From Fimbriimonas sp. (GTDB taxonomy: Bacteria > Armatimonadota > Fimbriimonadia > Fimbriimonadales > Fimbriimonadaceae), in assembly GCA_031292555.1 (NCBI GenBank), contig JARLGV010000140.1, forward strand, positions 1 to 43,606: DNA of 43,606 bases, written 5' to 3'. Shown here in pieces: positions 1 to 43,606 of this stretch. Position 1 is the first letter of the stretch, and each line of letters begins with the position of its first letter. The notes under the pieces were generated by a model that was not told the origin of the DNA, did not search any database, and saw only the letters and a list, made by a program, of their open reading frames with translations. The position numbers were made by a program, and so were the translations under genes.

Positions 1-405
1 CAATCGCGCTCCCTCGCCTTCCGTCCGCGGAGGGAGAGGGTGGGGTGAGGGAGGCTTGCGTAAACGCGCCTTTGGCACCTTGTTGGATGCCATACCACAG
101 GAAAATGAGGACTTCCGACTACGTCGGCGATTCACGGAACTCCCTCACCCTGCCCTCTCCCTCAAGGAGGGAGAGGGGCACCGATTGCAGGGATCTAGCC
201 AACCTGCAGGTTCGCCTGAGTCGATCAATCGCGCTCCCTCTCCTTCCGTCCCCGGAGGGAGAGGGTGGGGTGAGGGAGGCTTGCGTAAACGCGCCTTTGG
301 CACCTTGTTGGATGCCATACCACCGGAAATTGAGGACTTCCGACTGCGTCGGCGATTCACGGAACTCCCTCTCCCTGCCATCTCCCTTAAGGAGGGAGAG
401 GGGAA
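1..405. repeat. Two tandem 225-bp non-coding repeat units with G+C-rich hairpins
   Basis: The sequence starting at 1 restarts at 226 (both begin CAATCGCGCTCCCTC), and the two copies stay nearly identical to about 405. Each unit holds two hairpins. In copy 1 one has arms CCCTCTCCCT (153-162) and AGGGAGAGGG (168-177); copy 2 has the matching stem at 381-387/393-399. Between the hairpins lies a conserved stretch with GCGTAAACGCGCC and TTGTTGGATGCC. Short open frames cross it on both strands but simply follow the repeat, so I treat it as non-coding. It sits directly upstream of the permease genes and resembles an interspersed repetitive element. Its role is unknown. Confidence 0.85.
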
Positions 406-420
406 CCGACTACGCTGCTC

Positions 421-1350
421 GTGCACAACTACTGGGTGGTGGAAGTGAAGACCAAGCGCTCGATCGGCGAAAGGCGGGCCCTTCGAAATGGGTTGCTGTT
501 CGCCTCGCCTTGGCTGATCGGGCTGACGGTGTTCGGGCTGTATCCGATCCTCTCCTCGCTGTACTACAGCCTATGCCAGTACGACGGCATCCGAAGCCCG
601 CACTGGGTCGGCTTGAGGAACTACCACAAGATGTTCTTCGAAGACGAGCTGTTCTTCAAGGCGCTCTACAACACTCTATACATGGTTTGTCTGGGCGTTC
701 CGCTTAGCATCCTCTGTGGACTGAGCGTCGCACTACTGCTGAACCAGAAGGTCAAGGGGATCGCGCTGTATCGGACGATCTATTACCTCCCCTCGGTTGT
801 GCCGGTCGTCGCGAGTTCGATTCTATGGCTTTGGCTCCTGAATCCAGACATCGGCCTCGTCAACATCGGGCTCCAGCACCTGGGAGTAAAGAACCCGCCG
901 GCATGGCTAGGTGACCCGGTTTGGTCGAAGCCCGCGCTGCTGCTAATGGGTTTGTGGGGCGTCGGAGGGGGCATGGTGATCTACTTGGCCGCCTTGCAGA
1001 ACGTCTCGGAGACGCTCTATGAAGCGGCGGCGCTCGACGGGGCGGGCTCAACGCTTCGATTCCGGCACGTGACCTTGCCTATGATCACGCCGGTCATTCT
1101 GTTCAATCTGATCACATCGCTTATTGGCACCTTTCAATACTTCACCGAAGCCTACGTGATGACGAGCGGCGGTCCCCAGGACTCGACGACATTCTATGCA
1201 TTGCGCCTGTTCAACGCCGCGTTCCAAGACTTCCATCTGGGATACGCCTCCGCGATGGCATGGGTCCTGTTCGTCCTCACCCTCGCCTGCGCCCTTATCG
1301 TATTCAAGAGCTCCCTCCGATGGGTCTACTACGAAGGAGAACTTAAGTGA
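421..1350 (+). CDS. Carbohydrate ABC transporter permease, MalF/UgpA type
   Basis: This is one of two inner-membrane subunits of a sugar importer of the binding-protein-dependent type. The protein (up to 309 aa) has about six hydrophobic segments, the first beginning near residue 24 (LLFASPWLIGLTVFGLYPI). Near residues 201-208 it carries the EAA loop EAAALDGA followed by LPMITP, which docks on the ATPase subunit. The frame opens at GTG 421, but further GTGs lie at 436, 439 and 445. The one at 445 follows a GGTGG-rich stretch and gives VKTKRSIGERRALRNG, a more usual permease N-terminus, so the true start may be 445. It overlaps the next permease by 4 nt (GTGA). No binding protein or ATPase gene is in the window; the binding protein may lie to the left, beyond the tandem repeat. 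Substrate cannot be read from the sequence. Confidence 0.93.
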   Translation: MHNYWVVEVKTKRSIGERRALRNGLLFASPWLIGLTVFGLYPILSSLYYSLCQYDGIRSPHWVGLRNYHKMFFEDELFFKALYNTLYMVCLGVPLSILCGLSVALLLNQKVKGIALYRTIYYLPSVVPVVASSILWLWLLNPDIGLVNIGLQHLGVKNPPAWLGDPVWSKPALLLMGLWGVGGGMVIYLAALQNVSETLYEAAALDGAGSTLRFRHVTLPMITPVILFNLITSLIGTFQYFTEAYVMTSGGPQDSTTFYALRLFNAAFQDFHLGYASAMAWVLFVLTLACALIVFKSSLRWVYYEGELK

Positions 1351-2177
1351 ACCAGGCTGGTCGCGGAAAGACGTTTGGGATTCACCTTCTCTTGGGCGGA
1401 ATCGGGCTCCTGTTCCTGTTCCCCTTCTATTGGCTGGTGAGTACGGCACTCAAGCCCGATACCCAGATCTTCCAGATGCCGCCGGCGTGGTTTCCTCACC
1501 CGTTGATGTGGGAGAACTACCCGAAGGCACTGACCGACATCCCGTTCTTTCTCTACACGCTCAACACGCTCAAGATCTGCGCGTGCAGCGTCTGTGGAAC
1601 GGTAATGGCAAGCTCTCTTGTTGCGTACAGTCTCGCGAAAATCCGATGGCCGGGTCGAAACCTCGTCTTCTACTCGCTCATCGCGACGATGATCCTTCCC
1701 GCCCAAGTGACCATGATCCCCACGTTCATGATCTACAAGTGGCTGGGCTGGATCGGAACGATGTTGCCGCTGACTGTCCCGCCTTTCCTTGGGGGAGCCT
1801 TCAGCATCTTTCTGCTGAGGCAGTTCTTCATGACCATTCCCAACGAACTCTCAGATGCGGCGCGCATCGACGGCTGCGACGAGTTGGGGATCTACTGGCG
1901 AATCGTCATGCCGTTGGCGAAGACCGGGCTTGTTACGGTCGGCTTATTCGCCTTCATCGGTTCTTGGAACGACTTCCTCGGTCCACTCCTGTACCTGAAC
2001 GATGAACGCACCTATACGCTAAGCATCGGGCTGCAGAAGTTCGTCAGCCAGCATGGAGCCGAGTGGGGCAAGCTGATGGCTGCTTCGAGCCTAATGGCCT
2101 TCCCAATCGTGGTGATATTCTTCTTCGCCCAGCGCGTCTTCGTACAGGGCGTGGTGCTAACGGGCAGCAAGGAGTGA
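1347..2177 (+). CDS. Carbohydrate ABC transporter permease, MalG/UgpE type
   Basis: Second membrane subunit of the sugar importer, 276 aa, the usual length for MalG-like proteins. The start GTG (1347) overlaps the stop of the upstream permease in GTGA, so the two are translationally coupled and form a heterodimer. About six membrane segments are visible, the first at residues 12-33 (LLLGGIGLLFLFPFYWLVST). The EAA loop reads DAARIDGCDELGIYWRIVMP from about residue 170. A C-terminal region with a VFVQGVVLTGSKE ending is typical of this family. The partner gene order (MalF-like then MalG-like) is classic. The ATPase is probably a shared MsmX/MalK-like protein encoded elsewhere. Confidence 0.95.
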   Translation: MNQAGRGKTFGIHLLLGGIGLLFLFPFYWLVSTALKPDTQIFQMPPAWFPHPLMWENYPKALTDIPFFLYTLNTLKICACSVCGTVMASSLVAYSLAKIRWPGRNLVFYSLIATMILPAQVTMIPTFMIYKWLGWIGTMLPLTVPPFLGGAFSIFLLRQFFMTIPNELSDAARIDGCDELGIYWRIVMPLAKTGLVTVGLFAFIGSWNDFLGPLLYLNDERTYTLSIGLQKFVSQHGAEWGKLMAASSLMAFPIVVIFFFAQRVFVQGVVLTGSKE

Positions 2178-2190
2178 TCGACGGAAACGA

Positions 2191-2937
2191 CTATGTCGCC
2201 GGCTTCATCGCAAACGACTCCTCGGCCTGCAGTGGGGTGACGTAAACGGTAAGGATGATCGCCAAGATCAGCGCGAAACCGCACATCACCGACGGTATCG
2301 CCCTGCGGACCTCGGAGGTTAGCAGGGCAGCAATGCCCATCGGAACCGTGAACGACAGGTAACCGGCCAGGGTCAGGGCAATCAACTGGCGCGAGAACCC
2401 GAACCCAGGCGGAGGATCGCGCCGGGTCAGTCTCAACGTGAGTTCCACCATGGCGAGCAGGATGAAGATCCAGTAGTAGGCGCTGAAGAGGACGTTGTAC
2501 CATCCGGAACCGATCTGGATGATCACGTAGTTTCCGTTACACTCCGGCTGACCAGTCGCGCCGGGAATGAACGCGAAGAACAGCACATAGAATCCGGCGA
2601 TGATGTAACCGATCGAGGTCAAAATGCTCTTTCGAGTGACGGCGCCGATCAGATGCATCCCCAGCGCCGGCAGCATGGTTATCCCGATGAGGCCAAATCG
2701 CCCCCAGATAGGCGCGGTGTCACGAGGTCCGACGCAGACCTGGTATTCGGCCAGTTGGAACGAGGCCAGGCACAAGAGGATCAGGCACACAAGGTTTCGG
2801 AACACGCTCGAGGCATAGCGAAGCCCCATGTAGATTGCAAAGACGGTCTCAACAAGAAACGTCGCAAGCATCACCGGCGGAGAGAAGCAGGCTAGCGACG
2901 GAGACGTTTTTTTGTGCTTATGCAATTTGCCCTGCAC
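2191..2937 (-). CDS. Multi-pass membrane protein of unknown function
   Basis: I do not recognise this family. The protein has about seven hydrophobic segments and short polar loops, with a pattern (one helix containing LASFQLAEYQ) that loosely recalls the seven-helix N-terminal sensor region of some histidine kinases, but no kinase or other soluble domain follows. The longest frame starts at GTG 2937 and gives 248 aa beginning with a basic HKHKK stretch. An ATG at 2871 gives 226 aa starting MLATFLVETV, which would begin directly at the first helix. No strong ribosome binding site decides between them. It is convergent with the permease gene, 13 nt away, and lies downstream of ompW on the same strand. 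Confidence 0.6.
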   Translation of the reverse strand: MQGKLHKHKKTSPSLACFSPPVMLATFLVETVFAIYMGLRYASSVFRNLVCLILLCLASFQLAEYQVCVGPRDTAPIWGRFGLIGITMLPALGMHLIGAVTRKSILTSIGYIIAGFYVLFFAFIPGATGQPECNGNYVIIQIGSGWYNVLFSAYYWIFILLAMVELTLRLTRRDPPPGFGFSRQLIALTLAGYLSFTVPMGIAALLTSEVRRAIPSVMCGFALILAIILTVYVTPLQAEESFAMKPAT

Positions 2938-3059
2938 GAATCAGGATTCGTCGTGGCTAGCTGCAGTATTGCACGGTCAAAGGCGATCGTATCGTAGCGC
3001 CCATTCCATTCACCTCACGTACAACGGACCGCTCGTTGGGCTTGATTGCTTCGACCCAG

Positions 3060-3090
3060 CACCCCCTTTCGCCTTTGGCAGAAGGGGGTG
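3060..3090 (-). terminator. Hairpin downstream of the OmpW gene
   Basis: Perfect 9-bp stem CACCCCCTT / AAGGGGGTG with a 13-nt loop, placed 16 nt beyond the ompW stop codon. There is no clear T-run on either side, so it may be a factor-dependent terminator, an RNA-stabilising hairpin or a small repetitive element rather than a classic intrinsic terminator. Confidence 0.45.
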
Positions 3091-3105
3091 TGATGCGAGG
3101 TTCGA

Positions 3106-3753
3106 CTAGAAGCGGTAGCCGATTCCGACGGAGAAGAGGTTCGGGTTAACGTCTACATTGGTTAGGATCGCTCCGCCTGCTTTGACGTTGGCGTGGATGT
3201 ATACGTGCTTGAAGTCCAGGTTCAGGTACCAGTTCTCTTTGATCTTGTAGTCCAGACCGGCGCCATAGGATAGGCCCAGGCTGTTGTCGGTAACGCTGAG
3301 AGGCGTACCGGCTGCGCTCAGACTGGTTGGATTAATCATCGTGAAGTTCACGCCAACGCCGACGTAAGGCTTCACCGGACACTTGCCGATGTCCCAGTGG
3401 TATTGGGCGGACAGGGTCGGCGGAAGGTGAGTCAAGGTTCCGATCTTGCCGACGCCGGTAAGGCTGACCTCGTGCTGTTGAGGATAGGTCAGCACCAATT
3501 CGGCGGCCCAATTCTTCGTGAAGAAGTAGGTGACGTCGACTTCGGGAAACGTCTTGTTCGTGAGGTTGACCGCGTTCGCCGAGAAATCCGTAGCCTGAGC
3601 GGTAAACGCGCCAGAGTTGTTTGCCGGAACCATGTAGAGTGCTCGCAACCGGACCAGCCAAGGGTGCTGGACTGTATCATTCTTATCGGCAAGAGCGACG
3701 GCAGAGAAGCCTAAAATGCCAAGGGTAAAGATCGACGCAAGTTTCATAGTCAT
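3106..3753 (-). CDS. OmpW-family outer membrane beta-barrel protein
   Basis: Predicted small outer-membrane barrel of 215 aa, close to the usual 200-230 aa of OmpW. An N-terminal signal peptide (residues about 1-22, LASIFTLGILGFSAVALA) is followed by alternating strands. The family hallmarks are the opening HPWLVRLRALYMVP, the central FPEVDVTYFFTKNWAAELVLTYP, the later KPYVGVGVNFTM and NWYLNLDFKHVYI, and a C-terminal strand ending in GIGYRF with the terminal Phe used by the barrel-assembly machinery. The start could be ATG 3753 or the second ATG two codons later (MKLASI). The OmpW family is linked to passage of small hydrophobic or charged compounds across the outer membrane. Its presence supports a double-membrane cell. 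Confidence 0.9.
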   Translation of the reverse strand: MTMKLASIFTLGILGFSAVALADKNDTVQHPWLVRLRALYMVPANNSGAFTAQATDFSANAVNLTNKTFPEVDVTYFFTKNWAAELVLTYPQQHEVSLTGVGKIGTLTHLPPTLSAQYHWDIGKCPVKPYVGVGVNFTMINPTSLSAAGTPLSVTDNSLGLSYGAGLDYKIKENWYLNLDFKHVYIHANVKAGGAILTNVDVNPNLFSVGIGYRF

Positions 3754-3922
3754 TCTCGTGACAGCTTCGCAAACCTCGCCACGGGGTGATAGCTCCTACG
3801 GGCTCTTGTAGCCGCCGACGAGAGCCTACTTATGACGAGTGCGCGATGTCTGTAATCGAATCTCTGTCATGGGAATGGTTGTCAAGTTTGGAGACGCCTG
3901 CCAGTAGGATAGGATCGAGCCA

Positions 3923-4909
3923 ATGAAGACAGTCCAATGTGCGTTTGTCGGGGACCGGAGAAACATCGAGCGAGTGTTCGGGGCCGATCCGTTTCGATCA
4001 GTCTCGGCAAGGGCGGAAGTAATCCCTGAGATCGTTACGCCCGATAGGATCGACGAGCGAATAGAGGGCCTTGCAGACGTGGAGGTTATCCTCTCGACCT
4101 GGGGCATGCCGGAGTTGACCGATGCCCAACTGGATCGGCTTCCCAACCTTAAGCTGGTCCTCTACGGAGCCGGCGATATTCGCGGCTTTGCGGCGCCGCT
4201 CTTTCGCCACGGAATCCACGTCGTAAGCGCTTGGCGAGCCAATGCCGTTCCCGTTGCCCAGTTCACCCTTGCTCACATCCTGCTGGCAGGAAAGAGCTAC
4301 TTGGGTAATGTCCAGGACTACCGAAACACGCATCGGTTCGGCGCAGGGAGGCACGGCCCGGGTAACCGTGGACTGACCGTCGCTCTATTGGGCGCCGGCG
4401 CGGTGGGCCGGTCCGTAATCAGGCTGCTCAAGCCGTTCGCCTACCGCATTGTCGTGTTCGATCCATTCCTGAGCGACGACGATGCGCGAGCCCTGGTGGT
4501 AACCCGGGTCAGCCTGGAGGAAGCGTTTGGCCAAGGATTCATCGTGTCGAATCACCTGGTGGACTGTATGGCAACCCGTGACCTCATTCGGGGCGCCTTA
4601 CTCGACCGGATTCCCGTCGGTGGGACCTTCATCAATACCGGACGCGGCCGAACCGTCTTCAACGACGGATTCCTATAGGTATTCAGGCGTCGAATGGACC
4701 TCACTGCCGTACTGGACGTCACCCATCCCGAGCCCCTCCCCGAGGATTCGCCCATCTGGGACCTGCCGAACGTGCACATCAGCACGCATATCGCGGGCAC
4801 CCTCGGCAACGAGGATAGCCTGATGGCCGACCTGTGTCTCGAAGAGTTGGACCGATACCTGGAAGGCCGTCCCCTGCTGCACGTCGTACCGGTTATGCCG
4901 GAGGCATAG
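3923..4909 (+). pseudogene. D-2-hydroxyacid dehydrogenase, interrupted by an in-frame amber codon
   Basis: NAD-dependent D-isomer-specific 2-hydroxyacid dehydrogenase (phosphoglycerate dehydrogenase superfamily). The reading frame is intact from ATG 3923 to 4909 (328 codons) except for a TAG at 4676-4678, codon 252. Before it lie the N-terminal substrate domain, the AWRANAVPVAQFTLAHILL linker, the Rossmann motif GAGAVG (157-162) and FINTGRGRTV. After it, in the same frame, come VFRRRMDLTAVLDVTHPEP and the catalytic His (H289 in THIAGT). The truncated 251-aa product would lack that His. One base change (for example CAG or GAG to TAG) explains it. ATG 4694 could start only a 71-aa fragment. TAG ends many other genes here, so reassignment is unlikely. 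It precedes the GH127-type gene and probably served sugar-acid metabolism. Confidence 0.85.
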
Positions 4910-4964
4910 AACACAAGACGTCCGAGATTCGACGGAGACAACAAGTTTCGGAGATACTCACCAT

Positions 4965-6926
4965 ATGACCGAGATTTCGATCGTCGACCGTCCGACTTTG
5001 GACGGCGGAAACCGCTACTATTCTCTCAATCGCGCCCCGCTTCAGGCGACGCCGCTCGTCAAACTTCCGATTACCGCCTTTAATGCCGGGGGATGGCTCA
5101 AGCGGTGTCTCGTTCTTCAAAGGGACGGACTGGCCGGGCACCTGAGTGAGATCTCGCCCTGGCTGGTCAAAGAGGGTAACGCATGGGTGGCGCCGGACGG
5201 TTTGGGCCAGTACGGCTGGGAAGAGATGCCGTACTGGTTGCGCGGTTACGCCAGGGTTGGCTACGTACTGCGAGACGCCGCGATGATCGAGGAAACCCGG
5301 TTCTGGGTCGACGGCACAATCGGATCGCAGCGTCCCAACGGCGATTTTGGCCCCGTACAGAATCACCGCAAGGGATTCCGAGACCTGTGGGGGCAGATGC
5401 TGATGCTCCAGGTGCTCCAATCCTGGTACGAGTTCTGCGGCGACGAACGCGTCGTTCCCTGTCTGACCCGATACTTCCAATGGCAACTCGCCCTACCGGA
5501 GGAGCAGTTCCTCAAGGATTATTGGGAAAACAGCCGGGCGGGCGACAACCTGGCGAGCGTCTACTGGCTCTATAACCTCACCGGCGAGCCGTTCCTGCTC
5601 GAATTGGCGGAGAAGATCCACCGGAATGCGGCAAACTGGCGACAGACCGGCCACCTCCCGAACTACCACAACGTCAACATCGCGGAGTGCTTCCGTGAGC
5701 CCGCTACGTACTTCCAGCAGAGCGGGAATCCAGCGGACCTGATGGCCAGCTATCACGTTCAAGACTTCATCCGCGAGAAGTTCGGGCAGGTTCCCGGAGG
5801 TCTGTTCGGAGCAGACGAGAACGCCCGGCCGGGGCACGACGACCCTCACCAAGGTGTCGAAACGTGCGGAATGGTCGAGCAGATCGGCTCGAACTGCCAG
5901 ATGACGGCGATCACCGGCGACCCCAAATGGCCGGCCAACTCCGAGGATGTCGCCTACAATACGCTTCCCTCCGCGTTCATGCCGGATTACCGGGCCCTTC
6001 GGTATCTCGTCGCACCGAACATGGCGACCAGCGATGCCAAAGATCACTCGCCGGGCATGGAGAACGCCGGCGCCTACCTTCTCATGAACCCATTCAGCAG
6101 CCGATGCTGCCAGCACAACCATACGAGCGGTTGGGTCAATTACTTGGAAAGCACCTGGATGGCGACGCAGGATAACGGTCTCGCGGGGCTCATTCTCGTC
6201 GAAGGCGAAGTGACCGCCAAGGTCGGCGATGGGACGGAGGCGACGGTCCGGACGACCACGAAGTATCCGTTCGAGGAGACGATCCGACTGGAAGTCGACC
6301 TCGAATCACCAACGGAATTCCCACTGTATCTACTCATCCCGGCTTGGGCGAAGGGCGCGACGGTACGCTTCGCATCCGAGCGGATTCAGGCGGAACCGGG
6401 ACGGTATGTCCGATTGTTCAGGCTTTGGAATCCGGGCGATACCTTGACCGTTCGTTTGCCGATGCGCCCCTCAGTCCGCGTTTGGGACCAGATGAAGGGT
6501 TCGATGAGCGTCGATTTCGGACCGCTGACTTTCAGCCTGAAGATCGATCGGGAGTATCGCGAAGTCGAGGGTACGTCGACGATCCAGTGGGACTGCGCAG
6601 TGCGGGCGGGCGCCGATCCAGCGCAGTGGCCGAGCTTCGAGATTCTTCCTCGCTCGCCCTGGAATTACGGCCTCGTGCACAAACCGAAGTTCAAGATCTT
6701 CCGCCGACCATGGCCCAAAGACGACTACCCATTCACTCTGGAGAGCGTTCCGATCGAGATCACGTCTTTCGGTCGAAAGATTCCCGGCTGGAGCCTGGAC
6801 GAATACGACCTGGTCGGTCTGCTGCCCAAAAGCCCGGTTGAGGTCGACACTCCGATCGAGGCAATCACCCTCGTCCCGATGGGCGCCGCCCACCTGCGAA
6901 TTTCGTCTTTTCCGGTCGTGAAGTAG
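4965..6926 (+). CDS. GH127-type glycoside hydrolase (beta-L-arabinofuranosidase-like, DUF1680)
   Basis: 653-aa enzyme of the beta-L-arabinofuranosidase family, which removes L-arabinofuranose from plant glycans. The fold is an (alpha/alpha)6 barrel (about residues 30-420) followed by beta-sandwich domains. The zinc-thiolate active site of the family is present: an ExC motif in VETCGMVEQ (E299, C301) and the vicinal pair C381-C382 in SSRCCQHN, which correspond to the Glu-x-Cys and Cys-Cys (one of them the nucleophile) of characterised members. No signal peptide is evident, so it is probably cytoplasmic and acts on imported oligosaccharides. It starts at ATG 4965, 55 nt after the interrupted dehydrogenase, likely once in one operon. 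Substrate within the family is uncertain because DUF1680 proteins are diverse. Confidence 0.9.
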   Translation: MTEISIVDRPTLDGGNRYYSLNRAPLQATPLVKLPITAFNAGGWLKRCLVLQRDGLAGHLSEISPWLVKEGNAWVAPDGLGQYGWEEMPYWLRGYARVGYVLRDAAMIEETRFWVDGTIGSQRPNGDFGPVQNHRKGFRDLWGQMLMLQVLQSWYEFCGDERVVPCLTRYFQWQLALPEEQFLKDYWENSRAGDNLASVYWLYNLTGEPFLLELAEKIHRNAANWRQTGHLPNYHNVNIAECFREPATYFQQSGNPADLMASYHVQDFIREKFGQVPGGLFGADENARPGHDDPHQGVETCGMVEQIGSNCQMTAITGDPKWPANSEDVAYNTLPSAFMPDYRALRYLVAPNMATSDAKDHSPGMENAGAYLLMNPFSSRCCQHNHTSGWVNYLESTWMATQDNGLAGLILVEGEVTAKVGDGTEATVRTTTKYPFEETIRLEVDLESPTEFPLYLLIPAWAKGATVRFASERIQAEPGRYVRLFRLWNPGDTLTVRLPMRPSVRVWDQMKGSMSVDFGPLTFSLKIDREYREVEGTSTIQWDCAVRAGADPAQWPSFEILPRSPWNYGLVHKPKFKIFRRPWPKDDYPFTLESVPIEITSFGRKIPGWSLDEYDLVGLLPKSPVEVDTPIEAITLVPMGAAHLRISSFPVVK

Positions 6927-6934
6927 GCTTCGAA

Positions 6935-7336
6935 TCACGATCCGACGAGGATCGTATCGGGGAAGATTGTTGCTAGGGCGCCGTCCAGCGTCGCGAGCCG
7001 CCCGCCACGGCGGCTCGCCAACGCCACTAGGTAAGCGTCGGTGACCTGGCGACGGCCAGTGATCTGCCGCCATGAAAGCGATGTGCAGGGCAGGTCGTCC
7101 GGCCAGAATTCGTGTCCTTCCTTGGAGACGAGAGCTTCGAGCAGTTCCTTCGCCGGGTTGGCGCCCTTGGCAGCGTGGCGCAAGGTGAATCGGACGTGCG
7201 CCCCCTGAGTGATCGGGCAGGTGGCGAATCGCGTCTTGTTGGCATGCTACCAACGCGTCGCAATCGAGTGATGGACATGATCCGTGAACGAGAGTGCGAT
7301 CAGGAGATTGGCGCCGAGCAGGATCGGTTCACTCAT
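6935..7336 (-). pseudogene. VapC-like PIN-domain toxin, inactivated
   Basis: Read on the minus strand from ATG 7336, the frame gives a complete PIN-domain layout of about 133 residues: LLGANLLIALSFTDHVHHSIATRW, then a TAG stop at codon 30 (7249-7247), then RFATCPITQGAHVRF, and near the C-terminus TDAYLVALASRRGGRLATLD. This pattern matches the VapC ribonuclease family, in which the first metal-binding Asp lies in LLDANLLIAL. Here that Asp is Gly (residue 8). The gene is therefore hit twice: a likely TGG-to-TAG nonsense change and loss of a catalytic Asp. An 82-aa piece from 7183 could be made but lacks the N-terminal half. The start overlaps the stop of the upstream minus-strand gene (ATGAGTGA). 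No VapB-like antitoxin is seen next to it. Confidence 0.75.
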
Positions 7337-8099
7337 CTTCCAGCTCCGCGACATCTTCAGATGTGGGCGGACGGCCAATCGTCAATGTCGGAAACCCCGC
7401 CTCGCTTCGGCCGATTTCGGTGCTCGGTGACTGCGCGGGACCGTATGTGGCCAAGATCGCCTCGGCGACAACCTTGCCGATAGCAAAATCCACGTTATGA
7501 GGGGTGGCTCGGCTTGCGCCGATCGGTGCGACGCTGACGATCATGAACGCGGACATCGGCAACCAGGCTGCGAGAATCAGGTTCACACGTAGCTCATACA
7601 GGGGCATCACTCGTGAGATCTCGGCCCCGCCGCTGATGACGAGCATGTCGAGACTCAGCGAAAAGTAAAGCAGTACGAAGCAAACACAGACCGGCACGAT
7701 CCACTGCCGTTTGAGGAGTGCGACCATCGACGTCCCCATGCAGATGAGGATGGCAAGCCAATTGTGGCTTGGGAGGACAAACGCGAACTCAGTCCGGACT
7801 TGGCGCCATTGGGTGTATCCCATCGATTGCCAGAGAATAATCCCGTCCAGGACGGCAAAGGTGAGGAACGTCGCAACGAGCGAGTTATAGAACGCCCGGA
7901 GGCGCACGTCCCCTATGGTTACTGCTTCATACCCAGCGATTGGATCGATAGGGGTCACTTGAGTCACCTTGTGCGTTCCCATTATGTAATACACCAAGCC
8001 TGACGCTCGAATCATCGGCGCGTTCGACGCTCCGCGATAAGGGTCCTCTTCAACAAAAAACTCTAACGTGGCAAACTGGCGGCGTGGAGCAGTTGGCAT
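7329..8099 (-). CDS. Small multi-pass membrane protein of unknown function
   Basis: Unrecognised family. About four hydrophobic segments are visible: FLTFAVLDGIILWQSMG, NWLAILICMGTSMVALL, IVPVCVCFVLLYFSLSLDML and LILAAWLPMSAFMIVSVAP, followed by a polar C-terminal tail rich in Glu and Ser. The open frame reaches 8285, but that end lies inside the DegT gene on the other strand. Likely starts are ATG 8099 (256 aa, MPTAPRRQFATLEFFVEED), ATG 8015 (228 aa, MIRASGLVYY) or ATG 7982. The 8099 start would overlap the divergent DegT gene (start 8084) by 16 bp. I list it because the residues between 8099 and 8015 look like real protein. Its stop overlaps the start of the dead PIN gene. Confidence 0.6.
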   Translation of the reverse strand: MPTAPRRQFATLEFFVEEDPYRGASNAPMIRASGLVYYIMGTHKVTQVTPIDPIAGYEAVTIGDVRLRAFYNSLVATFLTFAVLDGIILWQSMGYTQWRQVRTEFAFVLPSHNWLAILICMGTSMVALLKRQWIVPVCVCFVLLYFSLSLDMLVISGGAEISRVMPLYELRVNLILAAWLPMSAFMIVSVAPIGASRATPHNVDFAIGKVVAEAILATYGPAQSPSTEIGRSEAGFPTLTIGRPPTSEDVAELEDE

Positions 8100-9313
8100 T
8101 GTTGGGTGGCCGGCCCCGGCGTGAAACGCCATTCTCAAAGTGGCCGATCTGGGGGCATGAGGAGGAAGAGGCGGCGATTCGGGTCGTCCGCTCCGGCAGT
8201 TGGTGGCGATACGGAGGGCTGGACGTTTCGGGATTCGAAGAGGAATTCGCCGCCTATCATGGCGCCAAGCACGGTATCGCAACAACGAGCGGGACGGTGG
8301 CTCTTCGACTCGCGCTCTGGACAGCCGGGCTGAAAGCAGGCGACGAGGTCATTCTGCCTCCCTACACGTTCTTGGCGACCGCAACGTCGGTCATCGAACA
8401 AAATGCCAAGCCTGTGTTCGTGGATGTCTCGCCCGACACATACAACCTCGATCCCGAGTTGATCGAAGCGGCCATTACTCCACGCACTCGCGCGATCGTT
8501 CCCGTCCACTTTGCCGGGCGCGCGGCCGACCTGGATCCGATCCTGCAAATCGCGGAAAGACACGGATTGACGGTAATCGAAGACTCCGCGCACGGCCACG
8601 GGGGAGCCTGGAACGGTCGAGGGCTCGGTTCCATTGGGGCGATGGGATGCTTCAGCTTCCAGGCGTCGAAGAACATCACGGCCGGTGAAGGCGGGATCGT
8701 CCTCACAAACGACGAGGCTCTGGCCGACCAATGCCGGGCGTTGCACACGTATGGGCGACGCGTCGGTGGGACGAACTACGAACAAGACCAGATGGCCTCG
8801 AACTACCGAATGACCGCATTTCAGGGCGCGATCTTACGATGCCAATTGGCACGGCTCGCCGAGCAGACCGAGTTGCGCGAGGCGAACGCCGCCCGCTTGA
8901 CGGCCAGGCTTTCACAGATTCCAGGAATCGCGCCTCAGCGGCGTGGCGACGAGGAGACGCGCAAGGCATTTCACCTTTTCCTCTTTCGTCTTGACGAGCA
9001 GGTCTGGGGGGTTCGGCGCAAGCGCTTCGTAGAGGCTCTGGGTGCGGAGGGCATCCCCGTTACGGCGGGATACCAAACACCGCTTCACCGCCAAGCGTTC
9101 TTCACGCTGCCGGAGTTCGGCCCCTATACCGCCGCATTCGATCAGGATCCCACTCTCGACTACAGGCAGGTGAACTGCCCGGTTGCGGAGCACGCCTGCA
9201 CTTCGGAGGGCTGCTGGATGCATCATGCCGTCCTGCTCGGAACGGAGGCCGACGTTGATGCGATCGCCGATTCATTCGAGAAGGTGTGGGAGAACCGTCT
9301 CGCATTGGCATGA
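8084..9313 (+). CDS. DegT/DnrJ/EryC1/StrS family PLP aminotransferase
   Basis: 409-aa fold-type I aminotransferase of the sugar-aminating DegT family. It has the standard N-terminus LALLGGRPRRETPFSKWP, the cofactor-binding SGTVALRLALW, VDVSPDTYNLDPELIEAAI, the D/H-containing EDSAHGHG segment and the PLP lysine K196 in FQASKNITAGEGG. The next part, YEQDQMASNYRMTAFQGAIL, is the usual substrate region. It starts at GTG 8084, since the sequence from there matches family N-termini. These enzymes transfer an amino group to keto-sugars, or in some members act on other keto/inositol substrates. Here it is followed 27 nt later by the ceramidase-like gene and is probably co-transcribed with it. No nucleotide-sugar genes are nearby, so the substrate is open. 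Confidence 0.93.
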   Translation: MEQLALLGGRPRRETPFSKWPIWGHEEEEAAIRVVRSGSWWRYGGLDVSGFEEEFAAYHGAKHGIATTSGTVALRLALWTAGLKAGDEVILPPYTFLATATSVIEQNAKPVFVDVSPDTYNLDPELIEAAITPRTRAIVPVHFAGRAADLDPILQIAERHGLTVIEDSAHGHGGAWNGRGLGSIGAMGCFSFQASKNITAGEGGIVLTNDEALADQCRALHTYGRRVGGTNYEQDQMASNYRMTAFQGAILRCQLARLAEQTELREANAARLTARLSQIPGIAPQRRGDEETRKAFHLFLFRLDEQVWGVRRKRFVEALGAEGIPVTAGYQTPLHRQAFFTLPEFGPYTAAFDQDPTLDYRQVNCPVAEHACTSEGCWMHHAVLLGTEADVDAIADSFEKVWENRLALA

Positions 9314-9340
9314 GCAGGATTCGCTAGGGGAGTTCAAACT

Positions 9341-10603
9341 ATGAGAGCAGGCGCTGCCGAAATCGATATCACGCCTTCCGCCGGAATCGAGCTTTCCGGA
9401 TTCGTCGCTCGGAAGCAGCCCTCGTTGGGAGTTCACGATCCTCTCTACGCGCGTGCCGTGTACCTCGACGATGAGCAAGGTGGCAGGCTGGTCTGGATCA
9501 ACGCCGACCTCATCGGCCTGGGTACTGAAGCCTGCGACTCGATTCGCAAGCGTATCGCGTCAGCCCTTGGCTTAGCGTGCGATCGGGTCGTCGTGAGCGC
9601 GACCCATACCCACTCGGGTCCGCCGACGATTCTGTTGAATAACTGCGGATCGTGGGACCCAGCGGACGACTCGTACCGTATGACCCTGGTCGAACGCCTG
9701 GCCGAGGCCGGAACAACTGCCGCTCGTTCGCCCGAACCGGTCGAGCTCACGTTCGGACAGTCGGTTTGCGATGTCAATCACGATCGACGTGGCTTTGCGA
9801 GTTCTCACGTCGACCATCTGTGCTCTTGCCTGGGCCTGCGGCGTCCAGAAGGCTCCTATCTTGCGGTGATGGCGAACTACGCTTGTCACCCGGTCGCCCT
9901 GGGGGGCGAGAATCGGATGATCAGCCGCGACATCTTCGGCTTCGCGGCGGACCATGTCGCCGCTCAATTGCCGGGCAAACCCATCGTGCTGCTCACGAAC
10001 GGAGCGTGCGGCAATCTGAATCCGCCGCGAACCGGGATCGTCTGGGAAGAGTGCGAGGCGGTGGGCAAACGAATCGGTACCGCGATTTTGGATGCAAGTA
10101 GGCTGGCAACGCGTTTGGATGGACCCATTTGCGCAAAAGGCGAGCGGATCGACGTCGAGCCCGAGGCGATGACCCTCCCCCAGATAAGGGATCGTGCCGA
10201 GGGCATCCGGGACGAGATTCGGCGGTGGAACAACGCCTGGGTGGACCGTGCCATCGACTCGACACGGAAATGGGAGACCTGGATGCTCCAGAACTATCGG
10301 CCAAACGCCTCGATCGACTTACGGGTTCACTGCGTCACGATCGGCGACCTCAAAATCGCCTGCGTCGGCGCCGAGGCGTTCTCTATTCTTGGTGACATCC
10401 TCCGCTCCAGGTGTGGAAGTCCACTGTTTGTCGCGGGATACGCAAACGGCGAGATGGGTTACCTTTGCCCGAGAACTGCCTATCCAGAAGCCGGATACGA
10501 GGTCGCAAACGCCTACGTCTACTACAACTCTCCGCCGGTGAAGATCGGCGAATTCGAACGCACCGCCGACCATTTGACTCAACTGTTCGGTAGCTTGGAA
10601 TAG
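9341..10603 (+). CDS. Neutral/alkaline ceramidase-like hydrolase
   Basis: 420-aa protein related to the N-terminal catalytic domain of neutral ceramidase. Visible motifs are the opening AGAAEIDITPSAGIELSGF, the metal-binding THTHSGP (88-94), NYACHPVALGGENRMISRD and LTNGACGNLNPPR. True neutral ceramidases are about 650-750 aa with a C-terminal Ig-like domain and a signal peptide. This one is shorter and has no obvious signal peptide, like many cytoplasmic members in Planctomycetes and Armatimonadota whose substrates are unknown. It could therefore act on an amide other than ceramide. The start ATG 9341 lies 27 nt after the DegT aminotransferase, suggesting a shared transcript and possibly a shared pathway on amino-sugar or amide compounds. 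Confidence 0.88.
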   Translation: MRAGAAEIDITPSAGIELSGFVARKQPSLGVHDPLYARAVYLDDEQGGRLVWINADLIGLGTEACDSIRKRIASALGLACDRVVVSATHTHSGPPTILLNNCGSWDPADDSYRMTLVERLAEAGTTAARSPEPVELTFGQSVCDVNHDRRGFASSHVDHLCSCLGLRRPEGSYLAVMANYACHPVALGGENRMISRDIFGFAADHVAAQLPGKPIVLLTNGACGNLNPPRTGIVWEECEAVGKRIGTAILDASRLATRLDGPICAKGERIDVEPEAMTLPQIRDRAEGIRDEIRRWNNAWVDRAIDSTRKWETWMLQNYRPNASIDLRVHCVTIGDLKIACVGAEAFSILGDILRSRCGSPLFVAGYANGEMGYLCPRTAYPEAGYEVANAYVYYNSPPVKIGEFERTADHLTQLFGSLE

Positions 10604-10641
10604 TCGAGTGCGTCATCCAAAATCGCTACACTGCAGATTTA

Positions 10642-10655
10642 TGTAAGCGTCTACA
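10642..10655 (+). promoter_or_regulatory. LacI-family operator-like site upstream of the pseudopilin
   Basis: TGTAAGCGTCTACA is an imperfect dyad with the central CG and TGTA/TACA ends typical of LacI/GalR operators (consensus close to TGTAANCGNTTACA). It lies 8 nt upstream of the start codon of the pseudopilin gene, where bound repressor would block transcription. A LacI regulator is encoded at 38814-39842, but the site beside that gene differs in sequence. Confidence 0.45.
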
Positions 10656-10663
10656 ATCGAGGC

Positions 10664-11425
10664 GTGCAACGATGCGCATTTACGCTCATTGAGCTGCTTG
10701 TCGTGATAGCGATTATCGCGATCCTCGCCGCTATTCTATTTCCTGTTTTCAGTCAGGCCAAGTCGGCCGCAAAGCAAACGGCCTGCCTAAGCAACGTCAA
10801 GCAGCTTTCGCTCGGCGTTACGCTTTACCAGAACGACAACGACGACGACTTCCCAATGGGAGGCTGGCAGTACCCCAACTATCCAGATACCGCGGTGGTT
10901 TCCAGTCGGTGGTATCTCGACGTGTCACCGTACATCAAGAACGTTCAGATCCGGAACTGCCCGGGAAGCTCCTTCAAGGTGACGGATCAAACCACCTGGA
11001 ATTGGAATTCGGATTACGGAATCAACTCAAGCGTTGCGCCGTGGGAAGACGCCGAAAACGCCTCGGACGTGCATTCGCCCGCGAGCCTCGTGCTCCTCTG
11101 CGATACCGCACAGTACGACTACGCGACTTTCCCGACTTCAACCGACAACCTGGATCCTTCCCTCTGGCGCTCGCACGCGACGGGTCCAACCGATTACCAG
11201 GTAAACGGACCCTACATCTTCTATCCGTATACGGATTACCCTTATACCGACCCGGCAGACCAATGGGGGAACACGTTTCGCCGTCCGTATGGAGTGCATC
11301 ATGGGTTCGTCAACGTCGGGTTCTGCGACGGCCACTCGAAATCAATGGACATTCGGGCATTGATCGGCCCAATGCCGTACGGCTTCACCCTGAACGATTC
11401 ACGCAACTTCTGGTCGAACCACTGA
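10664..11425 (+). CDS. Pseudopilin-like protein with prepilin N-terminal cleavage/methylation motif
   Basis: 253-aa type II secretion/type IV pilus-like protein. It starts at GTG 10664 with a very short leader (MQRCA) followed by the cleavage/methylation motif [16 protein letters not shown], with the conserved Glu at mature position 5, and a hydrophobic helix to about residue 27. The rest is a globular domain with TACLSNVKQLSLGVTLYQNDNDDDFPMGG and a C-terminal GFVNVGFCDGHSKSMD, the H/F-x-DGH signature of the large DUF1559-like family in Planctomycetes and Armatimonadota. The residue before the cleavage point is Ala rather than Gly, a form common in such proteins. It stands alone after the ceramidase-like gene. 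Function is unknown; a minor pseudopilin or surface protein is likely. Confidence 0.92.
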   Translation: MQRCAFTLIELLVVIAIIAILAAILFPVFSQAKSAAKQTACLSNVKQLSLGVTLYQNDNDDDFPMGGWQYPNYPDTAVVSSRWYLDVSPYIKNVQIRNCPGSSFKVTDQTTWNWNSDYGINSSVAPWEDAENASDVHSPASLVLLCDTAQYDYATFPTSTDNLDPSLWRSHATGPTDYQVNGPYIFYPYTDYPYTDPADQWGNTFRRPYGVHHGFVNVGFCDGHSKSMDIRALIGPMPYGFTLNDSRNFWSNH

Positions 11426-11475
11426 AAGTCAGTTTGGAGCGAGGAACGCCAACCCATGGGCAACCTCTAGATATC

Positions 11476-11904
11476 TCAGGGATGGGCGATTTGAGCCTGA
11501 AATTGCCTCAAAAGTCCTGTCATGAATTCGACAACATAGTCTCTCAAGAGATACTCGCTCACCTTATCGAGCAAGTCCTTTTCTTGTAGATTCTCAAAGA
11601 CCGATCCTTCGGCCTGAAAAGCCAGCTCGCTACCATTGACGTAGATTGAGAAGAGCGGCTGTTCGAATGTGTTCCGCTCGTTCCTCAAGAAGGCCGGGTA
11701 CCGCATCCCGAGGTTTGATTGCCAGCCAAGCCGTAGCTCCAGCACAGCATCTGGAAGTCCTTCCGTTCGAAGGCCCTCTTCAGCCCCTCTCAGAATACTT
11801 GCCACTGCCGACACAACTGGCTCGACCTTTTCGCCAGATCGGCTCCTGACGGCCTTGGCCATCAAGTCCCGCATCTCACCGTTCAGGGGTGCAGGAATGC
11901 TCAT
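11476..11904 (-). CDS. Uncharacterised 142-aa protein paired with an EEP-family enzyme
   Basis: I do not recognise this protein. It is soluble, with an N-terminal helical part (EMRDLMAKAVRSRSGEKVEPVVSAVAS is mostly helix-forming) and a middle part with strand-like segments (VLELRLGWQ, FSIYVNGSELAF) and a C-terminal helix. There is no signal peptide or membrane segment. The start ATG at 11904 overlaps the stop of the EEP-family gene by 4 nt (ATGA), so the two are made together and probably act as partners. Its codon and base use, like that of its neighbour, looks less GC-rich than the flanking metabolic genes, which suggests a transferred module. A regulator, inhibitor or cofactor of the EEP enzyme is possible but not shown. 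Confidence 0.7.
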   Translation of the reverse strand: MSIPAPLNGEMRDLMAKAVRSRSGEKVEPVVSAVASILRGAEEGLRTEGLPDAVLELRLGWQSNLGMRYPAFLRNERNTFEQPLFSIYVNGSELAFQAEGSVFENLQEKDLLDKVSEYLLRDYVVEFMTGLLRQFQAQIAHP

Positions 11905-12842
11905 GATATGTTCAAGTATACAGCGACTGGTAAATGATCAGAAATCCGCTCATCTTTGGTCGAATCCTTCTTTCCTGCATGGTGAGCACCTCGTTCGCCG
12001 ATGTAATGCCATTTGGGATCAGTCAATACGTTTAGGCGATTCTCGATGAACTCAAAATGAGGATCGACGAGCCAATCGCTCGAGACGATGACACCGTCGA
12101 TGAGTTTGCTGGCGTCCAGAGTCCCCGCTGGCACAGTGGAGCGCAATGTCCTGTCATCGGCTGATATGCGGTTACGCAAGTCTGCCAACGGAGTTGGGTC
12201 GGTCAAAAGCCTCCACATTGGGTTGTACAGCTTGAGGGTGCCGGGGGCACGGGTGGCCATGTCTGCGCGTCGATAGGCGGCTAATCCACCTGGTCCGAAG
12301 ATGGGGTCGAAAGGCTCGCAGTTGAAATCCCCACCTATGACAACAGGCATGGGCTCATCCTTGTTCTGAGTCTCAAGAATCTGCTGGAGCCACTCTCCAA
12401 GAACCGAGTTTATGTAATGGGCAGCTTCACCATCCTCCGCCTTGAAATGAACGATCGCCAACCGAAATGCACGATGCTCCTTTGCTTCCATTCGGAAGAG
12501 ACAGGCGGTTTGTCTGCCGCTCAGAACGCGCCTTCCGTTAAGGGGGTATGCAGGAGCCCCAATCGGAATGGACGTTGGTTTGTAAAGGCTGTCGTCATAC
12601 AGAATGCCTATATTTAGCCCTTTGGGGTTGTGCGTAGTTGACAGAGCCAGCCATGGCCGACCCAAATTCTGAGCCAAATCCTGCAACGTTGAATCGTCAG
12701 TAATCTCTACGAGTGCGATGATGTGCGTGTCTACGTCAGAGGCAAGTTGGCGCAACGCTTCAATACTCTCCCGATATCGGAGAGTTGAGCCCTCGGACGA
12801 GAGTTGCCCTAAATTCCAGAATACGATTCGCGTCGTCAACAT
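11901..12842 (-). CDS. Endonuclease/exonuclease/phosphatase (EEP) family protein
   Basis: 313-aa protein of the EEP (DNase I/APE1/inositol-phosphatase) superfamily, metal-dependent enzymes that cut phosphodiesters or phosphomonoesters. The catalytic set is complete: N10 in VFWNLG, E46 in IIALVEITDD, H132 in IVHFKAED, D172 and N174 in GGDFNCEP, and D302-H303 in ISDHLPVAVYL. No signal peptide or membrane helix is present, so it is intracellular. It is the first gene of a minus-strand pair with the 142-aa unknown and is divergent from the large glycosidase gene at 13020. Family members include DNA repair nucleases, toxins and sphingomyelinases; the sequence alone does not say which. The cytoplasmic location and paired unknown make a nucleic-acid substrate reasonable. 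Confidence 0.85.
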   Translation of the reverse strand: MLTTRIVFWNLGQLSSEGSTLRYRESIEALRQLASDVDTHIIALVEITDDSTLQDLAQNLGRPWLALSTTHNPKGLNIGILYDDSLYKPTSIPIGAPAYPLNGRRVLSGRQTACLFRMEAKEHRAFRLAIVHFKAEDGEAAHYINSVLGEWLQQILETQNKDEPMPVVIGGDFNCEPFDPIFGPGGLAAYRRADMATRAPGTLKLYNPMWRLLTDPTPLADLRNRISADDRTLRSTVPAGTLDASKLIDGVIVSSDWLVDPHFEFIENRLNVLTDPKWHYIGERGAHHAGKKDSTKDERISDHLPVAVYLNIS

Positions 12843-13019
12843 GCCACACGTATTCTAAACGAGTCCGGGTCGAGAATCGGTCAAGCACAAATGCAACCGT
12901 ATATTCGCTGAATGGACGCCAGGAGCAGCGCACGTGAACGGCGAATTGACTGCAACCAGATAGGTAGCGTTCAGATAGTGTTTTGTGGCGCGTTGTCACC
13001 ATGAAGGTAGCCTGTCGCT

Positions 13020-15650
13020 ATGACCGGACTCGCCCTGGCCGTATTGGGCTTTTCAGTTTTGGGATCGAGTGCGTCGCCGGAATTCAAGGGCGCCAACATC
13101 CAAGGCAGCGGCGATCGAGCCTACTTGCGGGCTCTCGACGAGGCTTACGCGATGCTCCAGCCTTCGGCGCGCGTTGCTTGTTTGCCGATGCTCTACAACC
13201 GCGATTGGAACGGGTTCGTCGAGGGGCCGACGTGGAACGCGTGGTGGATTCAGAACAGCTTCGGCCCCAGCTACACGATGATGCCGTTCCTGACCGAACC
13301 GTACACGACCTGGCTCACCAACGCTCAAGCGATGTGGTTCAAGATGATGGGGGACGGGAAGCATAAGGACTTCATGGGCGCGGTCGGCCCGGTCGGTTGC
13401 CTGTGCGACGCCGCCACCCCGGACGGATGCTGGTATCGGCAAGGTGACGGAAACGTCGCGATACACGACTGGTGTATCGGCTTCACTGAGGCCGGCTTGA
13501 TTCTGGAATGCGAGTTGCTCCTCACCAAGCGAGACCGGCTCGAGATCGCACGGATGCTGCCCAAGCTGGAGACCGTCGCCGCGTTCCTCGACTCTCGGCG
13601 GGATCCCAAAAGGAACCTTTTGCTGGGAGGAGTGGCATCCGACCTACTCGCCCCCAGCTACGGCGGCTGGCTGCAGCCCGACGGTTCGAGAGGTAAGGCA
13701 TTCCTTTCCGAGCTATCGGTCAATTACGTGGCCGGCCTCGACCGCTTGATCGAAGTCTGCAAGCTCGCCGGCAAACCGGATCGGGCCGCAGTCTATGCCC
13801 AGCGCCGCGACCTTGTCAAACAGGCGCTTCCGCAACTGATGACTCCCGAAGGCTATTTCGTGCAGGCGCTGTTGCCAGACGGCGCCCGTCAAGGCGTGTA
13901 TGGCGCGTCGAAGAGCGGTTTCTTCGAAACGGCGCCGAATCACGACGCGATGTGCTTCCGGGTGGTAAACGACGCTCAAGCAGGCAAGATCTACCGCAAG
14001 ATCCGCAGCATTCCCGAACTGCGTCCCCATGACCTGATCCTTCCCAACTACCCAAGCTACGACAACATGTACGAGAGCAACGGGTTATTCTCGTACGGCG
14101 TTTGGGTCAACGGAGGCCACTGGACGACGGCGGAAGCTCGGATGATGATGGGCTACTACCGCGTGGACGCACAAGCGGACGCGCTGAAGGCTTTCAACCG
14201 TATCGACGATCTGGCGATCCGATATCGGGCCGACAACAATCTGACCGACCGTGGCGCGAAGCTGTACCAGCCCGGTCAGCCATACAACGTCGTTTATGAT
14301 TGCTGGGGCGCGCCGGGGGCTCTGCTTCGGGGGTTGTTCGAATACGTCTACACCGCCGAGGGCATTCGCCTGTATCCGCACATTCCAACCTCGATCACCC
14401 GAATTGCCCAGAAGTTTCCCGTTCGATTTGGCAAGAAACGCCTATATTTGTCGGCGGCTGGAGTCGGCAGGATAACCGGGGTTCGGGTCAACGGAAAGGC
14501 CGTTGCGGGATTCGACAGCGCTTCTGTGCTGCTTCGACTCGACGATCGGTCCGAGACCGTGAGAGTCGAAATCCAGCTTGGCGGGGCAAAGCCCTTCCAT
14601 GCGATCGTGCCCCCGGCTGAGAGGGTCGCGCCGCATGCAGCAGCGTTTTGGCGCATCCGCGAGTTCGATCCGCCGCGCAGCAGCGATCAGAATCCGCTGT
14701 GCATTGGAAGGAGCCCGTCCGGCAGCTACGGATTCAAGGGGCAAATGAAAGGCGTCCGGATCTTCCGCCGCGTCCTCTCGGAAGCCGAGATCGCTTCGGA
14801 AGGAAGCGACGAAAAGAGTCAGATTTCCGCTAGCCTGGACAAACTGCTTGCCAGCTATCCTTTGGACGTCGCAATTCAAGGTCCCCTGTCCGGAGGGTTG
14901 ATCCGTGAACTTACGGCCCGGTTCGACGGCCCACGGTCACCGAAGATCGAGAACGGAGGGTTGGCGCTTGACGGCGATTCGGGCTTGGTTGTTCGTCCAA
15001 GTCTGGCCATCGACTTCCAGGACGACTTCACTCTTGAGGCGTGGATTCGGCCGGAGGCACTGCCGAGCGGAGGGTCGCGCCTGATCGACCGATGTACGGT
15101 TGGAGCGGCGGACGGCTACAACTTCGACTTCATCAACAGCGGAAGGACGCTGCGGCTGATCAACGTGACGGGCACCGTCGAAGCGCCAGTCGAGCTGCAG
15201 ATCGGCGCGTGGCAGCATGTGGCGGCGACGTGCGACAAGTCTGGCCTGATGAAGCTGTACCTGAATGGACGCCTGGTTGGGGAAACTCAGGGCGCCCCGA
15301 TCTCGGCCACGGCTCCCGGTGGGCCGATGCCGAGCCTTGCGGCTATCGCCAAGTTCGCAAAGGCGATGGACGAAGCGGGTCTAGGCGATACCTATCTGGG
15401 CAGTCATGCGCGTACGGTGGTTCGGATGGTCGAATCCCTGCAGGCACATCGCCGTCAGACCGGCTGGACTTCCCTCCCCTTACTCCCCGGAACTCCGCCG
15501 GCCAAGCCAGACAGCGTCGACGAACTATACGCGTCCGTCGTGGACAAACTAGCCCTCGGCCTGGTAGACAGCCTCAAGAAAGCGGCGAAGGACACCAGCA
15601 CTGAATCGAGAAGTGCGATCGCCATCGCCAAGCGAGTCGGGCTATTCTAG
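13020..15650 (+). CDS. Secreted six-hairpin glycosidase-like protein with LamG-like segments
   Basis: 876-aa exported protein with a short signal peptide (MTGLALAVLGFSVLGSSAS). Residues about 30-470 form an (alpha/alpha)6 six-hairpin glycosidase-like domain rich in Trp and acidic motifs (FVEGPTWNAWWIQNSFGPSY, NGGHWTTAEARMMMGYY, VYDCWGAPGALLRGLFEYVY), similar to GH63/GH78-type barrels, followed by a beta-sandwich to about 530. Residues about 555-590 (LCIGRSPSGSYGFKGQMKGV, RIFRRVLSEAEI) match the C-terminal end of a LamG/concanavalin-like jellyroll. Residues about 647-755 (DFQDDFTLEAWI, WQHVAATCDKSGLMKLYLNG) match the N-terminal part, an unusual order. A helical tail follows. It probably cleaves an extracellular oligosaccharide; the substrate is unknown. 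It is divergent from the EEP gene. Confidence 0.8.
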   Translation: MTGLALAVLGFSVLGSSASPEFKGANIQGSGDRAYLRALDEAYAMLQPSARVACLPMLYNRDWNGFVEGPTWNAWWIQNSFGPSYTMMPFLTEPYTTWLTNAQAMWFKMMGDGKHKDFMGAVGPVGCLCDAATPDGCWYRQGDGNVAIHDWCIGFTEAGLILECELLLTKRDRLEIARMLPKLETVAAFLDSRRDPKRNLLLGGVASDLLAPSYGGWLQPDGSRGKAFLSELSVNYVAGLDRLIEVCKLAGKPDRAAVYAQRRDLVKQALPQLMTPEGYFVQALLPDGARQGVYGASKSGFFETAPNHDAMCFRVVNDAQAGKIYRKIRSIPELRPHDLILPNYPSYDNMYESNGLFSYGVWVNGGHWTTAEARMMMGYYRVDAQADALKAFNRIDDLAIRYRADNNLTDRGAKLYQPGQPYNVVYDCWGAPGALLRGLFEYVYTAEGIRLYPHIPTSITRIAQKFPVRFGKKRLYLSAAGVGRITGVRVNGKAVAGFDSASVLLRLDDRSETVRVEIQLGGAKPFHAIVPPAERVAPHAAAFWRIREFDPPRSSDQNPLCIGRSPSGSYGFKGQMKGVRIFRRVLSEAEIASEGSDEKSQISASLDKLLASYPLDVAIQGPLSGGLIRELTARFDGPRSPKIENGGLALDGDSGLVVRPSLAIDFQDDFTLEAWIRPEALPSGGSRLIDRCTVGAADGYNFDFINSGRTLRLINVTGTVEAPVELQIGAWQHVAATCDKSGLMKLYLNGRLVGETQGAPISATAPGGPMPSLAAIAKFAKAMDEAGLGDTYLGSHARTVVRMVESLQAHRRQTGWTSLPLLPGTPPAKPDSVDELYASVVDKLALGLVDSLKKAAKDTSTESRSAIAIAKRVGLF

Positions 15651-15713
15651 TCCTTCTCATTGGTGATAGGCACAGCCTTCAGCAAGTGAAGAGGAGTGCG
15701 TCGCCCATACCGG

Positions 15714-15758
15714 TCTAGCAGGTCCCCAATATTTGGCCTTTTCTGGGGACCTGCTAGA
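15714..15758. terminator. 15-bp perfect inverted repeat after the glycosidase gene
   Basis: Arms TCTAGCAGGTCCCCA (15714-15728) and TGGGGACCTGCTAGA (15744-15758) pair perfectly around a 15-nt loop. An outer pair CATACCG (15706-15712) and CGGTATG (15790-15796) could extend the structure. It lies about 60 nt after the glycosidase stop and could act as a terminator in either direction, though it has no T-run. Such a long perfect dyad at the left edge of the STAND/radical SAM segment could also be the remnant of a mobile-element end. Confidence 0.55.
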
Positions 15759-16069
15759 GCTAAATCACGCTGCTAGATGCTGGACAGGTCGGTATGTCGT
15801 GAATTGGAGTTTCCCTGCCCAATGGCCCAGGTGCCCAAAGGGACGTGCAAGACCACGACCAGTGCAGAAGATTGCGTAGGCAAGCGACCTAGTTCGACTT
15901 GACCTGCGAATCCATGACCCTGTGCTCGAAGATGCAGCCTTGATGATCGAGCAACTTACAGTGCTAGAATCTCATCGAATGCCGAAACGAATGATTCACA
16001 GTTGCTAACAAGGCACTTCCGTGAAGTGAGGAAAGTGATTTCTGGAACTTCGGCATCATAGGCGGTACC
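15759..16069. other. Intergenic region before the STAND NTPase gene
   Basis: About 310 nt without a convincing gene on the plus strand. A weak promoter-like pair is visible: TTGATG (15940-15945) and TAGAAT (15965-15970) with a long 19-nt spacer, which would put the start of transcription roughly 90 nt before the STAND gene. A 77-codon minus-strand frame (16189-15956) runs through its right part and into the STAND gene; I regard it as doubtful. Nothing else is seen. Confidence 0.4.
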
Positions 16070-18763
16070 TTGCTTATAGTAGAAGCCATCTTGCATATAG
16101 CCGGCGGCGTAGTCGGACATCCGGTAACGGACAAACTTAATAGGGCAATCGAGTCCATTCTCCCGGCACATAATCACGACCTCGAACATGCGCTGTCGTT
16201 GGCCCTAAATGAGGCATCGCACGATGTTCTCCCTGAGCCCCGTACCGAGTTCGAGCGTATTGCGAAAGAGCAGTTCCTCGCGACATTCCAGGATTCGGGC
16301 GATCCGGCAATTATGCGGGCGGCAATGCAGGGCAATCAAGACGCCCTACTGACTGCCCTGCTCGCGACCAGCTATATGCAGGGAATGGAAGTGAGTATAA
16401 GGCGGAAACTAGCCTGCGAGCTAGTTCCGAAAGTGGCGTTCCAATTCGAAGAGGCACTCAAGAGCCCGGAATTTGGGAGGGCGTGGATTGCCTACGAGCG
16501 CGAGATGGCCCGAATCGTCCTCGAGGCAGTTGAGAGTTTCACCGAGGAGCAGCGAGAGGCGAACACCGAGGAAATTCAACTTCTCAGAAAAGCAGTAGAA
16601 ATGCAAGGCGATCTTGCCGACGTTCCACGGCAGATAGACGATCAATTCCAGGAAGTGCGTGGCCTCATCTTGCAGCTTGCAGCGGAGTTAAGTCGTTTTG
16701 TTCAGCAACATGCCCTCGCCCCGCTGCCAAGCATCCCAGAACCCCCTCAACCTCTTGTACCTTTCGCCCTCACCCAAACAAGGTCCGCCCCGGTTTCCCC
16801 ATCGCCAATACAGCTAGTGGGCCGTGAAAAGGAGGTACGCGACCTTAGGACAAAGCTCAAGAGTGACGCACCTATCATTTTTGTCTGTGGAATTGGAGGA
16901 ATTGGCAAAACGGCTCTCGCCAAAGAAGTGGTCCTAGGAATATGGAGAGAGTCATTGACCGATTCGAGAGAGTTCAAGTTCAGTCACTTCGTCTGGATTG
17001 ACTGTGGCCCAAAGCTCACTATAGGCGAGCTCCTTGATCGCATTGGTCGCGGGCTTGGCGCAAACCGAGTCAGCCGGCTTCCTTCAGTCTCCGAGAAGCG
17101 TGAAGCTATCCTTGGCATCCTTCAAAAAAACCCCACCCTCATCGTTCTTGATGGTCTCGAATCTGAAGGCAGATCCGACGCTCTTGACTTGCTACGCGAC
17201 CTTCCAGCCGGAAGCAAAGCTATCGTAACAGCTCGAGAGAGGTTTGATAAACGGGTATCGATGGTCCGTCTATCGGGATTGCCCGAAAGAGACATAGCTT
17301 CGTTACTCATCCAATTGTGTGGAGCGGAGAGTGACTCCAATGGAAAATCCCATCCAAATGAGGGCATCCAGGAGATCATGAAGACCACTGGAGGCGTCCC
17401 TCTTGCCATTGAGTGGATTGCAGGCTTCTTCGTAAGCGAGCACGTTACCTTGAGGGAAGCCCTAGAAGTTCTTCGAACTGGGCAAGGTGATGTGTTCGAT
17501 CGGCTCTTCCTTTCGGCATGGCGACGAATGACGCCACAAGAGAAAACTATACTTTACGCAAGTTCGCTTTTCCCTAAGAACATACCCAATGCTGCGCTCA
17601 CCTACCTAGCTAACCTAGCTGCGAATGAGCTCTCTAAAGCCCTACTTCGCTTGACGGAGGCAAGCCTGATCGATGTCCGAACCGAAGGGCACCAGGACCG
17701 GGTCTACGAGCTCCATCCGTTGACAGCTCACTTCGTCCAGCAACGGTTGCTTGCAGACAGATCTCAAAGGGAGCGGCTAAGCAATAGATTTGTACAGTAC
17801 TACCGAAGCTTCACGCATGATCATAGTAATTGGGAACAAGTTGCCGACGTTGGTGCGCTGGAACTTGAGCATGAAAACATCTTCCATGCAATGGATATGT
17901 GTCACGAAGCCAATCGCATGGCAGATTATGTGGAGATTCATCGCAACATCTACAACATGCTATGGGCTCGAGGGTACTGGACGCATAATCTGATGCGTGG
18001 CAATTTGGCAGTTGCAGCAGCTACATGGCTAGGACAGCTTGACAGCAAAGCATGGATAACCATGGAGAGTTTGGGATGGATCAGTTTCCTCCAGGGTGAT
18101 CGGATCTCAGCAAGGTCACTTTACATGTCGTCCCTCGAGGACTTTAAGGCAATTCGATCAAGGGGCGGTTCCTCGGCGATAACGGGACTTGCGCGAGCAT
18201 ACAATTACCTTGGCAGACTAGAAATCGCCGAGGGGAGGCATCACAGCGCAGAGGACTTACTTAACAAAGGTCTTGAATTGGCTACCGACTCCTTAACACG
18301 AGGAATGCTGCTAAACGCCCAAGGAGATGTGTTTATGGCACTAGGTGATATCGAACGCGCAGAGGCATGCTTTCTGGGAGCCCTTAAGCTACGCGAAGAT
18401 GACCACGACGACACTCGCAAATGCGGCGTCCTGATTAGGATCGGTTGGCTTGCGCTTACGCAGCGAAGGCTCGATCTTAGCCGGCAACGCTTCCATGAGG
18501 GGATTGAGCTTGCCAAGTCTGTAGACCGTCGCGAGGCAATTGGATGGGGTTCCGAGGGAATGGCAAAACTATGCCTTCAGCAAGGCGAACTAAAGGACGC
18601 ACTGTGTTTCGCTCGCGCCGCTCAGACTGAGTTTCAACATTTGGGCGCGGCCGTGGCCGCGGAGCGGACTGACCAACTCATTAGGTCAATCATTGCCTGC
18701 ATGGATAATTTACTCGCCGAAGAAATACCATCAAGTTCGAATGGAGGCAGCGAGGTCTTATGA
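16070..18763 (+). CDS. STAND-family NTPase (NB-ARC-like) with C-terminal TPR repeats
   Basis: 897-aa signal-transduction ATPase. The N-terminal helical region (about 1-230, with NHDLEHALSLALNEAS and a coiled-coil-like EEQREANTEEIQLLRKAVEM stretch) matches no effector domain I know. The NTPase core has the P-loop CGIGGIGKT (273-281, K280), Walker B LIVLDGLE (D361), sensor segment AGSKAIVTARERF and GVPLAIEW (442-449), the GxP motif of NB-ARC/AP-ATPases. A winged-helix region follows, then TPR-like repeats from about residue 660 (NYLGRLEIAEGRHHSAEDLL, LNAQGDVFMALGDIERAEAC). The start is probably TTG 16070, preceded by AGGCGG at 4 nt. The stop overlaps the radical SAM start in ATGA. STAND proteins oligomerise on sensing a trigger; many are antiviral sensors or regulators of metabolism. 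Confidence 0.88.
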   Translation: MLIVEAILHIAGGVVGHPVTDKLNRAIESILPAHNHDLEHALSLALNEASHDVLPEPRTEFERIAKEQFLATFQDSGDPAIMRAAMQGNQDALLTALLATSYMQGMEVSIRRKLACELVPKVAFQFEEALKSPEFGRAWIAYEREMARIVLEAVESFTEEQREANTEEIQLLRKAVEMQGDLADVPRQIDDQFQEVRGLILQLAAELSRFVQQHALAPLPSIPEPPQPLVPFALTQTRSAPVSPSPIQLVGREKEVRDLRTKLKSDAPIIFVCGIGGIGKTALAKEVVLGIWRESLTDSREFKFSHFVWIDCGPKLTIGELLDRIGRGLGANRVSRLPSVSEKREAILGILQKNPTLIVLDGLESEGRSDALDLLRDLPAGSKAIVTARERFDKRVSMVRLSGLPERDIASLLIQLCGAESDSNGKSHPNEGIQEIMKTTGGVPLAIEWIAGFFVSEHVTLREALEVLRTGQGDVFDRLFLSAWRRMTPQEKTILYASSLFPKNIPNAALTYLANLAANELSKALLRLTEASLIDVRTEGHQDRVYELHPLTAHFVQQRLLADRSQRERLSNRFVQYYRSFTHDHSNWEQVADVGALELEHENIFHAMDMCHEANRMADYVEIHRNIYNMLWARGYWTHNLMRGNLAVAAATWLGQLDSKAWITMESLGWISFLQGDRISARSLYMSSLEDFKAIRSRGGSSAITGLARAYNYLGRLEIAEGRHHSAEDLLNKGLELATDSLTRGMLLNAQGDVFMALGDIERAEACFLGALKLREDDHDDTRKCGVLIRIGWLALTQRRLDLSRQRFHEGIELAKSVDRREAIGWGSEGMAKLCLQQGELKDALCFARAAQTEFQHLGAAVAAERTDQLIRSIIACMDNLLAEEIPSSSNGGSEVL

Positions 18764-20235
18764 GGCGTAACGCAGACGTACTTCTCATTAATTCTCCGAG
18801 GGATCTCTTCCAGCCGTCCAATAGGGCTTCCCAAGATCGTCGCATGCCCCTTGGTTTGATGTACATCGCGGCCTTTCTCAAGCAAGCGGGAAAGACCGTT
18901 CGCATGGTGGACGCCGAAGCACTCCGTTTGGGCGCAATGGCGATAATCGATGTAGCTGTTGAGTATCAACCACGTATTGTCGGTCTGAACTGCCATACAC
19001 TTAACAGGCATGTCGTTTATGATCTTGTTCGCTTACTGCAGTTTGCCTGTCCAGGGTCGAAGATCGTGCTCGGCGGCCCCCACCCGTCACTAGCTCCGGG
19101 ATCAGTATTTCGCGAGTGCTCGGCTGTGAACATCATAGTTATCGGCGAAGGCGAGCAAACCATGCTTGAATTGTGCAATAGATCAGAAGATCTTGAGGGT
19201 GTGCGCGGCATTGCGTTCCGGTCAGGTGAAGGCGTTCGTTTTACACCACCCAGACCACGAATCACCGCGCTGGACGACCTTCCTTTCCCTGATCTTGCCG
19301 ATCTGCCCGTTCATGAATACCTGAGGTATTCAGATCCGGATCTGCCTGGTCTGTGGAACCGAGCCTATCTTAGTGCTACTAGGGGTTGCCGCTTTAGGTG
19401 TTCCTATTGCACCGAACACGCTTTTTGGTCTGGCGGTTCGTCGGTCAGAACTGCGCAAAGCGTAATTGACGAGATGCTCGCCTATCGCCAAGCATATGGT
19501 GTCGACCGATTTTACTTCTATGACGATACATTCACAGATTGGCCTCACCTATTTGAGTTCTGCCAATCTGCCGGGGAACTCGGTTTCACGTGGAGTTGCT
19601 CAACGCGCATCGAACAAATGAGTCCCGACACAATACGCAAGATGGCCGAAGGCGGATGCCGTGAGGTTGCCTTTGGGCTTGAATCAGGCTCTAAGCTCTC
19701 ACTCCAGTCCGTTCACAAGAACTGGCAAGGGGCACGTGGTCACAGTGTTGCGTCAGAGGTCATTAAGGCCTGTAATGAGCAAAGAATAGCACCAAGGGCC
19801 CATTTCATTCTCGGGTTTCCGTGGGAAGCGGCTACGGACATTACGGCAACGGTGAAGCTTGCCCTTACCCTTCGCAAGTCAGGCTTGAGAGATGCGAATT
19901 TTTTCGTCTTCAAAGTGTATCCAGGCACTGAGATTTCGAAACAGATAGTCAGTGACCCAGATCAGACTATCGTAAGTGTCACCGAACACTCCGAAGAAGC
20001 ATGGTACGACGCCTGGAGCGTGTACGATTGGTTTCGTGCTTCCTCTCCTCAGGTTGCGGCCAAGCTAAAGCGCTTTAACGATATTCCCCTGATCTCACCC
20101 AACCCGCGTTTCGAGAGTATTGAGCTACGACTGATCGTGCGGAAGGCTTACGAGCTTTTTTTTGCACCCACGATCCTTGCTGAAGCTCTAGTTCACGATG
20201 CCCTCTGGGCGAGTTCTCGCCCAAACTCGAAGTAG
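18760..20235 (+). CDS. Cobalamin-binding-type radical SAM protein
   Basis: 491-aa enzyme with an N-terminal B12-binding-like Rossmann domain (about 1-150: VLLINSPRD, LGLMYIAAFLKQAGKTVRMVD, IVGLNCHTLN, IVLGGPHPS, VIGEGEQTMLEL) and a radical SAM barrel. The barrel has the cluster motif C-x3-C-x2-C (C210, C214, C217 in RGCRFRCSYC), and FYFYDDTFTDW and FGLESGS later in the fold. The layout follows the BchE/MiaB-like P-methylase type. Members methylate unreactive carbons or rearrange rings. The classic DxHxxG cobalamin lower-ligand motif is not visible, as in many BchE-type enzymes. It overlaps the STAND gene by 4 nt and is surely co-translated with it. No peptide or other substrate gene is next to it. 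A hairpin GGGCGA/TCGCCC (20207-20222) lies at the very end of the gene. Confidence 0.9.
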   Translation: MRRNADVLLINSPRDLFQPSNRASQDRRMPLGLMYIAAFLKQAGKTVRMVDAEALRLGAMAIIDVAVEYQPRIVGLNCHTLNRHVVYDLVRLLQFACPGSKIVLGGPHPSLAPGSVFRECSAVNIIVIGEGEQTMLELCNRSEDLEGVRGIAFRSGEGVRFTPPRPRITALDDLPFPDLADLPVHEYLRYSDPDLPGLWNRAYLSATRGCRFRCSYCTEHAFWSGGSSVRTAQSVIDEMLAYRQAYGVDRFYFYDDTFTDWPHLFEFCQSAGELGFTWSCSTRIEQMSPDTIRKMAEGGCREVAFGLESGSKLSLQSVHKNWQGARGHSVASEVIKACNEQRIAPRAHFILGFPWEAATDITATVKLALTLRKSGLRDANFFVFKVYPGTEISKQIVSDPDQTIVSVTEHSEEAWYDAWSVYDWFRASSPQVAAKLKRFNDIPLISPNPRFESIELRLIVRKAYELFFAPTILAEALVHDALWASSRPNSK

Positions 20236-20291
20236 TTGTCTCGGAATTTGACCTATCCGAGTCCTCGCAAATTCTCGGTGTAAATTGGGGT

Positions 20292-22138
20292 ATGCGGCTC
20301 GTCTTCTGGTGCTCACTTTGTCTGGTATCGACGATAGCGATAGCGTCAAAAGGCGCTGTGCAACGGACGCGAGAGCCCTGGAAGACGGCGGTTCCGGCAC
20401 GCTTTGCACTTCATCCGCTTTCAAGGACCCAGGGGTTCACGTTCACGATGTACGGGACTCCGCCGGACCTATCGCCCCTTCGACAACTCGTCGACGTAAT
20501 GAAGCGAGACAAGTTGCGCAACGGGTTCGACCCGGGGCAGACCACCACGGCCTTACGCCAAGCCAACATTTGACTTCCTTTCACAGGTTGGTTGGCTGGT
20601 GATGTGCTATCCGGGCTTCTCCGATATGCAGGTCAAGGACGGACGATGCGTCTTGACCAAAGCCGATGCCGAATTTCTGGCGTCGATGGATCGAGCAAAG
20701 GTGTTCACCGCAGTTCAGTTGGGTGAATGGGGTTATTACTTCCACAACCTCTCGATGAACGAGGGGTTTTGGGGCGATATCTACGGCAACGATCTGGACC
20801 GGTTCAAGAGCCTGATGAAGCCGGCTGGCCTCGCCGGATATGACCGAATGCCAACGGGCAAGAAGGAGTGTTACGACACTCTCAAGGGCTACTCTCAGAG
20901 CCGATCCAAGGACATGCTCGGGCGCGTGATCAGCGTACCCGGGCAAATCGCACCACGAGGCGTACGCCGGCGAATGGGGCGCGAAGTGCGTCGGATTTGA
21001 GGTTGGCGAGAACATCGCATTCACCCAATCCAAGCTGGCGTTCGCTCGCGGCGCATCGCGCCAATGGAACGTGCGGTGGTCCGTCCAAGTAAGCCTCTGG
21101 TTCTCGGGCGCATGCACGACGAGCGGGCCCTTGAGGCAGGAGAAAGGCGGAGCGAGGGGGCTGGACGCCGGGCACTCGCTGAGCTTCTATCAGCGGATGT
21201 GGCTGCACGGTTGGTTCGCAGGCGCCTCGATGGTTACCGCCAAGAACAGCATCGCGACCTTCTTCGAGCAACCGTCGGCTCCTTGGACATTGACGTCCAT
21301 TGGCAGGAAAGCGTCCGAGGTGTTCCAGTTCATGCAAAGCCACGACCGTGGCGTGCCCTACACGCCGGTCGCAATCGTCCTCGACCATCTCGCGGGCTAC
21401 AACGGATACATGGATAAACCGTGGGGGATACTCACGCCGACCGAAAGGGATCGGCAGGTTCGCGACCTGTTCGACTTTCAGCTCTTTCCCGGTAGCGATC
21501 ACATTCACCATCGCGGCGATCCGAACAATCCCGAAGCCAGCTATCTACGTCCGACACCCTACGGCGAGATCTTTGACGTGCAACTGAGCATCGCGTCCGC
21601 GCCGATGCTTGGCAGCTACTCAACGCTCTTGCTGGCTGGGGACATCGAATTCGACGATAACCTGGTCGCCAAGCTCGAGGCCCTTTTGCGCAAAGGGGCG
21701 AGAGTCTTGATCTCCCAGGCCCATAGAGCCGCCCTTGGCCCCAAGTTCGCCTGGCTTGCCAGGTATTCCGGCCTAGAAATCCTCCAGCCCTGGACGAATC
21801 CGGAAACGGGAAGAACCGCGGCGATCTCGAACGATCGGTTGGCGAACCTTGCCAAAAGCAGTTTGCCCATCGAGGTGTCGGGCGATCCGATCGAATACGA
21901 GATCAATCGAACGGATCGCGGCTGGGTCGTCGAGGTGATCAACAACAAGGGAGTGATCAAGAAGCCCGATCAGCCCACCGTGACCGATCCGGGATCCGTC
22001 GTCCGAGTCACTTTGACGCCCAAATTCCAATTCCGAACGGCTCGTGCTTGGAGTACCGGCAAGTCGTTCGAACCGTCCCGCGACGTTCGGATGGAAGTCG
22101 AGCCCGGAGCTAGCGGGTTCGTCGAATTCAGGCTCTAG
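20292..22138 (+). pseudogene. Secreted glycosidase-like protein with two frameshifts
   Basis: Three frames join into one protein of about 615 aa. From ATG 20292, a signal peptide (MRLVFWCSLCLVSTIAIAS) leads to GQTTTALRQAN. The frame then moves at TTT 20569-20571 to FLSQVGWLVMCYPGF, and again at AAA 20945-20947 to HHEAYAGEWGAKCVGFEVGE, then runs to 22138. Removing one base at each site restores a continuous sequence, so each is a +1 insertion in a short homopolymer. The C-terminal half contains YSTLLLAGDIEFDDNLVAKL and GARVLISQAHRAAL, like the glutamine-amidotransferase-like trimerisation domain of GH42-type enzymes, and a final beta domain. Family and substrate are not certain. It could be a decaying gene or a sequencing artefact. 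Confidence 0.75.
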
Positions 22139-22157
22139 AGCCTGAATTCGATGAACT
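22116..22157. terminator. Perfect 30-bp palindrome between convergent genes, likely bidirectional terminator
   Basis: Positions 22122-22151 are a perfect palindrome with the half CGAATTCAGGCTCT (22123-22136), flanked by one more matched pair. With two G-T mismatches the dyad extends to 22116-22157. The centre CTAG contains the TAG stop codon of the glycosidase-like pseudogene, and the BlaR1-type gene ends 13 nt beyond the outer arm. In RNA either strand would fold to a very stable hairpin with a tiny loop, suited to ending transcription from both sides. Confidence 0.65.
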
Positions 22158-22169
22158 GCCACGGCGCAT

Positions 22170-24638
22170 CTACTTCGGCGTCAACGGCACGTTCGGGTAC
22201 TTCACCCACACGAATTGGCGGACTCGGACTTCGACCGTTTTCACCCGATCGGCGGATGCTTTCGGGAGGTCGAATTCGACCCAACCTTGGCCCTCGGAAA
22301 TCGCCATCGCTCCGTCGGGCCGCGTCACAACCTGACCGTTGGCATCGAGTGGACGGTAATCGTTTTCCTGCCACGCGACCCGTTTGGCGATCTTGTCCGA
22401 ATACTCCACCCGAAGCGAGCCGGTCCAACCCTGCTTTGGAGAAAAACGCCAAGACGCAGTAGGCTCCTTGCCCGGAGTGAGTCGAGCGATCGTTGCATAC
22501 GTACCAACCCCGACCCTTGCGACCAGGTCCGCGTGGCGAATGTTGTGATCCAACGTCAGATTGAAGCATCGGTACATCCCTTCCGGCAAAGCCACTCCCA
22601 GAAGTGCTTGGGCGACGGGCCAGCCCTCTCCGTCGTACAAGAACTGTGGATCGGGCGCACCGACCGGCTGCCTCAACATCCAGAGATGGATCGGCTTTCT
22701 TGCAGGCCCAGGCAGTTTGGGGCCAAGGTCCTCCTGCATTATGTTGGGGAGTTCATTGGAGATTGGCTTGTGTTCCACTTTGTGCCCTTCCCAATCCCAT
22801 CCCTTTCCAGGCACTCCATTTTCATTTGAAATGCTCCAAATACGCATCGAAGTGCCGTCAGGCAGCTTGGCTAACCCATGGTCGGCGGTAATGAGGGTAT
22901 CCGGCAGGAAATGCCTCGGAACATACACCGCCTTTGGGTTTGGTGCCAAAGGAATGTCGCGCATGGTCACTTTGCGCATCGGCCGGCTGAGCAATTCGAC
23001 CTTGGCAATCGACGAGACGGTCGTTGCCGAGGGCGCCGTCTGCAAACCAGTCATGCACTCGAATCGGACCCCTTCGACGTTTCCAGGTAGCAGCCGAACC
23101 ATCGATTCGCATTCCGCCTGGCTCTTGGGCAGCACAAAGCTGATCTTTGATCGCGTGTTCTGCTCTGACGCCGACGCCAACCGCAGCTTCACCGATGGAT
23201 TCACCTCTGCGGTCGACACACCGTTTTTGAAGCTACGACTGGCGAATACCTTCCAGTCACCGCTGGGAACTCGAAAACTCACCTCTGCGGTTCGCGAGCC
23301 GGGAGCGGCAACCAGCTGCATCACATGGTACGAACCCCCGAGCGCGTCTTGAAAGCCAAAAACAGTGTCGGAACCGTAGTAGGGGAGCGATGCCTGCTCC
23401 TGACCCGATGAAACCATCGGCCACGGAAACTCAATGTCGTCGTTGTCAGTTCGGAAGATTACGTAACGGACGATCGCCTTGCTCGTGGCATCTCGGGCGG
23501 AGCCGAAAGACTGAATATCTCTGTCGCTGAGCCCGAGCGGGCGGCTCAGCAACGCGCCCTTCATATCCCAGGAGACCGCATGCTCGCCTTGCATCTCGGT
23601 GATCGCAACGATCTCCGTACGCTGTCCATGCCCAAGGTCCGCTACTCCATCTGTGGAGACCGCCGGTCCGGCCACCAGTCGAGTCGCCGCAAACGGCACG
23701 ATGACAAGGGCCGAAAAGAGGAACGTGACGGCTGAAGTCCGCCGCCGCAACGGTTCCCGGCGCCCCTTTCGGCTCAGAATCTGGGCAACCCGCCACTTAA
23801 GTGTTCCCGGCTCCACAAACTCGATCGCCACTGCCATGCGGCGCGCTCGAAGCCCTTCGGCAACGTCGACCAGCGTTGCGGCATAGCCAGGCGCATCGAG
23901 TCCTTCGTTCAGAACTGCGTCGTCGGCGGCATGCTCGCTTTCGATTCTCAGTCGGGACGCCGCCCAATGGACGAGCAGATTGGGCCAGTACAAAGCAGAA
24001 ATGACGCGGGCAAAAATCATCCACGCCCAGTCGCCTCGTCGCACGTGAGCGCACTCATGGAGCAGAATCGCATTACTCTTGGCATCCGACCAGTCCTCAC
24101 ACGAACTCGGAAGCAGAACGATCGGATGGAGATAGCCCATGGTTACCGGAACGTCAACCGACGTTGTGCTGACAATCCTGGTGTTGGCTGGACAGCCAGG
24201 TGGAAGGAGTGCCCTTCGATCGATACCACCCCTGGCCAATCTGGAGGCTACGGTAATTTCGATGCCGAGACGGCCAAGGAAGATGAAAGCGCCCAGCGCC
24301 CACGCGATGAAGGCGAGGAATGGAAGGTCCGACGTGGACTCGTCGCTGGCGTCATGCGCGCTGGCTGGAGCGGCTAGTGTAGCAGAAGCCAGCTGCAGCG
24401 GTGCTGCCTTCACAGGAATGGACTGGGACGAGCGGATCGACTGGACCGCAGCCGGACGCTCGATCCGAATCGCAGGGACACGGATCGCCAGCATGGGCAG
24501 CACGGCAAGACATACGAAACCAAGTGCCCAGAGCCGATGCCTCAGGGCCGCCGACTGCCCCCTCGCCATCCAAACGACAACCGACACGAGCAGTACGAAC
24601 CCGAAGCTCTTTTCTGCGATCTCTATGAACAGGTTCAT
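22170..24638 (-). CDS. BlaR1/MecR1-like M56 metallopeptidase antirepressor
   Basis: 822-aa membrane sensor-protease. The N-terminal part has hydrophobic segments at about 10-25, 38-53 and 107-125 and the zinc protease motif HECAH (194-198, in ILLHECAHVRRGDW), with the downstream IESEHAADD (232-240) supplying the third ligand. A further hydrophobic stretch near 300 anchors the long C-terminal region of about 500 residues. That region does not show the penicillin-binding SxxK domain of BlaR1; it looks like mixed beta-rich extracellular domains with repeated RYVIFRTDND- and VGTYATIARLT-like strands. The start overlaps the BlaI-like repressor stop by 4 nt (ATGA). The family cleaves its partner repressor on sensing a signal. 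Here the signal is unlikely to be a beta-lactam. The gene ends 13 nt from a strong palindrome. Confidence 0.85.
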   Translation of the reverse strand: MNLFIEIAEKSFGFVLLVSVVVWMARGQSAALRHRLWALGFVCLAVLPMLAIRVPAIRIERPAAVQSIRSSQSIPVKAAPLQLASATLAAPASAHDASDESTSDLPFLAFIAWALGAFIFLGRLGIEITVASRLARGGIDRRALLPPGCPANTRIVSTTSVDVPVTMGYLHPIVLLPSSCEDWSDAKSNAILLHECAHVRRGDWAWMIFARVISALYWPNLLVHWAASRLRIESEHAADDAVLNEGLDAPGYAATLVDVAEGLRARRMAVAIEFVEPGTLKWRVAQILSRKGRREPLRRRTSAVTFLFSALVIVPFAATRLVAGPAVSTDGVADLGHGQRTEIVAITEMQGEHAVSWDMKGALLSRPLGLSDRDIQSFGSARDATSKAIVRYVIFRTDNDDIEFPWPMVSSGQEQASLPYYGSDTVFGFQDALGGSYHVMQLVAAPGSRTAEVSFRVPSGDWKVFASRSFKNGVSTAEVNPSVKLRLASASEQNTRSKISFVLPKSQAECESMVRLLPGNVEGVRFECMTGLQTAPSATTVSSIAKVELLSRPMRKVTMRDIPLAPNPKAVYVPRHFLPDTLITADHGLAKLPDGTSMRIWSISNENGVPGKGWDWEGHKVEHKPISNELPNIMQEDLGPKLPGPARKPIHLWMLRQPVGAPDPQFLYDGEGWPVAQALLGVALPEGMYRCFNLTLDHNIRHADLVARVGVGTYATIARLTPGKEPTASWRFSPKQGWTGSLRVEYSDKIAKRVAWQENDYRPLDANGQVVTRPDGAMAISEGQGWVEFDLPKASADRVKTVEVRVRQFVWVKYPNVPLTPK

Positions 24639-25012
24639 GCTTTCCTCGCTTCCTCGATCATTCGGCGCATATCGTCCAGGTCCGCATCGGTTAGGTCAAC
24701 TTCCTTGTCATTCAGCAGCGTGGCCAACACTCCGCTCACCGAACCGCCAAAGAACGTCTTGACGAGGCGATTCGCCTCGACGCGAGCCACCGCATCGCGC
24801 TCCCTGGTCGGGCGGTACACGAATCGGACTCCCTCCTCCTCATGGTTGAGAAACCCCTTCGCCTCGAGGGTTCGGAGGTAGGAACGGATCGCCGAATTCG
24901 AGATACTGCCCGGCAGCGCCTGTTCGAGGTCAGTTGCCACGATCGAACCACGTTCGTAGGCGAGGTCCATGATCTGGTGCTCTCGCTTGCTCAGATTTCC
25001 CGTGAGTTTCAT
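24635..25012 (-). CDS. BlaI/MecI-family transcriptional repressor
   Basis: 125-aa winged-helix repressor, the standard length for BlaI/MecI/CopY. The N-terminal HTH reads LSKREHQIMDLAYERGSIVATDLEQAL and ISNSAIRSYLRTLEAKGFLNHEEEG, and the wing is VRFVYRPTRERD. The C-terminal part (VKTFFGGSVSGVLATLLNDKEVD) is the dimerisation region where M56 proteases cut. It is the first gene of the pair with the M56 protein, and the 4-nt overlap indicates coupled translation. Three dyads of GTTGGA/TCCAAC type lie from 4 nt upstream of its start codon, indicating autoregulation. The divergent desaturase gene could share this control. Confidence 0.95.
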   Translation of the reverse strand: MKLTGNLSKREHQIMDLAYERGSIVATDLEQALPGSISNSAIRSYLRTLEAKGFLNHEEEGVRFVYRPTRERDAVARVEANRLVKTFFGGSVSGVLATLLNDKEVDLTDADLDDMRRMIEEARKA

Positions 25013-25015
25013 CCT

Positions 25016-25072
25016 GTTGGAATTCTAACATGTTGGAAATCCAACTGCAAGGTCTTTTGTTGAAATTCCTAC
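25016..25072. promoter_or_regulatory. Three BlaI-type operator dyads
   Basis: Three related 14-nt sites stand in the gap between the repressor and the divergent desaturase gene: GTTGGAATTCTAAC (25016-25029), GTTGGAAATCCAAC (25032-25045) and GTTGAAATTCCTAC (25059-25072). The middle one is a near-perfect dyad of GTTGGA and TCCAAC. Their shared half-site and place 4 nt from the repressor start codon fit repressor binding. The desaturase start is 80 nt from the last site, so it may be in the same regulon. Confidence 0.6.
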
Positions 25073-25152
25073 AAATCTCTGGTCGGAGCCACGCTGACAC
25101 TAATGTCCGCCGCAAGGATCGTTCGACGGTCATGTTTGGTAGGATATAGCCC

Positions 25153-26199
25153 ATGTCGAAGACTCAGGAAAAGCGCACCGTTGCGCCCAGACTGACCAAA
25201 CCTAGCCGACCCGTAGGGGCCCCGGTGCGGTGGTATCGACCGAAGCTGCCCAAGGACGTTTTGGCGGAGTTGAACCGCAAAAGTGACCTTAAAGGGATGG
25301 TGCAAACCCTCGGCTACCTACTAACGCTCGTCCTGACCGGATTGTTGTTTGTCATCGCTTGCCTACGGCATTCGTGGCTCGCGATTCCCGCTCTGTTTCT
25401 TCACGGAGCCTGCTGCGCGTTCTTGGTAAACGGATTCCACGAGTTGGTTCATGACTCTGTGTTCAAGACTCGCTGGCTCAATCGGTTCTTCCTTGTCATC
25501 TTCTCGTTTCTCGGATGGTACAACCACATCGCGTTTTGGGCGAGCCATTCGGAGCATCACCGCTTCACGCTTCATCCACCGGACGATCTGGAAGTCGTGC
25601 TTCCCCAACAGGTGACGCTCAAGTCGCTATTGACCTTTGGCATCGTCGACGTGAAGGGGCTTTTCTGGTTGATCCCGAGCACTCTGAAAGTCGCGTTCGG
25701 GTACTTGGACGGGGAATGGATGACATACCTGTTCACTCAGAAGAAGCCGGAGATGAGGCGATCGATGCACGAGTGGGCGGGGATCGTGCTGATCGGGCAC
25801 TTGTCGATCGGGGCGGTCTGCATCGGAGCCGGCTACTGGCCAATCGCCGTCGCAGTCAGTCTTGGACGGTCCTTCGGGCTTGGTATTCAGTTTCTCTGCA
25901 ATGCCACCCAGCATGTCGGGCTGACCGACGAGTATCCGGATTTCCGGTTGTGCTGCCGAACGATCACCCTGAACCCCGTGCTGCAGTTCCTGTACTGGCA
26001 CATGAACTACCACACCGAGCACCACATCTTCGCGGGAGTTCCTTGCTACAACCTCGGACGGCTGCACCGGCTCATTCGAGCGGAAATGCCCGAATGCACG
26101 CACGGCCTCGTCGCCACATGGCGACAAATCGGTTGGATACTCAAGCAACAGAAGGCAGACCCGAGCTACCAGTTCGTACCCAAGCTGCCGGTCTCCTAG
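25153..26199 (+). CDS. Membrane fatty acid desaturase
   Basis: 348-aa di-iron fatty acid desaturase-type protein. The three histidine boxes are HELVH (96-100), HSEHH (132-136) and HTEHH (287-291), with hydrophobic segments at about 53-70, 76-95, 110-125, and a later pair around 210-245. This set is the signature of the membrane desaturase/hydroxylase family, which introduces a double bond or hydroxyl into an acyl chain or related lipid using oxygen. The start ATG 25153 gives a basic N-terminus. It is divergent from the BlaI-type repressor and lies by its operator set, so repressor control is possible. Its stop shares CTAG with the convergent GH2 gene. Whether it acts on acyl-CoA, acyl lipid or carotenoid-like substrates is not visible. 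Confidence 0.92.
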   Translation: MSKTQEKRTVAPRLTKPSRPVGAPVRWYRPKLPKDVLAELNRKSDLKGMVQTLGYLLTLVLTGLLFVIACLRHSWLAIPALFLHGACCAFLVNGFHELVHDSVFKTRWLNRFFLVIFSFLGWYNHIAFWASHSEHHRFTLHPPDDLEVVLPQQVTLKSLLTFGIVDVKGLFWLIPSTLKVAFGYLDGEWMTYLFTQKKPEMRRSMHEWAGIVLIGHLSIGAVCIGAGYWPIAVAVSLGRSFGLGIQFLCNATQHVGLTDEYPDFRLCCRTITLNPVLQFLYWHMNYHTEHHIFAGVPCYNLGRLHRLIRAEMPECTHGLVATWRQIGWILKQQKADPSYQFVPKLPVS

Positions 26200-28562
26200 C
26201 GTCGAGCTACGCGCAGTTCGATCGTAGTGGGCGCCAGACCCTCCGACGCTACCTCGACTCGAATGACTCCGTTCTCACCAGTTGGTTGCACGATCGCCGT
26301 AAGGCCGCCACGCCATGCCCGATGAATGTGAGATCGAACGCTGGCGACATCGGTAGGATCGGCGGTACCTAACGCCGCAAGCCTGCCGGGTCCGTCGACG
26401 GTTACTTCGACCTTGTTGTCGGCGTGTGGAACCACGATTCCTTGCTTGTCGACGATCTCGATCTTGACGTAGCTCAAATCGTGCTCGCCCTCAGTGAGCA
26501 TCGGCCGGTCCGTCACGACCCGAATGGCGGATGGCGCGCCGGCTGTCCGCAACTCAAACCGACCGGTCGCCTCGCCCGACTCGCCTGTTACGATCAACTC
26601 ACCAGGCTCATAGGGAACCTGGAACACGGCCTGCCTCCGCTGTTCCTTGCCGCAAAGCTTCTCGCCCAGAACACGACCGTTTAGGGTGAGCTTGACCGAA
26701 TCGAACGAGGAATAGACGACAACATCCTTGATCGTCCCTTCTTCGTCCGGGTACGTCCAATGCGGCAGCACATTTGGCCATCCCCACTTGGGACGCCAAT
26801 CGGTGGTTTGGAGTCGGTCCAGCACCGTCAACGCATCAGGTTCCTGGCCGACCGCCGCATAAAGAACGCCAGGCTCCCAAAGCGCCTGCCGGTAGTAGGA
26901 CGGGGGCTTACGTTCGCCTACGATGTCCAGATCGCCACACTCGGCCAAGTGCCGAGGATACGCCTCGTTGACCGGCTCGGATCCATCGTATTTCACATAT
27001 CCGATTCCAGATTCACCGTAGTAGTCGAGAGCCGTCCACGTGTAGTCGCCGATCACCCAGGGGTGCGTCTCGACAAGATCCCAAATCTCGAAGATGTCCT
27101 TCGGGAAGCTCTCGGTGCCTAGAACGATACGATCGGGATGCCGGCTGTGGTCTGGCTCGTAATTCGCATGCTGGTAGTTGTATCCTGCGATGTCGAGGTG
27201 AAGGAAGCCAGGATCGCTGCTGGACTCCCAGTCAGTGAACTCAAAGCCGGGCCAAAACGAATGGCATACGCCCTGCGAAATCGGACGCGTCGGATCGGAT
27301 TGGAGCACCATGTTCCGAAGTCGAAGCGCGATCTCAGGCTTGTCGAAGCACTCGGGAATCTCGTTGCCAATCGACCACATGACGACGCTAGGGTGGTTTC
27401 GATCCCGACGAACGTGCAGCGTCAATACCGCTCTGCTCGTATGCTCAAAGCGCTTGGCGTATCCGTCCTCGGTCTTGGGGTGAGCCCACTCATCGAACGC
27501 CTCATCCATGACGAGCATGCCGAGGCGGTCGCAGGCGTCGAGGAACGCGGGAGAGGGCGCATTGTGCGACGTTCGAATCCCGTTGTATCCGGCGGCTTTG
27601 AGCAGTTCGACCCGGCGAGCTTCCGCCCGATCGATGGCGGCGGCACCCAAAAGACCGTTGTCATGGTGAACGCAGCCGCCCTTGATTTTTACGCTCTTGC
27701 CGTTGAGCTGAAGACCCATGACGGATGAGAGCCGAATATCGCGGACGCCGAACGTCACCGACTCAACATCCATTTGCTGTTCTCCGCATCGCACACGAAT
27801 AGAAGCGGTATACAGGTTTGGATTCTCGAGACTCCAAAGTTGAGGTCGATCAAGTGAGTCGTCGAACGCGATCACCGACTCGCCTCCGGGATCCAGTTGG
27901 AAGGGACGACTCACGTTAAGGACGGTTAGGCCCCACGGATCGCGTACTCGCAAGTAAACATCGCCAATCGCTTCCTCCTGAGATCCGTTCTCAACCTCTA
28001 CAGAGACAGCGATTTTAGCGTGTTCGTCCGTCACGTCGCATGTGCTAACGAACACGCCGTCCATTGGAATGAATACTTCGCCGGTCATCTTGAGCCAAAC
28101 GTGGCGAAATATGCCGGACCCGGTGTACCAGCGGGAATTCCACCCCTCGTTCCTCACGCGAACTGCCAGCACATTCTCCCGCTTTGGATGAAGGTGGGGC
28201 GTAAGGTCGAAACAAAACGGCGTGTATCCGTGAACGTGAGAGCCAAGATGGACGCCGTTTAGCCAGACGTCGGTTTCGCAATAGGCGCCTTCGAACCTGA
28301 CCTCGGCCCGTTCGACATCCGTCAAAAAGAACTGCTTACGATACCACCGGGTTCCACCCAATACGAACCCGGTCGCCCCTTTCCCGGGGCTCGAATCGGG
28401 ATCGAAGGGACCGGAGCGACGCGGGCAGTTCAGGTTGGTCGGAAGGTCATCCAGGCTCCAGTCGTGAGGTAGATCGACCGGGCTCCAGTTCGAGTCGTCA
28501 AACCGTTCCAGCGATGCATCGTCGGCTTCGCCAAACCGCCAACCTCGATCCCAAAGCTCCAT
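26196..28562 (-). CDS. Glycoside hydrolase family 2 (beta-galactosidase-like)
   Basis: 788-aa GH2 enzyme. Order: jellyroll sugar-binding domain (WDRGWRFGEADD, VDLPHDWSLDDLP, GTRWYRKQFFL, VWLNGVHLGSHVHGYTPF), immunoglobulin-like domain, then TIM barrel with RTSHNAPSPAFLDACDRLGM, acid/base E401 in WSIGNEIPE and nucleophile E484 in VLGTESFP. C-terminal beta domains follow (DUF4982-type with VVYSSFDSVKLTLNG, then a bacterial Ig-like part). No signal peptide is seen. An ATG at 28589 extends the frame by nine residues, but the ATG at 28562 has AGGGGGG nine nt upstream, so I prefer it. The GH2 family covers beta-galactosidase, beta-glucuronidase and beta-mannosidase; this layout is closest to the beta-galactosidase group. 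It probably works with the GH10 xylanase nearby on hemicellulose. Confidence 0.92.
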   Translation of the reverse strand: MELWDRGWRFGEADDASLERFDDSNWSPVDLPHDWSLDDLPTNLNCPRRSGPFDPDSSPGKGATGFVLGGTRWYRKQFFLTDVERAEVRFEGAYCETDVWLNGVHLGSHVHGYTPFCFDLTPHLHPKRENVLAVRVRNEGWNSRWYTGSGIFRHVWLKMTGEVFIPMDGVFVSTCDVTDEHAKIAVSVEVENGSQEEAIGDVYLRVRDPWGLTVLNVSRPFQLDPGGESVIAFDDSLDRPQLWSLENPNLYTASIRVRCGEQQMDVESVTFGVRDIRLSSVMGLQLNGKSVKIKGGCVHHDNGLLGAAAIDRAEARRVELLKAAGYNGIRTSHNAPSPAFLDACDRLGMLVMDEAFDEWAHPKTEDGYAKRFEHTSRAVLTLHVRRDRNHPSVVMWSIGNEIPECFDKPEIALRLRNMVLQSDPTRPISQGVCHSFWPGFEFTDWESSSDPGFLHLDIAGYNYQHANYEPDHSRHPDRIVLGTESFPKDIFEIWDLVETHPWVIGDYTWTALDYYGESGIGYVKYDGSEPVNEAYPRHLAECGDLDIVGERKPPSYYRQALWEPGVLYAAVGQEPDALTVLDRLQTTDWRPKWGWPNVLPHWTYPDEEGTIKDVVVYSSFDSVKLTLNGRVLGEKLCGKEQRRQAVFQVPYEPGELIVTGESGEATGRFELRTAGAPSAIRVVTDRPMLTEGEHDLSYVKIEIVDKQGIVVPHADNKVEVTVDGPGRLAALGTADPTDVASVRSHIHRAWRGGLTAIVQPTGENGVIRVEVASEGLAPTTIELRVARR

Positions 28563-28609
28563 TGTCCACTTCCCCCCTGTCGCATTCAAGCGACGTCCAT
28601 GGTTTGGAC

Positions 28610-28628
28610 ACCCGGCACCCCGCCGGGT
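28610..28628. other. G+C-rich hairpin between the URO-D-like and GH2 genes
   Basis: ACCCGGC and GCCGGGT form a perfect 7-bp stem around loop ACCCC. It lies 48 nt upstream of the GH2 start in the 5'-leader region on the minus strand. On the plus strand a short T-rich run follows; on the minus strand none does. It might be a weak terminator after the URO-D-like gene or a leader structure. Confidence 0.35.
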
Positions 28629-28815
28629 TTCTCATCTTACACCTGGCAGACCCCTCAAATGCCGGGATAGCCGTCCGACAAGGCGTCAGAATCCGTACAG
28701 AGTCCCGTGCAGTAGACCTATATGTCGTAATCTTATATGTATGGACTCTTAGTTGCGCACATTCGCACGCATGCCCATCTTTGCGCGAAATCACGCCAAG
28801 TTAGGTCCGACCTTA

Positions 28816-29817
28816 CTACAATGTCCTTGAGGAGACGGCGATTCGCATGTATTCGTTTAGCAGGCTCAGATACAGGCCATAGTCGTCGAACGAAACTCCA
28901 GGCGGGGTCTGGTGGTCGACACTCGGAATAAACCGGGAGGAACGCATGACGGGCATCAGGCGCTCGAACTCTTGACGCATGGCGGACTCGCCAAGGTGCA
29001 TCACGGTCTTGTCGAAGCCTCCAATCATGACCCACTCCGGATGATTGGCTCGAATACGGTTGACGTCGACTCCAGCCATTCGCTCAAGCGGGAGAATTCC
29101 TTGCACTCCGACCGACTTGAACCATGGGATCAGCGGCTCAATGTCGCCATCGCTATCGATCAGGACGACGACGCCGTGCTCGCGCAGCCACGGCACCACT
29201 TGCTTATAATACGGCGCCATGAATTCGTCGAACAGCTCCTTCGAGATCATCGGGCCGTGGTTGTACGACATATCCTCGGCGAACGTCATGAAGTCGGGCA
29301 TGAAGTCCATGCCCATGAATTCGAGGCATCTTAGTGAGTAGTCGGCTTGATCCTGGTTGATCCTGTGCATCAACTCGGGCTGATCGTAGAACGCGTAGAG
29401 ATGCGGTTCGATCCCGAGCAGGACGCGTGGCCACCAGAAGAACCCGTTCAGGGTGACCCACATCACGCAATCCCCGCGATCTTGCTTCTCCCTGATCCGA
29501 CGCCATGTATTCCGGTCGTACTGGGGAGGCCAAGGATAGAGGCGATCCCGGATGGCTTCATAGTCAGCGGTGTCTTCGATCCACCAATCAGGCGACTTCA
29601 TCGGCGTTCCGAATTCGGGTTGGGGAAACCATAATTGGTAGTCCATGTCTAGCCCGAAATGCTCCTTGATCCCAGACCAGTCAAGCGTGTCCGACAGACC
29701 TTCGCCTCGCCATCGCTCAATAGTCAGGTGCCACCACGTCGCCCACTCCATCACGGGCAGCCGATCATCTGGCATCCCTCCTGCAAAAACCGCTCTGAAT
29801 CGTTCTCGTACTGTCAT
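28816..29817 (-). CDS. Uroporphyrinogen decarboxylase-like (URO-D superfamily) protein
   Basis: 333-aa TIM-barrel protein of the URO-D superfamily. It shows the family N-terminus (TVRERFRAVFAGGMPDDRLPVMEW), a central MDFMPDFMTFAEDMSYNHGP, the VVLIDSDGDIEPLIPWFKSVG strand-helix and the C-terminal VDHQTPPGVSFDDYGLYLSLL. True HemE enzymes have a different N-terminal signature and use a CxR-PWTLMRQAGR motif, which is not present, so haem synthesis is unlikely. Members in Armatimonadota and Planctomycetes of this type sit among sugar-degradation genes and resemble corrinoid or methyl-transfer enzymes; their reaction is unknown. It is divergent from the GH10 xylanase gene. Confidence 0.85.
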   Translation of the reverse strand: MTVRERFRAVFAGGMPDDRLPVMEWATWWHLTIERWRGEGLSDTLDWSGIKEHFGLDMDYQLWFPQPEFGTPMKSPDWWIEDTADYEAIRDRLYPWPPQYDRNTWRRIREKQDRGDCVMWVTLNGFFWWPRVLLGIEPHLYAFYDQPELMHRINQDQADYSLRCLEFMGMDFMPDFMTFAEDMSYNHGPMISKELFDEFMAPYYKQVVPWLREHGVVVLIDSDGDIEPLIPWFKSVGVQGILPLERMAGVDVNRIRANHPEWVMIGGFDKTVMHLGESAMRQEFERLMPVMRSSRFIPSVDHQTPPGVSFDDYGLYLSLLNEYMRIAVSSRTL

Positions 29818-30015
29818 ATCGCCGCCTCATTGTTCGTCTTTGTCATTCGCGGAATCCTCGCCAGGCAGAAAGAGGAAGTGTCGAATATCACCGTACAACC
29901 CGAATCTGCCGTCGATTGCCCAACCGAGAGGCGACCTCGTGCAAAGCTGAACCGATATTCAGACGAAATGCTCGCCGAATGGATCGTGCCTCTTGACAGT
30001 GGGGTAACACGGGCC

Positions 30016-31788
30016 ATGTGGCAACGAAGCTGGGCGATTCTTAGCCTCCTCTTGCTGGTGTTTTCGGGCATCGCGGCACCGGCTCGCGCTCAAGACAGCG
30101 GTTACTGGTTGAGTCGCCCTGACGATACGGCGGCAAGCGTCTCAAGAATCACGGCTCAGCCGAGGCCCGGGTATCTGGTCTATGGATTCCGGGTGGACGT
30201 AAGGCGGGCCGTCACGCCGTTCTACATGATTCAACTGACCTCCCCGATTCCGACGGCGGTAGAGGTGGGTGACAAACTCCGCGTACGCTTCTGGGCCAGG
30301 TCGCTCTCGACGGAGGGGCATCCGGCGAGGGTCTCGCTCGAAGACTCCCAGCCGCCATTTCAGGCGATCGCCGACGACACGCCGACATTCGGACGCGAAT
30401 GGAAGCGATATGAGATCCTTGGGACGAGTCGCCGCGCCTTTCCCGCCAAAGCCACGAGCATCCACTTTCAATTGGGCAGGCAGGCGGGAATCGTCGAATT
30501 GGCAGAGATCTCGATTATGAACATGGGGATCGACCCGGAGGTCGAAAAAGCACGCAAGGCATTGGCTCCCGACGCGGTAGCTTCCCGAATTCGCAAATAC
30601 CGGATGAGCGACCTACAGATACAGGTGATCGACTCGCAGGGCCATCCAGTCTCGTCGGCCAAGGTGTCGGTCGACCAGGTGCGGCACGAGTTCCTGTTCG
30701 GCTGCGACATTTTCGGGCTCGACCTGCACGACGCCGCAAACCCCATTCAGATGCAGTACCGGAAGCGCTTTGCCGACCTGTTCAACTATGCGACGCTTCC
30801 CTTCTACTGGGGCGCCTTCGAGCCGCAGCCAGGGAAACCGGAGTTCGACCGGCTGCTCGGAATGGCGGCTTGGTGCCAGGAACATGGTATTGCCTGCAAG
30901 GGACACCCTCTGGTTTGGCACCAGGTATATCCCAGTTGGGCTCCCAAGGACGATTCGGTTCTGCCAACACTTAAGCGCCGGGTAGAGGATATCGTTCAGA
31001 GGAGCGGGACGAGGATCCAGTACTTCGATGTCTTCAATGAGATTCACGACGCTCCGTCTACCGACACGGGAGTCGGATTCTGGGTGAAGAAGATCGGTGC
31101 TCCTAACGCGCTGGCTACCGCTCTCGACTGGGCACGTAAAGCCGATCCGAAAACGTCGCACACGTTCCTATACAACGACTACCGCACAACGTCCGCCACG
31201 GTGGACCTGCTATCCGCGCTTCAGAAGATGGGCTCACTACCCGATGCGATCGGAATACAGTCTCACATGCATGGAGGCAACTGGCCCATGGATGACGTGT
31301 GGACGACTATCGAGCGATTCACCCAATTCAAACGGCCCATTCACTTCACGGAAACAACGGTGTTGAGCGGGCCAAAACGGAACGACGTCGACCAGGATCA
31401 CCCACCTGCGGATTGGCTAACAACCCCCGAAATGGAACGGGTTCAGGCAGATTACGTCGAGCAGTTCTACACCACGCTCTTCAGCCATCCGGCTGTCCAC
31501 GCGATTACGTGGTGGGATCTCAGCGACCTCAACGCGTGGCAAGGGGCCCCGGCGGGACTGATTCGAAAGGACATGTCGCCGAAGCCTGCCTATGACCGGC
31601 TGATGGACCTGGTACACAACCGCTGGTGGACGAAGGCCACTGGATCAACGGACGCGAAGGGTTTATTTCACAGCCGCGTCTTTCGCGGCATTCAACGCGT
31701 CTCGATCAGCCTGAAGGACGGTCGGAAAGTGACGCGAAACGTCACGGTGGCGGGTGATGCCGGAACAAAGATGCTCGTGAGAATCTAG
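30016..31788 (+). CDS. Glycoside hydrolase family 10 endo-xylanase-like, secreted
   Basis: About 590-aa exported GH10 enzyme, which cuts beta-1,4-xylan backbones. The signal peptide is MWQRSWAILSLLLLVFSG followed by IAAPARA. Residues about 30-170 form a carbohydrate-binding-like beta domain (RPGYLVYGFRVDVRRAV, TSIHFQLGRQAGIVELAEIS). The catalytic barrel has KGHPLVWHQVYPSWAP, the acid/base E342 in YFDVFNEIHDA and the nucleophile E446 in PIHFTETTV, with WWDLSDLNAWQGAPAGL near the end. A short C-terminal beta region follows. The frame is open back to 29659, but the upstream part overlaps the URO-D-like gene antisense. The start ATG 30016 is chosen for the signal peptide; ATG 29968 is also possible. 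It probably feeds xylo-oligosaccharides to the GH2 and GH127-type enzymes. Confidence 0.92.
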   Translation: MWQRSWAILSLLLLVFSGIAAPARAQDSGYWLSRPDDTAASVSRITAQPRPGYLVYGFRVDVRRAVTPFYMIQLTSPIPTAVEVGDKLRVRFWARSLSTEGHPARVSLEDSQPPFQAIADDTPTFGREWKRYEILGTSRRAFPAKATSIHFQLGRQAGIVELAEISIMNMGIDPEVEKARKALAPDAVASRIRKYRMSDLQIQVIDSQGHPVSSAKVSVDQVRHEFLFGCDIFGLDLHDAANPIQMQYRKRFADLFNYATLPFYWGAFEPQPGKPEFDRLLGMAAWCQEHGIACKGHPLVWHQVYPSWAPKDDSVLPTLKRRVEDIVQRSGTRIQYFDVFNEIHDAPSTDTGVGFWVKKIGAPNALATALDWARKADPKTSHTFLYNDYRTTSATVDLLSALQKMGSLPDAIGIQSHMHGGNWPMDDVWTTIERFTQFKRPIHFTETTVLSGPKRNDVDQDHPPADWLTTPEMERVQADYVEQFYTTLFSHPAVHAITWWDLSDLNAWQGAPAGLIRKDMSPKPAYDRLMDLVHNRWWTKATGSTDAKGLFHSRVFRGIQRVSISLKDGRKVTRNVTVAGDAGTKMLVRI

Positions 31789-31848
31789 TCAAGTTCGTCG
31801 TCCGGCCCTAACCTAGACGCGTCGATTCATTCTGGTAACCTGCGCTCC

Positions 31849-33588
31849 GTGTCGAAAAGCTACGATTGCGATGTTGCGATCATAGGTGGAGGGCCGGCCG
31901 GCGCCACCGCTGGTTCGCTGATCAAGAAGTACTCTCCCGAAACCAAGGTTGTCATCTTGGAACGTGAGTCGTTCCCACGCGAACACGTGGGCGAAAGCCA
32001 ATTGCCGGCGATCTCCTCGATTCTTAACGAGTTGGGCGTCTGGGATAAGGTCGAAGCGGCGAACTTCCCGATTAAGGTCGGCGCGACCTATCGTTGGGGC
32101 AGCACCAAAGGATATTGGAAATTCGATTTTCTGCTGCGGCCGTTCGTCGACGAACCTAGACCGGCCAAATTCAGTCACCAACGCGAGTCAACCGCATTTC
32201 AGGTCGACCGGTCCGTATACGACAAGATTCTGCTCGATCACGCCCGGGAAATGGGATGCGAAGTCTATGAACAGGTGCGCGTCGACCAGATCGACGTGGA
32301 GGGTGACCAAGTCCTTGGCCTGAACATCTCTTGTGAAGGCAAGTCGTCGCAACCAGCATCTGCTCTCCATGGAGTCACTCGCGTGCAAGCACGCCACTAT
32401 GTCGACGGCTCAGGAGTTTCGGCCATGCTCCGCAAGAAGCTCGAAATCGGCGTCCACTCGCCGACGAACCTCCGGAACATCGCCATCTGGGATTATTGGC
32501 AGAATGCCGAGTGGGCGGAGTCGGTGGGAACTGGTGGTACACGCATTCAGGTGCTGAGTCTGAGCTGGGGTTGGTTATGGTTCATCCCGATTTCGCCCAC
32601 CCGTACCTCTATTGGCTTGGTCCTTCCTGCATCCTATTACAAAGAGCGGAACCTCAAGCCAGAGGAGATCTACCTGGAGGCAATCGCCGCCGATCCACGC
32701 GTATCCAAACTGATCACCAAGGCATCCCGCGAAAAGCTCATCCAAACGACGAATGATTGGAGCTACATCTCCGACCGGATTGTCGGCGAGAATTGGTTTC
32801 TAGCGGGCGACGCCTGTGGATTCGCGGACCCGATTCTGTCGGCAGGTATGACTCTCGCCCACACTAGCGGTCGACGGGTTGCCTACTCAATCTTGGAGAT
32901 CGATCGCGGCGATTTGGACGCAGCTTGGGTGAGAAGCGAATACGAACAGATCCACCGGGACCAGATTCTGCATCACATTCGCTTCGCCGACTTTTGGTAC
33001 TCGTCGAACGGCTGCTTCACCGATCTCAAGGAGAACTGCTCAGAAATTGCCAAGCATGCCGGTCTCGAACTGTCCGCTCAAGAGGCATTCCGCTGGCTAA
33101 GCACCGGCGGTTTTGCGGGAGAGGATCAGTCGTTCGCGATGAAAGGCACTTATCGGTTCAGCTCGATCAAAGTCTTTACCGAAGCGCTGACCGATGGCAG
33201 TATCGATTGGACGATCACCAAGAAAAACGAATACCGTTTGAACCTCATCGGTGCTCAGTTGACGGAGATCTCGTTCATGCGGGACGGCCGGATCGAGCCG
33301 ACCAAATGCTATCGACGCGGACAGAATGTGCTTCCGTTGAGTGGAATGTATCGGATCGTGCATGCTGCGATTTCCCGGGAACCGGATGCCATGCGTGCAT
33401 TCGCCTTGATACGCCAAGCGTTGATCGACAGCAAGTATCCGGGAATCGACGAGGGGATGTTTGCCGCTTACGAAGTAATTGAATCGATGATCGTAGACGG
33501 CTGGATTACGGCCAAGGTCAACAAGAAGCGTCCCCTGTTGGGATTCAGCAGCGACACACAGAAATCGACCACTGAGACTGCCGTCTAG
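31849..33588 (+). CDS. Flavin-dependent halogenase-like FAD monooxygenase (copy 1)
   Basis: 579-aa FAD enzyme of the halogenase/monooxygenase group. The dinucleotide-binding motif is VAIIGGGPAGATAGSL (12-20 core GGGPAGAT). The FPIKVGATYRWG segment holds K76, which aligns with the lysine that carries the haloamine in flavin-dependent halogenases. The motif WLWFIP (GWLWFIPISP) matches WxWxIP of that family, and AGDACGFADPILSAG is the FAD ribityl site. These residues together favour a halogenase, although related non-halogenating monooxygenases exist. The start is GTG 31849. A paralogue on the opposite strand follows and shares its stop in CTAG. No flavin reductase is in the window. The substrate is unknown. 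Confidence 0.8.
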   Translation: MSKSYDCDVAIIGGGPAGATAGSLIKKYSPETKVVILERESFPREHVGESQLPAISSILNELGVWDKVEAANFPIKVGATYRWGSTKGYWKFDFLLRPFVDEPRPAKFSHQRESTAFQVDRSVYDKILLDHAREMGCEVYEQVRVDQIDVEGDQVLGLNISCEGKSSQPASALHGVTRVQARHYVDGSGVSAMLRKKLEIGVHSPTNLRNIAIWDYWQNAEWAESVGTGGTRIQVLSLSWGWLWFIPISPTRTSIGLVLPASYYKERNLKPEEIYLEAIAADPRVSKLITKASREKLIQTTNDWSYISDRIVGENWFLAGDACGFADPILSAGMTLAHTSGRRVAYSILEIDRGDLDAAWVRSEYEQIHRDQILHHIRFADFWYSSNGCFTDLKENCSEIAKHAGLELSAQEAFRWLSTGGFAGEDQSFAMKGTYRFSSIKVFTEALTDGSIDWTITKKNEYRLNLIGAQLTEISFMRDGRIEPTKCYRRGQNVLPLSGMYRIVHAAISREPDAMRAFALIRQALIDSKYPGIDEGMFAAYEVIESMIVDGWITAKVNKKRPLLGFSSDTQKSTTETAV

Positions 33589-35315
33589 CCCTCGACCTGT
33601 TCCAACCTGGCCACATCGCGGTTCGCATGCACCAATGCTTCGAAACTGAAGTTCACGGGCGGGAACGGCACGGCTCCCGGCTCGACTCGGCCCTTGATCC
33701 ACCCGTCGGAGACCAGCGCCTCCAACGTCTTGAGCATCTCGAACTGCGTCTTGCCCGGGTCGCCGACCGATTCGCCGTTCATCGTCATATCCGGAACCGG
33801 GATTCGGCAAAGCTCATCGTAGGAACGCTCTATCTTCATGAGTTGAGTGAGAAAGGCCGGCAACCCGACCATCGGAAGGACCTTGCCGTTCCGCCGGTAC
33901 ATACGACGACGGGTGATACGTCCGGCGGAAGTCTCGGCCATCCAGTCCTTCTCCGCCCCGTCCAGATCCGTGACGAAATGCGTCTTGCCCACGACATCGT
34001 ACGGCACTTCCCCGCCGGTGAACGAGCCCACGATCTCCTTGGCGATCAACAATCCGCATCCGCCCAGGTTCGTACCGCTCGTGTGCTCGATGAACCCGCC
34101 TTGACCGATCCATCGCCAAGCCTCTTCCGGAGAGAGGCTCAGGCCGGCATCGCCGGCAATCTCTTGCGCATAGTCCTTCAGGTCCGAGAAGACGCCGTTG
34201 GCGGTGTACCAGAAATCGGCAAACCGTACATGCTGCCGGATCTGGGAGCGATGGTTCGCCGAATAGTTCTCCCGAAGCCATGCGGCATCCATCTCCTTGC
34301 GATCCAGTTCGAGAATCGTATACGCCACTAATCGAGCGCCCGCATGAGTGAGCGCCATTCCGGCGGCTAGAATCGGATCGGCGAACCCCGCGCTTTCTCC
34401 CGCCAAGAACCAGTTCTGTCCCGCCAGACGCTCCGCAATAAAGCTCCAATCCTTGGTGGTCGTGAACCGGCCCTCGCACTCGGCGTTTCGGATCAAGCGC
34501 GAGACAATCGGATCCGAAGCCAAAGCCTCGCGATAGAGTTCCTCGGGACGCTTGCCGGACTCCTTATAGTAGCTCACCGGCACGACCAAGCCGATCGAGG
34601 TCCGATCGGGACCAAGCGGAATGAACCAGATCCACCCATACGAGAGCGATAGCACCTGCACGCGCGTGCCGCCGACCCCGATCGACACCGCCCATTCCGC
34701 GTTTCTCCAGTAATCCCACACGGCCATGTTCTGCAGCGACGTTGGGATCTCAACTGGAATCTCCATGGTTCGGCGAATAATGCCCGGATGACCACTGGCG
34801 TCGACGTAGTACCGGGCTTGCACTCTCGAACCGTCATCCAAGACGAGACCATTGACGCGATCGCCATTTCGCTCAACGACCCGGACGGTGGTTTCCTCTC
34901 GGACCTCGCATCCAAGTTCCCGCGCATGATCAAGCAAAATCTTGTCGTAAACGGCCCGATCGACCTGAAACGCGGTCTGCGTTCGCTGACCGACAAAACG
35001 AGACGGCCGCTCCACGGGATGGAACACACCCCCCGCTACGAATTCGAAGTCCCAGAGGTCGTCGGTGCGTCCCCACCGGTAGGTCGCCCCAATCTTGATG
35101 GGAAACCCGGCCGCTTCGACCTTGTCCCAGACGCCCATCTCGGCGAGGATATGAGATATTGACGGAAGTTGACTCTCCCCGACATGGTCGCGTGGAAAGC
35201 TCTCTCGCTCCAAGACCACTACCCTCAATCTCGGGTTGTACTTCAAGAGTAAGGAGGCAACAGTCGATCCGGCAGGACCGCCACCTACGATGGCTACGTC
35301 GTATTCGTTCTTCAT
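33585..35315 (-). CDS. Flavin-dependent halogenase-like FAD monooxygenase (copy 2)
   Basis: 576-aa paralogue of the plus-strand gene at 31849, very similar along most of its length: ERESFPRDHVGESQLPSISH versus ERESFPREHVGESQLPAISS, and YGWIWFIPLGP versus WGWLWFIPISP. It keeps the FAD motif VGGGPAGST, the halogenase-type lysine K74 in FPIKIGATYRWG, WIWFIP and AGESAGFADPILAAG (GE for GD at the FAD site). The C-terminal part (about 380-470) differs more from copy 1, which suggests a different substrate. The longest frame begins with GTG 35318 directly before ATG 35315; I take the ATG. The gene converges on copy 1 and both stop codons lie in one CTAG. Confidence 0.8.
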   Translation of the reverse strand: MKNEYDVAIVGGGPAGSTVASLLLKYNPRLRVVVLERESFPRDHVGESQLPSISHILAEMGVWDKVEAAGFPIKIGATYRWGRTDDLWDFEFVAGGVFHPVERPSRFVGQRTQTAFQVDRAVYDKILLDHARELGCEVREETTVRVVERNGDRVNGLVLDDGSRVQARYYVDASGHPGIIRRTMEIPVEIPTSLQNMAVWDYWRNAEWAVSIGVGGTRVQVLSLSYGWIWFIPLGPDRTSIGLVVPVSYYKESGKRPEELYREALASDPIVSRLIRNAECEGRFTTTKDWSFIAERLAGQNWFLAGESAGFADPILAAGMALTHAGARLVAYTILELDRKEMDAAWLRENYSANHRSQIRQHVRFADFWYTANGVFSDLKDYAQEIAGDAGLSLSPEEAWRWIGQGGFIEHTSGTNLGGCGLLIAKEIVGSFTGGEVPYDVVGKTHFVTDLDGAEKDWMAETSAGRITRRRMYRRNGKVLPMVGLPAFLTQLMKIERSYDELCRIPVPDMTMNGESVGDPGKTQFEMLKTLEALVSDGWIKGRVEPGAVPFPPVNFSFEALVHANRDVARLEQVEG

Positions 35316-35482
35316 CACAGGATCGTGTGGTACGGGAAGTAGGGTGCTCGAACATTATCGCAGGATTGGAGCTAAAATGGTAGCCCATGTCGAAGGCCCG
35401 GCACACTCCGGCGTCTTGTACTGCGTAACCTCTTGAGCAAGGCGTTTCGCCCTACAACCTACGGCTTTGGCGAGAAACTAGT

Positions 35483-37264
35483 ATGAATACCGACCCCTCC
35501 GGCAGTGCTGCCGACCATCCAGATGCCCTGTTCGCACAAAGCATGGCCGCGTTTCAGAGTAAGGACTTCGATCGCGCGGTCGAATTTGCCGATCGACTCT
35601 TGGAGATCTCACATGGGGCAGGCCCGGCCTACGTTTGGGGCTTACGCCTACGATTGGAGGCGGGTCGGTGGCAGGATGCGATCGATTTTGGACTTAGGGG
35701 ACAAGATGCTGCGCCTGGATTATGTGGCCTGATCGGCCATGCCTATGAGGCACTAAGCGACATCGGCCACGCGCAGTTGCAGTTCGAAAGGGCCTGTCGC
35801 GAGCAGCCGGAGAATCCGGCGTGGTGGATTCACAACGCATCGGCGCTATCGCGTCTCTACCGGGACTTCGAGTCCATGGAATCACTCGAACGTGGCATTG
35901 CGCTTTCGCCCAATCCAGACCCAAACGTATTAATGATCCTCGGTTCGCTTCAGCTCACATTTGGGGCGGCATCCAAGGCATTTGAGACCGCCAAGCGCGC
36001 ATTGAAAGGCAATCCAAACGTCGACGGCGGGAGATCGCTGGCGGCTCGGAGCCTGATGGCGTTAGGACGTTATGACGACGCTGAGTCGGAATGGGCGGCG
36101 GCAGCACTTTGGGCGCCGCGCGACCTAGGAATTCCTCTGCAGAGGGCAATCACCAAACTACGCCACGGCATGATTGACGTAGGCTCGAAAGAGTTGGAGT
36201 CGCTGGTCCAAAAGGCGCCAAAATTCGTCCCTGCACTCGTACAAATCGCTACTGCCAAGAGATTCACGGCAGATGATCGGCCCATCGTGGCGCAGCTTGA
36301 GCATGTCCTAGGCGAACCTTCGAACACGAACGAAGAGCGGATTGCGCTTCGCTATGCTTTGGGAAAGGCTTACGACAACCTAAAGGACTACGAGCGTGCG
36401 ATCGAGCACTTTGACGAAGGAAACCGCCTTCAGTACTTGCCGATCGAGTCGTCGGGCGGATTTGACCGGATGGGATACACCGCCAACATGAGTTTGCGTG
36501 CCGATGTATACGATCGAGAGACCGTGGACGAACTCGCGAGATCGGGCGATCCCGACCCATCCCCGATTTTTGTGCTTGGAGTCATCCGTTCCGGGACAAC
36601 CCTTGCGGAGCAGATACTGTCGGCCCATCCCGACGTCTCGGGAGCGGGAGAACTCGATTTCTGGATCAACGCCGACCTACGGCTTATGGACTATTCGGCT
36701 CGTAAGCTTCAGGAGGATGAGCTTCGCAAGGCGGCCAAGGTGTATGCAAGACTCCTCAACGGTTTTGCGAAAGACGGTGCGACCCGAGTCGTCGACAAGC
36801 AGCCGGGAAACCTGATATTGGCGGGAGCCTTGCACATCGCCTTTCCTAACGCGCGGATCATCCACATGCAACGCCACCCAATCGATACCGCGATCTCCAT
36901 TTGGACGACACATATTCGGACGTCCACTCGTTTCGTACACCATAAGGGGAACATCGTTCATGCGTTCCGGGAGCATGAACGGCTTATGCGGCACTGGAGC
37001 GAGGTGATCCCGTCCGACCGGTTTATGACCGTTCAGTACGAAGCGCTTGTGGACGACCGAGAACGCGTGACTCGACAAATGCTCGAATTCTGCGGGCTCG
37101 ATTGGAACGACGTCTGTCTTTCGCCGGAGAAAAACCAAAAGCAAGTAATCACGCCAAGCCTATGGCAAGTACGGCAACCGGTCTACCGAACTTCGATCGG
37201 CAGATGGAGGCATTACGAGCCCTGGCTTGGCGAATTCCGCGAGATGGCGCTAACGGATAGCTGA
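35483..37264 (+). CDS. TPR-domain sulfotransferase
   Basis: 593-aa protein. An N-terminal half of TPR-like helix pairs (SMAAFQSKDFDRAVEFADRL, ALGKAYDNLKDYERAIEHFD) spans about 10-340. The C-terminal sulfotransferase domain begins with the PAPS-binding P-loop-like VLGVIRSGTTLAEQIL (364-379, with R369-S-G-T-T) and has the 3'-phosphate segment HMQRHPIDTAIS (R464-H-P). This matches the bacterial TPR-sulfotransferase family, related to tyrosylprotein sulfotransferases, which moves sulfate from PAPS to a peptide, sugar or lipid. No signal peptide is visible. It starts at ATG 35483, 167 nt after the divergent halogenase-like gene, and converges with the small lipoprotein gene. Substrate unknown. Confidence 0.9.
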   Translation: MNTDPSGSAADHPDALFAQSMAAFQSKDFDRAVEFADRLLEISHGAGPAYVWGLRLRLEAGRWQDAIDFGLRGQDAAPGLCGLIGHAYEALSDIGHAQLQFERACREQPENPAWWIHNASALSRLYRDFESMESLERGIALSPNPDPNVLMILGSLQLTFGAASKAFETAKRALKGNPNVDGGRSLAARSLMALGRYDDAESEWAAAALWAPRDLGIPLQRAITKLRHGMIDVGSKELESLVQKAPKFVPALVQIATAKRFTADDRPIVAQLEHVLGEPSNTNEERIALRYALGKAYDNLKDYERAIEHFDEGNRLQYLPIESSGGFDRMGYTANMSLRADVYDRETVDELARSGDPDPSPIFVLGVIRSGTTLAEQILSAHPDVSGAGELDFWINADLRLMDYSARKLQEDELRKAAKVYARLLNGFAKDGATRVVDKQPGNLILAGALHIAFPNARIIHMQRHPIDTAISIWTTHIRTSTRFVHHKGNIVHAFREHERLMRHWSEVIPSDRFMTVQYEALVDDRERVTRQMLEFCGLDWNDVCLSPEKNQKQVITPSLWQVRQPVYRTSIGRWRHYEPWLGEFREMALTDS

Positions 37265-37280
37265 TCGATTCAGAATGCCG

Positions 37281-37565
37281 CTACTGCCCAAGGGGTGGTT
37301 TGCCCGCCAACGCACGGGCTTTATTTACCTCGTCGACTTTGTCAGGGTGAGCCTTGGCCCACGCGATCTCATCCTGCTTGGCCTTGTCCTGATTCGAGGC
37401 AAGCTCTTGGAACCCCTTCTGCAGTTGCTCCTTGGTAGGCGGCGGCATCTTCTTGGCTGCCTTCTGCTGTTCGAGGATATCGTTCGGGTCCTTGCCGCAA
37501 CCGATTCCGGCAACAACGGAAAGGGCAATCAACGCCGCGAGGGCGCTTAGCGATAGTTGTTTCAT
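37281..37565 (-). CDS. Small predicted lipoprotein
   Basis: 94-aa protein starting at ATG 37565. It begins MKQLSLSALAALIALSVV followed by AGIGCGKDPND: a basic start, hydrophobic core and a lipobox-like GIGC, so it probably is exported and lipid-anchored at Cys 24, although Gly at -3 is not standard. The mature part is short, very polar and helix-forming (LEQQKAAKKMPPPTKEQLQK). An open frame further upstream, to 37658, overlaps the pseudopilin gene and gives no better start. It lies downstream of the pseudopilin on the same strand, separated by a strong hairpin, so it may have reduced or separate expression. Function unknown. Confidence 0.75.
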   Translation of the reverse strand: MKQLSLSALAALIALSVVAGIGCGKDPNDILEQQKAAKKMPPPTKEQLQKGFQELASNQDKAKQDEIAWAKAHPDKVDEVNKARALAGKPPLGQ

Positions 37566-37586
37566 GATTCGTTCCACTCGGCGACC

Positions 37587-37623
37587 GACCGCTCCTGCCC
37601 GAACACCGGGTGCAGGAGCGGTC
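37587..37623 (-). terminator. 12-bp hairpin between pseudopilin and lipoprotein genes
   Basis: Arms GACCGCTCCTGC (37587-37598) and GCAGGAGCGGTC (37612-37623) pair perfectly with a 13-nt loop. It sits 13 nt after the pseudopilin stop and 22 nt before the lipoprotein start. No T-run follows. It would end or thin out transcription, or stabilise the pseudopilin mRNA, so that the abundant first gene is made in excess over the second. Confidence 0.55.
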
Positions 37624-37636
37624 GAAGAGACCGTCG

Positions 37637-38563
37637 TTACGGACGCAGTGCGTCCCACTTGTTGAGCCCCGGCTGATGATCCGGATTCGGATCGGTCGAA
37701 GCAATGTTGAGGAACTTGGCGTGCCCGTCGGTGAACGAGAAGTTGGATCCTCCCGGTTTCACCTGGCCGACCGCTCCGGTGGGGCCTTGCGGCGCCGGCA
37801 CACTTGGCGAGATCAATCCGTTGGGAATCTCATTTCCGCCACAATCGTTGATGTTGCTGTTACTTCCATCCGTTGTCGGAACGCCTTCAAAGAAGCCGCC
37901 GCACTGGAACTGGGTGGCGTTCGTCCCACCCCATTTCAAGGCATCTCCGTTGAACTTCGTGGCGATCGCGATCGTATCGCCAGGGTGAGTCACCTGGGTC
38001 GTAGATAGGGCGGCGACGTTGAGTTCGCCTCCACCATTTTGCCCGTATATCTGGGCAAACGGCGCCGATATACCACGCAGCGTACAGTCCTGGGCATTTG
38101 TAAACGCCGGCTTTTCACACCGTCCCTGCCAGGAATCTGGGGCGACGTTAATGAAGTTGGCTGCGGCCGCCGCGTTTGGCGCCGTGAACGAGTTCAGACC
38201 GTACGAAACGGCGACGCCTTCCCAAGATGGGTATTCAACGACCGAGTTGGAGTCCAAGGGACTTCGGAAAAGCGCCAGCGACTTGCTGTAAGGCTGAAGC
38301 GTGAGGGTCCAACCCAACGATGGGCTGCCCCAAGATGGTGCGCCGGACCAATTGTCGGGAATCGCGTAGCAGTACATGTCGTCGTTATCGTTCGTGTACA
38401 ACTGCATGGCAGTGCCGATCTGCTTGAGGTTCGAGAGGTCGGCGGTCGCCTTGGCAGCCTGTTTGGCTTGGGCGAATACGGGGAAGAGGATTGCGGCGAG
38501 GATCGCGATGATCGCGATTACTACGAGCAATTCGATGAGAGTAAATGCTTTCTTAGGACGCAT
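37637..38563 (-). CDS. Pseudopilin-like protein with prepilin motif (copy 2)
   Basis: 308-aa protein of the same DUF1559-like family as the gene at 10664. It starts [20 protein letters not shown] at ATG 38563, with a basic leader, cleavage after KKA and Glu at mature position 5, and a helix continuing to about residue 30. The shared block [20 protein letters not shown] and TNDNDDMYC is nearly the same as in copy 1, and the C-terminal [12 protein letters not shown] carries the family signature. The middle (about 80-260) is a different, Asn/Gly-rich globular region with several Cys. The upstream 250 nt is AT-rich in part and probably holds the promoter. Confidence 0.93.
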
Positions 38564-38813
38564 AGGATTCTCCGTTGAATAAGAGGCCCGTTATTGGGAC
38601 AGGTGGCGAAAATAGTCGAATGAGCTTTACTCGGCATGAGACCGATTCGCTCGATTCAACAAAAATAAAAGTACAAGCAAAATGGCCCCTATTCGGGGCG
38701 GACGACGAATCGGACCGACCGCTTCCCGTGCCGCTTCCCTGCGGACCACGATTTACGAACGTCTTCAGGTTAGAGGCTCATTGCTGAGCCGGAGTGACGA
38801 GTTTTCGAACGAG
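38564..38813. other. Intergenic region with AT-rich patch and short hairpin
   Basis: About 250 nt between the LacI regulator and the pseudopilin, both on the minus strand. A 5-bp all-GC hairpin GCCCC/GGGGC (38685-38699) is followed, reading on the minus strand, by a T-rich run (38655-38684). This could be a weak terminator of the regulator gene, or the AT-rich part of the pseudopilin promoter. No gene is visible. Confidence 0.35.
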
Positions 38814-39842
38814 CTAGATCGAGCCCAACGGCGCGGTCGAGTGTCGTTCGACGAGATAAACATCAAAAAGCTGCTCTTCTACTTCAAGGCTTGAGTTCTC
38901 GACGAGTTCAAGCAGCCGGGTTGCCGCCGTCGCTCCGATCAGCCGGAGCGGATGGTGAACGGTAGTTAAGGGCGGATCCATGCGAGCGCTGCGCCCAAGG
39001 TCGTCGAAACCAATGACCGAGAGGTCCTCCGGCACGCGGACTCCCTGTCGCTTCGCAACTCGAAGCAACGCCTCCGCAACAGAGTCGTGGGCACAGAACA
39101 CTGCCGATAGTCCCGTCTCCCGCCGACGGTCGAGCAGGGTGCGCGCCGAAGCCGCGCTCCCGTCCTGATTGTAGAAACCTTCTACAATCAGCGACTCGTC
39201 GACTTCAATGCCGGCATCGGCCATTTCGGATCGAAAGCCGGCAAGACGCTCGGGGCTGCTCGTGCTCCTGTTGTCGGCGGTGATCATTCCGATCTTCCGA
39301 TGACCGAGTTCAATAAGCCTGCGGGTTGCCAATCGGCCACCGAGCACGTTGTCGCAGTCGACCGTCGACACCGGAATCCCCCATGCTCGGGTGCCTAATA
39401 GCACGAGATTCTTGTTCTGTTTCGCTAGATCGAGAAGAAAGGTGGAGTTAGCGGGAGGCGCTAGAAAGAGGAAGCCGTCGCAACGTCCGTCGCAAAACGT
39501 CGGTACGTTCTGCTCAACCTCGGTCCAACTCATTCCGGTGAAGAGCATCAGAACCTGTTTGTGCTCTGAAGCGATTCTCAATACGCCGCTGAGCACCTCG
39601 GCGAAGTACTCATTTTCGAACGGGTCAATGCCCTCGTGGGGAAAGACAACACCAAAAGTGGCGGTGCGCGCCCTTCGCAGGCTGCGAGCAGCTGCGCTCG
39701 GCTTGTAGCCGAATTCGTCGATCACCCTCTGGACCTTCTCGCGAGTCGCAGGCAATACTGGCCGCGGACCGTCGTTCAAAACGTACGAAACGGTTGCCGT
39801 CGAAACCCCACTAGCCTTAGCAATGTCCTTCAGTGTCACCAT
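38814..39842 (-). CDS. LacI-family transcriptional regulator
   Basis: 342-aa regulator of the LacI/GalR family. The N-terminal HTH is VTLKDIAKASGVSTATVSYV and the hinge helix follows (FGYKPSAAARSLRRARTATFG). The ligand-binding periplasmic-protein-like domain has GVVFPHE, PVSTVDCDNVLGGRLATRRL, IGMITADNRSTSSPERL and VIGFDDLGRSARMDPPLTTV. The length is usual. A dyad of 16 nt lies 12 nt before the start codon, indicating autoregulation. The gene holds an 11-bp perfect inverted repeat inside the coding region. It is probably the sugar-responsive repressor for carbohydrate genes in this area; the ligand is unknown. Confidence 0.95.
   Translation of the reverse strand: MVTLKDIAKASGVSTATVSYVLNDGPRPVLPATREKVQRVIDEFGYKPSAAARSLRRARTATFGVVFPHEGIDPFENEYFAEVLSGVLRIASEHKQVLMLFTGMSWTEVEQNVPTFCDGRCDGFLFLAPPANSTFLLDLAKQNKNLVLLGTRAWGIPVSTVDCDNVLGGRLATRRLIELGHRKIGMITADNRSTSSPERLAGFRSEMADAGIEVDESLIVEGFYNQDGSAASARTLLDRRRETGLSAVFCAHDSVAEALLRVAKRQGVRVPEDLSVIGFDDLGRSARMDPPLTTVHHPLRLIGATAATRLLELVENSSLEVEEQLFDVYLVERHSTAPLGSI
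39166..39190. repeat. 11-bp perfect inverted repeat inside the LacI gene
   Basis: TGATTGTAGAA and TTCTACAATCA flank a 3-nt centre (ACC). The site codes for LIVEGFYNQ in the ligand domain. Such a perfect dyad in a coding region is unusual and its inner half TTCTACAATC resembles the TCTACAATC next to the operator-like site at 10642. It may be a secondary operator or a hairpin; chance is possible. Confidence 0.5.
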
Positions 39843-39854
39843 CGGCCCAGAGCC

Positions 39855-39870
39855 ATCTAATCGGTTAGAT
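39855..39870. promoter_or_regulatory. LacI-type operator upstream of the regulator gene
   Basis: ATCTAATCGGTTAGAT has 6-bp perfect arms (ATCTAA/TTAGAT) around a TCGG centre with the central CG usual for LacI-family sites. It ends 12 nt from the regulator start codon at 39842, so it fits negative autoregulation. Confidence 0.55.
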
Positions 39871-40144
39871 CGGCTAATGGGCTATATCCTACAGCAGATT
39901 AATGGAATGGGCCAATACTCTTTTTCAAATTGCTGTTTCGAATCGACCACCCTACTTGACACCGGGCCCTCGTGGACTCTGTCTTTCGGCGACCCTGACC
40001 GTGCGATTCTCTGTTCGGGGTTCGAAACCTGCCCGCTACCTGAGCATTTATGATGGTCGATTCATCGCATGTTGTTTTTGCGATGGCTTCGCGTAGACAC
40101 GGTGTATATTGGTCCCTAGAATGCCCCTTCCAGGCGAGCCCTCC
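39871..40144. other. Divergent intergenic region before the WD40-like protein
   Basis: About 270 nt between the LacI gene and the plus-strand surface protein. A TTGACA (39956-39961) has no matching -10 at a normal distance. A -10-like TATATT (40105-40110) would start transcription near 40117, just before ATG 40121 and supporting the later start ATG 40145. No gene or RNA is seen. Confidence 0.3.
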
Positions 40145-43100
40145 ATGCCCAATTCGAACCTATCATCCTTTGTCCGGCTGAGGGCCCTTGCGTCCATCGT
40201 TTTATTGCTCTGGCTAGCCAGCATGCCCAGCCGGGCAAAAGCCCAGAGCTTTCTTCCCGTCCAGTGGGTCGATAGCCAGATCACCAATCCTAATGCAGTC
40301 GCATTCTCGCCGGACGGATCGATGCTCGCGATTGGCAGCGTCGCTGGAATTCAGCTCGTGAACATGTCCAGTGGAACGACAACGAGTCTGCCGTCGACGT
40401 GCAGTGGTGGAGTCTATTCAGTCTCATTCTCTCCGGACGGGCACACTCTTGCGGCCGGCGGAGACGACGGAATCATGGCGGGCGCCGTCGAGCTCTGGAC
40501 GGTTTCGACCGGCGTCTTGGCATCCAAACTCGCGACGTCTGCGACAAACGTCAATGCCGTTGCGTTCTCACCCGACGGTAAGTCTTTGGCGGTCGGCGGG
40601 AGCTACTATGCATCAAACGCCTCGAGTTCTACCGGTGTTGTGGAGGTCTGGAACCTGACCAATGGGAAATCAACCGAATTGGCGACAGTTGCCACCTACG
40701 TCTACGCCGTTGCCTTCTCTCCGGACAGCGCATCGCTTGCCGACGGCGGAGCCGACACGATCGACAACGTCGGCACACTCGAGCGGTGGGCTCTTTCCAC
40801 CGGTAAGTCGACCGCATATACTACGGCGAACAACGACAGCGTCAACTCGGTTGCATTCTCTCCCGACGGCAAGACCCTTGCCGACGGAGGCTTCAACCAG
40901 AGCGGCGGCGCAAACCTCGAACAGTGGACGCTCGCGACCGGCCACGTCACGAATCTGAGTACTCAAGCGCTTGGAATCGACTCGATTGCCTACACCGCCG
41001 ACGGGAAGAAGTTGGTCGACGCCGGTTACGGGTCGAACAACGCGGGAATGATCGAAGCGTGGACGCTTTCCTCGGGTACGTCGGTCCAACCAAGCACATC
41101 AACTGGAGAGGTTTTCGGTATCGCCACATCTCCAAATAGCGGGACTCTCGTCGACGTTGGATACGTGAGCAACTCACAGACCAACGGAAACGGAGGTCTC
41201 ATCGAGCAGTGGAATCTATCAACCAACTCGCTCGTGAAATCGGTATCCACGCTTGAGAGTCTGATTTTGCAGGGCTTAGCCATCTCTCCCGATTCAACGC
41301 TTTTCGCCGTTGGCGGGCAGTCGACGTCGGTCAGTGGAACCAGCGGCTTGCTCCAGTTAGTTAGCAGTTCCACCGGCGACTCGGTTCGAGCTCTTGGAAC
41401 TGCTGCCGTCGAGGTATTCGCAACCGCGTTTTCCCCGGATGGGTCCAAATTGGCTGTGCTTGGCGAAGGATCTGGTGCGGGAGGAGTCCTGGAACTCTGG
41501 ACCGTTTCGGGCGGAACGCTTCTAAATTCCCTCAATACGACAATCAATCGCACAGGTTCGATTCCCGTGACAAACGCGTCCCTGGCGTTTACGCCCGATG
41601 GAAAGACACTCGCGGTTGGCGGACTAGACTCGACGGGCGCCGGCGCCCTTGAATTGTGGTCGGTGTCCTCGGGCAGCCTCATTGCAACACTCGGCACTCA
41701 GCTTGTGGCAGGCGTCCACTCACTCGCGTTTTCATCTGACGGAAAGACTCTGGCTGTAGGAGGGCAGAACTCATCGAATGGCGCGGTCGAGATTTGGAAT
41801 GTCAGCAGTACCACGCTTGCCACGACCCTTCCGTCCGCGGCTAACCAGTCGGTCCTCGCCGTCGCATTCTCGCCCGATGGCAAGACCCTCGCCGTTGGTG
41901 GATTTTCGCTGAACGCCAGTAACGTCGATGTGCCGGTTGTGGAAACTTGGTCCACCTCGACCTGGGCACTCACTAACACGATCGATGCTGGCAACAACTA
42001 CGCGGTGACCGGCCTGACCTTTGCGCCAGACGGCAAGAACCTCTTTGTGTGCACGGTCTACAACATCCTCGTCGTCAGCATGGCGTCCAATTCGGTAAGT
42101 GCCTGGTACAGCACGGGAATCGTGGCGGGCTTTGCCCTGAATCCAGGTGGAACCCAACTTGGCTATTCCACCTATAACGGGTTGGTTGTCGCATCGAAGA
42201 ACCCCCTATTAAGCGGAGCCGGGCTTCAAGCGGTTTCGGTTTCGCCCGCATCGGTCGTAGGCGGAACATCTTCGACCGGAACCGTAACCTTGAGTTCGGC
42301 AGCGCCGACCGGCGGCTCTTCTATCACCCTATCGTCCAGTTCGACCTCGGCGACTGTTCCTGGCAGCGTCACAGTGGCAGCGGGGGCGACATCCGCGACC
42401 TTTACGATTGCGACAACCGGGGTGTCGAGTTCGACGGCAGTCACGATCAAGGCAACCCAGGGCTCCGTCCAAATGACGGCAACCCTCACGATTACTCCGC
42501 CGGCTTTGTCCGATCTGACATTGACGCCGAATTCGGTTACCGGAGGTTTGACCTCGACCGGAACGGTCAAAATCAGCGGCCCAGCTCCGTCCGGCGGCCT
42601 TTCGATCGGACTTTCCTCCAACTCGTCGAGCGCTACAATCCCCACTGGCGTGTCCGTTGCTGCCGGAGCAACGTCCGCAACGTTCACGGTGACCACCTCG
42701 GCAGTAAATTCCTCCGTTACGGCGACCATTACGGCAACGCTTGGATCGACGTCGCAAACCGCGACCCTTTCGATCGGACCATTGTCGCTCGTCTCGGTCG
42801 CACTGAATCCGACAAGCGTCCCAGGCGGAAAGACCTCCGTCGGCACCGTAACCATCGGCGGCGCTGCCGGATCGGGCGGCGTACCGGTCACGCTATCGAG
42901 TAGTGCGACCTCAGTCGCTTCCGTCCCGGCGACCGTCACTATTCAGGCCGGCAAGTCCAGCGCGACGTTCACGGTCTCCACCAGCGTCGTGCATACGACA
43001 TCGACATCGATCATTTCGGCAAAGCTCGGCAGCAACAGCCAGTCAGCTACCCTCACGGTCACGACACCCGCGTTGCTTTCGATCGCGTTGAATCCAACGT

Positions 43101-43606
43101 CGGTCACTGGGGGCACGTCGTCCACCGGCACGGCTACGCTTGATTCGCCTGCACCGACCGGCGGGATAGCAGTCAAGCTGTCAAGCAACACTACCAAAGC
43201 ATCCGTCCCAGCGACTGCGACCATCGCCGCCGGCAAGACGTCCGCAACTTTTACCGTCAAGACGTTGGCCGTCGCAAGTCAGACGGCCGCCACGATATCG
43301 GGGGTTGGCGGAGGGGTAACTCGAACGGGAACCCTCAATATCAGCCCGCCGAGCCTCACCTCGCTCTCCCTGAAGCCAACAAGCGTAACCGGTGGGATCA
43401 GCTCCATCGGCACGGTTACGATTTCCTCGGCAGCGCCGACGGGAGGCCTCGCCGTGCCGGTGTCCAGCGACAAGAGCGCGGCTGTTCCACCCGCCTCAGT
43501 GACCATTCCCGCCGGCAAGACGTCTGCGACGTTTACGACCAAGACAGTAGCGGTCGGAGTGAACACGACCGCCACGTTGACTGCCGCGCTTCACGGTGTG
43601 TCGAAG
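40145..43606 (+). CDS. Secreted WD40-like beta-propeller protein with C-terminal Ig-like repeats (partial)
   Basis: Open frame from ATG 40145 to the window edge, 1154 codons without stop, so the C-terminus is missing. An in-frame ATG at 40121 is possible, but 40145 has an AGGCGAG upstream and is followed by a signal peptide (RLRALASIVLLLWLASMPS, then RAKA). About 14 blade motifs of the VAFSPDGKTLAVGG type follow to roughly residue 680, which suggests two seven-bladed propellers. From 42224 come Ig-like repeats with NPTSVTGGTSSTGTVTLSS and AAGKTSATFTV in each. The make-up fits a large extracellular or cell-surface protein that binds a partner or carbohydrate. Long minus-strand frames in the same region are shadows of the repeats. 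Confidence 0.85.
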   Translation, partial: MPNSNLSSFVRLRALASIVLLLWLASMPSRAKAQSFLPVQWVDSQITNPNAVAFSPDGSMLAIGSVAGIQLVNMSSGTTTSLPSTCSGGVYSVSFSPDGHTLAAGGDDGIMAGAVELWTVSTGVLASKLATSATNVNAVAFSPDGKSLAVGGSYYASNASSSTGVVEVWNLTNGKSTELATVATYVYAVAFSPDSASLADGGADTIDNVGTLERWALSTGKSTAYTTANNDSVNSVAFSPDGKTLADGGFNQSGGANLEQWTLATGHVTNLSTQALGIDSIAYTADGKKLVDAGYGSNNAGMIEAWTLSSGTSVQPSTSTGEVFGIATSPNSGTLVDVGYVSNSQTNGNGGLIEQWNLSTNSLVKSVSTLESLILQGLAISPDSTLFAVGGQSTSVSGTSGLLQLVSSSTGDSVRALGTAAVEVFATAFSPDGSKLAVLGEGSGAGGVLELWTVSGGTLLNSLNTTINRTGSIPVTNASLAFTPDGKTLAVGGLDSTGAGALELWSVSSGSLIATLGTQLVAGVHSLAFSSDGKTLAVGGQNSSNGAVEIWNVSSTTLATTLPSAANQSVLAVAFSPDGKTLAVGGFSLNASNVDVPVVETWSTSTWALTNTIDAGNNYAVTGLTFAPDGKNLFVCTVYNILVVSMASNSVSAWYSTGIVAGFALNPGGTQLGYSTYNGLVVASKNPLLSGAGLQAVSVSPASVVGGTSSTGTVTLSSAAPTGGSSITLSSSSTSATVPGSVTVAAGATSATFTIATTGVSSSTAVTIKATQGSVQMTATLTITPPALSDLTLTPNSVTGGLTSTGTVKISGPAPSGGLSIGLSSNSSSATIPTGVSVAAGATSATFTVTTSAVNSSVTATITATLGSTSQTATLSIGPLSLVSVALNPTSVPGGKTSVGTVTIGGAAGSGGVPVTLSSSATSVASVPATVTIQAGKSSATFTVSTSVVHTTSTSIISAKLGSNSQSATLTVTTPALLSIALNPTSVTGGTSSTGTATLDSPAPTGGIAVKLSSNTTKASVPATATIAAGKTSATFTVKTLAVASQTAATISGVGGGVTRTGTLNISPPSLTSLSLKPTSVTGGISSIGTVTISSAAPTGGLAVPVSSDKSAAVPPASVTIPAGKTSATFTTKTVAVGVNTTATLTAALHGVSK
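42224..43606 (+). repeat. Five tandem Ig-like repeats of about 94 codons
   Basis: Repeats start at 42224, 42506, 42788, 43073 and 43355, with spacing of 282, 282, 285 and 282 nt; the fifth is cut by the window end. Each begins with L-x-x-hydrophobic-x-L-x-P-x-S-V and contains GGxSSxGTVT, APTGG, LSS, VPxxVTIxAGKTSATFTV and SxTATLTV. They are clearly related at protein level; DNA identity is moderate. More copies may follow outside. Confidence 0.85.

Follow-up and report, generated by a model that had tools for sequence, protein, structure and literature searches.

A convergent pair of halogenase-type flavoenzymes from a lineage-expanded family of Fimbriimonas sp., with a possible peptide or protein substrate

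Known flavin-dependent halogenases belong almost entirely to pathways for antibiotics and pigments, where they occur in one or two copies. By contrast, the genome of Fimbriimonas sp. (assembly GCA_031292555.1) contains 18 copies of a halogenase-like gene, many of them in sugar loci without synthases, which raises the question of what such enzymes act on. Two of the copies lie in the window, the 43,606-nucleotide stretch of contig JARLGV010000140.1 that was analysed. FDH-A is a 579-residue flavin-dependent-halogenase-like protein encoded at 31849..33588 of the forward strand from a GTG start, with K76, WLWFIP (residues 242–247), and the sequence LAGDACGFADPIL. Its paralogue FDH-B, encoded at 33585..35318 of the reverse strand, also has a GTG start and contains 577 residues, with K75, WIWFIP, and LAGESAGFADPIL; an alternative ATG start at 35315 is positioned one codon inside the GTG start. 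The two intact reading frames converge tail to tail, and their TAG stops share a CTAG palindrome at 33585..33588, as read directly from the sequence. A BLASTP alignment of the proteins has 279 of 553 aligned positions identical (50%, 540 bits). The identity is 61% (235/386) up to residue 400 and 22% (39/178) past it. The sequence-only reading, which had described two similar genes facing each other and diverging mainly in their C-terminal halves, is thus borne out, but the uneven divergence is a trait of the whole family rather than of FDH-A and FDH-B alone: among 600 pairs sampled from 113 members, the identity is 57.7% in the N-terminal part and 29.0% beyond residue 400.

The family set comprised 118 open reading frames, of which five were removed for length or unknown residues, leaving 113 that were aligned. 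The columns of the GGGPAG sequence, a FAD-binding motif of the GxGxxG type, are kept in 107–112 of the 113 rows, and the candidate catalytic lysine in all 112 rows that reach its position. W242, W244, and I246 of the WxWxIP motif are present in every row and P247 in 107. This conservation of motifs across the family is far beyond chance. The lysine is K76 in FDH-A, and in FDH-B it is K75 counted from the GTG start or K74 from the ATG start. In a phmmer alignment, K76 is opposite residue 91 of the deposited chain of CmlS by our own count, which we take to be the catalytic K71, assuming a 20-residue tag. An invariant aspartate (D303/D290) aligns with Asp277, the covalent-flavin aspartate of CmlS.

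The profile, sequence, and fold comparisons agree with the motifs. The Pfam Trp_halogenase profile matches FDH-A and FDH-B with E-values of 1.6e-25 and 8.6e-39, and the closest solved sequences are all halogenases: FasV (5.5e-53), CmlS (3.2e-47), and PltA (3.4e-46), followed by Mpy16, ChlB4, and CndH. The top seven VIA rows of the predicted-fold comparison are halogenases with Z-scores of 25.9–28.5, and Foldseek places CmlS at rank 1; the full-length model is poor, with a pLDDT of 61, and served for fold ranking alone. The halogenase-type lysine and the WxWxIP motif that the sequence-only reading had recognized in both proteins are confirmed, and FDH-A and FDH-B are almost certainly halogenase-type flavoenzymes by fold and motif. 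CmlS (3i3l), the FADH2-dependent halogenase of chloramphenicol synthesis, resembles the family in its architecture of about 570 residues, FAD fold, lysine, WxWxIP motif, and invariant aspartate. However, its identity to the family is about 25% and it is encoded by a single gene in the pathway for an antibiotic, and the CmlS equivalog profile NF033113 scores 196.1 and 187.8 bits for the two proteins, far under its 900-bit cut-off. FasV (8zop), the best solved sequence match of both proteins (5.5e-53 and 1.6e-54), has 412 residues and no comparable tail.

In a tree of 39 of the 113 family rows with characterised enzymes, the family appears as sister to PltA, Mpy16, and ChlB4 with an SH-aLRT support of 91, where long branches meet; FasV has no settled placement. 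PltA, Mpy16, and ChlB4, the closest characterised clade, have the same motifs; however, they are about 450 residues long and lack a comparable tail. Among the rows available, the family does not fall in a clade of proven non-halogenating monooxygenases, the placement that the sequence-only reading had named as refuting; the FixC protein of E. coli was the sole non-halogenase included.

The 18 family genes of this genome are distributed over 11 loci, and its sister genomes have 1 to 14 each. One scan of viral contigs identified no viral relatives of the family. It had been suggested that the pair arose by duplication with inversion. In the tree of 113 members, however, FDH-A clusters with copies at C124 (L012) and FDH-B belongs to a different clade together with C72 (L011) and further copies; both clades are well supported, and the tree with characterised enzymes separates the two proteins as well. 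The related genome G005 has separate orthologs of FDH-A (80%) and FDH-B (77%), which are also convergent. On the separate clades and individual orthologs, a local inverted duplication was rejected; judged from them, FDH-A and FDH-B are two old paralogues that were brought or kept together. The convergent orientation is not the rule in the family: among 19 close pairs of family genes, 15 are tandem, 3 convergent, and 1 divergent.

Proteins with halogenase motifs may nevertheless hydroxylate their substrates, for example tryptophan or tyrosine residues of proteins, as do the peptidyl-tryptophan oxygenases QhpG and LodB from the same superfamily. The QhpG and LodB profiles match the family at 8e-22 to 1e-38, and QhpG is reported to be related in fold to CmlS and to have a peptidyl tryptophan as its substrate (PMC7876137). 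FDH-B has GE in place of GD, as do 73 of the 113 family members, the other 40 having D. Flavin reductases were looked for as PF01613 alone, which has no match in this genome and is present in 13 of 14 control genomes. These observations would suit a hydroxylase. By contrast, the QhpG equivalog profile NF049967 scores 99–133 bits for all 18 genes of this genome, under its 240-bit cut-off and roughly half as high as the CmlS profile. The profiles of QhpG, LodB, and GoxB all score far below that of CmlS, and those of QhpG and LodB are far from reaching their own cut-offs. The annotated neighbours include no partner of the LodA or QhpC type, and the catalytic lysine is strictly conserved. Hydroxylation is rather unlikely, and FDH-A and FDH-B would probably halogenate.

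The C-terminal domain is the variable part of these proteins. In FDH-B it spans residues ~446–545 (33684..33983, reverse strand), and its model of strands, three helices, and a last strand is suggestive of a winged helix; the counterpart in FDH-A, with approximate bounds taken from the alignment, spans residues ~460–557 (33226..33519, forward strand). Ten segments of the domain gave no Pfam match (best chance hit 0.12), and a 60-sequence profile gave no match to PDB sequences. The tail model is of low confidence, with a mean pLDDT of 61 and about 74–85 in its core. Its best structural matches are leader-binding domains of RiPP enzymes, with Z-scores of 5.4–6.9 that fall under the safe value of 8. 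Among 23 VIA rows, RiPP enzymes (NisB, TbtB, MadB, two lasso B1 proteins, and ThcOx) occupy ranks 1–7 and 9, and PqqD rank 15. The recognition elements of NisB, TbtB, lasso B1, ThcOx, and PqqD span Z-scores of 3.9–6.9 and have no detected sequence similarity to the tail. There is an even chance that the tail is a substrate-recognising winged helix. RiPP recognition elements are not known as parts of halogenases of the CmlS/PltA class. The first Foldseek match of the tail is the C-terminal region of CmlS, and because CmlS itself has this region, the domain need not imply a peptide substrate.

The tail could instead dock an acyl or peptidyl carrier protein in trans, as in the pathways of CmlS and PltA. 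PltA, Mpy16, and ChlB4 belong to pathways with carrier-bound intermediates, PltA and Mpy16 use carrier-bound substrates, and the C-terminal region shared with CmlS would fit such docking. However, a Pfam scan of 52 of the 159 listed neighbours of the loci in this genome found no natural-product synthase, flavin reductase, carrier, or adenylation family among the first 25 of 84 families. Within that sample, the absence of a synthase or flavin reductase noted from the sequence also holds. Eighteen dispersed copies are also unlike pathway genes, and carrier-tethered halogenation is very unlikely.

The pair lies in a carbohydrate-use setting. A GH2 gene (26196–28589) and a GH10 glycosidase gene adjoining FDH-A (29659..31788, forward strand) provide the carbohydrate context. 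Beyond FDH-B, a 593-residue protein with TPR and Sulfotransfer_3 regions (35483..37264, forward strand) has a RSGTT PAPS motif, and its best solved match is protein-tyrosine sulfotransferase 2. It is followed on the reverse strand by a small putative lipoprotein (37281..37658) with a lipobox-like VAGIGC past an internal methionine, overlapping the end of a gene for a pseudopilin-type protein (37637..38563) with an N_methyl prepilin motif and a C-terminal H-X9-DG motif, and by a LacI-family regulator (38814..39842). The six-gene order of LacI, pseudopilin, small lipoprotein, sulfotransferase, FDH-B, and FDH-A is kept in G005. No RNA or tRNA context was found in the window. An anti-phage function was considered and rejected, as PADLOC has no match for five of the proteins.

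A sulfotransferase is positioned within 5 kb of 6 of the 11 loci in this genome (6.5% expected, P 2.7e-5), LacI near 5 (P 0.0022, with 47 of 49 hits kept), and a pilin near 7 (P 0.0017, with 99 of 121 hits kept). Among 89 loci with a called family gene, 54 have a pilin, 39 LacI, and 19 a sulfotransferase; at the fetched loci L085 and L107 no family gene was called by the longest-ORF caller, which is prone to spurious antisense frames in GC-rich DNA. The sulfotransferase is an optional neighbour, because all three genes are lacking at 32 of the 89 loci and it is missing at all 17 fetched loci from other genera. In a genome of another genus (G046), some 80 bp separate the single family gene from a sulfotransferase match in convergent orientation. 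Proteobacterial halogenase-like genes are accompanied by TonB receptors and SapC; this context was rejected for the Planctomycetota copies, which adjoin RibF, DHH, DNA methylase, and PutA instead and are without the sugar-locus setting.

The glycosidases admit a different class of substrate, small aromatics that are encountered as ferulate, lignin-like, or polyphenol decorations on the polymers of plants or algae and would be halogenated for detoxification or signalling. Genes of the GH10, GH2, GH3, GH16, GH29, GH35, GH127, and alpha-amylase types surround the loci, the family shares the fold of RadH, a fungal halogenase acting on free phenols, and sulfotransferases can sulfate phenols too. 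However, the annotated neighbour clusters contain no recurrent feruloyl esterase or aromatic-degradation gene, and among the matches listed the sulfotransferase is closer to protein-tyrosine than to small-molecule enzymes. Small aromatics are a rather unlikely substrate. Residues 361–577 of the sulfotransferase match TPST2 at 9e-8, and the RSGTT-type PAPS-binding motif is present in 25 of the 27 members of its cluster; the genome has one copy of APS kinase. The resemblance to protein-tyrosine sulfotransferases predicts tyrosine sulfation of proteins. The pilin and the small lipoprotein are candidate leader-type partners at the locus. The pseudopilin was rejected as a proven target: with pairs at a family distance below 0.3 left out, the mirror-distance correlation of FDH with pilin (0.128) is lower than that with LacI (0.280, 37 loci), the value for the sulfotransferase being -0.006 (19 loci), and the tryptophan and tyrosine content of linked pilins does not depart from that of control pilins.

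The explanation that we prefer, with a probability of about 0.4, is that FDH-A and FDH-B are two of 18 paralogues in a lineage-expanded branch of CmlS/PltA-class FADH2-dependent halogenases acting on a peptide or protein made by the locus. By analogy with the class, and given the fold and residues observed, the N-terminal 400 residues would bind FAD and form HOCl or HOBr at the flavin, which would be sent down a tunnel and activated on the conserved lysine. The fast-changing PqqD/RRE-like winged-helix domain would select the substrate, and therefore each paralogue would serve its own target. That target may be a peptide or protein from the same locus, in which an aromatic residue would be halogenated, sulfated, or both, because the genes accompany carbohydrate-use genes, a pseudopilin, a lipoprotein, and a TPST-like enzyme and not a synthase; a peptide or protein substrate as such is a tentative assignment.

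Because of the sugar-use and sulfotransferase-like neighbours and the tail domain resembling peptide-holding domains, members of the family may have proteins as their substrates and no part in antibiotic synthesis. A dedicated protein-decoration system of sugar loci is a quite unlikely extension. In it, halogenases multiplied to 18 in a genome, each with a built-in winged-helix domain for recognising leaders or proteins, and TPST-like sulfotransferases would chemically tag aromatic residues in secreted proteins particular to each locus, such as pseudopilins or small lipoproteins; if it were true, every locus would carry its own modified surface protein. The proposed substrate class, with its tail domain and TPST-like partner, is directly testable, and if it is correct, protein halogenation would join bacterial surface biology.

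FDH-A (31849–33588, forward strand) and FDH-B (33585–35318, reverse strand) are encoded by two uninterrupted, convergent open reading frames, whose stop codons have the sequence CTAG in common. The flavoproteins, of 579 and 577 residues, both match the Pfam family Trp_halogenase well over its cut-off, and the solved sequences closest to them are halogenases. The top NCBIfam model for both is CmlS, the chloramphenicol-pathway halogenase, with a score far under its cut-off. An alignment of 113 relatives shows full or almost full conservation of the lysine and of WxWxIP, and the lysine aligns with the CmlS residue that we take to be K71. The usual GD of the FAD site is replaced in FDH-B by GE, as in most of the family (73 of 113 members). 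Because of the predicted fold and motifs, a halogenase is the likeliest enzyme. A flavin reductase of family PF01613 is encoded in 13 of 14 control genomes and was not found in the genome of the window.

The proteins are 50% identical overall, 61% up to residue 400 and 22% thereafter. The intact frames, the identity and the alignment bear out the sequence-only reading of a similar convergent pair with both motifs, which diverges mostly in the C-terminal half. By contrast, the local inverted duplication that it proposed is ruled out. In the tree of the 113 members, FDH-A and FDH-B belong to different, well-supported groups, and neither is the nearest copy of the other. A search of related genomes recovered the pair in G005, which carries one orthologue of FDH-A (80% identity) and one of FDH-B (77%) as convergent neighbors. 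G005 retains the full gene order of the window (window coordinates given): LacI regulator (38814–39842, reverse), pseudopilin (37637–38563, reverse), small protein (37281–37658, reverse), TPR-sulfotransferase (35483–37264, forward), FDH-B and FDH-A, and its sulfotransferase is 66% identical to that of the window. Therefore, the arrangement is older than the divergence of the two species. Among 19 close pairs of family genes, 15 are tandem, three convergent, and one divergent.

The genome of the window (6.46 Mb, 140 contigs) contains 18 family copies at 11 loci, merged within 10 kb. A search with PF04820 (E ≤ 1e-8) found no further copies in it, as its 36 matches all come from these 18 genes, each hit in two pieces. 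Other family-bearing genomes of the genus have from one to at least 14 copies; about 13 candidates were scored in the genomes with most copies, which makes some of these counts minimum values. The search for relatives covered 101 genomes and gave matches at E ≤ 0.001 in 38, 29 with strong members and nine with weak ones (hand count by best E). Across 291 genomes of the phylum, 34 match at 1e-60, all belonging taxonomically to the family of the window or to a second one in that order. Metagenome-assembled genomes of Planctomycetota carry members at about 50% identity, which form one nested group in the tree beside G068 and G070 (support 99). This nesting suggests a transfer between phyla. The planctomycetal members (loci L050–L056) lie beside genes for riboflavin kinase/FAD synthetase, a DHH phosphoesterase and, in L055 and L056, a DNA methylase; PutA is near in L052, L055, and L056. 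No account of this halogenase-like expansion was found in the open-access papers searched.

Within 5 kb of 118 family genes (91 loci), pseudopilins accompany 70, LacI regulators 53, another family member 48, and TPR-sulfotransferases 35. Counted per locus (n = 89), a pilin is present at 54, LacI at 39, and a sulfotransferase at 19, and 32 loci have none of the three. In the genome of the window, sulfotransferases occur at 6 of 11 loci against 6.5% expected (P = 2.7e-5), pilins at 7 against 19.5% (P = 0.0017), and LacI at 5 against 9.6% (P = 0.0022), under a null of uniform placement that takes no account of contig ends or of the tendency of carbohydrate genes to cluster. Glycosidase genes from families GH2, 3, 10, 13, 16, 29, 35, 78, 94, and 127 surround loci of several genomes. 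The genome of the window has 34 TPR-sulfotransferases, 25 of them away from any family member, 49 LacI matches, and 121 pilin-type matches. Pilin-type genes are similarly abundant in F. ginsengisoli, with 79 pseudopilin genes on one 5.23 Mb chromosome according to the published account (PMC4072686). In the window and in many loci, among them L015 (8375–8578), L061 (4611–4937), and L071 (8178–8369), the gene after that for the pseudopilin encodes a small protein with a lipobox. A small same-strand frame lies at −40 to 200 bp in 28 of 72 pilins; most have a lipobox-like start and several are spurious. The sugar loci may thus share a standard module that consists of LacI, pseudopilin, and lipoprotein genes. 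Elsewhere in the window are a gene for an NB-ARC/TPR STAND protein overlapping a B12-binding radical SAM gene by 4 bp (16070–20235), a BlaI-like repressor paired with an M56 BlaR1-like sensor (22170–25012), and a partial match to neutral ceramidase (9341–10600).

The best solved-structure match of the C-terminal part of the window's sulfotransferase is to protein-tyrosine sulfotransferases (9e-8). The RSGTT-type PAPS motif is kept in 25 of 27 members of its cluster, and the genome encodes an APS kinase. In G046, from another genus, the sole family member adjoins one of three sulfotransferases convergently. Each of the 12 genomes in which a sulfotransferase matches at 1e-40 has the halogenase-like family as well, a weak co-occurrence because 11 are from one genus.

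The tail beyond about residue 400 is the most variable part of the family and has no Pfam family. Modeled alone (eight sequences), it has a mean AlphaFold pLDDT of 61, with about 74–85 in a core of three or four strands, three helices, and a last strand. In the VIA ranking of Foldseek candidates, NisB, TbtB, MadB, and two lasso-peptide B1 proteins are within the top seven rows, ThcOx is ninth and PqqD 15th. The Z scores of these RiPP-type matches are 3.9–6.9, and values under 8 may, as the tool warns, reflect only a common arrangement; therefore, the resemblance of the modeled tail to peptide-binding domains is a lead. The ranking also includes the ribosomal-protein modifiers MINA53 and NO66 and protein methyltransferases. 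The tail of CmlS itself is the first-ranked Foldseek match (E = 0.029), with a VIA Z of 4.0.

Two further comparisons did not pinpoint the target. Correlations with the distances among the halogenase-like proteins are 0.280 for LacI distances and 0.128 for pilin distances (37 loci), and −0.006 for sulfotransferase distances (19 loci), which do not track them. Pilins near family genes in the genome of the window contain 3.10% Trp and 5.10% Tyr, like 18 control pilins (3.44% and 4.55%). Given the multiplicity of copies, their uneven conservation, the peptide-binding-like tail, and a partner that resembles tyrosine sulfotransferases, a peptide or protein is a likelier candidate target than a pathway intermediate.
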